Of a stretch of 64,000 bases of DNA, positions 1 through 64,000 are shown piece by piece. The notes beneath the pieces were generated by a model. That model was not told where the DNA came from. It did not search any database and saw only the letters and a program-made list of their open reading frames with translations. The DNA comes from Alkaliphilus pronyensis (GTDB taxonomy: Bacteria; Bacillota; Clostridia; Peptostreptococcales; Natronincolaceae): positions 1-64,000 of the forward strand of contig NZ_WBZC01000019.1 of assembly GCF_009017275.1 (NCBI RefSeq). The letters are read 5' to 3'. A program made the translations under genes and the position numbers. Position 1 is the stretch's first letter. Each line of letters starts with the position of its first letter.

Positions 1-250
1 TTACGCAGTCTGCCGGTTCTTTTGTTTCGCAAGGAATTCTTACTACACCTCAATTATTTAAATGTAGGGTCAATTTTTTCGTTTCTCTGCACTTCATATG
101 ATACTGTAAATCAAAGTAAAGAAAAGAGTTGCCATATGCCAAGACTAACAAGAAAAAAGATTCAAATTGATCTTTATAAAGTGATGCTATAGTGAGCAAA
201 TAAATAAGTTTGGGCTATAGGGAATAACGAAACAAATAGCCGTTCCTATG
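1..250 (+). mobile_element. Gutted REP-associated tyrosine transposase (RAYT) element
   Basis: The left part (about 9-53) carries GGTTCTTTTGTTTCG followed by TACACCTCAA. An inverted, diverged counterpart (CGAAACAAATAGCCGTTCCT) lies at 228-247. Between them a short reading frame (136-192) starts ATG at 136 and encodes MPRLTRKKIQIDLYKVML before a stop. That resembles the usual start of RAYT/TnpA_REP proteins (MPRxxRxKSxxxxYHVMLRG). The rest of the transposase is missing, so this looks like an element with its core deleted, flanked by its end repeats. The family assignment is from memory of the N-terminal motif. Similar left-end sequence recurs at 5971-6023 and 7513-7542. Confidence 0.55.
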
Positions 251-285
251 TTTGGCCTGTTTCACTACCTATGTTTCACTATTCA

Positions 286-321
286 AAAGCCATTTGAGAT
301 TTTACCCTTTCAAATGGCTTT
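286..321 (+). terminator. Perfect 12-bp hairpin upstream of the copper oxidase
   Basis: AAAGCCATTTGA (286-297) and TCAAATGGCTTT (310-321) pair perfectly around a 12-nt loop. It has a T-containing 3' side but no long T run. It probably ends transcription entering from the left and isolates the oxidase promoter. Confidence 0.45.
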
Positions 322-333
322 ATTCATTTGCAC

Positions 334-361
334 ACAGCAGCATCTGCTATTTCATATGATA
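334..361 (+). promoter_or_regulatory. Sigma-K-like sporulation promoter of the CotA-like gene
   Basis: AC at 334-335, a 17-nt spacer, then CATATGATA at 353-361 fits the sigma-K pattern AC-N16/17-CATAnnnTA. The gene it precedes resembles cotA, which in Bacillus subtilis is sigma-K dependent (established knowledge). An 8-bp inverted repeat, TATTTCAT/ATGAAATA (349-356 and 364-371), overlaps the -10 region. Confidence 0.5.
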
Positions 362-387
362 GTATGAAATAGTAAATTGAAAGGGGT

Positions 388-1962
388 ATGCTAAAAGTGA
401 ACCTATCCAAATTTGAAGATAAACTACCCATCATTAAGAATCTTAAACCTAAAGAGAAACTGGATGGAGTGCCTTATTACAAAATAAGGATGCAGCAATT
501 CAAACAAAAACTTCATAGAGATCTGCCAGAAACAACTGTATGGGGATTCGAAGGGAAGTATCCAGGCCCAATTATTGAGGTTCGAAGGAATGAGTGGATA
601 AAGGTTAAGTGGATAAATGATCTCCCAGAAAAACATTTACTTCCTGTTGATACCACCATACATGGTGCTGAACCCAATAAACCTAGAGTCAGGACTGTCA
701 TACATCTTCATGGTGGAGTAGTACGTCCAGAGAGTGATGGATATCCAGATGCATGGTTTACTAAGGGATACAAAATAGTAGGCCCCTATTTCACTAGAAA
801 AATATACGATTATCCAAACAGGCAGCGTGGAACTACACTTTGGTATCATGCCCATGCAATTGGTATTACACGTCTTAATGTATATGCAGGATTAGCAGGA
901 CCCTATATCATCCGTGACCCTTTAGAGAAATATCTTAACTTACCTGAAGGACAATATGAAATGCCACTGCTCATTCAAGACAGGTCCTTTAATGATGATG
1001 GCTCTCTTTACTATCCAACAGGACCACAACCACCTGTGCCGAATGTTTGTCCTTCTATAGTTCCTGATTTTTTCGGAGATACCATATTAGTGAATGGAAA
1101 GGTTTGGCCATACTTAGAGGTTGAACCAAGAAAGTACAGATTTCGAATTATTAATGGTTCAAACTCTAGATTCTATAGAATAAGGCTTTCGTCAGGTCAA
1201 CCCTTTTATCAAATAGGAAACGATGGAGGCTTGTTGGAAACACCTATTATTGCTAAACAGATATTATTAGCTCCTGCCGAACGTGCCGATGTAATCATCG
1301 ATTTTTCTAATTTTAGAGGACATAATATAATCATAACAAATGATGCCCCTTCGCCATATCCAAGGGGAAATCCTGTTGATTCTACTAATGAAGGACAAAT
1401 AATGCAATTTAGAGTATCGCTCCTGCTTTCACAATATGATTTTAGCACAATTCCTTATAGATTAAGCTCAATCATGCCTCTGTTTGAGAAGGATGCAAGA
1501 TTAACAAGAAACCTTACCCTAGTGAGGGAAACCGATAAATATGGAAGGGCATTTCTGCTTCTTGATGGTAAAAGATGGGATGATCCCATTACAATAAAAC
1601 CCCTACTGGGTAGTATAGAGGTTTGGAGCTTAATAAATCTTGCCAACTCTACCCATCCGATACACATTCATTTAGTGAATTTTCAAATCCTAGATAGACA
1701 GCCCTTTGATGTGGAGCATTATAAAAAAACAAAAAAGATACTTACTACTGGTACAGCAGTATTACCAGAACTAAATGAAAGGGGATGGAAGGATACAGTA
1801 AGAGCAAATCCCGGTGAAATCACTAGAATAATCATGAAATTTACTCCATATGTAGGTTTGTATCCATGGCATTGTCATATACTGGAGCATGAGGATCATG
1901 AGATGATGAGGCCCTTTGAAATTGTGAATCAAACATTTGATTATTTTCAAAGAATAAATTGA
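388..1962 (+). CDS. CotA-like multicopper oxidase (spore-coat laccase / bilirubin oxidase family)
   Basis: The product has 524 residues, close to the size of Bacillus CotA (513). All four copper-binding blocks are visible: HLHGG at 106-110, WYHAHAIG at 152-159, HPIHIH near 425, and HCHILEHEDHEMM at 495-507, whose Cys and Met are the type 1 copper ligands. The protein should oxidise phenolic or bilirubin-type substrates with reduction of O2 to water. It has no signal peptide, which fits a protein made in the mother cell and laid on the spore coat. The SD-like GAAAGGGG (379-386) ends one base before the ATG at 388. The in-frame GTG at 397 is 10 nt downstream of it and may be the true start. The gene stands alone behind a sigma-K-like promoter. 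Spore-coat role is inferred from family and promoter. Confidence 0.88.
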   Translation: MLKVNLSKFEDKLPIIKNLKPKEKLDGVPYYKIRMQQFKQKLHRDLPETTVWGFEGKYPGPIIEVRRNEWIKVKWINDLPEKHLLPVDTTIHGAEPNKPRVRTVIHLHGGVVRPESDGYPDAWFTKGYKIVGPYFTRKIYDYPNRQRGTTLWYHAHAIGITRLNVYAGLAGPYIIRDPLEKYLNLPEGQYEMPLLIQDRSFNDDGSLYYPTGPQPPVPNVCPSIVPDFFGDTILVNGKVWPYLEVEPRKYRFRIINGSNSRFYRIRLSSGQPFYQIGNDGGLLETPIIAKQILLAPAERADVIIDFSNFRGHNIIITNDAPSPYPRGNPVDSTNEGQIMQFRVSLLLSQYDFSTIPYRLSSIMPLFEKDARLTRNLTLVRETDKYGRAFLLLDGKRWDDPITIKPLLGSIEVWSLINLANSTHPIHIHLVNFQILDRQPFDVEHYKKTKKILTTGTAVLPELNERGWKDTVRANPGEITRIIMKFTPYVGLYPWHCHILEHEDHEMMRPFEIVNQTFDYFQRIN

Positions 1963-2148
1963 ATATATGTTTTTAAAAGGATAAGGGTTTGAAAAGCTTA
2001 GACTACATTCATCAAATTCACGACATACTAACTTGGAATAGTCGGTGGTTTTTTTATTCTAAATCCGCAAAATATCAATATACTAATAGTATTTTTGTAA
2101 TTGTTATTAATGATTGTATTAGTGTTGAACGGTCATAAAAAAACAAGA

Positions 2149-2202
2149 TTGACAACATGTTAGAAGTTAGATATAATTATAACATACCAACCAGTCTGTA
2201 TG
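2149..2202 (+). promoter_or_regulatory. Consensus promoter with overlapping TetR operator
   Basis: TTGACA (2149-2154), 17 nt, TATAAT (2172-2177) is a perfect sigma-A promoter. Just downstream, over the expected transcription start, is the dyad CATACCAACCAGTCTGTATG (2183-2202), whose half sites TAC--AC / GT--GTA are typical of TetR-family operators. It lies 10 bp before the tetR start codon, so autorepression is the simplest reading. Confidence 0.7.
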
Positions 2203-2212
2203 GAGGAGTGCC

Positions 2213-2806
2213 ATGAATACAAGAGATAAGATTTTAAGGATAGCATTTGAGGCGTTTATTGAAAATGGTTTTGAAAGTATTTCATTGAATCAGATTGTAA
2301 AACAGTCTGATTTAACCAAGGGTGCTTTTTATCATTATTTTAAGAGTAAGGAAGAATTATTAAATGAGGTTATTGAGAGTTATTTTATTAAATACATTAA
2401 AGAAATGACTGGGTCTATAAAAATAAGAAAAGGTTCAACAAAAGATAAATTATTATTTATTGTACATGCAATTGCCTCTAGGCCTGAATATGATGGTGAA
2501 AGCATTGTGGATGATCAAGAAAAAAAAATGTTTAACCTCTTTTTATCGGCTTTGAAAAAAGATGAGGGATTAAGGTTGCAATATATAAACAGTAATAAAA
2601 TGATATTAAGTGTCTTGTTATCTATCTTAGAAGAAGGAATTAAAAATAAAGAAATTAAATCTTCAGTGTGTCCAACTTCCTTTGCAAGCATTATCAATAC
2701 TCAGGTTAAAGGGACCTTATTTGCATGGATAACAACAGGAGAAGGTCAACTAGAAGAAAATCTAACAAGGAACTTACTTGGTTTGTATGATTTGATTAAG
2801 TGTTAA
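2213..2806 (+). CDS. TetR/AcrR family transcriptional regulator
   Basis: The product has 197 residues, the usual size for the family. The N-terminal HTH (about residues 3-52) shows the pattern DKILRIAFEAFIENGF, then LNQIVKQSDLTKGAFYHYF and KSKEELL. The C-terminal ligand-binding part is not diagnostic of a ligand. The start ATG follows GGAGGAG at a good distance. It is the first gene of a two-gene operon with the iron-sulfur protein 21 bp downstream, and a TetR-type dyad covers its transcription start, so it very likely represses itself and that gene. Confidence 0.9.
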   Translation: MNTRDKILRIAFEAFIENGFESISLNQIVKQSDLTKGAFYHYFKSKEELLNEVIESYFIKYIKEMTGSIKIRKGSTKDKLLFIVHAIASRPEYDGESIVDDQEKKMFNLFLSALKKDEGLRLQYINSNKMILSVLLSILEEGIKNKEIKSSVCPTSFASIINTQVKGTLFAWITTGEGQLEENLTRNLLGLYDLIKC

Positions 2807-2827
2807 AGCTAAAGGAGGGAAGATTTG

Positions 2828-3754
2828 ATGAATATGTCAAAAATTATTCCAAAGATCAATGATTGTGTAACACCATTAGAAGATGCTATATTACCAAATG
2901 AAATGTCAAAGGCAACGCTATCTGTGCCTGGCTTGATTTCCAAGTATTCCAGTGATAAAGTGCCTATACTAAAAAAGATTCCTGTTCTACCCTATATGCT
3001 TGGCTGCCTTTATGAAATTAGAAAAAGTTATCGTATTATCAACAACAATCCTTCTAATGTAAAAACAGAATATAATGAGAACATTATAAAAGAGCTAGAG
3101 GTTTTTGCTAAGAAGAATGGCATGTCAGAGATAGGATATACAAAAGTTACACCAGAAGTTGTCTTCAAAGATAAATTTGTCCAATATGATAGTGCAATTG
3201 TCCTTACAATGGAGATGAATCCAGAAATCATTAAAACTGCCCCATCGAAAAAAAGTATGAAAGAAGTTTTTAGAACATACTATCAACTATGCAGGTTTGC
3301 AAATAAAGCTTCCCAATTTCTTCAGAAGTATGGATATGGCGTTCATCCAGGTCCGGCACTTGGGGGAGATACTAACTATGGTTTATTAGCTAGAAATGCA
3401 GGTTTAGGAGAAGTGGGAAAGCATGGACTGCTTATAACCAAAATAGAAGGTAGTTCACTAAGAATCGGAAGTGTGTTTACTTCCATGGAACTTAGATATA
3501 ACACCGAAAACAAATATGCTTGGATTAGAAACTTCTGCAATAGTTGCAACAAATGCGTAAAAGCTTGTCCATCAGGTGCAATATATAAAGAAACAGAAAC
3601 TGATGAGCTAGGAAGAAAAAAGCATATTGACATTGCTCGCTGTGCTGTTCCATTTGCCAACGAATATGGCTGTACAGTCTGCGTGAAATCTTGCACTTTC
3701 TTCAGTAATGACTTTGATAAAATCAAAAAAGGGTATATGAAAAAACATTCTTGA
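2828..3754 (+). CDS. Bis-[4Fe-4S] iron-sulfur protein related to QueG / reductive dehalogenase C-termini
   Basis: The product is about 308 residues. The C-terminal third has two cluster motifs: CNSCNKCVKACP (CX2CX2CX3CP) and C-X9-CTVCVKSC. The central part (GGDTNYGLLARNAGLGEVGKHGLL) resembles the GxxGxxGKN-type region of epoxyqueuosine reductase and reductive-dehalogenase-like proteins. No signal peptide or membrane segment is seen, so it should be a cytoplasmic redox protein. ATG 2828 lies 9 nt after AGGAGG (2813-2818); a TTG at 2825 is also in frame. It is co-transcribed with a TetR regulator, which suggests inducible expression in response to a small molecule. The substrate is unknown. A shorter relative is encoded at 11567. 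Confidence 0.75.
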   Translation: MNMSKIIPKINDCVTPLEDAILPNEMSKATLSVPGLISKYSSDKVPILKKIPVLPYMLGCLYEIRKSYRIINNNPSNVKTEYNENIIKELEVFAKKNGMSEIGYTKVTPEVVFKDKFVQYDSAIVLTMEMNPEIIKTAPSKKSMKEVFRTYYQLCRFANKASQFLQKYGYGVHPGPALGGDTNYGLLARNAGLGEVGKHGLLITKIEGSSLRIGSVFTSMELRYNTENKYAWIRNFCNSCNKCVKACPSGAIYKETETDELGRKKHIDIARCAVPFANEYGCTVCVKSCTFFSNDFDKIKKGYMKKHS

Positions 3755-4125
3755 AAAGGTACAAATGAGTTGTTGGGTTTTGATGGTAACTTTACATTGC
3801 TATTATTTCACTAGTAAAACCACCATTGCATGTAGTACTGTGCATGAAACTCAGCAATTGTCAGACTGCGTAAAATCAAACTATAAAATAGCATATAAAA
3901 ACATATGTAGACGTTTAAATTGCAAGGTTTGTATGATGTAGTTAAAGAAAAAAAGGGTTACTAAAAAGAATATATATAGAATGAAAAAATATAAATCAAT
4001 TATATCTAATGCCGATAGCACTTGACGATATGATAGATGAAAATAGGATTTATAATCATATTGTAACGTCAGTAGGTGTTATATATAATTAAAACATAAT
4101 ATGATTACAGTAGGAGTAGGGAGTT
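3755..4125 (+). promoter_or_regulatory. Intergenic region with promoter for the next gene
   Basis: This 371-bp gap shows no gene. At its 3' end TTGTAA (4061-4066), 17 nt, TATAAT (4084-4089) is a plausible sigma-A promoter for the membrane-anchored protein at 4126. Nothing else was recognised. Confidence 0.45.
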
Positions 4126-4707
4126 ATGATAAATAAAAAAAATAAGTTCAAGTATGTAGTAGCATGTATTGTTATCTTATTAGTTCTAGTACTTACTGTG
4201 TATACCCAAAACCTAGTTCTAAAAAGCCATATCGGCACAAATTATTTTAATAATTTTGAAATTATGCAGTATTATTTAGGTTTGGCAATTAAATATTTGG
4301 AGCAAGAGGAAGTAACATTAGACATGGCTAATGCTTGTATTAGTTATGTTGATGCTTGGAGTTATACAACGACACTAAAAGGTGATTTTAATAGAACCGT
4401 TTTACAGGGCTACTATGACATTAATCGTATTGTAAACGACTATGAGTTTAGGGATGAGGTAACAAATAGATTAAGAGCATACCATAAAGCACTAGAAGTT
4501 GAGTTAGAAAATATACGAGATTCTAAAAATAATCATCCTATTACAAAGATTAACGATTTTATTGCGAGATTCACCCCTTTTCCTCGCATTGATGGAAAGA
4601 TATATTATGATTATTTAACAACAAATCCACAATACCAAAGCAGGTATCAATTTAGTTCACAAATAGGACAGTTGTTAGAAAAAAGATTTAACGAAAACTT
4701 AGATTAA
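4126..4707 (+). CDS. Hypothetical membrane-anchored protein
   Basis: The product has 193 residues and no recognised family. Residues 1-9 are basic and 10-27 form a hydrophobic segment (VVACIVILLVLVLTVYT) without a lipobox or clear cleavage site, so it is probably an N-terminal anchor with the rest outside the membrane. The remainder is predicted to be mostly helical, rich in Tyr, Asn and Glu. GGAGTAGGGAG precedes the ATG. It appears to be a single-gene unit. Confidence 0.65.
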   Translation: MINKKNKFKYVVACIVILLVLVLTVYTQNLVLKSHIGTNYFNNFEIMQYYLGLAIKYLEQEEVTLDMANACISYVDAWSYTTTLKGDFNRTVLQGYYDINRIVNDYEFRDEVTNRLRAYHKALEVELENIRDSKNNHPITKINDFIARFTPFPRIDGKIYYDYLTTNPQYQSRYQFSSQIGQLLEKRFNENLD

Positions 4708-4875
4708 TCATTTAAATACATTTGGCGTTCAGCAGCATTGCTAACCAATACATGAAAAGCATAAGCGCCATGATATTAGGTAATGTAAGTAAAACTGTTC
4801 ATAATACAAAAAATTGGTTTCTTTATGGAAAGAATTAGAATTGTATAGTTCTATGTTATAAAGGAGAGGAGCCTT

Positions 4876-4974
4876 AAAACAGCAAATGATCTACATACTT
4901 TCTTGAGGGATCTTTTTAAAGATGCTCTCCAATTAATGCTTGAAGTTGAGATAAATTGCTATCCTTCATTTTAA
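4876..4974 (+). pseudogene. N-terminal fragment of an IS256-family transposase
   Basis: The frame starting at 4876 reads KTANDLHTFLRDLFKDALQL and then MLEVE. This is the characteristic N-terminal block of IS256 (mutator-type) transposases, xxTxxDLxxxLRDLFKDxLQxMLExE. Similarity stops at about 4953 and a stop codon follows at 4972. No terminal repeats or further transposase were seen, so it is a short relic. The rest of the 4708-5039 gap holds the palindrome 4988-5010 and nothing else recognised. Confidence 0.6.
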
Positions 4975-4987
4975 TATTTAGAATTGA

Positions 4988-5010
4988 TTAAGGGACAACT
5001 TGTCCCTTAA
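4988..5010. repeat. 23-bp near-perfect palindrome
   Basis: TTAAGGGACAA (4988-4998) and TTGTCCCTTAA (5000-5010) form an 11-bp dyad around a single base. There is no T run on either side. It may be a mobile-element remnant or a transcript-stabilising hairpin. Confidence 0.5.
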
Positions 5011-5043
5011 AAATAATATAAAGGACTAACAAAGATCCTTTAT
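5011..5043 (-). terminator. Terminator of the toxin-antitoxin operon
   Basis: ATAAAGGA (5018-5025) and TCCTTTAT (5036-5043) form an 8-bp stem with a 10-nt loop. On the minus strand the stem is followed by TATTATTTTT. It overlaps the toxin stop codon. Confidence 0.5.
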
Positions 5044-5276
5044 ATTTCCTTAAGATATTTAAAAAATTCATCATTATTATCAAATTTTAAGTCTCTAATA
5101 TATTGTCTAAATAAACCTGTTGGTATATCTTTTCCCTGCTGATGTATGTGAATAGATATTCTTACATATTCCCCACTAATAGTGCCTTTCCACATTACAC
5201 CTTTTTTCTTACTCTCACACCTTAAACCAAGTGCTTTGCAAACCTTTCCTAAATCCCTGTAACTGCAAACAGCTAT
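5040..5276 (-). pseudogene. HicA-like toxin without a canonical start codon
   Basis: Reading on from the antitoxin, in the same frame after its stop codon, an open frame encodes about 78 residues. It contains YRDLGKVCKALGLRCESKKK and later IHIHQQGKDIPTGLFRQYI, a pattern like the HicA fold end (HxxxDIPxGTLRxIL). There is no ATG, GTG or TTG before the conserved region. The codon at the expected place is ATA (5276-5274), 8 nt downstream of an AGAGGGG ribosome binding site. A single ATG-to-ATA change would explain this. The toxin may be translationally dead, started at ATA at low efficiency, or made by readthrough. HicA assignment is from motif memory, and the usual GSH motif is not obvious. Confidence 0.5.
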
Positions 5277-5294
5277 AACACTCGCCCCTCTTTC

Positions 5295-5765
5295 TTAGAA
5301 AATTTCATCTAAGTTCAATACTGTAGCTAACTCTTCAAATGTGTTACAATGCTTTATTTTTAGATAATATGGATATAGTTTCTTCATTTCAGGTATTCTC
5401 ATATATAGCTCTAAATTATCAAAAAAATCCATAACATTGTCCATTAGAAGATCCATAAAAATCTGTAGAGTTTCTTCTTTCGTTTCTCCACTTGCATAAA
5501 TTTTTATTTCATTAAGACTTAATTCGTATTGATTGGTTGCATCATCAAAACTTATTTCAGTATTGAACCTATATGCACTCAAAATTTGTACTAACTCCCT
5601 GGTAGCTAATATTGATACAGTCTCTCCTCCTTTTTTAGCATTACCAGTAATAACTTCTTCAAAATCATTTATTGCTTTTGAAAAAACTTCACTTATGCTG
5701 TTTCTTAAGTCCCTTAGCCCTAAAACCTCCTTCTCAAAAACTTGCTTCTCTAAGCAAACTGTCAT
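5295..5765 (-). CDS. Phd/YefM-like antitoxin (PF12910-type) of a toxin-antitoxin pair
   Basis: From the start chosen here the product has 156 residues. It contains LRDLRNSISEVFSKAINDFE and GETVSILATRELVQILSAY, resembling the prevent-host-death-like antitoxins. A second half resembles a HicB-like domain (YELSLNEIKIYASGETKEET). The open frame extends up to 5840, but that upstream ATG lies inside the -10 box of the promoter and cannot be in the transcript. ATG 5765 has AAAGGGGGA 7 nt ahead and is preferred. The toxin frame follows its stop codon directly. The promoter carries a long inverted repeat, consistent with autorepression by the antitoxin. It should bind the toxin and its own operator. 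Confidence 0.7.
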   Translation of the reverse strand: MTVCLEKQVFEKEVLGLRDLRNSISEVFSKAINDFEEVITGNAKKGGETVSILATRELVQILSAYRFNTEISFDDATNQYELSLNEIKIYASGETKEETLQIFMDLLMDNVMDFFDNLELYMRIPEMKKLYPYYLKIKHCNTFEELATVLNLDEIF

Positions 5766-5831
5766 TTTAAATCCCCCTTTAAACTCATGGAAAAAGTTAG
5801 TTTTACTCATTTTTCTCAACCTTTCAATTGT

Positions 5832-5881
5832 ATTATACATTTACATGTACATTATGTCAATAGTGTGCATTATGTACATGT
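5832..5881 (-). promoter_or_regulatory. Promoter and inverted-repeat operator of the toxin-antitoxin operon
   Basis: On the minus strand TTGACA (5860-5855), 17 nt, TATAAT (5837-5832) is a perfect promoter. ACATGTACATTATG (5843-5856) and CATTATGTACATGT (5868-5881) are inverted copies matching at 13 of 14 positions, one in the spacer and one upstream of -35. This is a typical antitoxin operator arrangement. Confidence 0.65.
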
Positions 5882-5970
5882 TTAATATTATTCCTTACAT
5901 TCGGTAAAATATACTATTTTTTTTTAAAAAACAAAAAAAATAAAGGGACATATTGCCTCTTCTGAAACGC

Positions 5971-6023
5971 GAAACGCAGGGACGGTTCTTTTGTTTCGCA
6001 TGGGTTTTTTATTACACCTCAAC
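5971..6023 (+). repeat. REP-like copy 2 (left end of RAYT-type element)
   Basis: GGACGGTTCTTTTGTTTCGCA followed by TTACACCTCAA repeats the sequence at 9-53. GCGAAAC and GTTTCGC arms flank its core and could form a hairpin. No transposase remains nearby. The surrounding gap 5882-6238 shows only an A/T tract and weak promoter-like sequence. Confidence 0.6.
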
Positions 6024-6238
6024 TTTAGCTCCACTTAATTTGAAGCATCGAAACACTTATAGAACACTTAAAAATCAATAATATTAGTAACGCCACTTAG
6101 AAAAATTATATTAACTACATAGAATTACAAAATATTACAAATAAAACTGATATAATAGATATATATGCAACAACTTAGCATTTTGAACCGTCACTGTGTT
6201 TACCACTACGACTATATTATACTAGGAGTGATTAACCA

Positions 6239-6514
6239 ATGCTTAAATCTTTTTTAAAAATTTTTGTTAAAGAGGTTTTTATACTTGTTCCTGTATACAT
6301 ATTAGTTTATATATTAAGTAGCTTTTTTATTTATATTTTTCAATCTTATGTTTCTATGGAAGATTTTTTTGATAAGATATATGAATCATTTTTTTTAAAC
6401 GAAGGATATTTACATCATTTTAAAATATGGTTAGGAGTTTTTGTGGTAAGTTTATATGTTGATTTAATAAAGGAATTTGGAGATAAGGATCGTCAACACA
6501 CAAAAAATACATGA
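6239..6514 (+). CDS. Small hypothetical membrane protein
   Basis: The product has 91 residues, with one hydrophobic segment near residues 8-34 and a second near 62-76. ATG follows AGGAGTGATTAACC. The gene is very AT-rich compared with the housekeeping genes, and it lies just upstream of a polymorphic-toxin fragment. An immunity role is possible but is only an inference from position. No family was recognised. Confidence 0.45.
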   Translation: MLKSFLKIFVKEVFILVPVYILVYILSSFFIYIFQSYVSMEDFFDKIYESFFLNEGYLHHFKIWLGVFVVSLYVDLIKEFGDKDRQHTKNT

Positions 6515-6545
6515 TACATATCATATGTTTTTGTGTGTTTTTATA
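6498..6545 (+). terminator. Hairpin terminator after the small membrane protein
   Basis: ACACAAAAA (6498-6506) pairs with TTTTTGTGT (6529-6537), with inner pairing CATGAT/ATCAT, followed by GTTTTTAT. It covers the start of the next open frame, which argues that this frame is not translated from there. Confidence 0.45.
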
Positions 6546-6763
6546 ATAAAAAGTTTACTGCTAAAACCTTTAATGGAATAGAAGTTGTAACATCAGAATA
6601 TATTGGTAATTACAATTATGGTTTTACAGGAGAAATGATTTTTTCTCTTTCTATTTTATACACAGGAGGAGAATTTGCAGGTGGACATTTATTCACTCCA
6701 GAAGGTATGGATGATAGAAGTGCAATTGAAGCTGGTCATGATGATGCAGTTGATAACTGGTAA
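6533..6763 (+). pseudogene. C-terminal fragment of a toxin-44-like polymorphic toxin
   Basis: The frame encodes about 76 residues containing IGNYNYGFTGEMIFSLSILY and ending DDRSAIEAGHDDAVDNW. The NYxYGxTG...FS...L...D...I..G pattern resembles the end of the bacterial toxin 44 domain found at the C-termini of polymorphic toxins. There is no ribosome binding site, the apparent start lies in a terminator hairpin, and the N-terminal part of any toxin is missing. It is best read as a relic left by deletion. The family match is from memory and moderate. Confidence 0.4.
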
Positions 6764-6875
6764 AATATAAAAGTTATTAATACATAGATATAGCAAAGTA
6801 ATATTTAAAACTTAAAATATTACTTTGCTATATTAAATTTAATAATATATAATATAATCAAATTAAGGAGACTAT

Positions 6876-7295
6876 ATTATTAAGAAATTTTTAAAAATAA
6901 ATAGTGTAAGTTTTATATTAGGATTATTCTTTTTTATATTTTCAGTATTAAATTTGAATATATATCGGATTAATAGATTAAGTAATATTGATGTAAATAT
7001 ATTAGATTTAGTTTTTAAATTTATTTATATATTTATTATTATTTTAATTCCATATTTATTATTTTTACTTATTAAATTCCATTTAAATTTAAGGGGTTTG
7101 AATTATATATATATTTTCCTATGGATTCCTTATTTTTTTATTATGTTTAATTTATTTTTTGCTTTTTTCCCGATAGTTAATCCGCAAGAAATGCCTACAC
7201 CTGGCGGCGGAATACTTATAATGGTTTCTTCTGTATTTTATTGTATGTATTTATTTATTATTATTTGTAACTTAAATAATAAACTTAATTACTAA
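6876..7295 (+). CDS. Hypothetical multi-pass membrane protein, probably ATT start
   Basis: The open frame has four hydrophobic stretches and ends at 7295, giving about 139 residues. The first ATG, GTG or TTG is a TTG at 6954, which would cut through the first membrane segment and has no ribosome binding site. A clean AAGGAG (6865-6870) lies 5 and 8 nt before two consecutive ATT codons (6876, 6879). Translation probably starts at one of these, or the original ATG has mutated. It is extremely AT-rich. It sits in an island of toxin remnants and no function can be assigned. Confidence 0.4.
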   Translation: MIKKFLKINSVSFILGLFFFIFSVLNLNIYRINRLSNIDVNILDLVFKFIYIFIIILIPYLLFLLIKFHLNLRGLNYIYIFLWIPYFFIMFNLFFAFFPIVNPQEMPTPGGGILIMVSSVFYCMYLFIIICNLNNKLNY

Positions 7296-7329
7296 TATAG
7301 CCCTTTGGTTACAACTAAAGCGCTATATT
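7294..7329 (+). terminator. Long hairpin terminator
   Basis: AATATAGC (7294-7301) pairs with GCTATATT (7322-7329), and an inner CTTT/AAAG stem adds to it. AATTT follows. It overlaps the stop codon region of the membrane protein. Confidence 0.5.
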
Positions 7330-7512
7330 AATTTAACATATAGCTAAATTAGTTACTTAACAACCGTTTCCTAAGATAAAAACAATAGACTTTAGCGGCA
7401 TATCCTAGGAGCAAAAAAAGCCCCTGTGGTATTCCAGGTTCTATTGGTTTTATCTTTTTTTGTGCTACTTTTTCATTGGCGAAGGGCCAAAACAAGGGGA
7501 TAGTGTTTAATA

Positions 7513-7542
7513 GAAACGCAGGGAGGGTTCTTTTGTTTCGCA
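7513..7542 (+). repeat. REP-like copy 3
   Basis: GAAACGCAGGGAGGGTTCTT then TTGTTTCGCA matches the cores at 9-29 and 5971-6000. The gap 7330-7585 contains this copy and a 75-codon minus-strand frame that crosses it; that frame has no support as a gene. Confidence 0.55.
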
Positions 7543-7585
7543 ACTCACTATATTTTACCTTTTTGTGTTTTAACATAATATGTAA

Positions 7586-7816
7586 CTATTGACTAAAAAC
7601 CATCTTAGCTATAAGATACATTAACGAAGCAAGAAGCAATCCAAAAGATATTAGATAAGCATTCATTGCAAATCTAACATTTTTTGCATTATTCCTTCTA
7701 GCAAAAAATATATATAAAACTGCTACCACTATAACTGCCCTCAAAACTTCAAACAAGACAATCAACTCCATAGAATTAATTATAAATATGAGCACATCGC
7801 TTAGTGATGTGCTCAT
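7586..7816 (-). CDS. Small hypothetical membrane protein
   Basis: At most 76 residues, with two hydrophobic segments (about 16-38 and 51-73) separated by the basic loop ARRNNAKNVRF. The first ATG (7816) lies in the 3' arm of a strong hairpin, so translation may start at a later Met, such as the one before ELIVLFEV. It follows a cysteine-containing small ORF on the same strand. No family was recognised. Two-helix proteins of this size occur as holin-like or immunity-like proteins, but nothing here proves that. Confidence 0.4.
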   Translation of the reverse strand: MSTSLSDVLIFIINSMELIVLFEVLRAVIVVAVLYIFFARRNNAKNVRFAMNAYLISFGLLLASLMYLIAKMVFSQ

Positions 7817-7817
7817 A
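7787..7817 (-). terminator. 12-bp hairpin between two small minus-strand ORFs
   Basis: TATGAGCACATC (7787-7798) and GATGTGCTCATA (7806-7817) pair perfectly around a 7-nt loop. It could end the upstream ORF transcript or occlude the start codon of the downstream ORF. Confidence 0.45.
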
Positions 7818-7830
7818 AACTAATTATAAT

Positions 7831-8028
7831 TTATAACATGTCCTTAATACTGTCAATAGTTGCATTACAGTTGTGGATATTAGCAAAAGCTACTGCACCT
7901 TTAGTTATATAAGAACCTAGACTCAAAGCTACATCTGTTAAAGTGAAAAGCGCAGTTAAAAAGTGACAACAACTCCGTCCACTCGACATATTCTTTTGAC
8001 TATCTATAACTATTATGGTAATATTCAT
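7831..8028 (-). CDS. Small hypothetical Cys-containing peptide
   Basis: The open frame has 65 codons; a likelier product may start at the internal Met before SSGRSCC. It contains SCCHFLTALFTLTDVALSLG and a later Cys near HNCNATID. No clear ribosome binding site or known family was found. It could be a small secreted or bacteriocin-like peptide, or a chance frame. The 5' end overlaps the folC promoter on the other strand. Confidence 0.25.
   Translation of the reverse strand: MNITIIVIDSQKNMSSGRSCCHFLTALFTLTDVALSLGSYITKGAVAFANIHNCNATIDSIKDML
7996..8024 (+). promoter_or_regulatory. Putative folC promoter
   Basis: TTGACT (7996-8001), 17 nt, TAATAT (8019-8024). It lies 42 nt upstream of the folC start codon. 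Confidence 0.5.
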
Positions 8029-8065
8029 TTTAGAATTATATCATACAGTAAACGGAGGAAAGATA

Positions 8066-9364
8066 ATGAACTACAATGAAGCACTTGAATACATCCATGG
8101 TACCTATAAGTTTGGTAGTAAGCTTGGTTTAGAAAACATTAAATACCTATTGAAGCTGTTAGGTGAACCACAAAAGGATTTGAAAATAATACATTTAGCC
8201 GGTACAAATGGAAAGGGATCAACTGCATCCTTTATTAGTCAGGTTTTAGTAGAGGCTGGATATAGAGTAGGGCTTTATACCTCTCCCTATCTTGAAGCCT
8301 TTACTGAAAGAATAAGAATTAATGGGGCAAACATACCAGAAGAAAAGCTTGCTGGGGTAACGGCTATTGTAAAGGATAAAATTGAAATAATGGTTAAAGA
8401 GGGTAAGAACCATCCAACAGAGTTTGAGGTTGTAACCGCTATAGCCCTTTATTACTATGCCCAAGAAAAAGTTGACTATCTTGTTTTAGAGGTTGGTCTT
8501 GGTGGTAGGCTAGATGCAACAAATGCTATAGATAAGCCGTTGGTTTCAGTTATTACTCCTATAGGTTACGATCACATGGAATATTTAGGGGATACTTTAG
8601 ATCAAATAGCCTTTGAAAAGGGAGGCATTATAAGGGAAAATGGTATTGTAGTAGCCTATCCACAAGAGGATGAAGCATCAAAGGTTATAAAAAACATCTG
8701 TCAGGAGAGGAAAAGTGATTTAATTGTTGCTTCTTTTGACCACCTACAAATAGCTAAATCATCAATAGAGGGGCAAGAGTTTACTATAACTGTTATGGAT
8801 AAAACCTATAGCAACGTGAGAATTGCCTTAATAGGTAAACATCAAATATATAATAGTATTTTAGCCTTAACAGTTATTGAGGTGTTAAAGACCTACTATA
8901 ACATTGCAATAGATGATGCCTCCATCTACAGTGGACTTTTAAATACAAGATGGCCTGGTAGACTAGAGCTAATGAAGGAAAAGCCTTTAACAATAATTGA
9001 TGGAGCCCATAACATTCACGGTGCTGAAGCTTTAAGTAAGACTATAAAAGATCAGCTGAAGGGCTATTCAATAACTCTAGTTATTGGAATGCTTAAGGAT
9101 AAAGATGTTGAAGGCTTTCTTGAAAAAATAATACCTTTGATTGACAGAGTTGTACTGACAAAGCCTGATAATCCCCGTGCTATGGAGCCACAACACCTGG
9201 CGGAAAAAACTCTAAGGTATAACAAGACCCATTATATTGAAGTAGAAATACCCGAGGCTATAGAAATGGCCTTTAAAATAGCAAAACCTAATGAAGCAAT
9301 AGTTATTGCAGGTTCATTATATATGATTGGTGAAGCAAGAAGAAATATTAGAGAAAAGTACTAG
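8066..9364 (+). CDS. folC: Dihydrofolate synthase / folylpolyglutamate synthase
   Basis: The product has 432 residues, typical for FolC. The ATP loop HLAGTNGKGSTASFI, the LEVGLGGRLDATN block, DHMEYLGDTLDQIAFEK and the late TRWPGRLE...IIDGAHN motif are all present. It adds L-glutamate to dihydropteroate and to tetrahydrofolates, using ATP in the cytoplasm. The start at 8066 follows CGGAGGAAAGATA; a GTG at 8015 is in frame but has no ribosome binding site. It appears to be monocistronic. Confidence 0.95.
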   Translation: MNYNEALEYIHGTYKFGSKLGLENIKYLLKLLGEPQKDLKIIHLAGTNGKGSTASFISQVLVEAGYRVGLYTSPYLEAFTERIRINGANIPEEKLAGVTAIVKDKIEIMVKEGKNHPTEFEVVTAIALYYYAQEKVDYLVLEVGLGGRLDATNAIDKPLVSVITPIGYDHMEYLGDTLDQIAFEKGGIIRENGIVVAYPQEDEASKVIKNICQERKSDLIVASFDHLQIAKSSIEGQEFTITVMDKTYSNVRIALIGKHQIYNSILALTVIEVLKTYYNIAIDDASIYSGLLNTRWPGRLELMKEKPLTIIDGAHNIHGAEALSKTIKDQLKGYSITLVIGMLKDKDVEGFLEKIIPLIDRVVLTKPDNPRAMEPQHLAEKTLRYNKTHYIEVEIPEAIEMAFKIAKPNEAIVIAGSLYMIGEARRNIREKY

Positions 9365-9484
9365 CATAAATCCCCTTAACATCAACAATAAAACTATTAT
9401 CACATATTTATATGTTCCTCATAAGATAGGTATATAGATTAGAGTTATAGGTGATGTTTTATGGATTGATGATGAGGTGATGGG

Positions 9485-10423
9485 ATGAATGATTTATCTT
9501 TAGGCAACTTAATAGTGGCTAACTTTTTTGACGACTCAATATCAATTGTTGACCCTATTAAAGGAAAGGAACAAAGAAGAATATCTCTAAATCAGTATGG
9601 TAAAGTTTACCCACTTGAGAGACTAGGTCCTCATCATATAGCAGTTGACAGATGCTTAAAGTATTTATATGTTCCAAATAACTTCAATAATAGCTTGAAA
9701 ATAATAGATTTAATTACAGGTGCTCCTAAAGAGATACTTTATGTAGGTAGCTGCCCTAGTCAGGTAATACTTTGTAGAAAATACAACTATATTTATGTTG
9801 CTAATTCCGATTCTAACAGTGTAACAGCTATCCATTTAGATACTTTAAAAGTAGCACTACAAATACCAACTGGAGAGCATCCCCATGGTATGGTTATGAC
9901 TACAGATCAGGAAAGGATATTTGTTGCAAATCAAGGCTCAGGTACTATAACTGAAATAACAACAAAAAACAATGAGAAGAAGAAATGTCATTCATTAGAT
10001 GGCAACCCCTGGCATTTAAAATTAAGCTATAACGGAAAACATTTATACGCAGTACATTATAGCCACCTATATGAAAGAAAGGGTAAGATTTTTATATTTG
10101 ATGTTGACGAAATGAAGCTAATTAAAACTATTAATATAGGAAAGATGCCAGTAGAGGTAGTGGCAGATAAAAATAATCAAACCTTATATATTAGTGATTC
10201 AGATATGGATATTCTTCACATATACTCTCTTGAAAAGGACAGAGAGGAAGGGCGAATTAAGCTTGGTAAAATGCCCCATGGAGTGGAAATCAACTATGAT
10301 AAAGATGAGGTTTATGTAACCAGTATTCATGAAAACCTATTGCATGTAATAGACACTGTGAGCAAAAGAATAGTTAAAAGCATTTCAGTTGGTAAAGAGC
10401 CAACAAGTATTTTAGTTTTGTAG
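9485..10423 (+). CDS. YVTN-type beta-propeller protein
   Basis: The product has 312 residues built of about seven repeats of the form LYVANxxxNSVTxIDxxTxKVxxxIxxGxxPHGM, seen at NLIVANFFDDSISIVD, YIYVANSDSNSVTAIHLDTL, RIFVANQGSGTITEI and later. This is the YVTN/YncE beta-propeller family. No signal peptide or anchor is visible, so it may be cytoplasmic or mother-cell located. No catalytic residues are recognised; a binding or scaffold role is likely. The start follows a weak GAGGTGATGGG. Confidence 0.75.
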   Translation: MNDLSLGNLIVANFFDDSISIVDPIKGKEQRRISLNQYGKVYPLERLGPHHIAVDRCLKYLYVPNNFNNSLKIIDLITGAPKEILYVGSCPSQVILCRKYNYIYVANSDSNSVTAIHLDTLKVALQIPTGEHPHGMVMTTDQERIFVANQGSGTITEITTKNNEKKKCHSLDGNPWHLKLSYNGKHLYAVHYSHLYERKGKIFIFDVDEMKLIKTINIGKMPVEVVADKNNQTLYISDSDMDILHIYSLEKDREEGRIKLGKMPHGVEINYDKDEVYVTSIHENLLHVIDTVSKRIVKSISVGKEPTSILVL

Positions 10424-10433
10424 CTTAATTATG

Positions 10434-10480
10434 AAGGTAATTATAAAGGGTATAAGTATTTTCCCCATTATAATTACCTT
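10434..10480. terminator. Bidirectional terminator between convergent genes
   Basis: AAGGTAATTATAA (10434-10446) and TTATAATTACCTT (10468-10480) pair perfectly over 13 bp. TGTTTGTTT follows on the plus strand. It serves the beta-propeller gene and probably the DUF4364 gene. Confidence 0.75.
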
Positions 10481-10491
10481 TGTTTGTTTAC

Positions 10492-11019
10492 TTAATTTAT
10501 AAGAAGATTAATAATTTTTCCATAAGTATTTTGTGCTTTTTTTCTCCAATTATCACAAATAAGCTTAGCCTGTTTATTACTTGATACATTCAACTCCATA
10601 CTGAAAATTTGTTGCTGATTTTCTATAACCTTTAAAGTCACTAAATATTCAGTATCATTCTTTTTAATATAATCAGCCTTTATTTCAGAGCTTTTTTTTA
10701 ATTCCTCCTTAGCTGTACCAAGAATCCCATTTATTCTGTTAATGCTAGATTGGGGTATTCTATCAGCAAAATATTTTAAGGTGTTTTTACCCTTTTCAGT
10801 TATACTAAAATACTGTAGGTTATCCTTAGCTTCTTCAGTTATAAATTCGGCATCCTTTAACTCAGCTAAAAACTGTTGAAGCATAAAATAATTCATTAGG
10901 TCATTTTTTAGTATAAAGTCTGTTGTCTGTGAATGGGTTATAGGCATATCAAATTTATCAAAAATATATAATAGCAATAGCTTTTTTTCTGCCAATTGTT
11001 GAGATGAATTTACAAACAT
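10492..11019 (-). CDS. DUF4364 family protein
   Basis: The product has 175 residues and resembles the DUF4364 proteins common in Clostridia. The N-terminal half looks like a winged helix-turn-helix (LYIFDKFDMPITHSQTTDFI, then LLAELKDAEFITEE-like text). A DNA-binding regulator is plausible but unproven. The ATG has GAAGGAGGACTATAAA in front. Confidence 0.75.
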   Translation of the reverse strand: MFVNSSQQLAEKKLLLLYIFDKFDMPITHSQTTDFILKNDLMNYFMLQQFLAELKDAEFITEEAKDNLQYFSITEKGKNTLKYFADRIPQSSINRINGILGTAKEELKKSSEIKADYIKKNDTEYLVTLKVIENQQQIFSMELNVSSNKQAKLICDNWRKKAQNTYGKIINLLIN

Positions 11020-11136
11020 TTTATAGTCCTCCTTCAGTAAGTATATCTCTATAATAGTTTAATTCATTTTCCCATTTATTAAAAGACTTTCTGTTAGATA
11101 ATAATATACTAAAAACCACAAAAAAGTAAAAAAGAA

Positions 11137-11157
11137 GACACTAAATCATATAGTGCC
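11137..11157 (-). terminator. Terminator of the spore protein gene
   Basis: On the minus strand a CACTA/TAGTG stem with an outer G-C pair and 7-nt loop is followed by TTCTTTTTT. It lies just after the SASP gene. Confidence 0.6.
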
Positions 11158-11173
11158 TCCTTTTTTAACATCT

Positions 11174-11386
11174 TTATTTATTATTACTCATTGTTCTTTC
11201 AGCATATTCTACTAACCGCTTTGTCATATATCCACCAACATAACCATTTTGTCTTGAGGTTAATTCCCCTTTGTCCATACTTTCATAGTCAGTTAAGCCT
11301 AATTCATTTGCTATCTCCAGCTTCATTTGATTAAGTGCTTGACGAGCTTCTGGTACAACGATACGATTATTTCCGTTACGTGCCAT
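11174..11386 (-). CDS. Alpha/beta-type small acid-soluble spore protein
   Basis: The product has 70 residues, the usual size. KLEIANELGL contains the GPR protease cleavage site (E-IA), and the C-terminal GGYMTKRLVEYAE block is the second family signature. It saturates and protects DNA in the dormant spore and is degraded on germination. GAGGAGGAATAATTC precedes the ATG. Sigma-G control is expected from the family, but a good sigma-G promoter was not clear upstream. An 8-bp hairpin lies in the presumed leader at 11415-11436. Confidence 0.95.
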   Translation of the reverse strand: MARNGNNRIVVPEARQALNQMKLEIANELGLTDYESMDKGELTSRQNGYVGGYMTKRLVEYAERTMSNNK

Positions 11387-11414
11387 GAATTATTCCTCCT
11401 CTACCCTTAATCTA

Positions 11415-11436
11415 ACAACAGCCTTAGTGCTGTTGT
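11415..11436 (-). other. Hairpin upstream of the spore protein gene
   Basis: ACAACAGC (11415-11422) and GCTGTTGT (11429-11436) pair perfectly around a 6-nt loop, just upstream of the ribosome binding site of the SASP gene. It could be a 5' mRNA-stabilising stem or an operator. Confidence 0.4.
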
Positions 11437-11566
11437 ACTTATAGTTTAACCATTAAAAGCATTAATATGTTGACAGTAAATTGAGCTACTAAAAAATAAT
11501 GGAAGCAAATATATAGTTAAGCTACAGCAAATCTTTGTGTTATAATTATGGAAGGAGCTGATTAGC

Positions 11567-12262
11567 GTGAATAAACAGGAAAAGCTGACACAATTTTTAA
11601 ATAATGAAGGTATCGTAAAGGTAGGCTATAGTTTTTTAGAAGATCAATTGCCTAATGAATTTAAACACTTAAAAAGTGGAATTACAATAGTAGCTAGATT
11701 ATCAGACCAAATTATTAGCGATATAGATCCAGAAAATGGACCAACCCACACCTATTTTCATCACTATAGAACCGTCAATACCTTTATAGACCAAGTGGCT
11801 TTAAAAGTCACTAATCTTTTACAGCAGTGGGGTTATTTAGCAATGGCAATTCCAGCCTCTCAATCTATTAACAAGGATGGCTGGAGGTATAATAGCTTAT
11901 TTCCCCATAGGACAGCTGCAACCAAGTCAGGCATTGGTTGGATAGGAAAAAACTGCTGTTTAATAACTGAAGAATATGGCCCCAGAATAAGATTAGGAAC
12001 AATTTTAACAAATATGGAGCTTCAGTACAACCAACCAATTGATACCTCAAAGTGCTCTAGCTGCAACATATGTGTTGAAGCATGTCCTGCCAATGCATTA
12101 ACAGGAGCAACTTGGAGTGCTGGTATGTCTAGAGAAGATATTTTTGACCCTGCTATTTGCAGTAAACATATGCATAAAAAGTATCAACACATTGGTAGAG
12201 GCGCAGTCTGTGGTATATGCTTAAAGGTATGTCCAAGAGGAAATGGTGTATTAAGAAAATAG
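11567..12262 (+). CDS. QueG-like bis-[4Fe-4S] protein
   Basis: The product has 231 residues and looks like a shortened epoxyqueuosine-reductase-like protein. HRTAATKSGIGWIGKNCCLI matches the cofactor-binding GxGWIGKN block. CSSCNICVEACPANAL and the late C-X13-CGICLKVCP supply ligands for two clusters. True QueG (about 310-380 residues) has extra C-terminal sequence, so the substrate may differ. GTG 11567 follows AAGGAG at 9 nt. It is unrelated in operon terms to the similar gene at 2828. Confidence 0.75.
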   Translation: MNKQEKLTQFLNNEGIVKVGYSFLEDQLPNEFKHLKSGITIVARLSDQIISDIDPENGPTHTYFHHYRTVNTFIDQVALKVTNLLQQWGYLAMAIPASQSINKDGWRYNSLFPHRTAATKSGIGWIGKNCCLITEEYGPRIRLGTILTNMELQYNQPIDTSKCSSCNICVEACPANALTGATWSAGMSREDIFDPAICSKHMHKKYQHIGRGAVCGICLKVCPRGNGVLRK

Positions 12263-12280
12263 GGTAGAAATAACTACCCT
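12261..12280. terminator. Hairpin between convergent genes
   Basis: AGGGTAG (12261-12267) and CTACCCT (12274-12280) pair perfectly around a 6-nt loop. On the minus strand the stem is followed by ATTTTCTT. It overlaps both stop codons. Confidence 0.55.
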
Positions 12281-12467
12281 AAGTCAATTTGTCTTCAAAT
12301 TGTCTTTTTACATTCTTTCTATTTCCATGCTGATGAGAACTCTCTAATTGGGATTGTTGTGACTTTGCTTCCCTATGAAAGTGTCTTTCTTCAAACTTGA
12401 AGGTTTTTGCACTTTCTTCTCTACGGTCACCTTTAATATTGGTCCATTGACTTTTTCTGATAGACAT
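12279..12467 (-). CDS. Small hydrophilic hypothetical protein
   Basis: The product has 62 residues, very rich in Lys, Arg, Glu, Gln, His and Ser (for example EERHFHREAKSQQSQLESSH), with no hydrophobic segment. AAGAGGTGATTTC precedes the ATG, which supports real translation. No family was recognised. The composition resembles small spore-associated proteins, but that is only an impression. Confidence 0.5.
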   Translation of the reverse strand: MSIRKSQWTNIKGDRREESAKTFKFEERHFHREAKSQQSQLESSHQHGNRKNVKRQFEDKLT

Positions 12468-12580
12468 GAAATCACCTCTTATAATATTATGCTCTTAAAC
12501 TAAATAATTAATTATAGTTTAATAATGTAAAAAAATTCAAAAATTTTTGTCATATTCAAACACATTTGAGGGGGATGGAC

Positions 12581-13714
12581 ATGAAAAGAATAGCTTTTAT
12601 AGCTTTAGCCTTAATTACTGTTATATTATTTACAGCTGCATGTCAAAGTAACGTTGATAACAATTCTGACCAACCTGTTGTTATAGAGGATAACCAGCAG
12701 AAAGGTGATGAAGTGAAAAATCAAGAGGAAGAAACACAGGAAGAAATAGAGAAAGAAACACAGGAAGAAATAGAGGAAGAAACAGAAGAAAATACAGTTA
12801 AAGAAATTGATTTAGAGGTAGTTAAACCAAATGAAGCAGGAGAAGTAATGGTTTTAATGTATCATCATATAAAAGAGCCAGAAGCAGAATGGTCAAGGAC
12901 TCCAGATAATTTTAGAAGGGATTTAAAGGAGCTATATGATAGAGGTTTTAGACCTATTAGTCTATACGATTATGCAACAGGAAATATTACTACAGAGGCT
13001 GGAATGACACCATTAGTTATTACCTTTGATGATGGTAATCAGAATAATTTTAATATGATAGAAGATGAAAATGGAGAGTGGATAATAGATCCAGATTGTG
13101 CAGTGGGCATACTTGTGGCTTTCAATGAAAGGTATCCTGATTTTCCTTTAGAGGCAACTTTTTATATTAATGGCGGAGTTCCATTTGGACAAAAGGAGTT
13201 TGTTGAATATAAGCTTAATTATATAGTAGACAAGGGAATGGATATTGGTAACCATACCATTACCCATGTTAATTTTACAAATACAACACCACAAATAATA
13301 CAAGAGGAAATAGGAAAACTAAGCAAATTTATAAAAGAATATTTACCAAACTACGAAGTTAATACTCTAGCATTGCCCTTTGGATCTAAGCCATCAAATA
13401 AAGAATGGCATAAGTATCTAGCTGAGGGTGAGTATGAGGGTGAGAACTATGAGAATGTAGCGATTTTAGAAGTGGGATGGGACCCATATCACTCTCCTTT
13501 TAGCAATAATTTTAATCCCTTAAAAATCCGTAGGGTTAGGGGTAGTGAAACAAAGGTAGATGGAGTGGGCTTATATGATTGGTTAAAGGCATTTGATGAA
13601 GGAAAGCGACTACGTTATATAAGTGACGGTGACCCCAATTATATCTCTGTACCAGAAGAGTATAAAAATTCCGTTTCAGATAGTAAAAAACAACAACTAA
13701 TCAGAACCTATTAA
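12581..13714 (+). CDS. Lipoprotein polysaccharide deacetylase
   Basis: The product has about 377 residues. A signal peptide ends in the lipobox LFTAAC, followed by an acidic linker (about residues 30-85) built partly of a 24-bp tandem duplication (12731-12754, 12755-12778). The NodB-type domain shows VLMYHHIKE, PLVITFDDGNQNN and DIGNHTITHVNF, supplying the catalytic Asp and the His metal ligands. It should de-N-acetylate peptidoglycan or an exopolysaccharide at the outer membrane face. ATG 12581 is 6 nt after GAGGGGG; an ATG at 12575 touches the SD and is less likely. A second lipoprotein gene follows closely. Confidence 0.85.
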   Translation: MKRIAFIALALITVILFTAACQSNVDNNSDQPVVIEDNQQKGDEVKNQEEETQEEIEKETQEEIEEETEENTVKEIDLEVVKPNEAGEVMVLMYHHIKEPEAEWSRTPDNFRRDLKELYDRGFRPISLYDYATGNITTEAGMTPLVITFDDGNQNNFNMIEDENGEWIIDPDCAVGILVAFNERYPDFPLEATFYINGGVPFGQKEFVEYKLNYIVDKGMDIGNHTITHVNFTNTTPQIIQEEIGKLSKFIKEYLPNYEVNTLALPFGSKPSNKEWHKYLAEGEYEGENYENVAILEVGWDPYHSPFSNNFNPLKIRRVRGSETKVDGVGLYDWLKAFDEGKRLRYISDGDPNYISVPEEYKNSVSDSKKQQLIRTY

Positions 13715-13732
13715 AAAAGTATGGAGGCAAGC

Positions 13733-14424
13733 ATGAGGAAAATAATATTGATAATGCTCATTATGTTTACTTTAGTAGGATGTTCAAAAAACACAATTTC
13801 TAATAATGAAAGCAATTATGAAGAAATAAGTAGCTTGAAGGAACAAATGGCAGAAAAGGATAAGGAAATACAAAGATTAATAAACTGCTGGAGGATAGAG
13901 AGTTTTATATAGATAACGATAATGAGCTGATTAATTACTATGTCAGCTATATTGAGTCCTCTAAATACACTGAACACACTGACAGCAGCATATATAAATT
14001 AGCCTGGAGACTAAATGATAATTCTTACATTATACTTAGAGAGGTTGTAGGTAAAGGTGAGAGTGAATTAGTTTATGAAGATAATAACATGTATACATTT
14101 AAGGTTACAGATGACGAGGATTTAATTGCAATTTCCTTTTATAATAAAGATAGAAGCATTGACAGATTAAAGCTTGTAGATACTGAAGGAACTATCCAAA
14201 AGGAGTATAGTATTGAAGATTTTTATAAAAACGATGATTCAGATGAAAAAATGAACATATATATTAATGATTTTTCAATAGATAATTCAGTGCTTTGGGG
14301 TGGTATTGGTGGTGACTTGGATGTTTTTTTACAATTTATAATTCATTTAGAAGATGGAAGAATTGAAATAATAGATTATAATAAGTATGAAGAGTATATA
14401 CAGAAATACCCATATGTAAATTAG
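13733..14424 (+). pseudogene. Lipoprotein gene broken by a frameshift
   Basis: The first frame starts at ATG 13733 (GGAGG 5 nt ahead), has a signal peptide with lipobox LVGC and a coiled-coil stretch (SSLKEQMAEKDKEIQRL), and stops at 13912. The continuation lies in the -1 frame from about 13880 (KLLEDREFYIDNDNEL) and runs open to 14424. Together they would make about 230 residues. The simplest explanation is a 1-nt deletion around 13875-13885 or a sequencing error. No strong slippery heptamer was seen. No family was recognised for the C-terminal part. Confidence 0.6.
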
Positions 14425-14438
14425 TTTTTAAATGACAA

Positions 14439-14472
14439 GTTAGCACTTTAATGGAGAGAGTGCTAACTTTTT
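14439..14472 (+). promoter_or_regulatory. CIRCE-like inverted repeat upstream of htpG
   Basis: TTAGCACTT (14440-14448), 9 nt, GAGTGCTAA (14458-14466) matches the CIRCE operator of HrcA, TTAGCACTC-N9-GAGTGCTAA, at 17 of 18 arm positions. It lies 8 nt upstream of the htpG -35 box. The same dyad (GTTAGCACT/AGTGCTAAC) is followed by TTTTT, so it could also terminate the preceding lipoprotein transcript. Both roles may apply. Confidence 0.6.
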
Positions 14473-14473
14473 G

Positions 14474-14502
14474 TTGACATAAATTTCTTATAGTTGTATC
14501 AT
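14474..14502 (+). promoter_or_regulatory. htpG promoter
   Basis: TTGACA (14474-14479), 17 nt, TATCAT (14497-14502), about 90 nt before the htpG start codon. Confidence 0.6.
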
Positions 14503-14592
14503 AGTTTTGTATAAGGCTATGGCATAAAAATAATATAGAAAAGAAATGATGTATTCGGCTTTAATTAACAAGAATGAGAAGGAGTGGTTTTT

Positions 14593-16473
14593 ATGAGTAA
14601 GCAAAAGGGTAGCCTGTCTATACATAGTGAAAACATATTCCCTATAATTAAAAAATGGTTGTACTCAGATCAAGACATTTTTATTAGAGAGTTAGTATCC
14701 AATGGATGCGATGCTATTACAAAGGTTAAGAGGTTAGATACCTTTGGGGAGGCAGATTTGAGTGGAGAGACAAACTTCTACGTTAAGGTTGTTTTAGATA
14801 AGACAGCGAGAACACTAAAGTTTATTGATAATGGTATAGGCATGACGGATGACGAGGTCAAAAAGTATATAAATCAAATTGCATTTTCTGGTGCAGAGGA
14901 TTTTCTAAACACCTATAAGGATAAGGGTGATAAGGATCAAATAATTGGGCATTTCGGCTTAGGCTTCTATTCAGCCTTTATGGTGGCAGATAGGGTGGAT
15001 ATTGATACATTATCCTTTAAAAAAGAGGCTGAGGCTGTTAAATGGAGCTGTGATGGTGGAACAGAATTTGAAATGGAAAAGGGAGACAAGCTAGATAGAG
15101 GAACAGAGATAACACTTCATTTAGGAGAAGAAGGTGAAGACTTCTTAAATGAATATACTGTTAGATCAACTATTGAGAAATACTGTTCTTTTATGCCATA
15201 TCCAATCTTTTTTGATGTAGCAGATAAGGAGCCAGAAAAAGATAAAGAAGGTAATATAGTTGTTGAAGAGCCAAAGCCTTTAAATGACATTGAGCCCCTG
15301 TATTTAAAACAGCCTAACAGCTGTAAAGATGAAGATTATAAGGAGTTTTATAGAAGCACCTTTAAAGATTTTAAGGAGCCACTATTCTGGATTCACCTGA
15401 ATATGGATTATCCATTTAATTTAAAGGGTATTCTTTACTTTCCTAAACTAAATACGGGATTTGATACATTGGAGGGACAAATTAAGCTATACAATAACCA
15501 AGTGTTTATTGCAAATAATATAAAGGAAGTAATTCCAGAGTTTTTACTGCTGTTAAAGGGAGTTATAGACTGTCCAGACCTCCCATTAAATGTATCTAGG
15601 AGCTTTCTTCAAAATGATGGGTCAGTAAGAAAAATATCTGACTATATTACTAAAAAGGTTGCAGACAAACTGAATCAGTTGTTTAAATCAGAACGGCAGC
15701 AATACGAAAAGTTTTGGGATGATATAAGCCCATTTGTAAAATTTGGATCATTAAAGGATGAAAAATTTTATAAAAAGGTGGATTCAATAATACTATATAA
15801 AACCATTAATAACAAGTATACCACAGTGGAAGAATATCTCTCAGGTTTAGAAGGAAAGCTGGAGAATCAAGTATATTACGTAACTGATAAAATACAGCAA
15901 TCCCAATATATTAAATTAATTAAGGAAAATAATTTAGATGCTGTTATACTAGACCACCACATTGATTCAGCCTTTATATCCTATGTAGAAGCTCAAAAAG
16001 ATAACTTAAGCTTTAAAAGAGTTGACTCCGACATAGCAGAGCTTATAAAGGATAAAGAAGCAATAGAAGGTGAAGAGGATAAAAACCAAACTGAAGGCCT
16101 ATTATCCATTTTTAAAAAAGCACTAAACCGAGAGGATTTAAAGGTGAAGCTTGAGAGCTTAAAGTCTGATGATGTTGCTGGTATGATTATCCTTTCAGAA
16201 AACAGCAGAAGAATGCAGGATATGATGAAGATGTATAGCATGAATGGCATGGATATGGGGGCTATCCCTAGTGAAGAAACCCTAGTACTAAATAAAAAGC
16301 ACCCACTTATAAGCTACCTAATTAATAATAATGAGGAAGGGTCAGATAAAGCTAATATGATAGCTCAACAGGTGTATGATTTAGCGATGATTAGCCACAG
16401 AACTTTATCTCCCGACGATATGAGTAGCTTTATTAAAAGAAGTAATGAGATTATGAAGCATTTAATTTCATAA
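14593..16473 (+). CDS. htpG: Molecular chaperone HtpG (Hsp90)
   Basis: The product has 626 residues, normal for HtpG. The GHKL ATPase motifs are present: IRELVSNGCDAI, DNGIGMTDDEV and GHFGLGFYSAFMV. The middle domain contains the RGILYFP-like KGILYFPKL and PLNVSRSF blocks. It is an ATP-driven cytoplasmic chaperone. ATG 14593 follows AAGGAG by 8 nt. It has its own promoter and a CIRCE-like repeat upstream, which would put it under HrcA heat-shock control. In B. subtilis htpG is not in the CIRCE class, so this would be a lineage difference. Confidence 0.96.
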   Translation: MSKQKGSLSIHSENIFPIIKKWLYSDQDIFIRELVSNGCDAITKVKRLDTFGEADLSGETNFYVKVVLDKTARTLKFIDNGIGMTDDEVKKYINQIAFSGAEDFLNTYKDKGDKDQIIGHFGLGFYSAFMVADRVDIDTLSFKKEAEAVKWSCDGGTEFEMEKGDKLDRGTEITLHLGEEGEDFLNEYTVRSTIEKYCSFMPYPIFFDVADKEPEKDKEGNIVVEEPKPLNDIEPLYLKQPNSCKDEDYKEFYRSTFKDFKEPLFWIHLNMDYPFNLKGILYFPKLNTGFDTLEGQIKLYNNQVFIANNIKEVIPEFLLLLKGVIDCPDLPLNVSRSFLQNDGSVRKISDYITKKVADKLNQLFKSERQQYEKFWDDISPFVKFGSLKDEKFYKKVDSIILYKTINNKYTTVEEYLSGLEGKLENQVYYVTDKIQQSQYIKLIKENNLDAVILDHHIDSAFISYVEAQKDNLSFKRVDSDIAELIKDKEAIEGEEDKNQTEGLLSIFKKALNREDLKVKLESLKSDDVAGMIILSENSRRMQDMMKMYSMNGMDMGAIPSEETLVLNKKHPLISYLINNNEEGSDKANMIAQQVYDLAMISHRTLSPDDMSSFIKRSNEIMKHLIS

Positions 16474-16477
16474 AGAT

Positions 16478-16510
16478 AAGAAGCTTCTATTTGATAGGAG
16501 CTTCTTTTAT
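16478..16510. terminator. Bidirectional terminator htpG / LysR gene
   Basis: AAGAAGCT (16478-16485) pairs with AGCTTCTT (16499-16506), extended by CTAT/ATAG, with loop TTG and TTTTATTT after. On the other strand the stem is also followed by T-rich sequence. Confidence 0.75.
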
Positions 16511-17410
16511 TTCCTGTCTATAATACATCTTTGAAGCTTCAAGCTGATTTAAGAACAATGGAATAGAAGGGTTAGTATTTGATTTTTTCCATGCAATAAC
16601 TAGCTCATCCTCAGCCTGTTCCCCTTCAATATCAATAAAACGAAGACTAGGGCTTGACTGAAGCTTTAAGCTATTGGGAAGTATAGCAATTCCCATTCCC
16701 GAATCAACCAGTAATAATACAGTTTGAATAAGCTTTGGTTCACTTACTATGTTTGGGTTAAAGCCATTATTGGTACACATAAGCAAAGTTTTGTTAAAGC
16801 CTTGAGGCGACTCATGTCTATTGAGGACTATAAAGCTTTCATCTGCTAAAGCCGAAAGGGAGATGCTTTTTTTATCTGCAAGGGGGTGATCACAATGCAT
16901 TACAACAGATATTGTTTCTGTAAAGATATGCTTGCTTTTTAAGCCACCAATATTATCAACCCCAAAGGATAGAGTAAAGCCCACATCTAATTCACCGTTT
17001 TTGAGGCCCTCTATTAATAAGCCATGGTTTAATTGGTTTAATTGAAGCTCAACCTTTGGATAGTTGCGTCTAAACTCTCTAATTAAATAGGGAAGAAAAT
17101 CCTTTTCTGTATAGCCTATAAAGCCTGCCTTTAAATTACCAATAATTCCTAGATCAGCCTGACGAGTTTTTTCTATAGCCTCCTCACTTTTATTTACAAG
17201 ACCAATTGCCTCCTTAAGAAGCACTTCACCGGCATTAGTTAGTCTTACCGATCGCTTATTTCGAGTAAAGAGCTGTACGCCAATTTTTTTTTCTAAATCT
17301 GCAATTTGTTGACTTACTGCCGATTGAGCTATAAATAGCTGCTTAGATGCTTCAGTGAAGCTTAGATGCTCTGCAACAGCAATAAAGTAACGGAGCTGTC
17401 TAATATCCAT
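16487..17410 (-). CDS. LysR family transcriptional regulator
   Basis: The product has 307 residues. The N-terminal winged HTH (MDIRQLRYFIAVAEHLSFTE, then ASKQLFIAQSAVSQQI) is classic. The C-terminal part is the substrate-binding effector domain (LPYLIREFRRNYPKVEL, GFTLSFGV, GMGIAILP). GGGGGTAGATT precedes the ATG. It is divergent from the 2-oxoacid:ferredoxin oxidoreductase operon and separated by a 222-bp gap holding a LysR-type dyad. Control of that operon is therefore likely. The effector is unknown but may be a 2-oxoacid. Confidence 0.93.
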   Translation of the reverse strand: MDIRQLRYFIAVAEHLSFTEASKQLFIAQSAVSQQIADLEKKIGVQLFTRNKRSVRLTNAGEVLLKEAIGLVNKSEEAIEKTRQADLGIIGNLKAGFIGYTEKDFLPYLIREFRRNYPKVELQLNQLNHGLLIEGLKNGELDVGFTLSFGVDNIGGLKSKHIFTETISVVMHCDHPLADKKSISLSALADESFIVLNRHESPQGFNKTLLMCTNNGFNPNIVSEPKLIQTVLLLVDSGMGIAILPNSLKLQSSPSLRFIDIEGEQAEDELVIAWKKSNTNPSIPLFLNQLEASKMYYRQEIKEAPIK

Positions 17411-17448
17411 AATCTACCCCCAATCTAATAGTAGTAAAATATATAAAA

Positions 17449-17506
17449 ATAATATCATTTATATCTGTTTTAATCAATATAAATAAGTTTTACTTATTAC
17501 TATAAT
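17449..17506. promoter_or_regulatory. LysR-gene promoter and LysR-type box
   Basis: On the minus strand TTGATT (17477-17472), 17 nt, TATTAT (17454-17449) is a promoter for the LysR gene. AATAAG-N5-CTTATT (17482-17498) is a dyad with T-N11-A, as in LysR boxes, and TATAAT (17501-17506) follows on the plus strand as a possible -10 for the oxidoreductase operon. Confidence 0.45.
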
Positions 17507-17632
17507 AGCATTATTGTATTTCACAATGTAAGAAATATTCTGTATTCTATAACTAAGAATAAATTTTATACACTCAAATAATATTTGAATTTGGTAAAAA
17601 TTACAAAATACAAAGCAAAGGGAGGTATTAGC

Positions 17633-17836
17633 ATGGCTAAGGTAGAGGTACTAAAGGAATACTGTAAAAGTTGTAGTCTTTGTATTGATATTTGCCCTAA
17701 AAAGATACTTGCTATAGGAGACAAAGCCAATAAAAAGGGATACTTTACAGTTATTTGTGAAGATCAAGAGAAATGTATTGGATGTGCCCTGTGTGCAACA
17801 GTCTGTCCCGATGTAGCAATAGAGGTTTATAAATAA
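17633..17836 (+). CDS. Ferredoxin-like (delta) subunit of 2-oxoacid:ferredoxin oxidoreductase
   Basis: The product has 67 residues with two [4Fe-4S] motifs, CKSCSLCIDICP and CIGCALCATVCP. It is the electron-carrier subunit for the three subunits encoded directly downstream, passing electrons from the TPP centre to free ferredoxin. ATG 17633 follows GGGAGG; an in-frame TTG at 17585 lacks a ribosome binding site. Confidence 0.9.
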   Translation: MAKVEVLKEYCKSCSLCIDICPKKILAIGDKANKKGYFTVICEDQEKCIGCALCATVCPDVAIEVYK

Positions 17837-17860
17837 TGGTAGGAAGGAGCTGAAATTTAG

Positions 17861-18931
17861 ATGGAAAAAGTGTTATTGAAGGGTAATGAAATAATTGGTG
17901 AAGCCGCCATTCGTTCTGGATGTAAATTGTTTTTTGGTTATCCTATCACACCATCAACAGAGGTGGTAGAGTACTTGTCAAAGCATTTACCAAAGCAAGG
18001 TGGAACTGTGTTACAAGCAGAAGATGAAATTGGAGCTATAAACATGTGCTATGGAGCAGCCTGTACAGGCTCAAGGGTTATGACTGCATCATCAAGCCCA
18101 GGTGTTAGCTTAAAGCAAGAGGGGATTTCTTATAGTGCTGCAGTTGGTTTACCTATGGTTATTGTAAACGTTAACAGGTGTGGTCCTGGATTAGGTGGAC
18201 TTGGTCCGGCTCAATCAGATTATTTTCAATCGACAAGAGGTGGAGGCCATGGAGATTATAGAACTATCGTTTTAGCACCTTCAAAGGCTCAAGAGCTTTA
18301 CGACTATACAATGCTAGCATTTGATTTGGCTGATAAGTATAGAAACCCAGTATTACTATTAACAGATGGATTTTTAGGACAAACTATGGAGCCAATTGTA
18401 TTAAAGGAAAGACCTGAGGCACCAGTGGTTGATAGAGATTGGATTGTTGATGGATGTAAAGGAAGAAAGAAGCGGGTTTTAGCCAGCTATTCCTTGACTA
18501 ATGAAATAGGTGAAGCAAATAATCTTAAGTGGGAAGCTAAGTATAAGGATATACAAGAAAAGGAACAGCACTGGGAAGAATTCCATACTGAGGACGCAGA
18601 ATACCTTTTAGTTAGCTATGGTACAACAGGTAGAATATGCAAGAGTACTGTTTTGAATGCACGTGCTAAGGGAATAAAGCTTGGTTTAATTAGACCTATT
18701 ACCTTATGGCCATTTCCAGTAAAGGCATTTGCTCCACATATGGATAAGGTTAAAGGCATAGTTACAGTAGAGCTTAATACAGGTCAAATGATAGAAGATG
18801 TTAAGCTTACTGTAGAATGTAAAATGCCAGTTTACCTATACCGTAGACAGGGTGGTATGCTACCTACAGAAAATGAAATATTAGATTTTGTAGAAAATAA
18901 ATTTAGTTTATCTGGATCAGAGGAGGTGTAG
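17861..18931 (+). CDS. vorB: 2-oxoacid:ferredoxin oxidoreductase alpha subunit (VorB-like)
   Basis: The product has 356 residues. It shows the pyrimidine-binding and core signature of the family (FFGYPITPSTEVVEYL, QAEDEIGAINM, TASSSPGVSLKQEGISYSA). With the beta, gamma and delta subunits it oxidatively decarboxylates a 2-oxoacid to an acyl-CoA with reduction of ferredoxin. Subunit order (delta-alpha-beta-gamma) and sequence resemble VorB/KorA enzymes, which use branched-chain 2-oxoacids or 2-oxoglutarate. The exact substrate cannot be decided from sequence here. It is in one operon with its partners (24-bp and 2-bp gaps). Confidence 0.9.
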   Translation: MEKVLLKGNEIIGEAAIRSGCKLFFGYPITPSTEVVEYLSKHLPKQGGTVLQAEDEIGAINMCYGAACTGSRVMTASSSPGVSLKQEGISYSAAVGLPMVIVNVNRCGPGLGGLGPAQSDYFQSTRGGGHGDYRTIVLAPSKAQELYDYTMLAFDLADKYRNPVLLLTDGFLGQTMEPIVLKERPEAPVVDRDWIVDGCKGRKKRVLASYSLTNEIGEANNLKWEAKYKDIQEKEQHWEEFHTEDAEYLLVSYGTTGRICKSTVLNARAKGIKLGLIRPITLWPFPVKAFAPHMDKVKGIVTVELNTGQMIEDVKLTVECKMPVYLYRRQGGMLPTENEILDFVENKFSLSGSEEV

Positions 18932-18933
18932 GA

Positions 18934-19686
18934 ATGAAAAAAGTGTTTACTAAAACTAAAGGCTTAACAGATGTTCCTTTTTCATTCTGCCCAGGATGTA
19001 CACATGGAATAATCATGAGACTTATTGCAGAAACTATGGAGGAACTAAATATTATTGAAGATACAATAGGTATCTCTCCTGTAGGGTGTGCAGGCTTTAG
19101 TCAGGATTTCTTTAGCTGTGACTTTGTGGGAGCAGCCCATGGTAGAGCTCAAGCAGTGGGAATAGGTGTTAAAAGAGCCCTTCCAGATAGGGTAGTTTTC
19201 ACATATCAAGGTGATGGTGACATTGCTGCTATAGGAACACAGCATGCTATTCATTCCGCTGCTAGAGGAGAAAAGATAACTTCTATTATGGTAAATAACG
19301 CAATATTTGGCATGACCGGAGGACAAATGGCCCCCACAACCCTTGAGGGTATGAAAACAAAAACCAGTCCCTATGGTAGAGACATTGAATCAACTGGTTT
19401 CCCTATTGATTTACCTAAGGTTATTGCTAATCTGCCGGGTGCTGTTTATGTAGCCTCTGTATCTGTAGATTCACCAAAGAATATTGCTCAAGCTAAAAAG
19501 GCAATAAAAAGGGCTTTTCAAGTACAGCTGGCAGGACTTGGCTTTGCATTTGTCAGTGTTTTATCAACCTGTCCAACTAATTGGGGAATATCACCTGTAG
19601 ACAGCTTAAAATGGTTACGGGAAAATATGATGCCAATATATGAAATGGGCGAGCTAAAGGTAACAGAGGAGGTAAAAAGCTTATGA
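18934..19686 (+). CDS. 2-oxoacid:ferredoxin oxidoreductase beta subunit (TPP-binding)
   Basis: The product has 250 residues. FCPGCTHGI, SPVGCAGFSQDFF and the TPP/Mg motif GDGDIAAIGTQHAIHSAARG with NNAIFGMTGGQMAPTT are hallmarks of the family. It carries the thiamine diphosphate that attacks the 2-oxoacid. Its ATG is preceded by GGAGGTGTAGGA and its stop overlaps the start of the gamma subunit, so translation is coupled. Confidence 0.92.
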   Translation: MKKVFTKTKGLTDVPFSFCPGCTHGIIMRLIAETMEELNIIEDTIGISPVGCAGFSQDFFSCDFVGAAHGRAQAVGIGVKRALPDRVVFTYQGDGDIAAIGTQHAIHSAARGEKITSIMVNNAIFGMTGGQMAPTTLEGMKTKTSPYGRDIESTGFPIDLPKVIANLPGAVYVASVSVDSPKNIAQAKKAIKRAFQVQLAGLGFAFVSVLSTCPTNWGISPVDSLKWLRENMMPIYEMGELKVTEEVKSL

Positions 19687-20222
19687 TGGATAAAGTAATC
19701 ATTGCTGGATTCGGTGGACAGGGGGTTATGTTCCTAGGAAAGGTTATGACCTATGCTGGAATGGGCTCTAATCTTGAGCTTTGCTGGATACCCTCCTATG
19801 GACCAGAAATGCGTGGTGGAACTGCCAACTGCTCAGTAATTCTTTCTGATGAAGAAATATATTCACCTGTTATTGACTTTGCTGATGCTGCTATTGTTCT
19901 TAATAAACCAGCCTACGAGAAGTTTGCACCTCGTGTTAAGCCTGGTGGAGTATTAGTAGTTAACTCCTCCTTAGCCCAGCTAGAAAATCCTAGAGAAGAT
20001 ATTACAATAATTGAAATACCAGCAACAGATATGGCAAATGAAATAGGAAACACAAGTATTGCAAATATGGTTTGCTTAGGGGCACTGCTTCCACACCTTA
20101 AACTAATTGATTTACCGAAGGTTGAGAAGGCGATGGATGAATTAGTTGCTAAGAGAAGACCAGAATTATTAGATACTAACCTATTGGCTATCAATAAAGG
20201 TATAGCATATAAAAAATCCTAA
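19683..20222 (+). CDS. 2-oxoacid:ferredoxin oxidoreductase gamma subunit
   Basis: The product has 179 residues with GFGGQGVMFLGKVM and PSYGPEMRGGTANC, the family signature of the CoA-interacting gamma subunit. The ATG overlaps the beta-subunit stop (ATGA), and GAGGAGG lies 9 nt ahead inside the previous gene. It closes the four-gene operon. Confidence 0.92.
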   Translation: MMDKVIIAGFGGQGVMFLGKVMTYAGMGSNLELCWIPSYGPEMRGGTANCSVILSDEEIYSPVIDFADAAIVLNKPAYEKFAPRVKPGGVLVVNSSLAQLENPREDITIIEIPATDMANEIGNTSIANMVCLGALLPHLKLIDLPKVEKAMDELVAKRRPELLDTNLLAINKGIAYKKS

Positions 20223-20240
20223 AGTGTTTTAGGGACTAAG

Positions 20241-20281
20241 AGCCCATAATGACTTTGTTATCATTGTGGGCTTTACTTTTT
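20241..20281 (+). terminator. Terminator of the oxidoreductase operon
   Basis: AGCCCATAATGA (20241-20252) pairs with TCATTGTGGGCT (20261-20272) with one wobble, then TTACTTTTT. Confidence 0.8.
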
Positions 20282-20316
20282 AATAATTATCAAAATATAT
20301 TTTAGGAGGGTTGACT

Positions 20317-21576
20317 ATGGAGCAGAGTATTATTGATAACACAAAGGGAAAAAAAGGGGATATTAGAGGGTGTTTAGCAGTACTTGGTAGTACCTTTGCT
20401 ATATTTCTTCCAGGTTCATTAGTGTTCGGATTTCCAGGTTTAATGGGTTCTATATGGAAGGAAATGCTGCAAATTGAATCTGGTGCCCTTGGCTATGTAA
20501 TGTTTTTCATGCTAGCATCTTTAGGTGTTTTTATGTTTTTTGTAGGAAAATGGACAACAACAATCGGTGTAAGAAAGCTTATGATGATAGGAACAATCAT
20601 AACAAGCTTAGCAACCCTTATGATTGCCTTTGTTGCAAATATATGGATGATTTACTTATGGGCATTTTTAGTTGGTGGAGCCTCATGCTTTATCTACTCT
20701 CCAGGTATAAACAGTGTTCAAAGATGGCATCCGCAAAAAAGAGGTCTTGTGTCGGGTATTGTAAACTTAACCTTTGGTATATCTGCTGCAATTATGGTGC
20801 CTATCTTTAGAATTATGATAGAGGCAGTGGGCTATCAAACACTATGTATAGCATTGGCAATAATAACATTAATAGTAGGTTTAATAGCTTCTCAATATAC
20901 GGAAATACCAGAAAAGGTTAAGGGTAGTCAAACACAACAAAGAAAAACTGCTGAAGCATCAAATAAAGTCAGTGAGGGTGATTTTACACCAAGGGAAGCA
21001 ATTAAAACCAAAAGCTTTTGGTTGATTTGGAGTGTGTGGGCTCTAATGGGGGCTGCTGGTGTTACAATGGTGACCCTATCGGTTAATCTAGGACTTTCTC
21101 GAGGCTTCGATTTAGCTGCTGCTGCTACTATCTTAACTGCATATAATTTAACCAATGGTATTAGTAGATTAGTATCAGGAGCAATTTCAGATGTAATAGG
21201 TAGAAAAGTAACCTTGGCCATTACCTTTGTTGCTGCTGGAATAGCCTATATGATTCTTCCCTATGCCTATAGCTTAGGGGTTTTATCAATACTTGCAGCC
21301 ATGATTGGATTTGGCTATGGGACTTTATTTTCCTGTTCTGCACCAATGATATCCGATTGCTTTGGATTAAAGAATTTTGGAATAATACTAGGCCTAGTGT
21401 TTACTGCCTATGGATTTATTGCAAGTATAATTGGTCCTGCCGTTAGTGGATATATACTTACGGTAACAAATAATAATTATACTGCTGTGTTTAACTATTT
21501 GGCTGTATTTTGTATAATATCAGCTGTACTAATAATGCTTGTTAAGAATCCAAAGAAGAAGGAGAGTACAGCGTAA
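20317..21576 (+). CDS. MFS transporter, oxalate/formate antiporter-like
   Basis: The product has 419 residues and about 12 membrane segments, with a central charged loop near residues 195-225. The pattern (FLPGSLVFGFPGLMG, WHPQKRGLVSGIVNLTFG, NGISRLVSGAISDVIGRK) fits the OFA/MCT-like branch of MFS carriers. It probably moves a small carboxylate. It follows the 2-oxoacid oxidoreductase operon after a terminator, and the two could share a substrate, which is an inference. ATG 20317 lies 6 nt after AGGAGGG. Confidence 0.82.
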   Translation: MEQSIIDNTKGKKGDIRGCLAVLGSTFAIFLPGSLVFGFPGLMGSIWKEMLQIESGALGYVMFFMLASLGVFMFFVGKWTTTIGVRKLMMIGTIITSLATLMIAFVANIWMIYLWAFLVGGASCFIYSPGINSVQRWHPQKRGLVSGIVNLTFGISAAIMVPIFRIMIEAVGYQTLCIALAIITLIVGLIASQYTEIPEKVKGSQTQQRKTAEASNKVSEGDFTPREAIKTKSFWLIWSVWALMGAAGVTMVTLSVNLGLSRGFDLAAAATILTAYNLTNGISRLVSGAISDVIGRKVTLAITFVAAGIAYMILPYAYSLGVLSILAAMIGFGYGTLFSCSAPMISDCFGLKNFGIILGLVFTAYGFIASIIGPAVSGYILTVTNNNYTAVFNYLAVFCIISAVLIMLVKNPKKKESTA

Positions 21577-21592
21577 GTTTCAGCTATCCACT

Positions 21593-22546
21593 CTATTTTT
21601 TAAAAGAATAGGGAGTATCCTTTATAATAAAGTTCACACACTTTACTATTAATGGAAAAATAGGTAGCAAAACTATAGTTGTTGCTACATTAAATAGTGT
21701 ATGACTATGTGCCAGCTGTCTAGCTAAATTGAAGGGGGCAATAATTATAGCTATTTTATTTAGGGGCTGTAAAAATGGATATATTATAACAGCCCCTAGA
21801 GTATTAAATATTAAATGGATTATGGCAGCTTTTTTGCCAGCCCTACTTAGATTAATGCTGGCAATTAAGGTTGTAACACAGGTGCCAATATTTAAGCCTA
21901 ACAGAATAGGAATTGCGGCAGAAACAGTAATACTTTTACTAACTGTCATAGACTGTAAAAGTGCAACCCCTGTACTACTACTCTGTATTATTGCAGCAGT
22001 AGAAAAACCCATTAGTATTCCTAAAAAAGGTCTGTCCCCCACCTCAATCATAATCCTTTGAAGGGGTATGATATGCTGAAGAGGCTGTAGACCCTCACCC
22101 AATAGATTAATACCAATAAACAATAATCCTAAGCCCATCATGGTTTCACCAAACAAAAACAGTTTTTTGTTTTTAGTCTTAATTATTGTACAAATTAATC
22201 CACTCAACAGTAGTATTGGAGCTATGGTACCTATCCTAAAGGCTATTAGCTGGGCTGTTATTGTAGTACCAATATTTGCCCCCATAATCATTGGTGTTAC
22301 CTGATATATTGATAGAACACCTGCCTCTACAAGCCCCACCATAATTATGGTTGCACTACTGCTTGACTGTAGAAACATAGTGGTTATAATACCAATTAAT
22401 AGCCCTATAAATGGGTTTATGTTTAAGCCCTTTAGCCTAGCTTTCAATTGTTTAGAAATTAAATGTTTAAGTCCAATGGTAAGAAGTCGCATACCAAGCA
22501 AAAACAATGAAAGACCTGTAATACATAAATATATAATATTATTCAA
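21593..22546 (-). CDS. Na/Pi cotransporter family protein (NptA/YjbB-like)
   Basis: The product has about 317 residues with 8-9 membrane segments. Two related QSSS-containing blocks, TTMFLQSSSSATIIMVGLVE and AAIIQSSSTGVALLQSM, are the signature of the PF02690 sodium-phosphate family. It lacks the C-terminal PhoU-like domain of longer members. The start is taken as TTG 22546, 8 nt after AAGGAGG; the upstream ATG at 22564 overlaps that site and is unlikely. Confidence 0.87.
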   Translation of the reverse strand: MNNIIYLCITGLSLFLLGMRLLTIGLKHLISKQLKARLKGLNINPFIGLLIGIITTMFLQSSSSATIIMVGLVEAGVLSIYQVTPMIMGANIGTTITAQLIAFRIGTIAPILLLSGLICTIIKTKNKKLFLFGETMMGLGLLFIGINLLGEGLQPLQHIIPLQRIMIEVGDRPFLGILMGFSTAAIIQSSSTGVALLQSMTVSKSITVSAAIPILLGLNIGTCVTTLIASINLSRAGKKAAIIHLIFNTLGAVIIYPFLQPLNKIAIIIAPFNLARQLAHSHTLFNVATTIVLLPIFPLIVKCVNFIIKDTPYSFKK

Positions 22547-22634
22547 CTGGTATCCCTCCTTCATAAAATATATTGGAGAGATTTGTTTTTAATTACCTCT
22601 TATGGTGTGAAACAAAATACAAATAAAGTTTTTG

Positions 22635-22663
22635 TTGACTCAATACAGGAAATAACATATAAT
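22635..22663 (+). promoter_or_regulatory. Strong promoter of the structured RNA
   Basis: TTGACT (22635-22640), 17 nt, TATAAT (22658-22663). It lies about 205 nt before a strong terminator with no gene of normal size between. Confidence 0.7.
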
Positions 22664-22669
22664 AGCAGT

Positions 22670-22869
22670 GAAAAACAACAAAAGGAGCTTGTTTTATGTT
22701 GGTGACTGTTCTTAACAAGTAATTGAATATTGGTAAGGAAGATGGAAAAATCTGTTGCTATAGCATCAGGTCAATTTTGTGTACTTCTTCTTAACCAATC
22801 ATTGTTAGGAACACAGGCTCAATTTATATTTTCAGTACAACTTGTCCGTGTTTAAACACGGCTTTTTTT
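22670..22869 (+). ncRNA. Candidate structured non-coding RNA of about 200 nt
   Basis: Between a near-consensus promoter and the terminator CCGTGTTTAAACACGG + CTTTTTTT (22846-22869) the sequence folds as a rod. GAGCTTG (22685-22691) pairs with CAGGCTC (22814-22820), TGTTCTTAAC (22707-22716) with GTTAGGAACA (22804-22813), and ATTGGT-AAGG (22729-22738) with TTCTTA-ACCAAT (about 22788-22799). A 15-nt bulge separates the first two stems on the 5' side. Size, rod shape and bulge recall 6S RNA, but it was not matched base by base. The alternative is a leader with an 8-codon peptide (ATG 22696, MLVTVLNK, with AAAGGAG ahead). Confidence 0.5.
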
Positions 22870-22924
22870 GGTTGTTGTATGAAAATTATATTATTTTTTT
22901 ATTGTATTATATACAATAGGCTTA

Positions 22925-22957
22925 GCCGTAGATGAGTGTGTTCATTTACGGCTTTTT
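22925..22957 (+). terminator. Second terminator just before the MutS2-like gene
   Basis: GCCGTA-G-ATGA (22925-22935) pairs with TCAT-T-TACGGC (22942-22952), followed by TTTTT. It lies 30 nt before the start codon, so the following gene is either read through by attenuation or starts from a promoter very close by. Confidence 0.6.
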
Positions 22958-22986
22958 ATATGTTAAAAATGAAGGAGGATGCTAGA

Positions 22987-24948
22987 ATGAATAAAACAGC
23001 AATTGAGCTACTAGAATATGGAAGGATTAAGGGAAAACTTAAGGAGTATACACTTTCAGAGCTAGGGGCTGAACTAGTAGATAAACTTCAGCCACAATTC
23101 AACAAAAGAATTATAGAAACATGGCTTAAGGAAACTACAGAGGCAAAGTCTATATTAAATATTACATCTGCAGTACCTATCCATAGCCTTAAGGGTATGG
23201 ATAAGCTAACAGAAAAGTTTGGTAAGGGCATGGTTCTTCAAGCTACAGACCTAGCTGCCCTATGTGATTTTTTAGAAAACAGTAGTAAAATGAAAAAATT
23301 TATGAAAAATGCAATGGACACTGCTCCATTAGTTACAAGTTATGGTCTTTCAATTTACGATATTGAAGAATTAGTAGAAGAAATTAATAGATGTATAAGA
23401 GGAAATTCAGTTATTGACAAAGCCACCACCTCTTTAGCTAAAATAAGAAAGAAAATTGCAATATTAGAAGAAAGAATGAAAACTAAGCTGGATAGTATAG
23501 TCAAATCTATGGGAAACAATGAATATTTACAGGATAATTTGGTTTCTGTAAGGGATGGCAGATATGTTATTCCTGTTAAAAGAGAGCATTCAAAATCTAT
23601 AAATGGAGAAGTACTAGATCGTTCCAACACTGGTTCTACAGTTTTCATTGAGCCTAAGGAGGTAAAAAAGCTACAAAATCAGCTGAATCAGATGAAAATT
23701 GAGGAGGAGCAAGAGGAATATAAAGTCTTATCACAGCTAACAGCACTAGCAGAAGGATATACAAAGGAAATTTCTATAAATATTGAAATTATGGCTAACT
23801 ATGACTTTATTTTTGCTAAGGGTAAGCTCAGTAGATATATGGAAGGAAATACAGTTACTCTAAATAATAATAAATGTATTTGTATTAAAAAGGGTAAGCA
23901 TCCTCTAATAGGTAAGGAAGCAGTACCACTAAACTTTAGCATTGGCGATGATTACCATAGCCTTGTTATTACTGGTCCAAACACTGGAGGAAAGACAGTT
24001 GTTTTAAAAACTGTAGGCTTAATGTGTATGATGGTTCAATCGGGACTACATGTACCTGTGGCCGAGGGTAGTCAGTTTTCTATATTTAAAAACATTTTAG
24101 TGGATATAGGTGATGGACAAAGCATTGAACAGTCATTGAGCACTTTTTCTTCACATTTAAAGAACATTATTTATATTCTTCAAGAGGTATCACCACAAAC
24201 ATTAGTAATAGTTGACGAATTAGGTTCGGGCACAGACCCAGGTGAAGGGATGGGCCTTGCTATATCAATTTTAGAAGCCCTAAGTAGTAATGGAGCAACC
24301 ACCTTAGCAACAACCCACTATAGCGAAATTAAAGAATTTGCTGACAAAACACATGGCTTTGAAAATGGTTGTATGGAGTTTGATATTAACAGCCTAAAAC
24401 CAACCTACAAATTAAAAATTGGTAGAGCTGGTGAGAGTAATGGGTTCTTGATAGCTCTACGATTAGGAATGAGCTCTGAGCTTATTAAACGAGCACATGA
24501 GATAACCTATAAAGAAATAAAGGATTATAATGATTATAAATTTACAGCCCCTATTGAAAATGAAGTCCAAATGCCTAAAACAGAAAATGCAGTTAAGGAA
24601 AAAGCATATGATGAAGCAAAGGATAAAGCATATGATGAAGCAAAGGATAAACTTGAAACCAAGAAAAAAGTAGTTGGTAAATTTAAGGTGGGTGACTGTG
24701 TCTTTATTAGTAGCCTAAACAGAACAGGAATTGTATGTGAACAGGCTAATCATAAGGGTGAAGTAGGTGTAATGGTGATGAAGAAAAAGCTTAAAATAAA
24801 TCACAAAAGATTATCCTTATACATTGAAGGAGATGAGCTTTACCCAGAGGATTACGATATGGATATAGTTTTGGAAAGCAAAGAAAACAGAAAAAAGAAA
24901 AAGACCCTGAGTCGTAAGTTTGTAAGGGACCTTCAAATTCATTCATAA
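22987..24948 (+). CDS. MutS2-like ATPase lacking the Smr nuclease domain
   Basis: The product has 653 residues, against about 785 for full MutS2. The MutS-family core and clamp (residues 1-300) and the ATPase domain are present: GPNTGGKTVVLKTVG (Walker A), VDELGSGTDPGEG (Walker B) and TTHYSEIK. A KOW-like segment follows (FKVGDCVFISSLNRTGIV). It ends KKKKTLSRKFVRDLQIHS with no Smr domain. A perfect 24-bp tandem duplication (24601-24648) repeats KAYDEAKD in the linker. Full MutS2 acts on recombination intermediates or collided ribosomes; without Smr only the ATPase/clamp function is likely. ATG 22987 follows AAGGAGGATGCTAGA. Confidence 0.85.
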   Translation: MNKTAIELLEYGRIKGKLKEYTLSELGAELVDKLQPQFNKRIIETWLKETTEAKSILNITSAVPIHSLKGMDKLTEKFGKGMVLQATDLAALCDFLENSSKMKKFMKNAMDTAPLVTSYGLSIYDIEELVEEINRCIRGNSVIDKATTSLAKIRKKIAILEERMKTKLDSIVKSMGNNEYLQDNLVSVRDGRYVIPVKREHSKSINGEVLDRSNTGSTVFIEPKEVKKLQNQLNQMKIEEEQEEYKVLSQLTALAEGYTKEISINIEIMANYDFIFAKGKLSRYMEGNTVTLNNNKCICIKKGKHPLIGKEAVPLNFSIGDDYHSLVITGPNTGGKTVVLKTVGLMCMMVQSGLHVPVAEGSQFSIFKNILVDIGDGQSIEQSLSTFSSHLKNIIYILQEVSPQTLVIVDELGSGTDPGEGMGLAISILEALSSNGATTLATTHYSEIKEFADKTHGFENGCMEFDINSLKPTYKLKIGRAGESNGFLIALRLGMSSELIKRAHEITYKEIKDYNDYKFTAPIENEVQMPKTENAVKEKAYDEAKDKAYDEAKDKLETKKKVVGKFKVGDCVFISSLNRTGIVCEQANHKGEVGVMVMKKKLKINHKRLSLYIEGDELYPEDYDMDIVLESKENRKKKKTLSRKFVRDLQIHS

Positions 24949-25002
24949 ATGCAAGCTCCTCGAATAAACTTGTATAAAGCAAATTTTGTAGGAGGAATAG
25001 AC

Positions 25003-25770
25003 ATGAAGGTATGGGTGTTTTCTAAAAGATCGGTGGTGGGCACTGCACTATTATTGGTTGTTTTATTGGTGGGGATCATCTACCTCCTTAATCTGGGTAG
25101 TGATGTAGTGGAGGTATTTGCTCCCAAAAGGAAACTACCTATTTATAGTGTAGAAACATCTGAAAAGGTTGTTGCCATTAGCTTTGATGCAGCTTGGGGG
25201 GATGACTTTACAGATGATATATTAGATACATTAGATAAGTACAATGTTAAAACTACATTTTTCCTAGTTGGATTTTGGGTAGATAAATATCCCGATTGGG
25301 TAAAGGAAATCCATGAAAGGGGCCATGAAGTAGGTAACCATTCCTCTACTCATCCCCATATGTCGAAGCTTAGTAAGGAGAATATTATTAAGGAATTGCA
25401 AACTACTGGAGATAAAATAAAAAGCATAACAGGAATACAACCAACAGTATTTAGACCACCCTTTGGAGACTACAATAACTTGTTAATAGAGACAGCCGAA
25501 GAGCTGGGCTACTATACAATTCAATGGGACGTAGATTCTCTGGATTGGAAAGAAATGGGAGTACAGCCTGTGGTGGATAGGGTAACTAGAAATGTTAAAG
25601 ATGGCTCGATTGTTTTATTTCATAACAATGCAAAGCATGTGGCAGAATTTTTACCTATGATTTTAGAAAGACTACAAGAACAGGGCTATAAAATTGTACC
25701 GATATCTCAGCTAATAATAAAAGAAAACTATAGAATGGATCCTTCAGGTAGACAGATACCAGATGCATGA
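25003..25770 (+). CDS. PdaB-like polysaccharide deacetylase (sporulation type)
   Basis: The product has about 255 residues. A single membrane anchor (residues 13-31) is followed by a NodB domain: AISFDAAWGDD (catalytic Asp), HEVGNHSSTHPHM (His ligands), FRPPFGDYN and a late IVLFHNN. The KxLPIYSVETSEKxVAISFDAAWG start is characteristic of the PdaB/YlxY group involved in spore peptidoglycan. It should act outside the membrane on peptidoglycan. ATG 25003 follows GTAGGAGGAATAGAC; it is 54 bp from the MutS2-like gene and probably co-transcribed. Confidence 0.87.
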   Translation: MKVWVFSKRSVVGTALLLVVLLVGIIYLLNLGSDVVEVFAPKRKLPIYSVETSEKVVAISFDAAWGDDFTDDILDTLDKYNVKTTFFLVGFWVDKYPDWVKEIHERGHEVGNHSSTHPHMSKLSKENIIKELQTTGDKIKSITGIQPTVFRPPFGDYNNLLIETAEELGYYTIQWDVDSLDWKEMGVQPVVDRVTRNVKDGSIVLFHNNAKHVAEFLPMILERLQEQGYKIVPISQLIIKENYRMDPSGRQIPDA

Positions 25771-25907
25771 AGAAAACGTGCCATTAGCTGCAAGTGTGTC
25801 TCGCCTTAAGAAGATTTTGTGTTTTGTGTTGAATATATTTTATCTACATAATCCACACTATAATTATCTTAAGCTTCATCAATTAAAAGATGCTAGGAGA
25901 TGAACAA

Positions 25908-27410
25908 ATGATTATTCATGGCATAAAAGTAACGGGAATTACTAGCAGCTCAAAAAAAGTAAAGACTGGCTATGGGTTTGTTGCTCTTAAGGGAGAAAAG
26001 CATGATGGTAATGCTTATATTGATGAAGCCATACGTAATGGTGCAGCTATCATCTTTACAGAATCTAATATAACCCATAAGGATGTACCAATAATCAAAG
26101 TGAAAGATGCTAGAGAGACTCTAGCTGAGCTTTGTAATAGGTTTTACAATTACCCTTCAGATAAGCTCAAAATAATTGGAGTTACTGGCACAAATGGAAA
26201 AACAACAACCACAAACATGATATATGAAATATTGAGGAACTATGGTATGTCAGTCGGACTAATAGGAACACTATGTATTAAAATTAATGACAGACTATAC
26301 GAATCCAACTATACTACCCCTTTAGCAGAGGAAATATATCACTATATAGCAAAAATGGTAGAAGAAAAGGTTAAGGTTTTAGTTATGGAGGTATCCTCCC
26401 ACGGCTTAAAAACCAACCGAGTACATGGAATAGAGTTTGATATTGCAATACATACCAATATCGAACGAGATCATATTAATTTCCACAAAACCTTTGATGA
26501 TTACCTACAATCCAAGAAAAAGCTTTTTGATGGCTTAGAGAATGGTAAAATAGGCATCATTAATATAGACAACCAACATGGATTAAGACTTTTAGAGGGT
26601 AATCATAATATAGTCATTATTACCTATGGTTTAAACACAAAGGCTACGATCACGGCCTCTGCAATAGACTCAGATGAAACCACTGCATTTAATTATTGCC
26701 TACAGAGAGGAATCACATCTATTTCTGGAGTAGAAATAGAGCCCTTTGAGTATCCAATAAAGCTGCCATTGGCAGGGAAGCATAACATATATAATGCATT
26801 GTCGGCCATTACCTGTGGACTACTATTGGATATGCCAATAGCCTCTATTGCAAAACAGGTTAAGGGCTTTAAACCAATATCACGAAGGATGGAGGTAATA
26901 TATGACAAGGAGTTCAAGATAATAGATGACTTTTGTCATAATCCTGCCAGCTATGAGGCAGTTTTAGGAACCATTCAAACCATGGAATATAATAGTCTTC
27001 ATATAATTAATGCAATAAGGGGTAATAGAGGAGTAGACATCAATAAAGAAAACGCAGAAGTGCTAAAACAGTGGGGGGAGATACTTAATGTAAAAAATCT
27101 ATATATAACCTCCAGTAGAGATGTCTGCGGACCATTAGATGAAGTCACCTCTGAGGAAAGGGATGGCTTTTTAGAGGTATTCTCTAACACCACTATTCCA
27201 GTCAGGTATGAAGAAAAACTACAGGAGGCCATTGATAGAGCATTAAGTAATATGAAGGATAGGGATTTATTACTGCTGTTAGGTCCTCAGGGAATGGATA
27301 AGGGTAAGGATATTTGCATAAGGCTATTAAAAAAAAACAAACATGACTATACTACAGTACCCTATATAGTCCATGACTATAAAGAAAACTTAGTTCCGAT
27401 TGAGTTTTAA
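25908..27410 (+). CDS. MurE-like Mur ligase family protein
   Basis: The product has 500 residues. The order is a MurE-type N-terminal domain (VTGITSSSKKVKTGYGFVAL), the ATP loop VTGTNGKTTTTNMI, LVMEVSSHGLKTNRVHGIEF and HTNIERDHINFHKT, and a C-terminal domain with a weak MurE signature. The usual DNPR/DAP-recognition motif of genuine MurE was not found, and the late region DDFCHNPASYEAVL replaces the common DYAHTPD. It is probably a paralogous amide ligase rather than the essential MurE. ATG 25908 is 8 nt after AGGAG. Confidence 0.75.
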   Translation: MIIHGIKVTGITSSSKKVKTGYGFVALKGEKHDGNAYIDEAIRNGAAIIFTESNITHKDVPIIKVKDARETLAELCNRFYNYPSDKLKIIGVTGTNGKTTTTNMIYEILRNYGMSVGLIGTLCIKINDRLYESNYTTPLAEEIYHYIAKMVEEKVKVLVMEVSSHGLKTNRVHGIEFDIAIHTNIERDHINFHKTFDDYLQSKKKLFDGLENGKIGIINIDNQHGLRLLEGNHNIVIITYGLNTKATITASAIDSDETTAFNYCLQRGITSISGVEIEPFEYPIKLPLAGKHNIYNALSAITCGLLLDMPIASIAKQVKGFKPISRRMEVIYDKEFKIIDDFCHNPASYEAVLGTIQTMEYNSLHIINAIRGNRGVDINKENAEVLKQWGEILNVKNLYITSSRDVCGPLDEVTSEERDGFLEVFSNTTIPVRYEEKLQEAIDRALSNMKDRDLLLLLGPQGMDKGKDICIRLLKKNKHDYTTVPYIVHDYKENLVPIEF

Positions 27411-27446
27411 ACTCCACCTGAGCTCAAGTTTCCATTATTTCCAAGC

Positions 27447-27490
27447 TTGGCGGCACTTATCTCCGCTTATGAAGCGGGAGTGTTAATAAC
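27447..27490 (+). repeat. Dispersed hairpin repeat, copy 1
   Basis: Starts TTGGCGGCACTTATC, has a central CCGCTT-atg-AAGCGG stem, and ends GGGAGTGTTAATAAC. Related copies are at 30395-30439 (inverted) and 59656-59700. GCCGC at 27491 can pair with GCGGC near the left end. It lies after the Mur-ligase gene and before its terminator. Confidence 0.8.
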
Positions 27491-27523
27491 GCCGCTGAGA
27501 TAAATATTAGTACAAGCAAGGTG

Positions 27524-27556
27524 AAATACAGGGAAAACTTTTTCCTTGTATTTTTT
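27524..27556 (+). terminator. Terminator after the Mur ligase gene
   Basis: AAATACAGGGAAA (27524-27536) pairs with TTTCCTTGTATTT (27541-27553) with one wobble around a 4-nt loop, then TTT. Confidence 0.8.
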
Positions 27557-27649
27557 AATATAAAAACATAATCTAGTTCTCCCTTGAATAAATATGTTTA
27601 TAGATTAGATAATCAAAGCACATAAGAGTAGAAGGGAGCGTTGGGTTAT

Positions 27650-28291
27650 ATGATGAACCATATAATTAACAGCAATGCAGTTACTTTAATTGGAAAAATA
27701 AGTGGAGAAAAGGAGTATAGTCATGAGATGTATGGCGAGGGGTTCTATAGCTATACTATTGAAATTCCAAGATTAAGTGAGAATAGTGACTATCTGCCAT
27801 TAACAGTTTCTGAGAGATTGCTGGTGGATTTAAGCCTAAAGCCAAATGCTACAGTTAAGGTGGAGGGTCAATTAAGATCATATAATAAATATATTGATGG
27901 GGCCAATAGGCTGGTACTAACAGTATTTGTTCGAGATATTTCAGTTTATGAGGCTGATGGGGAAATAAAGAATCCCAATCAAATTTACTTAGAGGGGTTT
28001 ATTTGTAAAAGACCAATATTTAGAGAAACACCCTTTGGAAGAGAAATAACAGATATTTTATTGGCTGTAAATAGAGCCTACAATAAGTCAGATTACATAC
28101 CATGTATTGCCTGGGGAAGAAATGCTAGATTTTCGTCTAAACTAAGTGTAGGAGATCATATAAAAAGCTGGGGAAGAATACAAAGCAGAAATTATCAAAA
28201 GAAATTTGCCGATGGAACAGTTATAAACAAAGTGGCATATGAGGTTTCTATTTCAAAGATGGAGATGGTAGAGGAAAAAGCAACTGAATAA
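27650..28291 (+). CDS. Single-stranded DNA-binding protein with two OB folds
   Basis: The product has 213 residues and appears to hold two OB-fold halves. The first (NAVTLIGKISGEKEY ... VKVEGQLRSY) and the second (NQIYLEGFICKRPIFRETPF ... IPCIAWGRNARF ... SWGRIQSRNY) each show the V.L.G...P..R.T..G and GR..SR.Y pattern of SSB-type proteins. Ordinary SSB has one fold and an acidic DDDIPF tail; this has neither. It may bind ssDNA as an accessory SSB. The ATG at 27650 (or 27653) follows AAGGGAG. Confidence 0.7.
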   Translation: MMNHIINSNAVTLIGKISGEKEYSHEMYGEGFYSYTIEIPRLSENSDYLPLTVSERLLVDLSLKPNATVKVEGQLRSYNKYIDGANRLVLTVFVRDISVYEADGEIKNPNQIYLEGFICKRPIFRETPFGREITDILLAVNRAYNKSDYIPCIAWGRNARFSSKLSVGDHIKSWGRIQSRNYQKKFADGTVINKVAYEVSISKMEMVEEKATE

Positions 28292-28310
28292 GTATTTTTT
28301 TGCTTAAAAA

Positions 28311-28350
28311 AACACATTCTTAATACCTTGTGTATAAGGAGTGTGTTTTT
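28311..28350 (+). terminator. Terminator after the SSB-like gene
   Basis: AACACATTCTTAATAC (28311-28326) pairs with GTATAAGGAGTGTGTT (28332-28347) with a few wobbles, followed by a T run. Confidence 0.75.
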
Positions 28351-28418
28351 AATATGGAAAAACTATGGTTTCATTTTTCAATTAATATTATAATAAAAGA
28401 AAAGGAGTGTGATTAACT

Positions 28419-28550
28419 ATGGAAATATATATAGTTCCTGCAGCAATAGTTTTAATTATATTAATATCAATACAATATTCCTTAAATAAAATAATCGTTT
28501 TGTTAAAGGAAATTAAAAATCTTTTGAAAAGCAATTATCAAAAAGAATAA
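28419..28550 (+). CDS. Small single-span membrane protein
   Basis: A 43-residue frame with AAGGAG (28402-28407) ahead. It begins MEIYIVPAAIVLIILISIQY, a single membrane segment, and ends with a basic amphipathic tail (KEIKNLLKSNYQKE). No family was recognised. Confidence 0.5.
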   Translation: MEIYIVPAAIVLIILISIQYSLNKIIVLLKEIKNLLKSNYQKE

Positions 28551-28587
28551 AAGAAATACCTAAAAAAAAGCCCTTTCTGGACTTTTT

Positions 28588-29055
28588 TTATAGCCTTTCA
28601 GCAAGCATTGCAGCGATAGCCTCCAATAAAGATTTATCTGATTCATCAAAGGCAGCAGGTGTATGGCTATCAATATCTATTTCACCTAAAACCTCAGTTC
28701 CCTTTATGATGGGAACAACAATTTCAGATGCAGTTTCAAAGCTACATGCAAGATAATTAGATTCCTTTGTTACATCATCTACCACAAAGGTTTCCTTTCT
28801 TTCAGCAGCCTGTCCACAGATTCCCTGTCCAATTTGAATTTTAACATGGTCTGTGGGGCTTCCTACATAGTGACCTAATACCAGTTCCCCACCCTTTATC
28901 ATATAAAACCCTGTCCAATCATAGTAGGGGATACTTTTATCAAGCATTTCTACTATTCCTTGATATACCTTATCCATGTCATTTTCAGTAGCTATTAGCT
29001 CCTTAGCCTTAGCTTCAAGCTGTTTAAATAAAATACTCTTTGTTTTTTTATCCAT
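28588..29055 (-). CDS. GAF-domain free methionine-R-sulfoxide reductase-like protein
   Basis: The product has 155 residues, a single GAF domain of the fRMsr (YebR/MsrC) type. YYDWTGFYMI, GQGICGQAAE, NYLACSFETASEIVVPI and LGEIDIDSHTP are the family blocks, and the Cys residues in GQGICG and LACS match the positions of the catalytic/resolving pair. It would reduce free methionine-R-sulfoxide to methionine using thioredoxin. It faces the SSB/small-protein genes convergently. Confidence 0.82.
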   Translation of the reverse strand: MDKKTKSILFKQLEAKAKELIATENDMDKVYQGIVEMLDKSIPYYDWTGFYMIKGGELVLGHYVGSPTDHVKIQIGQGICGQAAERKETFVVDDVTKESNYLACSFETASEIVVPIIKGTEVLGEIDIDSHTPAAFDESDKSLLEAIAAMLAERL

Positions 29056-29087
29056 AGAATCAGCTCCTTTTTATTATTAGTTTAATT

Positions 29088-30284
29088 TTAACCTAAAATA
29101 AATGAATATAGCTTAAACAAGTAATTGGCTGCTATTCCTGCAGCAATTCCTCCAATTGTATGGCTAAGAATAGCTTTATTGGCTAACTGTCGCACATTAA
29201 GGGCATCCATCATACCAACATGAGTGCTTAAATAGCCACTCCAACACATACCCATTGCAGTAAATACTGCTATATCACCAGGCCCAATCAAATTACTATC
29301 TAAAAAGCTTCTAACTATTCCTAGAGCAGCACCAACTGCACCTAAAGAAGTTATAGGAAAGGCTAATGCTTCTACACTTTGAAATCCGAAGAGGGGCTGT
29401 AAAACAGGAAAAATGTATTGGCCTAGCTTAGGTAATAGGGCTACCCCTTCATAAGCCTCACCCTTATACACAGCAACACCATTTTCCATACCACTGGGGC
29501 CAAAGGTTAAAAGCATAACTATAGTACAAATAAATAATACACCAGGAATAATAGCTAAACCCATTTCTACACCGTTTTTTCCACCCTCTAATATGGCATC
29601 CAGTGCCCTTTCAAAGGTGTTTCCCTGTCTAATTTCTCTAACCTCAAGGAAGCTGCTACTAACTTGAGGCTTCTCATCCTCTACCCCGTAGTACTTCTTT
29701 GTCTGTCTAGTCATTAGTCTTACACTAACTATACTGCCTATGATGGCGCCAACATTACCAATTAATGCAGGGGCAATAAACTCTTCTCCTAAGCTTATCA
29801 TATAGGTAGTCAAAATTAAGCCCATTCCAAATGCAGTACCAAGATTACATAATGCAGGTACTTGATATATTTGAAAGTATTTTTTAAATCCTTGATCCTT
29901 AGCCAAAGATATAATTGCTGGATTATCAGATAAATAGGTAGTAATTGCACCTATAGAGGCAGCACCCGGCATACCGTAAAGGGGCTTCATAATAGGTGAG
30001 ATTATCATATTTATTAAAGCGACAACACCAAATTCAGATAATAAAGCTGCAAGGGCTCCAGCCAATACTGCAATAGATAATATAAAAAAAACAGTATTCA
30101 ATAGTAAATCGTGGGCGGTATTCATAATTACATTAAACATAATCCCAATACCCATTGTATTACCTAAATACAAAAAAGCTCCACCTATAACCAGTAAAAA
30201 AACAAAGGTTTCTTTAGATACAGCCCTTTTGGTTTTACTTGATGCTATGGGATCTTTGGCTTCTGATACTTCTGCTGATTTCAT
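29088..30284 (-). CDS. Multi-pass membrane transport protein (CD0519/CD1768-like)
   Basis: The product has about 398 residues and about ten membrane segments. It resembles clostridial membrane proteins with nucleoside-recognition (Gate)-like elements: LSDNPAIISLAKDQGFKKYF, MCWSGYLSTHVGMMDAL and a duplicated hydrophobic organisation. Substrate unknown. ATG 30284 has GGAGGTGGAGCA ahead; an upstream in-frame start at 30347 lacks one. Confidence 0.7.
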   Translation of the reverse strand: MKSAEVSEAKDPIASSKTKRAVSKETFVFLLVIGGAFLYLGNTMGIGIMFNVIMNTAHDLLLNTVFFILSIAVLAGALAALLSEFGVVALINMIISPIMKPLYGMPGAASIGAITTYLSDNPAIISLAKDQGFKKYFQIYQVPALCNLGTAFGMGLILTTYMISLGEEFIAPALIGNVGAIIGSIVSVRLMTRQTKKYYGVEDEKPQVSSSFLEVREIRQGNTFERALDAILEGGKNGVEMGLAIIPGVLFICTIVMLLTFGPSGMENGVAVYKGEAYEGVALLPKLGQYIFPVLQPLFGFQSVEALAFPITSLGAVGAALGIVRSFLDSNLIGPGDIAVFTAMGMCWSGYLSTHVGMMDALNVRQLANKAILSHTIGGIAAGIAANYLFKLYSFILG

Positions 30285-30591
30285 TGCTCCACCTCCTGTA
30301 TGTATACATACAATTTTACTATTGTGTAGGCAAGTTGACAATAACAATTATTAATCAATACGAAATTGTAAAAAATTACTTTATCTTTAGAGGAGCTACT
30401 AACACTCCCACTACTTATGGGGCAGATAAGTGCCGCCAAGCTAGAAAGTAAGGGGAACTAAGTTTTTTAAAAATAGAAAAGTAATGAAGCTATATAACTT
30501 TGGTTTGACAAGGGTTTAGATTTAAATTAGAATAAAAATAATAAATAGCCATTGAATATATTTACAATCAATTAAATGGAGGGAGAGCCCT
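30285..30591. other. Divergent intergenic region with repeat copy 2
   Basis: This 307-bp gap separates the membrane protein from hpt. It contains the inverted dispersed repeat (30395-30439). Near hpt, TTGACA (30506-30511) is seen but no good -10 box at standard spacing. Nothing else was recognised. Confidence 0.4.
30395..30439 (-). repeat. Dispersed hairpin repeat, copy 2 (inverted)
   Basis: On the minus strand it reads TTGGCGGCACTTATCTG ... GGGAGTGTTAGTAGC, matching copies 1 and 3 at both ends. The hairpin loop region differs most (CCCC/GGG-type pairing retained). Confidence 0.8.
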
Positions 30592-31131
30592 ATGGATATA
30601 GAAAAAAAAGTATGGGAAGTTCTACTTTCCGAAGAAGAAATTAGCACAAGGGTGAAAGAATTAGGTGGTCAAATATCAAAGGAATACATAGGTAAAAAGC
30701 TGGTAGTGGTTTCACTGCTTAAGGGAAGCTTTATTTTTACAGCTGATTTAGTTAGACATATGACTATACCAGTTAGAGTTGAATTTATGACAACATCCAG
30801 CTATGGACACGGGGAAGAAAGTAGCGGATCAGTAAACATAGTTGTTGATATAGAAAAAGACCTAACGGGCTACGATGTTTTAGTAGTGGATGATATTACA
30901 GATTCAGGATTAACTATGAAATTCGTTATGGAGCATTTAAAGCAAAAAAACCCTGCCAGCGTAAAGTGCTGTGTTTTATTGGATAAACCTGACAGAAGAA
31001 AGGTTGAAATAGAACCAGACTATTTAGGCTTTACAATACCAGATAAATTTGTTGTTGGATATGGGTTAAACTTTGGCGATTATTATAGAAATGTTCCCTA
31101 TGTTTTTGTTGTAACAGACAAGGATCGTTAA
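30592..31131 (+). CDS. hpt: Hypoxanthine phosphoribosyltransferase
   Basis: The product has 179 residues, the normal length. VVVSLLKGSFIFTADLVRH, FMTTSSYG, the PRPP loop VLVVDDITDSGLT and the late VVGYGLNFGDYYRN block are diagnostic. It salvages hypoxanthine (and guanine) to IMP/GMP using PRPP. GGAGGGAGAGCCCT precedes the ATG. Confidence 0.95.
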   Translation: MDIEKKVWEVLLSEEEISTRVKELGGQISKEYIGKKLVVVSLLKGSFIFTADLVRHMTIPVRVEFMTTSSYGHGEESSGSVNIVVDIEKDLTGYDVLVVDDITDSGLTMKFVMEHLKQKNPASVKCCVLLDKPDRRKVEIEPDYLGFTIPDKFVVGYGLNFGDYYRNVPYVFVVTDKDR

Positions 31132-31157
31132 AAAATAATAGCTCCAACAAATAGGTA

Positions 31158-31175
31158 GGGGTAGTTATCTACCCC
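31158..31175. terminator. Hairpin between convergent hpt and dapH
   Basis: GGGGTAG (31158-31164) pairs with CTACCCC (31169-31175) around TTAT. It overlaps the dapH stop codon. Confidence 0.55.
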
Positions 31176-31909
31176 CTTAAGTCATCTAAAATTTTAATTT
31201 TTTCTAATGTTTTTTCGTTTTTCATTTTTATTACCCTTGCCGGCATACCTGCTACAACTGAATTGCTTGGCACATCCTGCGTTATAATTGAGCCTGCAGC
31301 TACAACAGCTCCTTCCCCCACGCAAACCCCCTCCAAAACTACAGCATTTGCCCCTATAAAAACATTATCCTTTATTATAACTGGATTAACACTTGGAGGC
31401 TCAAGAACCCCTGCAATTACCGTGCCTGCACCTATATGTACATTATTGCCTATAATAGCCTTAGCACCAATAACACAGTTCATATCAATCATGGAGTTTT
31501 CGCCTATTTCAGCACCAATATTAATTACTGCCCCCATCATTATTATAGCATTCTTCTTTATTAATACATTCTCTCTAATAATGGCACTAGGCTCTACACG
31601 AGCTTCAAGCTCTAGTAGATTTAATAGTGGAATGGCAGAGTTTCTTCTATCCTGTTCAATATGATAATGAAGAATAGTACCTTTGTTTTCCTCCAATATT
31701 CTCTTAATTAAGTGGTATTCACCTATCAAAATCCAGAGACTTTCACTGTTGAAAATTTTAACAGCCTCATTTTCTTCTGTAGCATTAATATACCCTTGAA
31801 GATAAACCTTAACGGGAGTCGATTTTTTTGTATTCTTTATGGCTTTTGCTATAGAGTCTGGACTAGATAAATCGAAGCTATTAATGCCTATATCACCTTT
31901 ATAACCCAT
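31169..31909 (-). CDS. dapH: Tetrahydrodipicolinate N-acetyltransferase
   Basis: The product has 246 residues. The N-terminal alpha/beta domain is followed by left-handed beta-helix hexapeptide repeats (ARVEPSAIIRENVLIKKNAI, VIGAKAIIGNNVHIGAGTVI) ending VPSNSVVAGMPARVIK, as in DapH. It acetylates 2,3,4,5-tetrahydrodipicolinate in the acetylase branch of DAP/lysine synthesis, feeding peptidoglycan and dipicolinate for spores. AGAGGGGAATGTTGTA precedes the ATG. The divergent neighbour is an M20D amidohydrolase, the expected partner enzyme. Confidence 0.9.
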   Translation of the reverse strand: MGYKGDIGINSFDLSSPDSIAKAIKNTKKSTPVKVYLQGYINATEENEAVKIFNSESLWILIGEYHLIKRILEENKGTILHYHIEQDRRNSAIPLLNLLELEARVEPSAIIRENVLIKKNAIIMMGAVINIGAEIGENSMIDMNCVIGAKAIIGNNVHIGAGTVIAGVLEPPSVNPVIIKDNVFIGANAVVLEGVCVGEGAVVAAGSIITQDVPSNSVVAGMPARVIKMKNEKTLEKIKILDDLRG

Positions 31910-32138
31910 TACAACATTCCCCTCTTAAAATTCTTTTAACGCTTTAATTTCGCCATAGCCTGTTTAAGATAAAATGCTTTTTTTCTGTACATTATATGTG
32001 TTTAATTTCCTATAAATACACAATTTAATAAACATAATAGAGGGATTCAAATTTTATTTATCCATAGACTATAGATATATGGTAAAATATAAGGGTGCAT
32101 TTTAAGAAAACAATCAATAAATATATAGTACTGAAGGG

Positions 32139-33305
32139 ATGATTCAATTGAATCTATCAAGTGAGGTATGCAAACTACAGGATGAAATAATAAAAATACG
32201 TCGAGACCTTCATCAAATTCCAGAACTAGCCTTTGAAGAATACAAAACATCAAAATACATTAGTGACTATCTTAAAAGGCTACATATAAACTATGAAGGT
32301 GAAGTTGCAGGAACAGGAATAATCGCAAATTTTAAGGGTACAGAGGGAAAACGGACAATTGCCTTTAGAGCAGACATGGATGCACTTACTATAGAGGAAG
32401 AAGCAGAGGTTGAATATAGGTCGATTCATAGTGGTAAAATGCATGCCTGTGGACATGATGGACATGTAGCAATTCTACTAGGTCTAGCAAAGTACTTAAC
32501 CATAAACAATGGAAAGATTAAGGATAATATAGTTTTGATTTTTCAACCTGCTGAAGAAGGACCAGGTGGTGCACTTCCAATTGTTTCTCAGGGATACATA
32601 AAAAAATATTCAATAGATGAAATATTTGGACTACATATATTTCCATCTATTATGGAGGGGGAAATTGGTGTTAGAAAAGGACCAATGATGTCACAAACTG
32701 GTGAGTTTGATATACATATTAGAGGAAAAGGTGGGCATGGAGCAATGCCCCATGAAACCATTGACAGTGTTGTTATTGCAGCAGAAATTATAACTGGCCT
32801 ACAATCAATAGTAAGTAGAAGCATTAATCCCATAGAACCCTGCGTAATAACCATAGGTAGGGTAGCTGCTGGTGAAAGGAGAAATATTATTGCAGCAGAG
32901 GCTAGGCTTGAGGGTACCATTAGAAGCTTTAAGCAGGAGGTTTATGATTTAATAAAGCAAAGAATTAATGATTATGTTAAAGGGACAAAGGTAATACATA
33001 ACTGTGAAGTGATTTTAGAGTTTAGAGATATGTATCCAGCAGTAACAAACGATAATGGCTTGACAGATGAGCTTTTAAAATGTCTTAAGGATGCAAAGGT
33101 GCATTTAATAGATCCCATTATGCTGGCAGAGGATTTTTCATATTATCAAAAGGAAATACCTGGGGTTTTTTTCTTCCTTGGTAGCAGAAGTGAGGAGTAT
33201 TATTATCCTTTACATAGCAGTAGGTTTAATTTTAATGAAGCTGTATTACTTAATGGGCTTCAAATCTTTATAAATATATTAAGGCAAAGAGGAGCCTTAG
33301 AATAG
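32139..33305 (+). CDS. M20D amidohydrolase, probable N-acetyldiaminopimelate deacetylase
   Basis: The product has up to 388 residues. Metal-site motifs HACGHDGHVAILLG and FQPAEEGPGGA and the dimerisation block RGKGGHGAMPHE are those of the M20D family. Next to dapH, the likeliest job is N-acetyl-L,L-diaminopimelate deacetylation (YkuR type), though hippurate-hydrolase-like members share the motifs. The ATG at 32139 touches its only SD (GAAGGG); TTG 32148, 9 nt downstream, is perhaps the real start. Confidence 0.82.
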   Translation: MIQLNLSSEVCKLQDEIIKIRRDLHQIPELAFEEYKTSKYISDYLKRLHINYEGEVAGTGIIANFKGTEGKRTIAFRADMDALTIEEEAEVEYRSIHSGKMHACGHDGHVAILLGLAKYLTINNGKIKDNIVLIFQPAEEGPGGALPIVSQGYIKKYSIDEIFGLHIFPSIMEGEIGVRKGPMMSQTGEFDIHIRGKGGHGAMPHETIDSVVIAAEIITGLQSIVSRSINPIEPCVITIGRVAAGERRNIIAAEARLEGTIRSFKQEVYDLIKQRINDYVKGTKVIHNCEVILEFRDMYPAVTNDNGLTDELLKCLKDAKVHLIDPIMLAEDFSYYQKEIPGVFFFLGSRSEEYYYPLHSSRFNFNEAVLLNGLQIFINILRQRGALE

Positions 33306-33317
33306 AGGGGTGAATAG

Positions 33318-34313
33318 ATGAAGGAAGAAAGAAGCTTAAGGGTGCTAGACTCAAACATTCTGTATGTAATAGGTGCTTTTTTGTTTGCTACAATCGGAGG
33401 CTATGTACAAAATAAAGATTTGATAACTGGAATTTTAATAACAGAATATGTTTTAATTTTACTGCCTCCCTTTATATATCTTTTAGTTACAAAGATAAAT
33501 ATTAAGAAAACCATGAGATTAAATAGATTAAGTATAAAACATGGGTTACTTATAGTTGCTATTACATTGCTAATGTATCCCGTGGCTGTTTTCACAAATG
33601 CGTTTGGAATGTTTTTATTAAGCTTATTTGGAAACCTAAATGTACCTGAAATGCCAGTTGCCAACAGTTCTTCTGAGTACATACTTTTAATGTTTGTTGT
33701 ATCAATGGCACCTGGTATATGCGAGGAAGTGTTTTTTAGAGGGTTCATTATGCGGGGCTATGAGGCATTAGGAAAGAAAAAAGCAATTATTTTATCGGCT
33801 ATACTATTTGGAATATTTCATTTTAATCTATACAACCTATTTGGACCAATAGTTTTAGGGTTAGTATTTGGTTACTTGGTAGTTGTAACAGATTCACTAT
33901 ATGCAGGATTTCTAGGACATATTGCAAATAACGGCTTTGCAGTAACGCTTGGCTTTGCTGTTCAATACTTAACTAAAATGATGGAGGATTTACAGGAGTT
34001 AGGTATGGATGGAGGGGCTGCAGAAGTGCCTGAAGTATCAACTACTGTAGCACTTTTAATAAGCATGGCGTTATTTGGAGCTATAGCACTTATCACAGGC
34101 TTTATTGCATATAAGCTGCTTAAGATTATAAAAAAGGATATGGATAAGCTTAATAAAAGTAAAATAAATACTCATGAAGGTGAAAACAATATTGATGCTT
34201 TACAGCTACAGCCTAAGACCAAAAAGTATGAGTATTTACCTTTATTACTAGTGGTACCAATTATTATTTTTGTAATATATGTACAACTTGGCGAAATTAT
34301 GAGCCTAGGCTAG
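33318..34313 (+). CDS. CPBP family intramembrane metalloprotease
   Basis: The product has 331 residues and about eight membrane segments. The CPBP (CAAX protease/bacteriocin-processing) motifs EEVFFRG and a later FGIFHFNLYN, with HIANNGFAV as third motif, supply the Glu and His metal ligands. It may cleave a membrane or secreted peptide. It is 12 bp after the amidohydrolase, with GAGGGGTGA ahead, so the two share a transcript. No link of function is evident. Confidence 0.85.
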   Translation: MKEERSLRVLDSNILYVIGAFLFATIGGYVQNKDLITGILITEYVLILLPPFIYLLVTKINIKKTMRLNRLSIKHGLLIVAITLLMYPVAVFTNAFGMFLLSLFGNLNVPEMPVANSSSEYILLMFVVSMAPGICEEVFFRGFIMRGYEALGKKKAIILSAILFGIFHFNLYNLFGPIVLGLVFGYLVVVTDSLYAGFLGHIANNGFAVTLGFAVQYLTKMMEDLQELGMDGGAAEVPEVSTTVALLISMALFGAIALITGFIAYKLLKIIKKDMDKLNKSKINTHEGENNIDALQLQPKTKKYEYLPLLLVVPIIIFVIYVQLGEIMSLG

Positions 34314-34327
34314 TTAGGAAAAGAAAA

Positions 34328-34349
34328 AAGGACTGTGGGGACAGTCCTT
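34328..34349 (+). terminator. Hairpin after the CPBP protease gene
   Basis: AAGGACTGT (34328-34336) pairs with ACAGTCCTT (34341-34349) around a GGGG loop. No T run follows on the plus strand, so it may stabilise the transcript end or work weakly. Confidence 0.5.
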
Positions 34350-34504
34350 CAGTAAAAGATATCTATATTTTCACGGGGGAGTGAGAAATAAGATAGGTTC
34401 GTAACCAACATTAATGTAACATTATTTTTCATGGAAATCAACCCCAAAATTAATTATTACTTTTTTTTAAAGAAGTTATTGAATTTCGTTAATCCTTTAC
34501 AAAA

Positions 34505-34533
34505 GAATATATTTCTGCATTCCTTACATAATA
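34505..34533 (+). promoter_or_regulatory. Sigma-G-like promoter of a spore protein gene
   Basis: GAATA (34505-34509), 17 nt, CATAATA (34527-34533) fits the sigma-G pattern GAATA-N17/18-CATnnTA. It lies just upstream of the SASP-like gene. Confidence 0.6.
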
Positions 34534-34551
34534 AGCTTAGGAGGGATGCAG

Positions 34552-34737
34552 ATGAAGAAAAAAACATTTAATGAAGATTTTACACCAGACCTGCTTATGA
34601 AATATGAAATTGCCGAAGAGCTTGGTCTTATTGATAAGGTAAAGCGTTTAGGATGGGGTGGCTTAACGGCTAAAGAGACCGGTCGTATTGGTGGGCTAAT
34701 GACTGTAAAAAAGAAGAAAGAAAGGCAGATTAAATAA
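34552..34737 (+). CDS. Small acid-soluble spore protein, minor alpha/beta-like
   Basis: The product has about 61 residues. KYEIAEELGLIDKVK holds a GPR-type cleavage site, and GGLTAKETGRIGGLM matches the second SASP block, but the first ten residues differ from major SASPs, as in SspF. ATG 34552 is 6 nt after GGAGGG; an ATG at 34546 touches it. A sigma-G-like promoter supports forespore expression. It would bind spore DNA. Confidence 0.88.
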   Translation: MKKKTFNEDFTPDLLMKYEIAEELGLIDKVKRLGWGGLTAKETGRIGGLMTVKKKKERQIK

Positions 34738-34817
34738 CGAATTAAGCCAAGTCTCCTTCGTCTAAAAGCTATACATTTTTGTTAATATCCTATAGGTTTA
34801 AGGAGATGAATAAATAG

Positions 34818-35567
34818 ATGAAGGAACAATATGGAAGATTTGCATATCTATATGATAGATTAATGGCTGAGGTGGATTATTTACATTGGGTAGACTTTAT
34901 ACAAAGTATTATTCAGGAATACAACATAAATCCTAAAGAAGTTCTTGAACTGGCCTGTGGAACTGGTAATATAACAATACCAATGGCTGAAAGGGGATAC
35001 CGAATAACAGCCCTTGACATATCACAAGACATGCTAACAGTAGCAAAGGAAAAAGCTATAGAAAGCAATGTACATATTACCTTTATACAGCAAAATATGA
35101 TTAATTTTTGCACACAGCATAGCTATGAAGCAGTGATATGTGTATGTGATGGCATTAACTATGTTACTAATAATAAGCAACTAAAAAGTGTTTTTGCAAA
35201 TACCTATAAAGCCTTAGATGAAAATGGTGTTTTTATATTTGATATAAGTAGCTATTATAAGCTAAGTAGCATTATTGCCAATAACACATTTGGTGAAAGC
35301 TTGGGGGATTTAGTATATCTTTGGCAAAACTTTTATAATGATGAAGCAGCTCTTTTAGAAATGGAGCTAACCTTCTTTCAAGAGGATAAAGAGGGTCTTT
35401 ATAGAAGGTTTGAAGAATATCATAAGCAAAAAGCCCATAGGGCAGATGAAATAGTAAACTTATTAGAGCTTGTTGGATATACTGATATAAAGGTATTTGG
35501 TGATTTTTTATTGCAAAAACCTAAGGATAACACTGAAAGAATTTTTTTTGCAGCTAAAAAGAAGTAA
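34818..35567 (+). CDS. Class I SAM-dependent methyltransferase
   Basis: The product has 249 residues. Motif I VLELACGTGNITIPMAERG, motif post-I ALDISQDML and VICVCDGINYV show a Rossmann-type methyltransferase of the general Methyltransf_25 type. The substrate cannot be told. AAGGAGATGAATAAATAG precedes the ATG. It appears monocistronic. Confidence 0.85.
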   Translation: MKEQYGRFAYLYDRLMAEVDYLHWVDFIQSIIQEYNINPKEVLELACGTGNITIPMAERGYRITALDISQDMLTVAKEKAIESNVHITFIQQNMINFCTQHSYEAVICVCDGINYVTNNKQLKSVFANTYKALDENGVFIFDISSYYKLSSIIANNTFGESLGDLVYLWQNFYNDEAALLEMELTFFQEDKEGLYRRFEEYHKQKAHRADEIVNLLELVGYTDIKVFGDFLLQKPKDNTERIFFAAKKK

Positions 35568-35587
35568 AATCAGTAATGCTACTGATA

Positions 35588-35617
35588 TTGACACTTTAAA
35601 AGTTACTATGATAAAAT
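35588..35617 (+). promoter_or_regulatory. Promoter of the cold-shock gene
   Basis: TTGACA (35588-35593), 18 nt, TAAAAT (35612-35617). It leaves a 5' leader of roughly 60 nt. Confidence 0.5.
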
Positions 35618-35682
35618 TGTATTGATGGAGATACATATAAAAGTAGTATCGTCATGAATTATTTATTTAGGAGGAAATTTTT

Positions 35683-35886
35683 ATGGAAAAAGGTACAGTA
35701 AAATGGTTTAATGGTGAAAAGGGTTATGGATTTATCTCAAGAGAAAATGGAGAAGATGTATTTGTTCATTTTTCAGCTATTGTAATGGATGGATTTAAAA
35801 CTCTACAAGAAGGGCAAGCAGTTAGCTTTGAAATTGTTGACGGTGACAAAGGCCCTCAGGCTACAAACGTAAGTGTTATACTTTAA
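35683..35886 (+). CDS. Cold-shock protein (CspA family)
   Basis: The product has 67 residues with the RNP1 motif KGYGFI and RNP2 motif DVFVHFSAI in one OB fold. It binds single-stranded RNA/DNA as an RNA chaperone. The leader carries AGGAGG, and a terminator follows at 35941. Confidence 0.95.
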
Positions 35887-35940
35887 TCTGTTATGCTATG
35901 ATTTGTAGTTAACCCTTAGGGGAGCATATATAGTATAATT

Positions 35941-35970
35941 AAAGCAAGTTGGGAGACCAGCTTGCTTTTT
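35941..35970 (+). terminator. Terminator after the cold-shock gene
   Basis: AAAGCAAG (35941-35948) pairs with CTTGCTTT (35961-35968) followed by TT. Confidence 0.8.
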
Positions 35971-36060
35971 ACTGAATTTATTGATTAAAACTACATATTT
36001 CCTAAATGAACAATTAAGGAATAAGGTATACTACATATATATAACTACAGGGGTGAAAAA

Positions 36061-36945
36061 ATGAAGAGTAGAATAGTTAGGGTAACAGCATCAAATAATA
36101 TGATTAGAGGCTTTTTTGCAGATACAACAGAAATGGTTTCAAAAGCATGTAAAACCCATGTAACATCTCCAGTAGCTTCAGCGGCACTGGGAAGAACCCT
36201 CACAGCAACATCAATTATGGGGCTGATGTTGAAGGAAAAGCAGCATAGAATTACTATTAAAATTAATGGTGGAGGACCTATAGGAACTATACTATCTGTA
36301 GGAGATTCATACGGTAATGTAAAGGGTTATGTAGATTATCCTCAGGTTGAATCTACCTATATAAAACCTGGTAAGCTTAATGTTGCAAATGCAGTAGGAG
36401 ATAAAGGGACAATTACAGTAATTAAAGACCTAGGCTTAAAGGAGCCATATATTGGTACTTATCCCATTACCTCAGGAGAAATTGGAGAGGACTTTGCAGC
36501 ATACTTTCTGCACTCAGAGCAACAGCCTTCAGCAGTGGCATTAGGTGTTTTAGTAGATATAGACTATACCATAAAGGCATCTGGAGGTTTTATAGTTCAA
36601 GTGCTACCAGGAGTAAGTGATGAAGTATTAAACAAGCTGGAGGATAGACTAGGTCAATTACAATCCATTACAAATCTTATGAAGGAAGGCATGAATGAAG
36701 CTGAGATATGTAATCATGTACTAGAAGGGCTAGAACCACGAACTATAGAAGAGTATGAGGTGGATTTTGTTTGTGACTGCAATGAAGAAAGACTAGAAAA
36801 AGCCCTCATAAGCTTAGGTGTAAAGGAGCTAGAAGAGATCATCCAAGAGGATAAAGGTGCAGAAATGACCTGCCACTTTTGCAATAAAAAATATTACTTT
36901 AATGAGGAACATTTAAGAGGGCTGTTGAATACCATTAAAGAATAG
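36061..36945 (+). CDS. hslO: Redox-regulated chaperone Hsp33
   Basis: The product has 294 residues, normal for Hsp33. The zinc redox switch is CDC (about 238-240) and CHFC (about 271-274). SGGFIVQVLPG and the N-terminal RVTASNNMIRGFFADTTE are family blocks. Oxidation releases zinc and activates the holdase in the cytoplasm. AGGGGTGAAAAA precedes the ATG. Confidence 0.95.
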   Translation: MKSRIVRVTASNNMIRGFFADTTEMVSKACKTHVTSPVASAALGRTLTATSIMGLMLKEKQHRITIKINGGGPIGTILSVGDSYGNVKGYVDYPQVESTYIKPGKLNVANAVGDKGTITVIKDLGLKEPYIGTYPITSGEIGEDFAAYFLHSEQQPSAVALGVLVDIDYTIKASGGFIVQVLPGVSDEVLNKLEDRLGQLQSITNLMKEGMNEAEICNHVLEGLEPRTIEEYEVDFVCDCNEERLEKALISLGVKELEEIIQEDKGAEMTCHFCNKKYYFNEEHLRGLLNTIKE

Positions 36946-37023
36946 CAGTTCAATATCTTTAAAACGCAATTTTAGAGTCATTGAAAATGTAAAATTTAAG
37001 TAAACTATTTATTATAATCATTA

Positions 37024-37052
37024 TTGAATTTTTTAAAAAACTAATGTATAAT
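37024..37052 (+). promoter_or_regulatory. tRNA operon promoter
   Basis: TTGAAT (37024-37029), 17 nt, TATAAT (37047-37052), 26 nt before the tRNA-Phe. Confidence 0.6.
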
Positions 37053-37078
37053 GAAATTCGGCTTAAAAATTTAATAGT

Positions 37079-37154
37079 GCCCAGATAGCTCAGTCGGTAG
37101 AGCAGGGGACTGAAAATCCCCGTGTCGGTGGTTCGATTCCGCCTCTGGGCACCA
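37079..37154 (+). tRNA. tRNA-Phe (anticodon GAA)
   Basis: A 76-nt cloverleaf: acceptor GCCCAGA/TCTGGGC, D arm GCTCAGTCGGTAGAGC, anticodon stem GGGGA/TCCCC with loop CTGAAAA, T loop GTTCGATTC, and encoded CCA. Confidence 0.97.
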
Positions 37155-37161
37155 AGTATAA

Positions 37162-37236
<75 letters not shown>

Positions 37237-37248
37237 AATATATCCTTT

Positions 37249-37287
37249 AACCTTTAATTTTAATTAAAATTAAAGGTTTTATTTTTT
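37249..37287 (+). terminator. tRNA operon terminator
   Basis: AACCTTTAATTTT (37249-37261) pairs perfectly with AAAATTAAAGGTT (37266-37278) around AATT, then TTATTTTTT. Confidence 0.85.
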
Positions 37288-37309
37288 GTCTTTTTTTAAT
37301 CAACATTGC

Positions 37310-37690
37310 CTCTACCTTTGTTTTTAACTTTTAACTTTTAATTTTTTAATTTTGATCTTGTTTTATGGTTTTGATTCTTTACTTACTTATTCCTTATTCC
37401 CTATTCCTTATTACTTGCTATTGTAGTTTTCCATTATCAATTTTACATTTTCAATTTTGTATTTGTCTTTTATCTTTTAACTTTTAATTTTTTATTTTTG
37501 ATCTTGTTTTATGGTTTTGATTCTTTACTTACTTATTCCCTATTCCCTATTCCCTATTCCTTATTACTTGCTATTGTAGTTTTCCATTTTCAATTTTGTA
37601 CTTGTCTTTTATCTTTTAATTTTTAACTTTTCACTTTTAATTTTTAACTTTTAATCATGTCTTCTTGTTTTTAATTTTACTTATTCCGTA
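37310..37690. repeat. AT-rich tandem repeat, 146-bp period
   Basis: The 770-bp gene-free stretch 37237-38006 is dominated by pyrimidine-rich sequence. The block GATCTTGTTTTATGGTTTTG at 37354 recurs at 37500, and the flanking text (TTCTTTACTTACTTATTCC, TTACTTGCTATTGTAGTTTT) repeats with it, so two imperfect copies of about 146 bp lie in tandem. Inside them are short iterations of CTATTCC and TTTTAACTTTTAA. A partial third copy decays after 37620. No reading frame is supported. Confidence 0.75.
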
Positions 37691-38006
37691 TTCCATATTC
37701 CTTGCTTTTATGGTTCAACATTTCTTATTCCATCACTATAAATAGTATTAATCATATACTGATATAAAAAGCAACTTATTATAACTCTTATAAGATAAAT
37801 CAGAACAAAAAGGGTATATAAATTACATAGCTTATAGTGGTAATTTGTGCTGAAAAATTTTTCGTAATATAAATTAAGGTTTTTACTGGCTTTTTGAAAA
37901 AATCTTTATATTAATTGGAATAACTACAATTTACTGTTAAACCATATAGAGAATATCATCATAGTTTAAACATATACTACTAATACAGCAGAAGGGAGTG
38001 ATGTGC

Positions 38007-38921
38007 TTGAATTTACTGCTGATTAAAGCAAAAAATAATATAGAAAAATTGCAGGAAGCACTTTCTAAAGAGATTGATTCATTTAAAAAGGAAGGTATTA
38101 TTTTAAAAGAAACTTTAACAGAGTATGATAGTATATGGCATTTATCATATACTGTAAAAATAGATAGCATAAAAAGCTATCCAGTTAATGATTTTATAAA
38201 TATGTTTAAATATTGCGTATCCAATGCTATTTCAGAACATATACAAAAATATCAAGAGCCCCAAATAATTAAAAAGATAATAAATCAAGAGTACTATTAT
38301 TTTGATGAAGGTGAGAGGGAAGAAATTGAGAAATTGACACGAGATATAATAAGTCAAGAAAACAAAACCTCTTTAATAATTAATAAAGAAAAAATAAACA
38401 AAAACCAGATAATGGATGAAATTCTATTTTATCTTAATGATTATAATGAAATACACCTAGATGGATTTACTACTTTCCGTCTTAAGAAATATTTAATTAA
38501 TCTTGAAGAAATTATAGAGGATGCAATAGAAGATTATTTAATGGATAGAGAGTATAATGAGTTTATCAAACTATTAAAATATTTTGTAGATGTACAGGAG
38601 TCAAAAATAAATGTTATTCATATAGTAATAGATCAGCATCATGATTATAAGATGTATGATGAGGAGAATAAAGTCATCAATAATGACTATTTAAAGGAAA
38701 TAGCTAAAGAAATGACAGATCAACAGTATCTTAGCTATGAAGATTTACTAATAAGCACACTAATAACAATGGCACCACAAAAAATATTTATCCATAAAGC
38801 CAATAGTGTTAGCCAGTCAGATTTAATTAGAACAATAGTTAAAGTTTTTACTACAAAGGTAAGTATATGCAATGGCTGTGATTGGTGTAAACACAGTAAT
38901 GTCAATAACAATGAAAACTAA
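38007..38921 (+). CDS. ytxC: YtxC-like sporulation protein
   Basis: The product has about 304 residues. The C-terminal half contains the YtxC block: FTTFRLKKYLINLEEIIEDA, REYNEFIKLLKYFVDVQE and later DLIRTIVKVFTTKVSIC, ending in the Cys-rich CNGCDWCKH. Its precise role is unknown; B. subtilis ytxC lies just upstream of thrS, as here with one gene between. TTG 38007 is 8 nt after AAGGGAG, while the ATG at 38001 and GTG at 37998 are too close. A sigma-E-like pair (GAATATC 37951, CATATACT 37971) lies upstream with slightly short spacing. Confidence 0.8.
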   Translation: MNLLLIKAKNNIEKLQEALSKEIDSFKKEGIILKETLTEYDSIWHLSYTVKIDSIKSYPVNDFINMFKYCVSNAISEHIQKYQEPQIIKKIINQEYYYFDEGEREEIEKLTRDIISQENKTSLIINKEKINKNQIMDEILFYLNDYNEIHLDGFTTFRLKKYLINLEEIIEDAIEDYLMDREYNEFIKLLKYFVDVQESKINVIHIVIDQHHDYKMYDEENKVINNDYLKEIAKEMTDQQYLSYEDLLISTLITMAPQKIFIHKANSVSQSDLIRTIVKVFTTKVSICNGCDWCKHSNVNNNEN

Positions 38922-39036
38922 CCCCGTACTAACTACGGGGTTTGCCTATCTATAATTAAAGGAATAATATATGCAATAGTATACTCAATATGGTATAATA
39001 GCAATTGCATTTAATACAAAAGAGGTGAAAATATGT

Positions 39037-39636
39037 ATGATAGGCATCATCTTGTTGCTAGGCCTTGTTGGAGCCTTAATTGGATGGGTTACAAATATCC
39101 TTGCCATAAAGCTATTGTTTAAACCCTTTGAGGCAATAAAAATACCCATACTAGGAATAAGCATTCAAGGACTAATACCCAAAAGAAAAAAGGAAATTGC
39201 CAAGAGTATTGGAATAACAATTGAAGAAGAGCTTGTTTCAATAGAAGAGGTTATGGATAGCTTTCTACAACAGCAAAACAAACATCAATTAGTAGACTTT
39301 ATTAAAGAAAAAATTATTAGTATAGTAAATCAAAGGTTACCAGTAATAGTTCCAACCTCTTTAAGAGGTATGATAAATGGATATATTAGTACGGTTATTG
39401 AAGAAGAGGCATCCCAGGTAATTACCCTAACAATGGAGGGGATGATACATAAGGCAGCCACCAATATAGATTTAGCTTCTATGGTTGAGGATAGGATTAA
39501 TAATTTTCCTATGGAGAAGCTAGAAGAGGTTGTCTTAAAAATTGCAAAGAATGAATTAAAGCATATAGAAATATTAGGTGGAGTTGTTGGATTTATAATA
39601 GGTCTATTTCAAGGTATAATTATTTTATTACTGTAA
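39037..39636 (+). CDS. DUF445 family membrane protein (short form)
   Basis: The product has 199 residues. The N-terminal LVGALIGWVTNILAIKLLFK with PFEAIKIP and IQGLIPKRKKEIAKSIG are characteristic of DUF445 (YheB/YtlR-like). A C-terminal membrane segment (GVVGFIIGLFQGIIILLL) closes the protein. Longer members have about 370-400 residues with a larger middle region. The function is unknown. ATG 39037 is 9 nt after AGAGGTG. Confidence 0.78.
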   Translation: MIGIILLLGLVGALIGWVTNILAIKLLFKPFEAIKIPILGISIQGLIPKRKKEIAKSIGITIEEELVSIEEVMDSFLQQQNKHQLVDFIKEKIISIVNQRLPVIVPTSLRGMINGYISTVIEEEASQVITLTMEGMIHKAATNIDLASMVEDRINNFPMEKLEEVVLKIAKNELKHIEILGGVVGFIIGLFQGIIILLL

Positions 39637-39653
39637 AGAATATATATAACAAC

Positions 39654-39682
39654 TTGACAAATATTACTTTTATAATTATAAT
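39654..39682 (+). promoter_or_regulatory. Consensus promoter of thrS
   Basis: TTGACA (39654-39659), 17 nt, TATAAT (39677-39682). It starts the T-box leader transcript. Confidence 0.75.
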
Positions 39683-39689
39683 TATAAAA

Positions 39690-39935
39690 AATTATATTAT
39701 AAGGCTATGAAAAGGAAGAGTAGGTTAAACCCAGTACCTAGAGAGAAAGCATCGTGGGCTGAAAGTGCTTTTGTATATGGATAATTGAAAACTACCTTTG
39801 AGCTGTTTCTTAGTAGCATATATGCAAAAGGAATCCGGTAACTCCGTTAAAGTATACAAGGTGGATTAATCAATTTAGGTGGAACCGCGGGAATATGTCT
39901 CTCGTCCTATTACAAAATAGGATTAGGGACTTTTT
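39690..39935 (+). promoter_or_regulatory. T-box riboswitch of thrS (Thr)
   Basis: The T-box sequence AGGTGGAACCGCGG is at 39877-39890. A terminator follows: GTCTCT/AGGGAC with inner TCCTATT/AATAGGA and TTTTT (39897-39935). A likely specifier codon ACC (Thr) is at 39794-39796 in the stem I loop. Uncharged tRNA-Thr should pair with ACC and the T-box and allow readthrough into thrS. Confidence 0.92.
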
Positions 39936-39985
39936 GATGTTTTTGAAGTAATCACGATAGTTAGCTTAAAAAGGAGGTTGTAATT

Positions 39986-41896
39986 ATGGAAATGCTAAAA
40001 GTAACATTAAAGGATGGATCGACTAGAGAGGTTAAAAAAGGTAGTACCCTTTATGAAGTAGCTAAAGATATAAGCGAAGGGTTAGCCAGAGTAGCAGTTG
40101 GTGGAGAAGTAGATGGTAGGCTTATGGACTTAACTAATAGACTAACACAAGACTGCAGCTTGAATATTTTAAGGTTTGACGATGATGAAGGTAAGGAGTT
40201 TTTCAGACACACAAGTGCACATATTCTTGCACACGCAGTTAAACGTTTATACCCTAATGTTAAATTAGCAATAGGACCAGCAATAGAAAATGGCTTTTAC
40301 TATGATTTCGATACTGATTATAAGTTTTCACCAGAGGATTTAGAAAAAATCGAAGAAGAGATGAAGAAAATAGTTAAGGAAGATTTACCCCTTGAAAGAT
40401 TTGAACTTCCTAGAGAAGAAGCACTAGAAATGGTTATTAAAGAAGGAGAAGACTACAAAGCTGAACTAATCAAGGACCTTCCAGAGGGCTCAATTATATC
40501 ATTTTATAAACAGGGTGAGTTTACAGACCTATGTGCAGGGCCACATTTACCTTCAACAGGAAAGGTTAAGGCTATTAAGCTGTTAAGTGTGGCTGGTGCC
40601 TACTGGCGAGGGGATGAAAAAAATAAAATGCTTCAAAGAATCTATGGAACTTCCTTTGAGAAGAAGAAGGAGCTGGAGGAATACTTAAATAGATTGGAAG
40701 AAGCCAAGAAGAGGGATCATAGAAAAATTGGAAAAGAGCTAGATCTTTTTAGCCTTCAAGAGGAGGGGCCTGGCTTTCCATTCTTTCATCCAAAGGGTAT
40801 GGTAATAAGAAACCTACTAGAGGATTTTTGGAGAAAGGAGCATGTAAAGTGGGGCTATGATGAAATTAAAACACCACTAATTCTTAATCAACAGCTATGG
40901 AAGCAATCGGGGCACTGGGATCATTATCAAGATAACATGTATTTTACAGAAATTGATAATCAGGACTATGCGGTTAAACCAATGAATTGTCCAGGGGCAA
41001 TACTAACCTTTAAACGAAAAATCCACAGCTACAGAGATTTGCCCGTTAGAATGGCAGAGCTGGGTTTGGTACATCGACATGAACTATCAGGTGCATTACA
41101 TGGTTTAATGAGGGTCCGTTGCTTTACTCAAGATGATGCCCACCTATTTATGCTACCAGAGCAAATTAAGGATGAAATAATAGGAGTTATTGAGTTCGTT
41201 GATTATGTCTATAAAGTGTTTGGCTTTAAATATCATATAGAGCTATCGACAAGACCTGAAAACTCAATGGGTACAGATGAAGAATGGAACCTAGCAATAA
41301 ATGCCTTAAAAGAGGCATTAGAAGCAAAAAAATTACCCTATAAAATAAATGAAGGTGATGGAGCCTTTTATGGACCCAAAATAGATTTTCATTTAGAGGA
41401 CTGTATAGGAAGGACATGGCAGTGTGGTACAATACAACTAGACTTTCAGATGCCACAAAGGTTTGACTTAAACTATATAGGAGCAGACGGTGAAAAACAT
41501 AGACCAATCATGATCCATAGAGTATTATATGGAAGCATAGAAAGATTTATAGGAATTTTGATAGAGCACTATGCAGGTAAATTCCCAACATGGATTGCAC
41601 CAGTACAGGTTAAAATATTACCTATTACTGATAAGCACATGGGTTATGCTGTTGAAATTGAAAAGGAAATGAAGGCTAAGGGAATTCGTGTTGAGCTTGA
41701 TTCAAGAAACGAGAAAATAGGCTACAAAATAAGAGAAGCACAGCTTCAAAAGATTCCATATATGTTGGTTTTAGGAGATAAAGAAATTGAAGCAGAATCT
41801 GTGGCAGTTAGGTCCCGTGACAAGGGAGAAGTAGGGGTAGTAAAAACAGATGAGTTTATAGAAGATATTTTAAAGGAAATTAATACAAGAAGCTAA
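39986..41896 (+). CDS. thrS: Threonine-tRNA ligase
   Basis: The product has 636 residues, normal for ThrS. TGS and editing domains come first (HTSAHILAHAVKRLYP is the editing motif), then the class II core with MNCPGAILTF, RVRCFTQDDAHLF and the HRVLYGSIERFIGILIEHY motif 3, and the anticodon domain at the end. It charges tRNA-Thr. AAGGAGGTTGTAATT precedes the ATG. It is controlled by the T-box leader. Confidence 0.97.
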   Translation: MEMLKVTLKDGSTREVKKGSTLYEVAKDISEGLARVAVGGEVDGRLMDLTNRLTQDCSLNILRFDDDEGKEFFRHTSAHILAHAVKRLYPNVKLAIGPAIENGFYYDFDTDYKFSPEDLEKIEEEMKKIVKEDLPLERFELPREEALEMVIKEGEDYKAELIKDLPEGSIISFYKQGEFTDLCAGPHLPSTGKVKAIKLLSVAGAYWRGDEKNKMLQRIYGTSFEKKKELEEYLNRLEEAKKRDHRKIGKELDLFSLQEEGPGFPFFHPKGMVIRNLLEDFWRKEHVKWGYDEIKTPLILNQQLWKQSGHWDHYQDNMYFTEIDNQDYAVKPMNCPGAILTFKRKIHSYRDLPVRMAELGLVHRHELSGALHGLMRVRCFTQDDAHLFMLPEQIKDEIIGVIEFVDYVYKVFGFKYHIELSTRPENSMGTDEEWNLAINALKEALEAKKLPYKINEGDGAFYGPKIDFHLEDCIGRTWQCGTIQLDFQMPQRFDLNYIGADGEKHRPIMIHRVLYGSIERFIGILIEHYAGKFPTWIAPVQVKILPITDKHMGYAVEIEKEMKAKGIRVELDSRNEKIGYKIREAQLQKIPYMLVLGDKEIEAESVAVRSRDKGEVGVVKTDEFIEDILKEINTRS

Positions 41897-41902
41897 CAAA
41901 AA

Positions 41903-41929
41903 AAATGGGATCATCTAAAGATCCCATTT
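41903..41929. terminator. Terminator between thrS and the FtsH-like gene
   Basis: AAATGGGATC (41903-41912) pairs perfectly with GATCCCATTT (41920-41929); T-rich sequence follows on both strands. Confidence 0.8.
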
Positions 41930-41948
41930 CTTATATTTTTCTAAGCTG

Positions 41949-43529
41949 TTAAACCGCCTCTAGCTCCTGACTAGATTTAATTTGACCAGTAAAATCATCA
42001 CCAAGTATTTGATTTAGCTCATCGTAGTTTAAGGTTTCCCTTTCCATTAGTGAGGTAGCTATTTTTTCAAGATACACTTTATTATTAGTAAGCAGCTTAG
42101 AAGTATCCTTATAGCACTGATCAATTATTTTATTCATTTCTTTAGTAATTTGATGACTTAAGGTTCTAATCATGGAGGGCTCTTGACATAAATAGCCTAA
42201 ATCACTCATGCCGAACTCACAAACCATTTGCATTGCAACATCCGTTACTTTTTTTAGGTCGTCCTTTGCACCTGTTGATAAATGGTTAAATATTAATTCT
42301 TCAGCAGCTCGCCCACCTAGCATTACCATTATTTTATGACAAAGCTCTGTTTTAGTCATTATATATCGATCATCCTGTGGCATTTGTAAAACGTAACCTA
42401 ATGCTTGTCCTCTTGGAATAATTGACACCTTTTGAACCATGTCGGTATTAAGTACTTTACCAACCAAAGCATGACCTGCCTCATGATAAGAAACTATTTG
42501 CTTTTCCTTCAGTAAAACATTTGGGTTTTTCACCTGTAGCCCTGCTATTACTCTTTCTATGGCTAAATCAAAATGCCTATGGGTAATTATAGTATTGTTT
42601 TCTCGTACAGCTATTATAGCGGCTTCATTGGCGATATTAGATAAATGAGCGCCACTCATTCCATGGGTCTTTTTAGCTAAGGTCTCAATACTTATATCGG
42701 GGCTTAAGGGTTTGTTCTTTGTATGAACCTTTAAGATTTCCTCCCTTGCTTTTATGTTTGGGTTGCCTATATACATATGTCTATCAAAGCGTCCGGGTCT
42801 TAATAAAGCCTCATCCAATAAATCTAGGCGGTTGGTTGCCCCAACGACAACCACTGTCTGATCTGTATTAAAGCCATCAAGCTCAACTAAAAGTTGATTT
42901 AAAGTCTGATCCTTTTCATTATTACTATCCAAGTGTCTTTTAGCTCCAATTGCATCAATTTCATCAATAAAGATTACACTTGGTGCTTCTTTTTTTGCCT
43001 TTTCAAATAGGGTTCTAATTCTTTTTGCTCCAACACCCACGTATTTTTCAACAAACTCAGAACCACTTGCAGAAAAAAATGCAGATTTGGTTTCCCCTGC
43101 CACAGCTGAAGCCAAAAGGGTTTTACCAGTTCCAGGAGGTCCATAAAATAGTATTCCTTTAGGTATTTTAGCCCCCATCTTTTTATACTTCTCAGACTTT
43201 TTTATAAAATCTATTACTTCAATCAATTCTTCCTTAACCTCATCTAAACCTGCAACATCCTCAAAGGTCACCTTAGGCTTTGTAAAAAACTCATTACCAT
43301 TTTGATCCTTTTCCTTTTTTTCACTGTTGATGGTGGCGTGGGCATATTGAGGAGATTTGTCAAGTTTGATATAATAAATAAACAGAAAAACAGTAATACC
43401 AAATATCAGTAAACGATCGGCAGATGTTATTTTACTATTTGCTATATTTTCAGTCCATCCAGAAAAGCTAGACAGTACAGATAAAGCAATAAACAAACAT
43501 AAGAGTATAAAGATAATTCTTTTTTTCAC
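41949..43529 (-). CDS. Short FtsH-like ATP-dependent zinc metalloprotease
   Basis: The product has 526 residues, against 600-650 for standard FtsH. Two membrane segments (about 4-22 and 38-54) flank only about 15 residues, so the usual extracytoplasmic domain is nearly absent. The AAA domain has Walker A GPPGTGKT (130-137), Walker B VIFIDEID (185-192) and the SRH ATNRLDLLDEALLRPGRFDR. The protease has HEAGH (349-353) and GGRAAEELIF. It is expected to be a hexameric membrane protease of a paralogous type. It has no partner gene, lying alone between thrS and infC. Confidence 0.9.
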   Translation of the reverse strand: MKKRIIFILLCLFIALSVLSSFSGWTENIANSKITSADRLLIFGITVFLFIYYIKLDKSPQYAHATINSEKKEKDQNGNEFFTKPKVTFEDVAGLDEVKEELIEVIDFIKKSEKYKKMGAKIPKGILFYGPPGTGKTLLASAVAGETKSAFFSASGSEFVEKYVGVGAKRIRTLFEKAKKEAPSVIFIDEIDAIGAKRHLDSNNEKDQTLNQLLVELDGFNTDQTVVVVGATNRLDLLDEALLRPGRFDRHMYIGNPNIKAREEILKVHTKNKPLSPDISIETLAKKTHGMSGAHLSNIANEAAIIAVRENNTIITHRHFDLAIERVIAGLQVKNPNVLLKEKQIVSYHEAGHALVGKVLNTDMVQKVSIIPRGQALGYVLQMPQDDRYIMTKTELCHKIMVMLGGRAAEELIFNHLSTGAKDDLKKVTDVAMQMVCEFGMSDLGYLCQEPSMIRTLSHQITKEMNKIIDQCYKDTSKLLTNNKVYLEKIATSLMERETLNYDELNQILGDDFTGQIKSSQELEAV

Positions 43530-43649
43530 TGCATCACCACCTTATCTAGTCTATAAAATTATCTTGCCCAAAAGAATAGAAATAATAAATGTGATTTATA
43601 ATAATAGGCAGGAAATATATGAAAAATATTAAATTTATGACAAAAGAAG

Positions 43650-43740
43650 TTGACAACTGCAAGTCCTATTTGATATTATATTTAAGACAACAAAGTAGAA
43701 GTTTCCACTTCTCACCCTGTAGCAAAGGTTAACAGGGTTA
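43650..43740 (+). promoter_or_regulatory. Promoter and structured leader of infC-rpmI-rplT
   Basis: TTGACA (43650-43655), 18 nt, TATTAT (43674-43679) starts a leader of about 215 nt. It holds hairpins GAAGT/ACTTC (43698-43711) and ACCCTGT/ACAGGGT (43714-43738). Position, length and stems are those expected for an L20 leader, where ribosomal protein L20 represses the operon in Firmicutes. The match is positional and structural, not base by base. The rest of the gap 43530-43905 holds a second hairpin-like stretch near 43800-43850. Confidence 0.6.
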
Positions 43741-43905
43741 ATAGAAGAATATTGTAAATTATTTTTAATTTATATTTTATTTCTATTAAAATGAGGTGGA
43801 TACAAAAAGTATTCGCTTTTTTTATTGGGGAAATACTTAGTTTTCTTTAAGGCTTGAAAAAGTAAAAATTTAATTATTATATGTTAAATATGGAGGTGCT
43901 AGCTT

Positions 43906-44424
43906 ATTAGAGATTTGAATGATTTACAAATTAATGACGAGATTAGAGACAAAGAGATTAGAGTAATTGATAATGAAGGAGAGCAGTTAGGTATTCTTTC
44001 TGCCAAAGAGGCCTTAAGCCTAGCAGCAAGTAAAAACCTAGATTTAGTCAAAATTGCTCCACAGGCAAAACCGCCTGTATGTAGAATAATGGACTATGGT
44101 AAGTATAAATACGAGCTTGCCAAAAAAGAAAAGGAAGCAAAGAAGAAGCAAAAAGTAGTAACTGTAAAAGAAGTTCGTCTTAGTCCAAATATTGAATCCC
44201 ATGATTTAAATGTTAAAGCCAATAGAGCTTTAAAATTCCTTGAAAATGGTGATAAGGTTAAGGTTACCTTGAGGTTTCGTGGAAGAGAACTAAGTAACAC
44301 CAGTATTGGTGTAAAGGTTATTAAGGAATTTGCATCCTTACTCACAGAAGTAAGTACAGTAGAAAAAGAAGCAAAATTAGAAGGAAAGCAAATGATAATG
44401 ATATTAGCTCCGAAAAACCCATAA
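43906..44424 (+). CDS. infC: Translation initiation factor IF-3, ATT start
   Basis: The product has about 172 residues. NDEIRDKEIRVIDNEGEQLG, PVCRIMDYGKYKYE and KVKVTLRFRGRE are standard IF-3 blocks. GGAGGTG (43892-43898) lies 7 nt before ATT 43906; the first standard start is a TTG at 43915 that would be 16 nt away. An AUU start is a known feature of infC in many bacteria, used for autoregulation by IF-3. It is first in the infC-rpmI-rplT operon. Confidence 0.95.
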   Translation: MRDLNDLQINDEIRDKEIRVIDNEGEQLGILSAKEALSLAASKNLDLVKIAPQAKPPVCRIMDYGKYKYELAKKEKEAKKKQKVVTVKEVRLSPNIESHDLNVKANRALKFLENGDKVKVTLRFRGRELSNTSIGVKVIKEFASLLTEVSTVEKEAKLEGKQMIMILAPKNP

Positions 44425-44444
44425 TCTGAAGGGAGGAAATACTA

Positions 44445-44639
44445 ATGGCAAATAAAATGAAAACCCATAAAGGTGCAGCAAAGAGATTAAAAAAGACTAA
44501 ATCAGGTAAGCTTAAAAGATTTAAGGCCTACACCAGTCACATACTAACTAAGAAGTCTGCCAAAAGAAAGAGAAAACTTCGTAAAGCAGCAATTGTTACA
44601 AAAGGAGACCAAAAAAGAATTCAGCAACTATTACCATAA
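44445..44639 (+). CDS. rpmI: 50S ribosomal protein L35
   Basis: The product has 64 residues, very basic, with [19 protein letters not shown] and the [14 protein letters not shown] block typical of bL35. GGGAGGAAATACTA precedes the ATG. It is part of the infC operon. Confidence 0.97.
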
Positions 44640-44664
44640 ATAATATGAAAAGGAGGTTTTTAAA

Positions 44665-45024
44665 ATGGCAAGAGTTAAAGGTGCTATTAATGCACGTAAA
44701 AAACATAAAAAAATATTAAAGCTTGCAAAGGGCTTTAGAGGAGCAAGAAGTAAGCTTTTTAGACCAGCTAATCAATTCGTTATGAAGGCTTTAAGTCATG
44801 CATACGTAGGTAGAAAGCTAAAGAAGCGTGATTTTAGAAAACTATGGATAACAAGAATAAATGCAGGTGCAAGGGCAAATGGATTATCCTATTCCAGATT
44901 TATAAATGGTTTAAAAACCAGCGGTATTCAAATGAATAGAAAAGTTTTAGCTGATATGGCTGTTAATGATAAAGAAGGCTTTGCTCAATTAGTTGAAACC
45001 GTTAAGCAAAAATTAAATGCTTAG
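44665..45024 (+). CDS. rplT: 50S ribosomal protein L20
   Basis: The product has 119 residues, with [20 protein letters not shown] and [19 protein letters not shown] as in bL20. It binds 23S rRNA and is the expected feedback regulator of this operon through the leader. AAGGAGG precedes the ATG. Confidence 0.97.
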
Positions 45025-45031
45025 AATTAAG

Positions 45032-45057
45032 AGTCCCACTGATTAGGGACTTTTTTT
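45032..45057 (+). terminator. Terminator of infC-rpmI-rplT
   Basis: AGTCCC (45032-45037) pairs with GGGACT (45046-45051), then TTTTTT. Confidence 0.8.
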
Positions 45058-45210
45058 ACATATATTAATAGCGTTAATTGCAAATGAAATAAAAATTAGG
45101 CTATATCATTTATAAATATGTTAATAATTCATTATAAGGGCTTTAATAGCTTAACATATTTTTACTTTAATGTTATAATAGGAAAAATGAAAATTGTGAG
45201 GGAGAAGGGT

Positions 45211-46554
45211 ATGAAGAACATAGAGAACATAAAGCTAGACCCTACTCAAGTCTTAGTGTTGGGATTTGCATCTGTTGTTTTAATAGGTGCAATGCTACTT
45301 AATTTGCCTATAGCCTCTGTAAATGGAAGAAGCATTGGGTTTTTAGATGCACTATTTACATCGACCTCTGCAGTTTGTGTAACAGGCTTAGTGGTTGTTG
45401 ACACAGGAACCTACTGGACAGTTTTTGGTAAAACAGTAATTCTCATATTAATTCAAGTAGGCGGACTTGGATTTATGACTATGGCTACACTATTTGCTAT
45501 TGTTTTAGGTAGAAAGATTTCCTTAAAGGAGCGTTTGATTATTCAGCAGGCATTAAATCAAAATGACCTTTCTGGTCTGGTTAGATTTACACAGTACATA
45601 TTACTTGGAACCTTTGTTATAGAGGGAATAGGGGCAGTCCTACTATCTACTAGATTTATTCCAGAGCTAGGGTGGTCAAAGGGTATTGCCTACTCAATAT
45701 TTCACTCAATTTCAGCCTTTTGTAATGCAGGGTTTGATATTATAGGGCAGGGAAGGAGCTTAATGCCCTATGTTACTGATCCAATTATTAATGTGACTAT
45801 TTGGCTGTTAATTATTCTTGGAGGTATAGGCTTTTCGGTTATATCAGAATTTTTTACCTTAAGGAACTTTAAACAGTTAAGCCTTCATTCTAAATTAGTT
45901 ATATTTATCACCTGTCTTTTATTGGGCATGGGCTTTGTCTCATACCTATTACTTGAATTTAATAATCCCAATACTATTGGTGAGCTAAGCTTTGGTGGAA
46001 AGCTTATGGCCTCAGCCTTTCAAAGCATTACCCCAAGGACAGCAGGCTTTAACACCATTGACACCAGTCAATTGACTACTGCTTCAAAAATGCTAACAAT
46101 AGTATTTATGTATATAGGTGGTTCACCAGCCTCCACTGCTGGTGGTATTAAAACAGCTACCTTAGGGGTGATTCTTTTTACAGTTATTTCTGTAATAAAA
46201 GGTAGAGAAGAAACTGAACTATTTGGTAGAAGATTATCACGGAACATAGTAAATAGATCGTTGACAATTGGAGTTATTGGTATTGGGCTAATTGTTGTAA
46301 TGGCAATGCTTTTAACAATAACAGAGGGCTTTGAGTTTATGGAAATTCTCTTTGAAACGACTTCAGCCTTAGGTACAGTTGGCTTAAGTCTAGGTATTAC
46401 TTCAGAGCTAAGTCCATTAGGAAGAGTAATAATTATAATTGCCATGTTTATTGGTAGATTAGGACCTTTAACCATTGCTTTTGCACTTGCAAGACAGAGC
46501 AGAAAGTATAAAGGGACCATTAGATATCCTGAAGAAAAAATTATGGTGGGATAG
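45211..46554 (+). CDS. ktrB: Potassium uptake channel subunit KtrB
   Basis: The product has 447 residues with four pore-loop repeats, each marked by a T-x-x-G selectivity motif: STSAVCVTGL, SISAFCNAGFDIIG, SITPRTAGFNTI and ETTSALGTVGLS. This is the TrkH/KtrB superfamily, and the length and next gene indicate Ktr. It takes up K+ (often Na+-dependent) for turgor and pH control. The start MKNIENIK at 45211 has GGGAGAAGGGT ahead. Confidence 0.93.
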   Translation: MKNIENIKLDPTQVLVLGFASVVLIGAMLLNLPIASVNGRSIGFLDALFTSTSAVCVTGLVVVDTGTYWTVFGKTVILILIQVGGLGFMTMATLFAIVLGRKISLKERLIIQQALNQNDLSGLVRFTQYILLGTFVIEGIGAVLLSTRFIPELGWSKGIAYSIFHSISAFCNAGFDIIGQGRSLMPYVTDPIINVTIWLLIILGGIGFSVISEFFTLRNFKQLSLHSKLVIFITCLLLGMGFVSYLLLEFNNPNTIGELSFGGKLMASAFQSITPRTAGFNTIDTSQLTTASKMLTIVFMYIGGSPASTAGGIKTATLGVILFTVISVIKGREETELFGRRLSRNIVNRSLTIGVIGIGLIVVMAMLLTITEGFEFMEILFETTSALGTVGLSLGITSELSPLGRVIIIIAMFIGRLGPLTIAFALARQSRKYKGTIRYPEEKIMVG

Positions 46555-46569
46555 AAGGGGTGAAATCAT

Positions 46570-47217
46570 ATGAAGCAGTATGTAGTTATAGGCTGTGGTA
46601 GATTTGGAAGTAGTGTAGCTAAAACCCTATATAAAATGGGTAATGATGTATTGGCAATTGATGGGGATGAAGAAATAATTCAAAACATTTCTGAGGAGGT
46701 TACCCATGCAGTACAGACCGATGCAACAGACGAGCATGCCCTTAGATCATTAGGTATTAGAAACTTTGATGTAGCAGTAATAACCATTGGCTCTAACATT
46801 CAATCTTCAATTATGACAACACTTATTGTTAAGGAGCTTGGAGTTAAATATGTTGTAGCTAAGGCTCAAAATGAATTACATGCTAAGGTTTTATACAAAA
46901 TTGGTGCAGATAGGGTGGTTTTCCCAGAGCGTGATATGGGAATGAGGGTAGCCCATAATTTAATTGCCAGCAATCTTCTTGACTATATTGAATTATCACC
47001 TGAGTATAGTATTATTGAAATAACTGCACTAGAAGAGTGGGAAGAAAAAAGTCTATTAGATTTAAATATTCGTTCCCGTTATGGAATTAATATAATGGCC
47101 ATAAAGCATGATAATAAAATAAATGTATCTCCAACAGCTACAGATATTATATATAAGGGAGATGTACTGGTGGTAATTGGACATAATGATGATCTATTAA
47201 AAATTCAAAGAGGTTAG
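46570..47217 (+). CDS. ktrA: Potassium uptake gating subunit KtrA
   Basis: The product has 215 residues. It consists of an RCK_N Rossmann domain (YVVIGCGRFGSSVAKTLYKM, then AIDGDEE) and a short C-terminal RCK_C domain. It binds nucleotides (ATP/ADP), and in Firmicutes c-di-AMP at the C domain, to gate KtrB. It is 15 bp after ktrB with GAAGGGGTGAAATCAT ahead. Confidence 0.93.
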   Translation: MKQYVVIGCGRFGSSVAKTLYKMGNDVLAIDGDEEIIQNISEEVTHAVQTDATDEHALRSLGIRNFDVAVITIGSNIQSSIMTTLIVKELGVKYVVAKAQNELHAKVLYKIGADRVVFPERDMGMRVAHNLIASNLLDYIELSPEYSIIEITALEEWEEKSLLDLNIRSRYGINIMAIKHDNKINVSPTATDIIYKGDVLVVIGHNDDLLKIQRG

Positions 47218-48039
47218 GTGAATAAAGTGGAGTATCAAATTATTACCAGTGAGCAAAATGTTATTATTAAACATATAAAGGGCTTAAGGCTAAAAAAAAA
47301 TAGGCAAAAGCATAAAAATTATATTATAGAAGGTGTAAGAGCTATTAATGAGGCTATTAAAAACAATGTAGCTTTAGAAAAAGTTATATTTTCTAAAACC
47401 CTTTACAGTGTTGAGGGGGGGAAAAGCCTACTTAAGCAGGTTGAAGAGAAGCTTTCGGCAATTGAAATAACTCCAGAGCTAATGAAAAAGCTTTCCGATA
47501 CAGAAAATCCACAGGGGATTATTGCTTTAGCTAAGATTAAAGATAACAGCTTAGCTGATATTATAATATCCCCAAAAGACCTTGTGGTAGTATTAGATAG
47601 AATTCAAGACCCAGGTAATTTAGGGACTATTATTAGAACTGCTGAAGCGGCAGGAGCAAAGGCTGTTATTCTAACAAAGGGAAGTGTTGACCCATATAAT
47701 ACCAAAACCATCAGAGGAACAATGGGAGCACTTTTTCATGTACCAATCATTATCTGTAATGAAGATCAAGAGTGGCTACAATTCATAAAGGATAATAGGA
47801 TTAGACTAATAGCAAGTGACGTTGAAGCACCTAAAAGCTACAATGATATTGAATATACTGGTAGAATAGCAATAATTATAGGCAACGAAGGAAATGGAAT
47901 AAGAAGAGAGCTTTTAAATGAGGCTGATGAAGCCGTAAAAATACCTATCTATGGAAAGATAGAATCCTTAAATGCTTCAGTGGCAGCAGCACTACTAATA
48001 TATAAGGCTATAGAAGGACGAAGGCAGGAAAATAGTTAG
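47218..48039 (+). CDS. TrmH/SpoU family RNA 2'-O-methyltransferase
   Basis: The product has about 273 residues. A substrate-binding N domain (LRLKKNRQKHKNYIIEGVRA) precedes the SPOUT knot domain: VVLDRIQDPGNLGTIIRTAEAAGA, IIGNEGNGIRREL and IPIYGKIESLNASVAAALLIY. It resembles RlmB/YsgA-type rRNA methylases; the target nucleotide is unknown. It directly abuts ktrA. In B. subtilis the related ysgA precedes pheST, as here. GTG 47218 or 47227 may be used. Confidence 0.9.
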   Translation: MNKVEYQIITSEQNVIIKHIKGLRLKKNRQKHKNYIIEGVRAINEAIKNNVALEKVIFSKTLYSVEGGKSLLKQVEEKLSAIEITPELMKKLSDTENPQGIIALAKIKDNSLADIIISPKDLVVVLDRIQDPGNLGTIIRTAEAAGAKAVILTKGSVDPYNTKTIRGTMGALFHVPIIICNEDQEWLQFIKDNRIRLIASDVEAPKSYNDIEYTGRIAIIIGNEGNGIRRELLNEADEAVKIPIYGKIESLNASVAAALLIYKAIEGRRQENS

Positions 48040-48077
48040 AAATTTCAAAAAATTATCCCGTGATTATTCACACTTCC

Positions 48078-48106
48078 TTGTTATAGGAATTATACTATGC
48101 TATAAT
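48078..48106 (+). promoter_or_regulatory. Promoter of the YqzL-like gene
   Basis: TTGTTA (48078-48083), 17 nt, TATAAT (48101-48106), 36 nt before the small gene. Confidence 0.5.
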
Positions 48107-48141
48107 ATACCTATAATGGCTATAGGGAAGGGGTGTGGTCT

Positions 48142-48228
48142 ATGAAGACCGCTGATGTATTCTGGAGGTTATTTGTGTTAACTGGTTCCGTAACAGCCTA
48201 TATAATGTATAAAAAACTCATGAATTAA
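48142..48228 (+). CDS. YqzL-like micro-protein
   Basis: A 28-residue frame, MKTADVFWRLFVLTGSVTAY then IMYKKLMN, preceded by GAAGGGGTG. The W-x-x-F-x-x-TGxxxxY pattern matches the YqzL family of small Firmicute proteins (about 45 residues in Bacillus). Function is unknown. It lies between the methyltransferase and the pheS T-box. Confidence 0.6.
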   Translation: MKTADVFWRLFVLTGSVTAYIMYKKLMN

Positions 48229-48261
48229 TAATGATATTAAAAACTATAGATAAAAAAGCTT

Positions 48262-48490
48262 TGAAGGAGAAAAGTAGGCTATAAACTATTTTAAAAGAGA
48301 GAGGATACAATTGGCTGAGAGTATCCTTATTATAAGAATAGCTGAAGTTCACTCTGGAGCTGTAGGGTTGAAATAGCAGTAGACCTTACCGGTTTAAGCC
48401 GTTACTGTTCTCAAGGTGGTGTAAAAGAATTACACTATTAGGGTGGTACCGCGGAGTAAAAACCTTCGTCCCTTTTGGGATGAAGGTTTA
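48262..48490 (+). promoter_or_regulatory. T-box riboswitch of pheST (Phe)
   Basis: The T-box AGGGTGGTACCGCGG is at 48440-48454 and the terminator AAACCTTC-TCCC/GGGA-GAAGGTTT at 48459-48490. A likely specifier codon TTC (Phe) is at 48348-48350. Uncharged tRNA-Phe (encoded at 37079) should promote readthrough into pheS-pheT. The 5' boundary is approximate. Confidence 0.92.
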
Positions 48491-48541
48491 TTATATGTTC
48501 TTTTTTAAAATTTAGTAATTTATTAAGAGAGGAGTAGTATG

Positions 48542-49561
48542 ATGGAAGCAAAATTAAAGAGTCTTGAGGCAAGTGCCAAATCTGAAATTGATAAGGCCAT
48601 TACCTCAGATGAGCTAGAAAAGGCTAGAGTTAAGTATTTGGGCAAAAAAGGAGAGCTAACTGAGGTCTTAAGGGGAATGGGTAGCTTATCCCCAGAAGAG
48701 AGACCTATTGTTGGAAAAGTTGCCAATGAAGTTAGAGCTTCAATAGAGGCCTCACTACAGGCTGCAAAGGAAAACATAAAGGGCAAAGAGCTTCAGCAAA
48801 AGCTAAAATCCGAAACAATAGATGTAACAATGCCAGGCAAACAATTCAAAATAGGTAAAAAACACCCTTTAACACAGGGGATGGATGAACTAAAAGATAT
48901 TTTTATAGGAATGGGTTTTAAAGTTGTTGAAGGACCAGAGGTGGATACCGTATATTATAACTTTGATGCTTTAAATTCTCCTAAAAATCATCCCTCAAGA
49001 GACATGAGTGATACCTTTTATATAACCGAGGACATTTTACTTCGTTGTCATACATCAACTGTTCAAATTAGAACAATGGAAAAGCTGAAGCCACCAATTA
49101 GAATTATATCTCCAGGTAGATGCTTTAGAAATGATACACCAGATGCCACACATTCCCCCATGTTCTATCAATTGGAAGGACTTGTGGTGGACAAAGGAAT
49201 AACCCTAGGGGACTTAAAGGGAACCCTTGAAGTCTTTGTAAAGCATTTCTTTGGAGGACATACAAAAATAAAGTTCAGACCCCATAACTTCCCCTTTACA
49301 GAACCAAGTGCAGAGGTTGATGCCAGCTGCTTTAAGTGTTCAGGAGAAGGCTGTAGTGTATGTAAAGGCAGCGGCTGGATTGAGCTACTGGGCTGTGGGA
49401 TGGTTCATCCAAATGTACTATCAAACTGCGGTATAGACCCAGAGGTCTATAGTGGCTTTGCCTTTGGAATGGGAATAGATAGATTAATAATGAATAAGTA
49501 TGAAATTGATGATATACGTCTATTGTTTGAAAATGATATTAGGTTTTTAAATCAGTTTTAA
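48542..49561 (+). CDS. pheS: Phenylalanine-tRNA ligase alpha subunit
   Basis: The product has 339-340 residues, normal length. It has an N-terminal coiled coil and the class II core: [47 protein letters not shown] and [16 protein letters not shown] 48539 and 48542 are adjacent; AGAGAGGAGT precedes. It is under the T-box and paired with pheT, which follows by 25 bp. Confidence 0.97.
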
Positions 49562-49586
49562 GAAAACAATATAGGAGGGAAGCTTA

Positions 49587-51977
49587 ATGCTAGTACCAGT
49601 GAAATGGCTAAAGGAATATGTAAATATACAGCTACCTACAAAAGAGCTTGCTGATAAAATGACTATGTCAGGTTCTAAGGTAGAAACGATTGAGGCCTTC
49701 GGTGAAGGAATTGAAGGAGTAGTGATAGGAAAAATCGAAGGGATTCTACCACATCCTAATGCAGACAAACTAGTTATCTGTAAGGTGAACATAGGAGAGG
49801 AAATGCTACAAATAGTAACAGGTGCATCTAATATTAAAGAAGGTGATTATGTTCCAGTAGCAATAGATGGTGCAAGGCTTGCAGGTAATCTTAAAATAAA
49901 AAAGGGCAAGCTTAGGGGTGAAGTATCTGAAGGTATGCTTTGCTCACAGGATGAAATGGGAATTGCTAAAGGACTTATATCAGAGGAGAATAAGGATGGA
50001 ATATGGGTTTTAGAGCAAGAATACCCATTAGGTGCAGATTTTATGGAGGTGATAAACTTTAAGGATGAAGTTATAGAATTTGAGATTACCTCCAATAGAC
50101 CCGACTGCTTAAGCATGGTTGGAATAGCTAGAGAAGCTGCAGCTACCTTAGGGGAAAAAATAGAATATCCACACATAAGGGTTAATGGAATAGAAGAAAA
50201 GGCATCGGATAAAGCTAAAGTTATTATTGAGGATACAGAAGGCTGTTTACGCTATGTAGCCCGCCTTATAAAAAACGTTGAAATAAAGGAATCTCCCCAG
50301 TGGATGCAGCAAAGATTAATTAAAGCAGGAGTAAGACCTATAAACAATATAGTTGATATCACTAATTACGTAATGCTTGAATATGGTCAACCTTTACATG
50401 CCTTCGATTTAGATAAAATAAGTGGTGATACAATAATCATTAAAAAGTCAAAGGAGGGTGAGAAGTTCAAAACCTTAGATGGTGTTGAAAGAACCCTTAA
50501 AGCCACAATGACAATGATAGCCGATAAAGATAAAAACCTTGCCATTGCTGGGGTAATGGGGGGAGAAGAATCAGAAGTAACAAAGGCAACAAAAAACATC
50601 CTATTAGAGTCGGCCTCCTTTGATAATGATAATACAAGGAATACATCAAAGCTATTGGGATTAAGAACAGAAGCCTCCACCCGTTTCAGCAAAGGAGTAG
50701 ATTCAAATTTAGCCCTTACGGCAGCCAATAGAGTGTGTCAATTGATAGAAATGCTGGAAATAGGTGAAGTGTTAAGGGATGCTATTGATGTATACCCAAA
50801 TAAGAAAGAAAATAGACAATTATGTATTAGACCAAATAGAATAAATGAATTACTTGGCACTAATATTGAAGTAGGGGAAATGATTAAAATATTAGAATCC
50901 TTAGAAATAGAAGCCAATTTAATAGAAGGCAAGCTACAGGCTACAGTACCTACCTATAGAGATGATTTACAGCTAGAGGCCGACTTTGCAGAAGAAATTG
51001 GTAGGATATATGGCTTTGATGTTATACCAGCTACTATGGCTAGGGGCAATATAGTTGTTGGAGGTAAAACTAATGGTGAAGCCTTTGAGGATAAAACCAA
51101 ACAGCTATTAAATGCAATGGGCTTTAATGAAGTTTTAAGCTATTCCTTCGTTAGTCCTAAGACAGTTGATAAAATTAAGGTTGACTCAAACAGCATCAAA
51201 AGAAATTTTGTCAAGCTACTAAACCCACTGGGGGATGAAACAAGTGTAATGAGAACTGGCCTACTACCTAATTTATTAGAGATAATATCGAGAAATCAAA
51301 ACCGTAACAACCATGATTTTAGAGGCTTTGAGCTGGGGAAAATATTCATTCCTAAGGGTGAAAATCAGCTTCCATTTGAGTTGCCTCAGCTGGCAATTGG
51401 TGTCTATGGTGAAGCAGAAGATTTCTTTACACTTAAGGGAGCAGTTGAGGGCTTACTAAAGGGTAGTGGAATAGATGACTTTGAATTTGAGGCGGAAAAA
51501 AATCATCCAACATATCATCCTGGAAGGTGTGCTAACCTATTTATAGGCGGAAATGTTGCTGGTACTTTAGGGGAAATACACCCAGAGGTAATGAATAACT
51601 ATAGTTTAGATAAAAAAAGCTATTGTGCTGAGTTGGATTTCAGTATCCTACTGGCCCTAGCTAGGGTAGACCGTAGCTATAAGCCATTACCTAAATATCC
51701 TGCAATCACTAGAGATTTTGCAGTTGTTCTGAAGGAAGAAATATATGTAAAGGACATTGAAAAAATAATAAGGGATAATGGAGGAAGTATCTTAGAAAGC
51801 TTTAGATTATTCGACATATATAGAGGTAACCAAATATCTGAAGATCATAAAAGCGTGGCATATACTTTAACCTATAGACATAGTCAGAGGACACTAACAG
51901 ATGAGGATGTAAATAAAGTACAGGATAGAATACTCAAAAAAATTGAAGATGAACTAGGAGGAAGCCTAAGAGATTAG
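49587..51977 (+). CDS. pheT: Phenylalanine-tRNA ligase beta subunit
   Basis: The product has 796 residues, normal length. An EMAP/tRNA-binding domain (HPNADKLVICKVNIGEE), B3/B4 editing region, B5 domain (RPNRINELLGTNIEVGEM) and a C-terminal ferredoxin-fold anticodon-binding domain are present in order. It forms the alpha2beta2 enzyme. GGAGGGAAGCTTA precedes the ATG. Confidence 0.97.
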   Translation: MLVPVKWLKEYVNIQLPTKELADKMTMSGSKVETIEAFGEGIEGVVIGKIEGILPHPNADKLVICKVNIGEEMLQIVTGASNIKEGDYVPVAIDGARLAGNLKIKKGKLRGEVSEGMLCSQDEMGIAKGLISEENKDGIWVLEQEYPLGADFMEVINFKDEVIEFEITSNRPDCLSMVGIAREAAATLGEKIEYPHIRVNGIEEKASDKAKVIIEDTEGCLRYVARLIKNVEIKESPQWMQQRLIKAGVRPINNIVDITNYVMLEYGQPLHAFDLDKISGDTIIIKKSKEGEKFKTLDGVERTLKATMTMIADKDKNLAIAGVMGGEESEVTKATKNILLESASFDNDNTRNTSKLLGLRTEASTRFSKGVDSNLALTAANRVCQLIEMLEIGEVLRDAIDVYPNKKENRQLCIRPNRINELLGTNIEVGEMIKILESLEIEANLIEGKLQATVPTYRDDLQLEADFAEEIGRIYGFDVIPATMARGNIVVGGKTNGEAFEDKTKQLLNAMGFNEVLSYSFVSPKTVDKIKVDSNSIKRNFVKLLNPLGDETSVMRTGLLPNLLEIISRNQNRNNHDFRGFELGKIFIPKGENQLPFELPQLAIGVYGEAEDFFTLKGAVEGLLKGSGIDDFEFEAEKNHPTYHPGRCANLFIGGNVAGTLGEIHPEVMNNYSLDKKSYCAELDFSILLALARVDRSYKPLPKYPAITRDFAVVLKEEIYVKDIEKIIRDNGGSILESFRLFDIYRGNQISEDHKSVAYTLTYRHSQRTLTDEDVNKVQDRILKKIEDELGGSLRD

Positions 51978-51991
51978 GTAAGCCTTTAGGC

Positions 51992-52038
51992 AAAGCCCAG
52001 CCCGGTAATCAATATAATAAATTGAAGTGCTGGGCTTT
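51992..52038 (+). terminator. Hairpin after pheT
   Basis: AAAGCCCAG (51992-52000) pairs with CTGGGCTTT (52030-52038) across a 29-nt loop. The long loop makes it a weaker candidate. Confidence 0.5.
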
Positions 52039-52147
52039 ACTATGGCCAGTAAAAATTTAAGAAGTTAATATTTTTTGCAGGATATTATAATTTTATAAAG
52101 AAATTATTTAAGTGAATAGATATATTCATTTAAAGGGGCTGGATTTA

Positions 52148-52699
52148 ATGGAAGTAAAAAACAAAGTATTAATTAAAATAAATGGACAAGAATATCCTAT
52201 AGTTGGAGCAGAGCCAAAGGAATACCTTTTGAAGGTAGGTAGCTTTGTTGACGATAGAATGGAGGAAATAGCAGGGACAAATAAGAGACTAAGTACATCG
52301 ATGATTGCGGTTTTAACATCTATAAATATTGCAGACCAGTATTTAAAGCAAAAAGATGAGTTAGAACACCTGCAACAGCAATATACTGTCCCCTTAAATA
52401 AGCTTGAGAAAATGAAGACAGAGCTTGAAGCAGCCGAAAAGCGTTTGAAGGAAACAGAGTATCATAATCAACAGCAGCAGCAACAGCTATTGGTGTTAAA
52501 GGAGTATAAAGAGAAAAAGGAAAAAGAAACAGCCCTACTAAGGGATACCCTTAAGGAAAAGGAAAAAGACCTACAAAAAGCTGAAGAAATTATTAACGAC
52601 CTTCAAAACAAGCTATTTGAGAATCAATTAAAGCTGGTTGAGGCAAGAAAGCAGCTAGATGCTTATGTAGAAGGATCTGATAAAGGTCACTACAAATAG
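52148..52699 (+). CDS. zapA: Cell division protein ZapA with extended coiled coil
   Basis: The product has 183 residues. The ZapA head (residues 1-60: KINGQEYPIVG, YLLKVGSFVDDRM, MIAVLTSINIADQYL) is followed by an unusually long coiled coil (about 60-175) rich in Glu, Lys and Gln, against about 85 residues in B. subtilis ZapA. It bundles FtsZ at the division site. ATG 52148 is preceded by AAAGGGGCTGG; the in-frame GTG at 52112 has no ribosome binding site. It follows pheT, a common clostridial order. Confidence 0.88.
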   Translation: MEVKNKVLIKINGQEYPIVGAEPKEYLLKVGSFVDDRMEEIAGTNKRLSTSMIAVLTSINIADQYLKQKDELEHLQQQYTVPLNKLEKMKTELEAAEKRLKETEYHNQQQQQQLLVLKEYKEKKEKETALLRDTLKEKEKDLQKAEEIINDLQNKLFENQLKLVEARKQLDAYVEGSDKGHYK

Positions 52700-52798
52700 T
52701 AGGTTGACTACATTAGATGAAAAAGTAGTGATATAATAATATTACTACTTTTTATTATTACATACTTTTGTATTCCATTATAAGGAAGGTTGTTTGCC

Positions 52799-55210
52799 AT
52801 GAAAAAAGTTGAGCTATTGGCTCCAGCAGGAGATTTTGAAGGGCTAAGGGCTGCCCTAGTAAATGGAGCAGATGCAGTATATTTAGGAGGAAAAGACTTT
52901 AGTGCTAGGGCATATGCTTCTAACTTTGATAGAGCTACAATTGCTGAGGCTGTAAAATATAGTCATTTAAGAGGTATGAAGGTATATGTTACCATTAATA
53001 CCCTTTTAAAGGATGTGGAGATAAATAAGCTATTAGATTATGTAGCTTTCTTATATGAAAATGATGTAGATGCACTAATAATACAGGACATAGGGGTACT
53101 GTCTTTAATTAGCTACGGGTTTCCGGACTTTGAGCTCCATTGTAGTACACAAATGACCCTTCACAATACCCCTGGAATTGAGGCTATTAAAAGCTTTGGT
53201 GTTAAAAGAGTTGTTGTAGCAAGGGAGTTGAATATAAAAGAAATCCAAGAAATATATAATAATACAGGTATGGAGCTTGAGGTTTTCATTCACGGAGCTC
53301 TTTGTGTATCCTATTCAGGCCAGTGCTTAATCAGTAGCTATATAGGAGGAAGAAGCGGTAATAGGGGTAGATGTGCCCAGCCCTGCCGAAGAAGCTATGA
53401 ACTATTGGGACAAAATAATAAAAAATTAAAGAAGGAAGCCTATCATATTAGTATGAGGGACTTAAATACAATAAAATATATAGACAAACTTATAGAAGGT
53501 GGAGTAGCTTCCTTTAAAATAGAAGGGAGAATGAAAAAGCCCCACTATGTAGCAGCAATAGTAAGAAGCTATAGGCAAGCAATTGATAGGTATTTAATAT
53601 CAAAGCAAATGATGGATGAAGAGAAGGTAAGGGATGAAATTGCACAGGTTTTCAATAGAAGGTTTACTAGAGGCTTTATATTAGAAAGCCCTAAAGAGGA
53701 AATTGTAAATATAGAAAAACCAAGTAATAGAGGAGTTTACTTAGGTGAAGTATTATGGGTAGATAAAGGAAGAAACACTATTAGGCTAAAGCTGGAGAAG
53801 CCACTGGCCGTAGGAGATGGAATAGAAGCTTTAACCTCTAGTGGTAAAGATGTAGGAGGAGCCATAACCACTATTACTATCAATAACAAAAAAGTACACA
53901 AGGCAGATAAAAATGAAACTGTAGAAATAGTGGTAAAGGGCAATGTAAACAAAGGAGATAAAATATTCAAAACCCATGATGCAGTGCTAACAAAGCAGCT
54001 TCAAGAAACCTATGAAAATAAGGATATTACAATTAAGCTTAAGGGTGAAATTACAATAGAGATAGACAAAGCCATAAAACTATATATATGGGATGAGCTA
54101 GGTAATGGAGCTTATCAGGAGTCAGAATTTATAGTTGAAAAAGCAATAAAGGCTCCATTAACAGAAGAGCGAATAAGGGATAATCTAAACAAACTGGGTG
54201 GTACACCCTTTGTATTTGAGTATATTAATATTAATTTAGAAAAAGGAGCTTCAGCACCTATAGCAACTATTAATGGACTTAGGAGAGGGGCTATAGAAAA
54301 GCTATCGGATATTAAAAGTAAGCATCACCCTAGAAAAATGATAAAGGAAATAGTAAGAAAGCCCTTTAGAATGCCGGTTTATAAGTTGGCAGAAGGAAAA
54401 GATATAAAAACTATAAAAACCTCCCTTAGGGTAGACACAATTAAGCAGTTAAAAAGTATTAATGCACCTACTATAGATAGGGTATATTACGGAGATTTAA
54501 ACACCCTAGATTTAGCAATAGATTTTTGTAAAGGTAAAGGCTGGAATATATTTTTTAGATCACCCAATATAGTGAAGGACAAAGATTATAATTATATTAA
54601 TGAGAAGCTAAAGCATCTAAAAATAGATGGTATTCTCGCAGGTGATATTGGTATGGTAAAAAATGCAATGGATCAATATAGTATTCCTGTTATCGCCGAT
54701 TACACCCTAAATCCTTTTAATAGCTATAGCCTAGATACCCTATTGGGTTTAGGGGTTACTGGAGTAGTTATCTCAACTGAGTTAGACTTAAAGTCCATAG
54801 GAGATTTACTTAGCTGTAGCTCTATGGAAATTGAAGTTATTGTCTACGGAAAGCTAATGGCAATGACTCTTGAATACTGTCCCTTAAATGATGTTGCTAA
54901 TTGCATTAACAGCTGTAACCAATGTAGCCATATACCCTACAGCTATAGATGGGGCCTAAGGGATCATAAAAATATGATTTTTCCAATTGCCAAGGACTTT
55001 TTAGGTAGAACAATAGTTTTAAACTCACAACCATTATTCATGCTGGATAAGCTAAAGGAAATAAAAAAGGTTAATCCACATAGGCTTCAAGTATCCATTA
55101 CTGATGAAGATACGGAGAAGATTAAAAAAATCCCCTTAAATATGGAGGGAACCACAAGGGATTTGCCAGTTAGCTTTACTAGGGGACACTATTTTAGAGG
55201 GGTAGAATAA
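52799..55210 (+). CDS. U32 family peptidase / rRNA hydroxylation-type protein (long form)
   Basis: The product has 803 residues. An N-terminal TIM-barrel U32 domain (VELLAPAGDFEGLRAALVNG ... HGALCVSYSGQCLISSYIGG, GRCAQPCR) is followed by a DUF3656-like region and a second U32-like segment with Cys ligands (YCPLNDVANCINSCNQC). The long form is related to E. coli RlhA, which hydroxylates 23S rRNA C2501, and to presumed collagenase-like peptidases. The Cys set suggests an iron-sulfur centre. ATG 52799 follows AAGGAAGG. Confidence 0.87.
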   Translation: MKKVELLAPAGDFEGLRAALVNGADAVYLGGKDFSARAYASNFDRATIAEAVKYSHLRGMKVYVTINTLLKDVEINKLLDYVAFLYENDVDALIIQDIGVLSLISYGFPDFELHCSTQMTLHNTPGIEAIKSFGVKRVVVARELNIKEIQEIYNNTGMELEVFIHGALCVSYSGQCLISSYIGGRSGNRGRCAQPCRRSYELLGQNNKKLKKEAYHISMRDLNTIKYIDKLIEGGVASFKIEGRMKKPHYVAAIVRSYRQAIDRYLISKQMMDEEKVRDEIAQVFNRRFTRGFILESPKEEIVNIEKPSNRGVYLGEVLWVDKGRNTIRLKLEKPLAVGDGIEALTSSGKDVGGAITTITINNKKVHKADKNETVEIVVKGNVNKGDKIFKTHDAVLTKQLQETYENKDITIKLKGEITIEIDKAIKLYIWDELGNGAYQESEFIVEKAIKAPLTEERIRDNLNKLGGTPFVFEYININLEKGASAPIATINGLRRGAIEKLSDIKSKHHPRKMIKEIVRKPFRMPVYKLAEGKDIKTIKTSLRVDTIKQLKSINAPTIDRVYYGDLNTLDLAIDFCKGKGWNIFFRSPNIVKDKDYNYINEKLKHLKIDGILAGDIGMVKNAMDQYSIPVIADYTLNPFNSYSLDTLLGLGVTGVVISTELDLKSIGDLLSCSSMEIEVIVYGKLMAMTLEYCPLNDVANCINSCNQCSHIPYSYRWGLRDHKNMIFPIAKDFLGRTIVLNSQPLFMLDKLKEIKKVNPHRLQVSITDEDTEKIKKIPLNMEGTTRDLPVSFTRGHYFRGVE

Positions 55211-55258
55211 AGCCAGATTAACAGAAGGTAAAAGTATTGAGATTATTAAGAAAAGGGA

Positions 55259-56371
55259 GTGATTAAGCTGAAAATTACAGAGTTAGAAACCCCATGCTTG
55301 GTGGTGGATTTAGATAAGCTGGAAAAAAACATTGCTGAAATGCAACAGCTTGCAAATCACCATGGTGTAAAGCTATGGCCAATGATAAAAACCCATAAAA
55401 GTCATTACATAGTAGATAAGCAAATTAAAGCTGGAGCAGAGGGTATATTAGCAGCAAAGCTTTCGGAGGCTGAAAAAATGCTGGAGGCAAATGTAAAAAA
55501 GATAATGCTGGCATACCCAATAATTGGAGAAGGTAAGCTTAAAAGACTCATTGCCCTATCAAAAAAGGCTGAAGTCTATTGTAGTATCGACTCATTAATA
55601 TCTGCTGAGATATTAAATAAAGCAGGAATCGACTCCCAAACCCTGTTTAAATGTATTGTTATTATAGACAGTGGCTTAAATAGACTAGGAATTAAGCCAG
55701 AGGAAACTGCTAGGTTTGTTAAGAGCTTAAAAGAGCTGAGTAATCTTAAGGTGGTGGGTGTTGCAACCCATGGTGGCCATGTTTATGGTGCGGTAGATAG
55801 AGAGGGAGTAATAGAAGCAGCTAATCAAGAAATAATGGCTATAGAAGCCGCTGAAAAGCAACTGCTAGAGGAAGGAGTAGCCTGTGAGGTTGTTGCTATA
55901 GGCTCTAGCCCAACTGTAAAGGTAATAAATAATTATAGTTCAATTAAGCAGATTAGACCAGGGAACTATGTGTTTAATGATGCTGTACAAATGGCTTTAG
56001 GGGTAGCGAAGGAGGATGATTGCTCACTATTTGTTAGGGCAACAGTAATTAGCATACCTGAAGAAGGAAGAGCAATAATAGATGCAGGAAGCAAAATTCT
56101 ATGCCTCGATACTGGTGCCCATGGAAATACTAGCATAGTTGGCTATGGTAGAGTTAAGGGATTTGAGGAGATAGTAGTAAAGGGCTTGTCAGAAGAACTG
56201 GGAAGGCTACAGTATAATCCAAGCAAAATACAGCTACAGATAGGAGATATTATTGAGATAATACCTAATCATGCATGTACAGTGGCCAATATGGTGGATA
56301 GGATATATGGTGTTAGAAATAGGATGGTTGAAAAGGAGATATTAGTATCTGCTAGGGGTTTAGTTTATTAA
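55259..56371 (+). CDS. PLP-dependent D-threonine aldolase / D-serine dehydratase-like protein
   Basis: The product has up to 370 residues. The N-terminal alanine-racemase-type barrel has ETPCLVVDLDKLEKNIAEM and the PLP lysine in WPMIKTHKSH; GDIIEIIPNHACTVANM is the C-terminal metal-binding block (His, Cys) of the D-threonine aldolase/DSD family. It acts on a D-amino acid in the cytoplasm. The SD AAGGGAG (55253-55259) overlaps GTG 55259; the codon at normal distance is CTG 55268, so the start is uncertain. Next to a dipeptide epimerase and peptide transporter it fits D-amino-acid or murein-peptide breakdown. Confidence 0.83.
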   Translation: MIKLKITELETPCLVVDLDKLEKNIAEMQQLANHHGVKLWPMIKTHKSHYIVDKQIKAGAEGILAAKLSEAEKMLEANVKKIMLAYPIIGEGKLKRLIALSKKAEVYCSIDSLISAEILNKAGIDSQTLFKCIVIIDSGLNRLGIKPEETARFVKSLKELSNLKVVGVATHGGHVYGAVDREGVIEAANQEIMAIEAAEKQLLEEGVACEVVAIGSSPTVKVINNYSSIKQIRPGNYVFNDAVQMALGVAKEDDCSLFVRATVISIPEEGRAIIDAGSKILCLDTGAHGNTSIVGYGRVKGFEEIVVKGLSEELGRLQYNPSKIQLQIGDIIEIIPNHACTVANMVDRIYGVRNRMVEKEILVSARGLVY

Positions 56372-56419
56372 TTACGGGTGCTAAAACACCAAAACTAATA
56401 TACAATAGGAGGAAGCAAT

Positions 56420-57505
56420 ATGAAGATTAAAGATATTCAAGTTGGAAAGATTTCTGTTCCCTTAGTAAAACCCTTCAAAACTGCCCTAAGAACAGTTAAA
56501 TCCATTGAAGACGTTGTAGTTAAAATAACTACAGATACTGGACACGTTGGGTATGGAGAGGCTGCTCCTACTGCTGTAATTACAGGTGATACAACTGGAG
56601 CAATTATTGGTGCTATAAATGAATACATAAAGCCCCAGCTAATAGGCTTAAACATAGAAAACTTTGAAGAGGTAATGCTGAAGCTCCATAGCTCCCTAAT
56701 AAAAAACACCAGTGGTAAGGCTGCAGTTGACATAGCCCTTTATGACTTGTTTGGACAGCTACATAATGCACCCCTATACAAGCTTCTTGGAGGCTATAGG
56801 AATGAAATAATAACAGATATTACAATTAGTGTAAACGACCCAGATGAAATGGCTAAGGACAGTATAGAAGCAGTAGCAAGAGGCTATAAAACCCTAAAAA
56901 TAAAAGTAGGAAAGGATCCACAGAAGGATATTGAGAGAATTAAAGGAATTAGAAATGCAATAGGCTATGATATTAAGCTTAGGATAGATGCTAATCAAGG
57001 CTGGAGGCCAAAGGAAGCTATTAGTATTTTAAGAAGGATGGAGGATAAGGGTTTAGAGATTGAACTAGTTGAACAACCAGTATTAGCCCATGACTTTGAA
57101 GGGCTAAAGCTTGTAACAGACAATGTAGGCATACCAGTTTTAGCAGATGAAAGTGTCTTTTCACCAAGAGATGCATTGAGAATACTAGAAATGAGGGCTG
57201 CTGATTTAATCAATATTAAGCTAATGAAAACTGGGGGAATATATAATGCCCTAAAAATATGCTCTGTTGCAGAGGTATATAATGTAGAATGTATGATTGG
57301 CTGTATGCTAGAGAGTAAAATAAGTGTTACAGCAGCAGCCCATTTAGCAGGTGCAAAAAGCATAATTACTAAAATAGACCTAGATGGACCTTCATTATGT
57401 AGCCAAGACCCAATTAATGGAGGGGCAATTTTCGACGATTACAGAATTACAATTCCAGAAGAAAAAGGCTTAGGCTTTACAAATATTTCAGATGCCTTTT
57501 TTTAA
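56420..57505 (+). CDS. Dipeptide epimerase of the enolase superfamily (L-Ala-D/L-Glu epimerase-like)
   Basis: The product has 361 residues. The catalytic set of the MLE/Ala-Glu epimerase group is intact: KIKVGK (K160, K162), RIDANQGW (D190), VEQP (E218), ADES (D243) and NIKLMKTGG (K267), matching B. subtilis YkfB with a shift of one. LDGP near 321 helps bind the dipeptide. It should epimerise murein-derived L-Ala-D-Glu or related dipeptides. GGAGGAAGCAAT precedes the ATG. It lies 48 bp after the PLP enzyme and just before the sigma-54 activator. Confidence 0.88.
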   Translation: MKIKDIQVGKISVPLVKPFKTALRTVKSIEDVVVKITTDTGHVGYGEAAPTAVITGDTTGAIIGAINEYIKPQLIGLNIENFEEVMLKLHSSLIKNTSGKAAVDIALYDLFGQLHNAPLYKLLGGYRNEIITDITISVNDPDEMAKDSIEAVARGYKTLKIKVGKDPQKDIERIKGIRNAIGYDIKLRIDANQGWRPKEAISILRRMEDKGLEIELVEQPVLAHDFEGLKLVTDNVGIPVLADESVFSPRDALRILEMRAADLINIKLMKTGGIYNALKICSVAEVYNVECMIGCMLESKISVTAAAHLAGAKSIITKIDLDGPSLCSQDPINGGAIFDDYRITIPEEKGLGFTNISDAFF

Positions 57506-57546
57506 TAAAGAAAACGCAAGGGAAAAAAATTAAAGGATGAGTATAT

Positions 57547-59403
57547 ATGTTTATTAAAGATAGTTATGTAAAAGAGTTTACCGACATGATGTCTGAAGGC
57601 TTTATTTTTATTGATAACCTAGGGAAAATACAAATTTACAACAATAAGGCCAAAGAGATATTTGGAATAATATACAATCAAGGAATAGGACATAAGGCTG
57701 GCGTTATCAATAAAGGAGATATTGTTATAGTTGCAGATAACTGTCTAGGTAAAGATGATGGTGGACTTACCCCTAATGACTTAAAGGTGATGGGAATTGA
57801 TGATAGAAGCATTAAACACAATGATTCTATCGTTGGTATTGGAGTATTTGGAGAGTTTAATGGGAAGGCAAAATATAAATATCACAAACCATATGAAAAA
57901 AAGGGAATATTATCAATATCACATGAAATCCTTAACAAAACAATAAATGTTGTTATTGATTATAACAATAGAGTAATTAATATAACAGTGGATGAACAAG
58001 CCTTTGAAATGTCCTATGTAAATGCCATTGGTCATATGGTTATTTTAGATAAAGACTATGGTAATGTAAAATTCTATCAGGCTAAGGGCTATACAACCAG
58101 AGGAGAAGAAATAAATAATTTATTAAGGGGATACAGCTATAGGGCAAAAGGGAGAGATGTAGATACAATAGATGTTATAGGTAGAGATATATTCGAGATT
58201 CATAATAATAGTCCTACCATTAAGGAATTTTATGAAGCAGCAAAGGGTAAGGACATTAGCTATAGGGAAAAATTCACAGAAATAAATGGAAGACCAACTA
58301 TATGCACCTTAGAGGTTGTAAACAGTGGTGATAAAAGGGTAGGTGCAGCCCTTAAGGTGGAGGATATATCAGAGATTAAAAGGGTAATTAGAGAAAGGGA
58401 TGAAGCATTACTGAATCTAGAGGAGGCTGAGAAAAAGCTTAAGGAAGAAGAAGCACTATCAGAGGTGTTTCCAGAAGTAATTGGTGATAGTAAAGAAATA
58501 AGAAATGTTAAAAACCTTGCATATAAAGCATCAAAATCAAACTCCACTGTGTTGATTTTAGGAGAAAGTGGCACAGGAAAAAGCTTGTTTGCAAAGGCCA
58601 TACACAAAGCAAGTAAATATAGTCATAATCCCTTTATTCATGTAAACTGTGGTTCAATACCAGAGGCATTGCTAGAAAGTGAGTTGTTTGGCTATGAAGG
58701 AGGAGCCTTCACAGGGGCTAAAATCAGCGGGAAGGCTGGAATGTTTGAGTTAGCCGATGGAGGCACTATTTTTTTAGATGAAATAGGTGAAATTTCACCA
58801 GTATTACAAATAAAACTATTGCAGGTTTTACAGAATAAAAGCTTTTATAGGGTTGGTGGAAACAAGAAAATAACAGTTGACCTAAGAATAATTGTGGCAA
58901 CAAACAAAAACCTAGAAGAAGAGATGGTTAAGGGGAATTTTAGGGAGGACTTATATTATAGAATTAATGTTTTCCCAATTTGGATACCTCCATTAAGGGA
59001 TAGAAAGCAGGATATACATTCACTGGTATATTCAATGCTACCAAACATTTGTAGAAGAATTGGCTGCCAAGAAAAACGAATTTCAGGGGAAGCCCTTAGT
59101 ATGTTATCAAACTATCAGTGGCCTGGGAATATTAGAGAACTTGAGAACATACTTGAGAGGGCAGTAAATCTTGCCGAAGGTAATACTATTTTATCAACCC
59201 ACTTATCAATAGAACCTTCAATAACTAAAGAGAGAAAGATTAAAGAAATAAAATCATTAAAGGATATTATCGGTGAGGCTGAAGAAAAGGCTATTAGGGA
59301 GGTCCTTCTACTTAGTGGTGGAGATAAGAAATCTGCCATTAAGCTATTAAAGATAGGGAAAACCAGCTTTTATGAAAAAATGAAAAAATATCACATTGAC
59401 TAG
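57547..59403 (+). CDS. Sigma-54-dependent transcriptional activator with PAS-like sensor
   Basis: The product has 618 residues. A PAS-like sensor region covers about 1-275, with an unusual insert around 60-200, then a short coiled coil (280-305). The AAA+ domain has Walker A GESGTGKS (339-346), the sigma-54 contact loop GAFTGA (386-391) and DEIGEISP. A Fis-type HTH ends the protein (KKSAIKLLKIGKTSFYEKMK). It activates RpoN promoters from upstream dyads; the gene is directly upstream of a -24/-12 promoter for a peptide ABC transporter. The ligand may be a dipeptide or related metabolite, which is an inference. Confidence 0.93.
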   Translation: MFIKDSYVKEFTDMMSEGFIFIDNLGKIQIYNNKAKEIFGIIYNQGIGHKAGVINKGDIVIVADNCLGKDDGGLTPNDLKVMGIDDRSIKHNDSIVGIGVFGEFNGKAKYKYHKPYEKKGILSISHEILNKTINVVIDYNNRVINITVDEQAFEMSYVNAIGHMVILDKDYGNVKFYQAKGYTTRGEEINNLLRGYSYRAKGRDVDTIDVIGRDIFEIHNNSPTIKEFYEAAKGKDISYREKFTEINGRPTICTLEVVNSGDKRVGAALKVEDISEIKRVIRERDEALLNLEEAEKKLKEEEALSEVFPEVIGDSKEIRNVKNLAYKASKSNSTVLILGESGTGKSLFAKAIHKASKYSHNPFIHVNCGSIPEALLESELFGYEGGAFTGAKISGKAGMFELADGGTIFLDEIGEISPVLQIKLLQVLQNKSFYRVGGNKKITVDLRIIVATNKNLEEEMVKGNFREDLYYRINVFPIWIPPLRDRKQDIHSLVYSMLPNICRRIGCQEKRISGEALSMLSNYQWPGNIRELENILERAVNLAEGNTILSTHLSIEPSITKERKIKEIKSLKDIIGEAEEKAIREVLLLSGGDKKSAIKLLKIGKTSFYEKMKKYHID

Positions 59404-59422
59404 TTCGCACTACAGGAATCGC

Positions 59423-59549
59423 TCCGTAATTTCGGAATAAAGCTACTCTAAAAGCATTTTGGCATAAAATAGATGTGTAGAAGTGTTCTGAATAGGTAGC
59501 TGTTGGTAATTTGAATAAATAATAAAAAAATCAGTTCGAAAATTCGGAA
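59423..59549 (+). promoter_or_regulatory. Two upstream activator dyads for the sigma-54 activator
   Basis: TCCGTAATTTCGGAA (59423-59437) and TTCGAAAATTCGGAA (59535-59549) share 12 of 15 positions, with TYCG-N6-CGGA dyad symmetry. They are 112 bp apart and lie 177 and 65 bp upstream of the sigma-54 promoter. Location and symmetry suit binding sites of the adjacent activator. Confidence 0.6.
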
Positions 59550-59612
59550 GAGTAAACTTTATAACCTGCAAAATAGAGGTGCTAATTAGCCTATATACAA
59601 ATTAGTAGAAAT

Positions 59613-59628
59613 TGGCATGGTACTTGCT
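59613..59628 (+). promoter_or_regulatory. Sigma-54 (-24/-12) promoter of the peptide transporter
   Basis: TTGGCATGGTACTTGCT has GG (59614-59615) and GC (59626-59627) exactly 10 bp apart, matching TGGCAC-N5-TTGC with one mismatch. It lies directly downstream of a sigma-54 activator gene and upstream of the ABC transporter operon. Confidence 0.85.
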
Positions 59629-59655
59629 TTATAATAAGTCAGAATATTATGCAAA

Positions 59656-59700
59656 TTGGCGGCACTCATCTCCCCCTTAAGAAGCGGGAGTGTTAGTAAC
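59656..59700 (+). repeat. Dispersed hairpin repeat, copy 3
   Basis: TTGGCGGCACTCATC ... AAGCGGGAGTGTTAGTAAC, with CTCCC-c-CTT/AAG-c-GGGAG stem. It sits in the presumed untranslated leader of the transporter mRNA, about 17 nt after the expected transcription start. The rest of 59700-59865 holds no recognised element. Confidence 0.8.
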
Positions 59701-59865
59701 CTATGTGGGTGTAGATGCTGGAATGTCTCATAACTATAGTAAATTACCAAGACCATCAGTACTTTTATTAACAAAGGAAGAATAGAATTATTATATAAAG
59801 ATTAACCTATGAAGACCTTTTCAGTAAAGAGAGATTTAATAAAATATTGGAAGAGGAGGGTTAAA

Positions 59866-61722
59866 ATGAAAAAATTATTAGTCTTAATGTTAATACTAAT
59901 GTTAGCACTAACGGGTTGTTGGTCTGGGGGGACGGACCAACCAACAGATGGGGATGAAACAGGAGTTGAAGAGCCTAGTAGTGTACCAAAAGAGTTTACA
60001 TGGACCTATTCTGGAGAAATTACTACATTAAATTACCTAGTAACAGCTAGTACAAATGAATTTGGGGTTGCTGCTAACTTAGTAGATTCACTAATTGATT
60101 ATGACAGATATGGGGTTGTACAACCTGCTTTAGCGACAGAATGGACTACGTCAGACGATGGTTTAGTTTGGACATTTAAAATCCGTGAAGGTGTTAAATG
60201 GGTGACCCATGAAGGTATAGAATATGCAGAGGTTACAGCACAGGATTTCGTTGATGCTGCTGAGTACCTTCTAGACAGCACAAATGAGTCAAAAACTGCT
60301 AATATTTTCTATAGTGTTATTAAAAATGCCGAAGAGTACTATAATGGTGATATTACTGATTTTTCACAGGTAGGAGTAAAGGCAGTAGATAAACATACTC
60401 TAGAGTATACCCTTAAGCAACCAACACCATATTTCCTATCAATGCTTAACTACGTAGCATTCTTCCCAGTTAATGGTCAGTTTTTAGAAGAAGTAGGAGA
60501 TAGATTTGGTACTGATCACAAGAATTTCCTATATAATGGTGCTTTTATAATGGAAATATTTGAGCCACAAACTAGAAGAATTCTTGTGAAGAATGAAAAC
60601 TATTGGGATAAGGACAATATATTCCTTACTAAAATAAACTATCTATACAATAAAGAGTCTGCAACTCTAGCCCCAGAGCTATTTGCTCGTGGAGAAATAG
60701 ATTACGCAGCTATACCCTCATCAATTATTGATGAGTGGATGAAGGATTCTAAAAAGAAGGAAATGGTAAGACCTAATAGAACATCTTTCTATACTTATTT
60801 CTATGCACTAAACTTTGACCCAAAGTTTGATGAACAATATGAGCCAGACAACTGGAAGATTGCAGTTAATAATAAAAACTTCCGTAAATCCCTATTCCAT
60901 GCTTTAGATAGAAAAGCAGCTATGCTAACTGCAGAGCCTTATAATCCAGAACAAAAACTATCAAATACAATAACACCTAGAAATTTTGTTAGTATAGGTG
61001 GATCGGATTACACTCAAATTGGGAAGTTGAATGATTTCACAACTACAGATTCATTTAATAAAACTAAAGCTGTTGAGTATAAAGAAAAAGCTATGGAAGA
61101 GTTACAAGGAAATGCTAATTTCCCCGTTATAGTATATATGCCATATAATTCAGGATCAACTGAATGGGCTAACCGTGCTCAGGTCATAGAACAACAAATG
61201 GAGAATTTATTAGGAAAAGACTATATAGATATAGTTATCGCAGCAAAACCTCCTACAAACTTCTTGTCAGAAAATAGACGTAATGGAAATTATGCCTTCC
61301 TAGAAGCTAACTGGGGACCAGACTATGCCGACCCTGAAACATATACAGGTCCATTCTATCCAGGTGGGACTTATAACTTCCCTGAGTTTGTAGAAGGATA
61401 TACCGAAGCTAATGGAGAGAAAAGCTATACAAACTTAGTAGATACTGCCAAGGCAGAAGTTCTAGACATCGCAAAACGTTACGAGTTATTTGCTGACGCA
61501 GAAGCCTTCTTAATAGAAGAAGCCTTTGTAATACCTTATGCCCTTGGTGGAGGTGGGTATTCTGCTTCAAGATTAAATCCATTTGAGTCACAATATTCAC
61601 CATTTGGAGTTTCAGCTGAAAGATTTAAAGGGCAACATCTTCTAGAAAAGCCAATGAATACAGAACAGTATCATGAGGAAAGAGAAGCATGGGAAAAAGC
61701 ACGTGAGAAGGCTTTAAAGTAA
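59866..61722 (+). CDS. Peptide ABC transporter substrate-binding lipoprotein
   Basis: The product has 618 residues with a signal peptide and lipobox LALTGC. It is an SBP_bac_5 (DppA/OppA) type: ALATEWTTSDDGLVWTFKIR, GVKWVTHEG, AQDFVDAAEYLL and ALDRKAAML. It captures oligopeptides or dipeptides outside the membrane for the permease that follows. ATG 59866 lies after AGAGGAGGGTTAAA; the upstream frame from 59809 lacks this site. Confidence 0.93.
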   Translation: MKKLLVLMLILMLALTGCWSGGTDQPTDGDETGVEEPSSVPKEFTWTYSGEITTLNYLVTASTNEFGVAANLVDSLIDYDRYGVVQPALATEWTTSDDGLVWTFKIREGVKWVTHEGIEYAEVTAQDFVDAAEYLLDSTNESKTANIFYSVIKNAEEYYNGDITDFSQVGVKAVDKHTLEYTLKQPTPYFLSMLNYVAFFPVNGQFLEEVGDRFGTDHKNFLYNGAFIMEIFEPQTRRILVKNENYWDKDNIFLTKINYLYNKESATLAPELFARGEIDYAAIPSSIIDEWMKDSKKKEMVRPNRTSFYTYFYALNFDPKFDEQYEPDNWKIAVNNKNFRKSLFHALDRKAAMLTAEPYNPEQKLSNTITPRNFVSIGGSDYTQIGKLNDFTTTDSFNKTKAVEYKEKAMEELQGNANFPVIVYMPYNSGSTEWANRAQVIEQQMENLLGKDYIDIVIAAKPPTNFLSENRRNGNYAFLEANWGPDYADPETYTGPFYPGGTYNFPEFVEGYTEANGEKSYTNLVDTAKAEVLDIAKRYELFADAEAFLIEEAFVIPYALGGGGYSASRLNPFESQYSPFGVSAERFKGQHLLEKPMNTEQYHEEREAWEKAREKALK

Positions 61723-61740
61723 GTAAAAATTAAAATAAAT

Positions 61741-61782
61741 ATAAGCTATAAAGACTGTTTAATAACAGTCTTTATAGCTTAT
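61741..61782 (+). other. Perfect 19-bp stem between binding-protein and permease genes
   Basis: ATAAGCTATAAAGACTGTT (61741-61759) and AACAGTCTTTATAGCTTAT (61764-61782) pair without mismatch around TAAT. No T run follows, so it is more likely a 3' stabiliser of the binding-protein mRNA, or partial terminator, than a full terminator. This arrangement lets the binding protein outnumber the permease. Confidence 0.8.
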
Positions 61783-61859
61783 TAATAGCCTATAAAGATA
61801 CGTTATTAATCCTTTATGACTCTATTACAGGCTTGAAATACAAGTAGAGGGGGAGAGGG

Positions 61860-62804
61860 ATGTTAAAATATTCTATAAAGAGATTACTCCAATCATTGGT
61901 TACATTATTCATTATCATTACAATAGTATTCCTTCTTATGAGATTAATGCCAGAAGAGGGTTACTTTGGAGATGAATTTGATAAATTAGATGTGGCACAA
62001 AGAGAAGCTATCTTAGCAAGTATGGGTCTTAGAGATCCTATACATATACAGTTAGGAAACTTCTACAAGGATCTTTTTTCTGGTGATTTGGGAACATCTA
62101 TAATATACAGACCTAAAGTGCCTATTACAGAGATTATAGCAGATAAGCTACCCTATTCACTGTATTTTGGACTGGTTGCCATGGGCATATCTTTGTTGGC
62201 TGGTATCCCTTTAGGAGCACTTATGGCGAGAAGTAAAAACAAACTCTGGGATAAATTGGGTACAGGGTATATCGTGTTTATAAACGCGGTTCCGGCGGCG
62301 GTATACTTTCTATTTTTACAATTATATGTAACAGATATTTTTAAGCTGCCAATACTCTTTAGGCCTGACAAACCAGTTAGCTGGATACTACCTGCAATAT
62401 CAATGGCTTTAGGAAGCACAGCCCATTATGCAATGTGGATGAGACGTTACATGGTAGATGAAATTAATAAGGATTATGTTAGATTAGCAAGGGCTAAGGG
62501 TTTAAGGAATCAAACCATTATGTTAAAGCATGTTTTTAGAAATGCTTTTGTTCCTATGGCTCAATATCTGCCCACATCATTACTCTTTACAATAGCAGGT
62601 TCTATATATATTGAGTCACTATATTCAATCCCTGGTATGGGAGGCTTATTGGTAGATGTTATTCAAAGGCAAGACAATTCATTAGTACAGGCATTAGTAC
62701 TTATATTTTCTTCAATTGGTATTTTTGGATTATTTTTAGGAGATATACTTATGGCTATATTTGACCCACGCATTAATCTACAGAAAAAGGAGGGGGCTAG
62801 GTAA
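61860..62804 (+). CDS. oppB: Peptide ABC transporter permease (OppB/DppB-like)
   Basis: The product has 314 residues and six membrane segments. The binding-protein-dependent permease loop DYVRLARAKGLRNQTIMLKH and the final IDPRINLQ-like FDPRINLQKK are typical of OppB/DppB. It forms the channel with the next permease. AGAGGGGGAGAGGG precedes the ATG; its stop overlaps the next start (TAATG). Confidence 0.93.
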   Translation: MLKYSIKRLLQSLVTLFIIITIVFLLMRLMPEEGYFGDEFDKLDVAQREAILASMGLRDPIHIQLGNFYKDLFSGDLGTSIIYRPKVPITEIIADKLPYSLYFGLVAMGISLLAGIPLGALMARSKNKLWDKLGTGYIVFINAVPAAVYFLFLQLYVTDIFKLPILFRPDKPVSWILPAISMALGSTAHYAMWMRRYMVDEINKDYVRLARAKGLRNQTIMLKHVFRNAFVPMAQYLPTSLLFTIAGSIYIESLYSIPGMGGLLVDVIQRQDNSLVQALVLIFSSIGIFGLFLGDILMAIFDPRINLQKKEGAR

Positions 62805-63772
62805 TGGGTAGTAAGGCGATTAGTAAATTATCAGACGGAATAAGTCAAGACCTATTCGAGTTTGCAGGATACGATGAAGAAGAGGCAAAACGCGCTGGTT
62901 ATTCAAATTACTCCTATTGGCGCTCTACTTGGCAGGTGTTTATTAAAAATAGGGTAGCACTGGTTTTGCTAATATTGATGACTACGGTTTTAGTATTTAC
63001 ACTAATACAACCCTATTTACCAAATCAAAAATTACCTACAAAGATATATATTGATGAAAGTACAGGAATGCAGCTTTCAAACCATAAGCCAGATTCTGAA
63101 TTTTGGTTTGGAACAAACTCAATAGGTCAAGATATTTGGGCTCGTATATGGAGCGGAACCCGCACTTCACTATTAATAGGATTGGCAGTAGGGTTTTTTG
63201 AAGCCCTTGTAGGAATTACAGTTGGAGCCATGTGGGGATATATTAGACCCCTAGATAGACCGATTACAGAGGTTTATAATGTTATAAACAATGTACCAAA
63301 AACTATTATATTAATTCTTCTAACATATATTATGCGTCCTGGTTTAGGTACTATGATTTTTGCTATGTGCATGACAGGATGGATAAATATGGCAAGGTTT
63401 GTACGAAATCTAATAATAATTATAAGGGATAGAGAATATAACTTGGCATCAAAATGTCTTGGTACTCCAACTAGAAGGATTATAACCAAGAACTTACTTC
63501 CATACTTAGTTTCTGTTATTATGCTGAGAATGGCATTAGCTATACCCTTAGCCATTGGATATGAAGTGTTCTTAACCTATATAGGACTTGGATTACCAGT
63601 TAGTATACCATCACTTGGGAACTTAATTAATGAAGGAAGACTTTTAATGATGGCACCATCTCTACGTTATCAGTTGATTTTCCCAGCATTAGTTCTTTCA
63701 ATTATTACAATATCTTTCTATGTAATGGGTAATGTATTCTCTGATGCAGCAGACCCAAGAAACCATGTTTAG
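62804..63772 (+). CDS. oppC: Peptide ABC transporter permease (OppC/DppC-like)
   Basis: The product has 322 residues. It has an N-terminal cytoplasmic extension (about 45 residues) and six membrane segments. FWFGTNSIGQDIWARIWSGT is the OppC signature and NLASKCLGTPTRRIITKNLL the EAA loop; it ends DAADPRNHV. Its ATG overlaps the previous stop, so translation is coupled. Confidence 0.93.
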   Translation: MGSKAISKLSDGISQDLFEFAGYDEEEAKRAGYSNYSYWRSTWQVFIKNRVALVLLILMTTVLVFTLIQPYLPNQKLPTKIYIDESTGMQLSNHKPDSEFWFGTNSIGQDIWARIWSGTRTSLLIGLAVGFFEALVGITVGAMWGYIRPLDRPITEVYNVINNVPKTIILILLTYIMRPGLGTMIFAMCMTGWINMARFVRNLIIIIRDREYNLASKCLGTPTRRIITKNLLPYLVSVIMLRMALAIPLAIGYEVFLTYIGLGLPVSIPSLGNLINEGRLLMMAPSLRYQLIFPALVLSIITISFYVMGNVFSDAADPRNHV

Positions 63773-63783
63773 GAGGTGACATT

Positions 63784-64000
63784 ATGGCAAGCCCAAAGAT
63801 TAAGTTATCTATTAGGGACTTAGTAATAAAATTTAAGCTAAGAGGTCAGGTTTTAACTGCTATAAGGGAAGCTTCTTTAGATATATATGAAGGAGAAAGT
63901 CTAGCCATAGTTGGAGAATCAGGATCGGGAAAATCTGTATTTACTAAGAGCTTTATGGGTCTACTAGATGGTAATGGATGGATAGATTCAGGGAGTATTA
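63784..64000 (+). CDS. oppD: Peptide ABC transporter ATPase (OppD/DppD-like), cut by the window end
   Basis: The first 72 codons are present. The Walker A motif GESGSGKS is seen, with LVIKFKLRGQVLTAI and SLDIYEGESLAIVGE as in OppD/DppD ATPases. GGAGGTGACATT precedes the ATG. The rest of the gene and any OppF partner lie beyond the window. Confidence 0.92.
   Translation, partial: MASPKIKLSIRDLVIKFKLRGQVLTAIREASLDIYEGESLAIVGESGSGKSVFTKSFMGLLDGNGWIDSGSI

Follow-up and report, generated by a model that had tools for sequence, protein, structure and literature searches.

Does the inverted repeat just ahead of htpG in the window (the whole 64-kb stretch of DNA analysed here) bring Hsp90 under the control of HrcA, or is it there to end the transcript of the gene before it? 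HrcA is a repressor that acts at the CIRCE operator, and in B. subtilis htpG is a class IV heat-shock gene and not a CIRCE gene. The repeat also lies on the far side of the promoter from where a CIRCE is usually found, so there is the further question of how a repressor might act from that position.

The operator, the promoter and the gene

The letters at 14440–14466 on the plus strand read TTAGCACTT-TAATGGAGA-GAGTGCTAA, that is, an arm, a spacer of exactly 9 nt and a second arm. Against the consensus that we used, TTAGCACTC-N9-GAGTGCTAA, 17 of the 18 arm positions agree, and the initial annotation of a repeat with this degree of match just before the htpG promoter is thereby confirmed at the level of sequence. 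The sole deviation is a C to T change at the innermost base of the left arm. Since the nearest relatives, G001 and G008 (L144 and L148), have the same change, that of the window site is inherited.

Such a match is rare. It is the only one in the window at up to three mismatches, where dinucleotide shuffles yield a mean of 0.02. The genome that contains the window (3.06 Mb, 99% complete) has exactly three CIRCE-like sites at the same threshold. The reversed pattern, searched as a control across those 3.06 Mb, gave 0 matches, and the expectation from composition is 0.0018 sites per genome at up to one mismatch. The shuffles, the reversed control and the composition expectation lead us to reject a chance match, and it is not by chance that the third site of the genome precedes another chaperone gene. 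A CtsR-type box was also sought near htpG and was rejected as a candidate, the best match having 6 mismatches out of 15.

All the elements that follow are on the plus strand. A predicted sigma-A promoter, 11/12 to consensus, starts 7 nt downstream of CIRCE. The intervening gap, CTTTTTG at 14467–14473, is T-rich and conserved in length. The consensus calls place the -35 element TTGACA at 14474–14479, in a register that is kept in relatives, and the -10 element TATCAT at 14497–14502 after a 17-nt spacer. Counted from the start inferred from these hexamers, the leader of htpG is about 85–90 nt long and CIRCE occupies about -69 to -43, with its centre near -56. The gene itself runs from an ATG that follows an AAGGAG ribosome-binding site to the end of a 626 aa frame (14593–16473). 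The product is HtpG by the NCBIfam equivalog model NF003555 (679 bits against a cut-off of 371), and among solved structures E. coli HtpG is the closest to it in sequence. Before CIRCE is a co-directional gene at 13727–14424 with the look of a small lipoprotein (MRKIILIMLIMFTLVGCSK...). Two frames are needed to read it through, which makes it either a pseudogene or a gene with an assembly error in it.

The three-site regulon of this genome

Besides htpG, the three CIRCE sites of the genome precede hrcA-grpE-dnaK-dnaJ and groES-groEL. The initial annotation had suggested looking for the site in front of these two operons, and both carry it in perfect form. The hrcA site (L001) matches at 18/18 and lies 18 nt before hrcA at the head of its operon, and the groES-groEL site (L002) likewise matches at 18/18. 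In both places CIRCE is downstream of promoter-like elements and close to the start codon, and no T run follows the motif. HrcA is encoded at L001:1546-2577 and is intact by the family models, with PF01628 and TIGR00331 both above their cut-offs (336 bits against 197 for TIGR00331). Within the family, the number of sites tracks htpG: G005, in which htpG was not found, has 2, against 3 or 4 in genomes where htpG bears CIRCE. Judged from sequence, the repeat is very probably a genuine CIRCE operator, which would place htpG in the HrcA Class I regulon with hrcA-grpE-dnaK-dnaJ and groES-groEL.

Fourth sites were seen in several genomes. In G003, G024 and G026 (L180, L187, L189) the additional CIRCE is before an Hsp20-like small heat-shock gene, in the classical downstream position. 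G006 has a perfect one just before a predicted membrane protein gene (L184:971-997, minus strand), and that of G002 (L183) has no obvious chaperone adjoining.

A fixed register between operator and promoter

For a view of relatives that does not depend on the motif, 80 htpG loci were picked by a protein-only search of named genomes, including Fusibacter, Lachnospiraceae, Blautia, Hungatella, Coprococcus, Anaerocolumna and others. CIRCE is upstream of htpG in 77 of them; within the HtpG lineage of the window, the site is missing in three to four relatives. Among the 87 CIRCE-bearing loci of that lineage, the -35 begins 6–8 nt after CIRCE in 84, with TTGAC exactly 7 nt away in 72 and at 6 or 8 nt in 12 more. 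The window site has the modal 7-nt register. Loci from a class-wide composite search, for which the pattern was itself the criterion of selection, are not part of the 87. Although the register to the -35 is fixed, the start codon may lie anywhere from about 55 to 290 nt from CIRCE. The fixed position just upstream of the promoter is common to more than 100 relatives.

The three loci of the lineage first scored as lacking the upstream register differ from one another: in L072 the register is occupied by TTGTAT, L154 has a weak CIRCE with 2 mismatches, and in L081 the CIRCE is farther upstream. Outside the class, the composite of CIRCE and register was seen in one genome of the same phylum (L193). 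It had been remarked at the outset that a position upstream of the -35 is less usual for CIRCE. This is indeed where the site lies, as it ends 7 nt before the -35 and is neither over nor downstream of the promoter. An operator over or downstream of the promoter is the usual arrangement, yet it is not a defining requirement for CIRCE.

Two HtpG lineages with two operator geometries

The bacterial family of the window holds two types of HtpG that share about 30% identity. In the first, the type of the window (52–83% identity across the wider lineage set), CIRCE precedes the -35. In the canonical type (L085–L113), CIRCE is present at 26 of 32 loci. Promoters were scored at 20 loci, and at 18 of these the -35 is 32–40 nt before the start of CIRCE, which puts CIRCE over or after the -10. 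On the HtpG tree, a long branch with full support separates the labels for the two geometries, with few exceptions. Counted over labelled loci only, there are 4 label changes; the upstream label changes 5 times against a mean of 25.7 for shuffled labels. The geometry of the operator therefore goes with the lineage of the gene and not with the species. On one reading, the gene was replaced together with its own operator–promoter module; on another, the operator was recruited independently.

It may be added that the two lineages (L085–L113 and L144–L152) apparently replace one another between genera. Some genomes of the order have a canonical htpG without CIRCE (L086, L087, L092, L100, L102). 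The only two CIRCE sites of G022 lie away from htpG, so that HrcA control of htpG was either lost or never gained there.

Proposed control from upstream of the promoter

The site and its conservation, the promoter register and the three-gene regulon are what we observe; for binding by HrcA, a repressive sign, feedback through GroE and occlusion from upstream at htpG, we infer the following course. Without stress, GroE would keep HrcA active, and HrcA bound to CIRCE would keep htpG transcription low. Under stress, unfolded proteins would titrate GroE, HrcA would leave, and the strong sigma-A promoter would fire. Since CIRCE ends 7 bp before the -35, HrcA would not be a downstream roadblock. It might occlude the UP region, where the alpha-CTDs of RNA polymerase bind, together with the side of sigma region 4 that faces upstream at the -35. 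A register fixed at 6–8 bp suggests that HrcA touches or clashes with the polymerase in a position-dependent way. Such a mechanism of repression is tentative, since the hrcA and groES operators of the same genome sit downstream of promoter-like elements. The fuller proposal, for which we find the case close to balanced and a shade on the doubtful side, is that in one clostridial htpG lineage CIRCE is locked 6–8 bp upstream of the -35, that HrcA represses htpG or otherwise acts there by a position-dependent contact with RNA polymerase from upstream and not by blocking the start region, and that this module travels with htpG, a second lineage having its operator downstream.

Alternative readings of the repeat

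The repeat could have a function as RNA in addition to its function as DNA. The extended inverted repeat at 14437–14469 (plus strand), a possible terminator of the upstream gene, folds into a hairpin of 13 pairs at -15.8 kcal/mol (z -5.0) with the CTTTTTG tail directly after it, so that it has both a stem and a U-tract, and the T run on which the initial annotation had raised a double role is real. In that case the site would serve HrcA as operator at the DNA level and, in this genome, would double as a terminator that insulates htpG, such that only the HrcA-controlled promoter feeds it. The hairpin anatomy with its T run, 15 nt beyond the end of the upstream frame, is consistent with this, as is a stem lengthened in the window by AAG/CTT past the need of CIRCE. 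T tracts are present at 101 of 115 upstream-type htpG sites, far more often than at downstream-type ones (5 of 26), which cannot be terminators since they would shut off their own gene. However, downstream-type sites fold at least as well, so the hairpin energies are not in the expected direction, and the T-rich gap may simply belong to the promoter/UP region. Such gaps are nearly as frequent where there is no co-directional gene to terminate: within the lineage, a T tract follows CIRCE at 76 of 81 loci whose upstream gene is co-directional and at 13 of 17 whose upstream gene is divergent (Fisher p 0.046, uncorrected for relatedness). On balance we doubt the dual role, while counting it a possibility to be reckoned with.

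That HrcA at the upstream site activates htpG, or does nothing there, instead of repressing it, is very unlikely, as HrcA is established as a repressor and activation would be out of line with all that we know of it. The placement is activator-like in its centre near -56 and its fixed register, and B. subtilis htpG is reportedly under positive control, going by the title of a 2003 paper by Versteeg et al. that PMC3408451 cites. Against activation, the htpG of C. acetobutylicum, which is likened to the present one by regulon, is induced along with other HrcA targets (PMC3828012).

It is extremely unlikely that intrinsic termination of the co-directional gene ending at 14424 is the main reason for which the repeat is kept, with its likeness to CIRCE secondary, even though a 13-pair stem and then TTTTTG stand 15 nt past the stop of that frame and T tracts lean towards co-directional neighbours in the counts above. 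The arms and the N9 spacing are conserved by letter: the 22 arm pairs with a change comprise 1 that is compensated on both sides, 10 that still form a wobble and 11 that are broken, and the arms do not covary. CIRCE and the 6–8 nt register are kept at 17 loci with a divergent upstream gene. Both are kept as well with A-rich gaps that have no T run (e.g., AAAAGTA; L115, L131, L133, L134), and the same motif stands without a T run at hrcA and groES. Since the arms are kept as letters and not as pairs, and since the site persists with divergent neighbours and A-rich gaps, the repeat is conserved as a DNA operator. The initial annotation had named conservation in relatives purely as a terminator as the outcome that would undo it. 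The relatives do not bear that out, and a terminator-only reading is rejected on the lack of arm covariation and the persistence before divergent neighbours.

Comparison with known systems

Two clostridial precedents were found. The htpG of C. acetobutylicum (CAC3315) has a conserved HrcA site, belongs to Class I and is stress-induced (PMC3828012). C. cellulovorans has exactly three CIRCE matches, before groE, dnaK and hsp90, and its HtpG protein is induced (PMC8336468). As HrcA control of htpG is thus published in two clostridia, the htpG of the window is a new member of a known regulon. The original idea that HrcA control extends to htpG here gains support from the three-site regulon, and what falls away is its novelty for clostridia. 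Both Class I regulons have the same operator consensus, repressor family and three chaperone targets as here, and C. cellulovorans has exactly three sites, as does the window genome; the comparison covers consensus, repressor family and targets. Elsewhere, clostridial htpG is still filed as class IV after B. subtilis (PMC3848806; PMC3408451), and that of C. difficile is treated as class IV, with a transcript below significance (PMC3408451). A literature search for an upstream CIRCE position, partial in coverage and so weak as a sign of absence, returned none describing this geometry, and the rigid upstream placement may be new.

Across a large part of the Clostridia, htpG is a steady third member of the HrcA regulon. 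This is in contrast with the B. subtilis model of htpG as class IV, which is often copied into annotations and papers. The B. subtilis gene also encodes a heat-induced Hsp90, but by general knowledge and the title mentioned above it is reportedly under positive control and has no CIRCE, unlike the gene here. The canonical clostridial htpG (L085–L113) is nearer in that it encodes an Hsp90 with CIRCE as here, but its HtpG is about 30% identical and its operator overlaps or follows the -10. The classical CIRCE sites at hrcA-dnaK and groESL (L001, L002) have the same operator sequence, placed downstream of the promoter and not upstream of the -35. The conserved upstream register is therefore a natural experiment on HrcA repression, with the same operator and the same repressor on opposite sides of the promoter in one genome.

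Follow-up and report, generated by a model that had tools for sequence, protein, structure and literature searches.

What does the sigma-54 activator gene at 57547-59403 control in Alkaliphilus pronyensis, and what do the controlled genes do for the cell? The window analyzed here, i.e., the whole stretch of 64,000 nucleotides from the start of contig NZ_WBZC01000019.1, breaks off within a peptide transporter; all features of this locus given below with coordinates are on the forward (+) strand, and numbering past 64000 continues that of the window on the same contig. A first-pass annotation had placed a PLP enzyme, an epimerase, the activator, and the transporter in one block; the block is real, but its extent was underestimated, as it runs past 64000 to about 74000. 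The best explanation of this locus, with a probability of roughly three in four, is in our view a circuit in which sigma-54 governs the use of murein (cell-wall) peptides as food. What we observed of this circuit is its gene content, the conservation of promoters and sites, the association of the genes in order, the single lysA found, and RpoN.

The activator consists of a split PAS domain, an AAA+ domain, and a Fis-type HTH, as assigned by Pfam, NCBIfam, and structure prediction. The AAA+ domain (PF00158, 228 bits) shows GAFTGA in the translation and the HTH scores 22.1 bits with PF02954 (cut-off 22), which identifies the protein as a bacterial enhancer-binding protein (EBP); RpoN was found by profile search with one match in the genome (PF04552, 224.6 bits). 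The best NCBIfam match of the activator is PrdR, the proline reduction activator (383.8 bits, with residues 204-616 matching best), but this score is far below the equivalog cut-off of NF041552 (795), and we rejected the identification as PrdR. The sensor is a predicted PAS domain, an assignment that rests on VIA and Pfam, and is interrupted by a beta-rich insert of ~155 residues. The insert gave no clear match to solved structures by profile search (best E 0.38), Foldseek (best E 0.035), or VIA (best Z 5.3, rmsd 3.4, 98 aligned), and the whole sensor gave no Foldseek match at E ≤ 0.001. The fold of the insert is predicted with high confidence; we do not claim a new fold.

Downstream of the activator gene, TGGCATGGTACTTGCT occupies 59613-59628 its GG (59614-59615) and GC (59626-59627) falling exactly where a GG-N10-GC promoter had first been annotated (59614-59627). 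The motif scan assigns this element to the opp unit as its -24/-12 (sigma-54) promoter and a second one, at 69159-69174, to lysA; both have GG-N10-GC in a TGGCAC-N5-TTGCW-like element, by which we predict them to be sigma-54-dependent. A loose -24/-12 scan of the window alone, with two mismatches, returned 23 sites vs 23.5 expected and carries no significance, whereas the strict pattern TTGGCAYN5TTGCW has 14 sites in the 3.06-Mb genome, that at 59613-59628 among them, vs 0 for the reversed pattern.

Two candidate activator sites of the dyad form TYCG-N6-CGRA precede the opp promoter, the distal TCCGTAATTTCGGA at 59423-59436 and the proximal TTCGAAAATTCGGA at 59535-59548, 78 bp before the -24 element; these are the two dyads that the first-pass annotation had seen within 59423-59549. 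The dyad scan gave a third, weak one at 59404-59417 with one mismatch. A three-site array is a recurrent arrangement of the activator sites. The lysA promoter is built like the opp promoter, with two dyads (68970-68983 and 69080-69093) followed by the -24/-12 element; that the two promoters are recent copies is unsupported (globally they are 61% identical, and their alignment scores 2.2 SD above that of shuffled sequences). Our first guess of the dyad, TTCCG-N5-CGGAA, was poorer (10 and 9 matches with two mismatches vs 0.7 and 2.1 expected) and was replaced by TYCG-N6-CGRA after inspecting the lysA upstream region. Please note that part of the data had already served to refine the latter when it was tested, i.e., the tested motif comes partly from the same sequences; support beyond these is provided by the named loci described below (some from the same organisms) and by the decoy spacers and controls. 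The genome has 13 occurrences of TYCG-N6-CGRA, four of them in the two promoters of the locus. The total is not in excess (13 vs 215 for the reversed pattern; 2 vs 8 for a tight form of the dyad), and the reversed pattern outnumbers the dyad because reversing converts CG to GC; therefore, clustering alone was used as evidence. The activator-downstream regions and the lysA gap hold 32 exact dyads (13+19) vs 0.36 expected in Markov resamples. An Rfam search of 54900-64000 returned a single match, mir-231, far below its gathering score (24.7 vs 50), and no tandem repeats were found. Sites resembling sigma-70 promoters were less frequent than in shuffled sequence, and those resembling terminators were about equally frequent; these predictions were not used, and operon extents were therefore inferred from gene spacing.

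For the comparison with relatives we used 49 named loci (L083-L131) that carry the sensor domain of the activator and, as controls, 20 stretches of 20 kb; L049-L076, whose organisms overlap with those of L083-L131, were left out of the locus counts. The unit of an exact dyad with a -24/-12 element was found in 31 of the 49 loci and, with one mismatch allowed in the dyad, in 43 (including L116, counted only by a minus-strand site without target gene), and in none of the controls under either setting. Decoy dyad spacers of 3, 4, 5, 7, and 8 gave none and a spacer of 9 gave one. When activators were merged at 80% identity and the forward strand only was counted, 25 of 39 clusters had the exact unit and 34 of 39 the one-mismatch unit. 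Alkaliphilus peptidifermentans shares the activator, the dyads, and the lysA promoter, and in Tissierella (L103 and L108) lysA and opp each have a separate unit in front, with dyads of up to one mismatch, as does spmA in L108. Neither lysA nor the promoter unit lies near the two activator orthologues L055 and L059 (62-63% identity). The first-pass annotation had staked its reading on the dyads being conserved in relatives; this comparison was run, and they are. Sigma-54 control of the transporter, which it had also proposed, is thus supported as a prediction by the conserved promoter and activator sites.

The opp promoter is followed by genes of a peptide-binding lipoprotein (SBP_bac_5 by Pfam, 59809-61722), OppB-like and OppC-like permeases (61860-62804 and 62804-63772, Pfam and NCBIfam), and, by position and sequence look, an OppD-like ATPase (63784-64833, in which the window ends at 64000) and an OppF-like protein (64826-65770). 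Outside the window follow a D-aminoacylase-like amidohydrolase (65889-67271), a beta-lactamase-fold hydrolase (67293-68072), and a YkfC-type SH3b-NlpC/P60 protein (68100-68924); beyond the second promoter come lysA (69209-70534), a Gate-domain, SpmA/SpmB-like pair (70615-71241 and 71256-71792), an S66 LD-carboxypeptidase (71875-72804), and an M20 hydrolase (72804-74000). The lysA product is a diaminopimelate (DAP) decarboxylase by TIGR01048 (461.2 bits vs cut-off 297.9). The LD-carboxypeptidase is over the cut-offs of PF02016 and PF17676 and under that of the NCBIfam equivalog PRK11253 (169.5 of 378). The NlpC/P60 protein has Y-x-W, D-C-S, R-D-A, and the SH3b tyrosine, aligned with dipeptidyl-peptidase VI chains; these are the YkfC-subfamily marker residues as defined in PMC2954226, which indicates a gamma-D-Glu-L-diamino-acid endopeptidase, and Y-x-WGG...DCSG and RD[AS] are also present in eight of eight relatives' NlpC/P60 proteins listed. 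A peptide ABC importer shares one block with murein-peptide genes, LD-carboxypeptidase included, as in systems of the ykf-dpp kind.

Upstream of the activator are two further enzyme genes. The first product (55259-56371) is a PLP enzyme of the alanine-racemase-N/D-serine-dehydratase family (DTA-like; PF01168 and PF14031), closest among solved chains to D-threo-3-hydroxyaspartate dehydratases (E 8e-41; nearest 3wqc, with which it shares PNHAC) and then to D-threonine aldolase 4v15 (E 5e-33); its best NCBIfam model, D-3-hydroxyaspartate aldolase BhcC, gives 160 bits, the cut-off being 690. The second (56420-57505) is a putative YkfB-like dipeptide epimerase, whose nearest solved chain is the L-Ala-D/L-Glu epimerase 1jpm (E 7e-116, DLD aligned with DFD); DxD is kept in 17 of 17 orthologues of at least 60% identity (12 by pattern, five by inspection), and none of the NCBIfam equivalog models is reached (267.5 vs a cut-off of 500). 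We found no -24/-12 site before the DTA-like gene, the epimerase gene, or the activator gene in this genome, and we therefore do not count the two enzymes as sigma-54-controlled here. The PLP enzyme, earlier taken as a member of the system, occurs in one of 49 loci and is better regarded as a peripheral upstream neighbor.

The most constant partner of the activator is lysA (37/49 loci; the 12 loci that lack it include some on short contigs), followed by the LD-carboxypeptidase (22/49), OppB (18/49), the epimerase (17/49), SpmA-like (16/49), M20 (12/49), and NlpC/P60 (8/49), all of them at 0/20 in the controls. M55 D-aminopeptidase and alanine racemase occur in five loci each, DapF in four, a D-cysteine-desulfhydrase-family enzyme in two, and the D-aminoacylase-like amidohydrolase in just one. 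One could read the circuit as a sigma-54-controlled lysine/DAP biosynthetic branch, in which the activator senses lysine or DAP and sets lysA (in some species also dapF), peptidases and importer salvaging extra DAP; DapF would fit such synthesis too, and since only one lysA was found in the genome, this copy must supply lysine synthesis as well, should the cell make lysine. We regard this branch as unlikely, for it has no place for the LD-carboxypeptidase, OppB, epimerase, NlpC/P60, and M55. Less probable still is a general use of D-amino-acid-containing peptides, in which mixed D-peptides are the substrates of the amidohydrolase, of racemase-family enzymes, and of M55: it would account for the amidohydrolase and for the alanine racemase, M55, and D-cysteine-desulfhydrase-family genes, but the amidohydrolase is confined to a single locus, the most constant partner is a DAP decarboxylase by family model, and the NlpC/P60 protein has residues for binding L-Ala-gamma-D-Glu. 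A link to sporulation, which the first-pass annotation had raised, with the unit salvaging peptides of the cortex or the mother-cell wall, is highly improbable, because apart from the SpmA/SpmB-like pair in the operon nothing found connects the system with spore formation, the genome has a second SpmAB-like pair elsewhere, and the same kind of Gate-domain pair stands beside the isoaspartyl dipeptidase gene in E. coli, which is not a spore former.

In the murein-peptide circuit that we favor, the activator, through its ligand-sensing PAS-plus-insert domain, would bind the array of TYCG-N6-CGRA dyads when induced by a murein peptide or diaminopimelate and drive both -24/-12 promoters via RNA polymerase-sigma-54. 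The first promoter would give the Opp-type importer and the YkfC-type endopeptidase, and the second the DAP decarboxylase, the Gate-domain membrane pair, the LD-carboxypeptidase, and the M20 hydrolase. Imported stem peptides may lose D-Ala to the S66 enzyme and be cut by NlpC/P60 to L-Ala-D-Glu and DAP; the YkfB-like epimerase would convert L-Ala-D-Glu to L-Ala-L-Glu, and LysA DAP to lysine, so that the products would be Ala, Glu, and DAP and, from the last of these, lysine, which could feed a lysine-fermentation operon elsewhere in the genome. There, KDD, lysine 2,3-aminomutase, and lysine 5,6-aminomutase lie behind their own sigma-54 site and another activator; this genome is probably able to ferment lysine. 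The murein-peptide theme of the first-pass annotation is strengthened by the YkfC-type NlpC/P60, the S66 LD-carboxypeptidase, and lysA, all outside the window, but its preference for recycling is not retained: nutrition is at least as likely, because the lysine-fermentation operon has its own sigma-54 site. If this is right, peptide-fermenting anaerobes would use wall debris as food in a regulated way, with DAP feeding lysine fermentation, and the sensor domain and the membrane pair would gain testable roles; sigma-54 would be linked to cell-wall-peptide use in these anaerobes, with a clear operator, the recurrent array of three sites, and dozens of genomes available for study.

We further put forward, tentatively, that the activator is a dedicated murein-peptide/DAP sensor with the ~155-residue PAS insert as its ligand-binding device, and that the Gate-domain pair transports murein-derived peptides, DAP, or lysine. 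If true, this pair, named from spore maturation, gains a physiological role, and a food chain in Clostridia would lead from dead neighbors' walls via DAP to lysine fermentation.

Among known systems, Bacillus subtilis ykfABCD-dpp (YkfA LD-carboxypeptidase, YkfB epimerase, and YkfC endopeptidase beside dppB-E, as given in PMC2954226) has the steps that we predict here, with importer, LD-carboxypeptidase, gamma-D-Glu-DAP endopeptidase, and L-Ala-D/L-Glu epimerase, the last of these being putative in the present locus. The locus described here differs in having the DAP decarboxylase as most constant partner, in the Gate-domain pair and M20, in a gene order that varies between genomes, and in sigma-54 and a dedicated enhancer-binding activator, which are not known to control the B. 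subtilis operon. M55 D-aminopeptidase, to be compared with DppA of B. subtilis, is present in five of the 49 relatives' loci. In Clostridia, sigma-54 is known for fermentation and Stickland reactions, and Nie et al. (2019, PMC6615313) arranged the sigma-54/EBP regulons for amino-acid fermentation into 39 groups, in which activator sites likewise precede a catabolic operon; the main text of that article does not contain the words lysA, diaminopimelate, lysine, murein, or epimerase, and its Table 1 has no such target. Among the open-licence matches listed, none connects sigma-54 with lysA or lysine, with DAP decarboxylase, or with murein or recycling, a weak negative, and this conserved gene circuit appears to have no earlier description in that literature. 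E. coli yjiH-yjiG-iadA resembles the locus in that a Gate-domain pair adjoins an isopeptide hydrolase gene, but no sigma-54 activator, lysA, or LD-carboxypeptidase is annotated in that 10-kb stretch.

The importer is patchy, orthologues of the binding protein at E ≤ 1e-100 being found in the genome itself and in four of 59 relatives. In the trees, the activator and LysA are sister to those of A. peptidifermentans, whereas OppB clusters with Lutispora, Tissierella, and a Clostridium in an unresolved part of its tree; a gain of the opp block by transfer is suggested.

The gene block reaches beyond the window, whose end falls within it. The first-pass annotation had closed the block at 64000; the gene set it named is present, but the block continues on the same contig (C11, 107,907 bp; the genome is 3.06 Mb in 94 contigs, 99.5% complete), from OppD to an M20 hydrolase. 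Family search identified, on the forward strand, a PLP enzyme (55259-56371), a dipeptide epimerase (56420-57505) and a sigma-54 activator (57547-59403), which a 405-bp gap separates from the peptide-binding protein gene, followed by OppB and OppC on the same strand. Past the window end lie OppD and OppF, named from position and the look of the sequence, a D-aminoacylase-like amidohydrolase (family search) and a hydrolase of the class-A beta-lactamase fold (126.9 bits, below the cut-off of 200). An SH3b-NlpC/P60 protein and, after a 284-bp gap, the diaminopimelate (DAP) decarboxylase LysA, two Gate-domain (SpmA/SpmB-like) membrane proteins, an S66 LD-carboxypeptidase and the M20 hydrolase complete the block, all by family search.

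We propose a sigma-54 circuit for the uptake and breakdown of murein peptides to Ala, Glu and DAP, and then lysine, i.e., the importer would bring in peptides, S66 would strip D-Ala, NlpC/P60 would cut the gamma-D-Glu-DAP bond, the epimerase would act on L-Ala-D-Glu and LysA on DAP. In the NlpC/P60 protein, Y-x-W, DCS, RDA and the SH3b tyrosine align with the dipeptidyl-peptidase VI chains 3npf and 3pvq; according to PMC2954226, these positions define the YkfC subfamily. Because its N-terminus carries no signal sequence evident by eye, the endopeptidase is likely to be cytoplasmic, like its B. subtilis counterpart. The best solved relative of the epimerase is 1jpm (E 7e-116), and its DxD is kept in 17/17 orthologues at 60% identity or more. 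In E. coli K-12 (4558354-4560680), the Gate-domain pair yjiH-yjiG adjoins the isoaspartyl dipeptidase gene iadA, which is another link of such a pair to unusual peptide bonds; a second SpmA/SpmB-like pair of A. pronyensis lies on contig C78 (within 21000-29000).

The -24/-12 site and the two upstream dyads claimed for the transporter were both recovered, the former at 59613-59628 and the latter at 59423 and 59535, with the form TYCG-N6-CGRA (putative activator site). A second such unit occupies the gap upstream of lysA: exact dyads start at 68970 and 69080, another copy with one mismatch at 68991, and TGGCACAGTTATTGCT follows at 69159. The two geometries are near-identical: the start of the proximal dyad precedes the -24 element by 78 bp (opp) and 79 bp (lysA), and the exact dyads are 112 and 110 bp apart, respectively. 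The strict pattern TTGGCAYN5TTGCW has 14 matches in the genome and its reversed form none. Four of the 13 exact dyads of the genome fall in these two promoters, and none of the other nine lies on a contig bearing a strict -24/-12 site in the genome-wide scan; the two copies of the tighter form TYCGNAAAANCGRA are both upstream of lysA. Since the genome totals (13, and 2 for the tight form) do not exceed those of the reversed-pattern control (215 and 8), only the clustering of dyads counts as evidence. With one mismatch allowed, two more -24/-12-like sites appear, both intragenic (59024 and 70656). No -24/-12 site precedes the PLP enzyme, epimerase or activator genes, where the sole match to even the bare GG-N10-GC was at 55200; therefore, in A. 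pronyensis sigma-54 control is predicted for the opp and lysA units only. Such control, as first supposed, is supported for the transporter and, in this genome, not for the PLP enzyme and epimerase. The genome's 14 strict sites, one of them at 83302 of C11 (minus strand), stand alongside 14 strong activator-type matches, the window's activator included.

Among 60 genomes, own genome included, 35 contain an activator match at E<=1e-90, a count that includes paralogues aligned over the C-terminal part alone. Matches that begin no later than residue 13, taken as full-length and counted by hand from the match table with the own genome excluded, number 26 loci in 25 genomes. A -24/-12 site scoring at least 12.5 of 15 follows the activator in 22/26 (in the stretch from the activator end to 60 bp into the next ORF; a raw count), the exceptions being L055, L059, L068 and L070. 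Conservation of the dyads in relatives, proposed earlier as a check, was borne out: 32 exact dyads, versus 0.36 expected, lie in the first 700 bases of the 26 regions, of their counterpart in the own genome and of the lysA gap, the motif having been tuned beforehand on some of the data. Decoy spacers with the same half-sites gave 0 (2-5, 7-9 and 11), 2 (10) and 1 (12). The opp block is distributed patchily, appearing at E<=1e-100 in the own genome and 4/59 relatives, and L055 and L059 are good activator orthologues without lysA or unit.

We then consider 49 loci from a scan in which the sensor domain was the sole query against 84,980 species, one genome each; the scan used one peptide pattern and is non-exhaustive. 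The organisms include Alkaliphilus peptidifermentans (L083), A. transvaalensis, Anaerovirgula, Natronincola, Geosporobacter, Lutispora, Sedimentibacter, Tissierella and Anoxynatronum, and the loci are interdependent and overlap with the relatives' loci L049-L076. With a cut of 38% identity (importer parts, 45%) across half of the reference, lysA was present in 37/49 (absent from 12), LD-carboxypeptidase in 22, OppD in 19, OppB and the binding protein in 18 each, the epimerase and SpmB-like in 17 each, SpmA-like in 16, M20 in 12, NlpC/P60 and a dicarboxylate symporter in 8 each, M55 D-aminopeptidase, beta-lactamase-fold and alanine racemase in 5 each, DapF in 4, the D-cysteine-desulfhydrase family in 2, and the PLP enzyme and amidohydrolase in 1 each, versus 0/20 for every family in hand-picked control stretches of 20 kb (four per genome from five relatives; the genomes of L055 and L059, G029 and G051, supply 8/20). 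Exact dyad plus -24/-12 units occur in 31/49 loci versus 0/20 controls, and the next gene is lysA in 20, spmA in 4, the epimerase in 1, other in 2 and none called in 4. One dyad mismatch raises this to 43/49 versus 0/20, including L116, a minus-strand site without target gene; L106, L110, L113, L114, L126 and L130 have no unit even so. Decoy spacers gave 0 except for spacer 9 (one). Merging activators at 80% identity leaves 39 clusters, with lysA in 31 and units in 25 (exact) or 34 (one mismatch). By manual reading of the unit listing, 25/49 loci share a layout in which 19-20 bp separate two dyads and a third lies 32-122 bp closer to the promoter. Tissierella L103 and L108 have separate units for lysA and opp, L108 also for spmA (at most one dyad mismatch), and in L094 and like relatives the epimerase lies within the sigma-54 unit.

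Lutispora thermophila (L089, L117) has two activators of this family with lysA near each. L104 bears a Bacteroidota name (Lutibacter), possibly a misnomer; its activator, lysA and neighbours cluster with clostridial ones. A UppP-like undecaprenyl-diphosphatase (L084:8951-9781, minus strand; 213 bits against a cut-off of 217.5) is divergent from the activator, and L050-L054 have 276-aa genes at the equivalent position.

The PLP enzyme, previously counted as a system member, did not hold that place: at the cut used, A. peptidifermentans alone of the 49 loci shares it, in the order U32, PLP enzyme, 141-aa ORF, epimerase, activator. Among solved structures it matches D-threo-3-hydroxyaspartate dehydratase best (PNHAC shared); among NCBIfam models an aldolase ranks first, far short of the cut-off.

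The predicted structure of the sensor (residues 1-300, mean pLDDT 85.9) has a PAS fold at residues ~4-49 and 208-275, matching the CitA cytoplasmic PAS (VIA Z 15.0, rmsd 1.8, 100 aligned) and DhaR (Z 12.5, rmsd 2.0, 97 aligned). Pfam PAS_9 is matched by 37/37 members at E up to 1; the window activator itself scores 18.7, under the curated cut-off of 27. The insert between the PAS halves is predicted to fold alone (pLDDT 92.5, pTM 0.89), has invariant H, D, DD, Q and K positions and gave no clear relative among solved structures by profile search, Foldseek or VIA; we infer that it binds the inducer.

As for the fate of lysine, contig C1 carries an activator paralogue, then TGGCACAGTTATTGC, then lysine-fermentation genes: kdd (3,5-diaminohexanoate dehydrogenase, 280 bits against a cut-off of 200), kamA (lysine 2,3-aminomutase, 632 against 525) and both alpha (939 against 600) and beta (423 against 280) of lysine 5,6-aminomutase. 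The operon's -24/-12 site is at 9914 (minus strand) of locus L140 (C1, 1-14000). Because of these genes, DAP-derived lysine could be fermented, and nutrition is therefore at least as likely as wall recycling. The murein-peptide theme of the first-pass annotation is kept, and recycling becomes one of two possible uses. A biosynthetic role is a less likely alternative, compatible with DapF in 4/49 loci and with the single lysA; searched at E<=0.001, the genome gave no second match to DAP decarboxylase.

The enzymes and the regulator class are known, and we did not find their combination described in the literature looked at. Nie et al. 2019 (PMC6615313) define 39 EBP groups in Clostridiales; Table 1 there lists no target resembling this circuit, and the main text does not use the words lysA, diaminopimelate, lysine, murein or epimerase. 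In a word search of a 2025 sigma-54 comparison (PMC12316311), lysA, diaminopimelate, peptidoglycan and oligopeptide are absent and "murein" appears once. The activator is also not PrdR, falling under that NCBIfam cut-off.

Downstream of the sigma-54 site and ahead of the binding-protein gene lies a 45-bp hairpin piece (59656-59700, plus strand; also at 30395, minus strand). Counting this copy, the genome has at least 41 matches to it (40 of 115 candidates were scored at first). Five other copies are part of a longer, ~130-bp element with two hairpins, which looks like a small non-autonomous insertion element.
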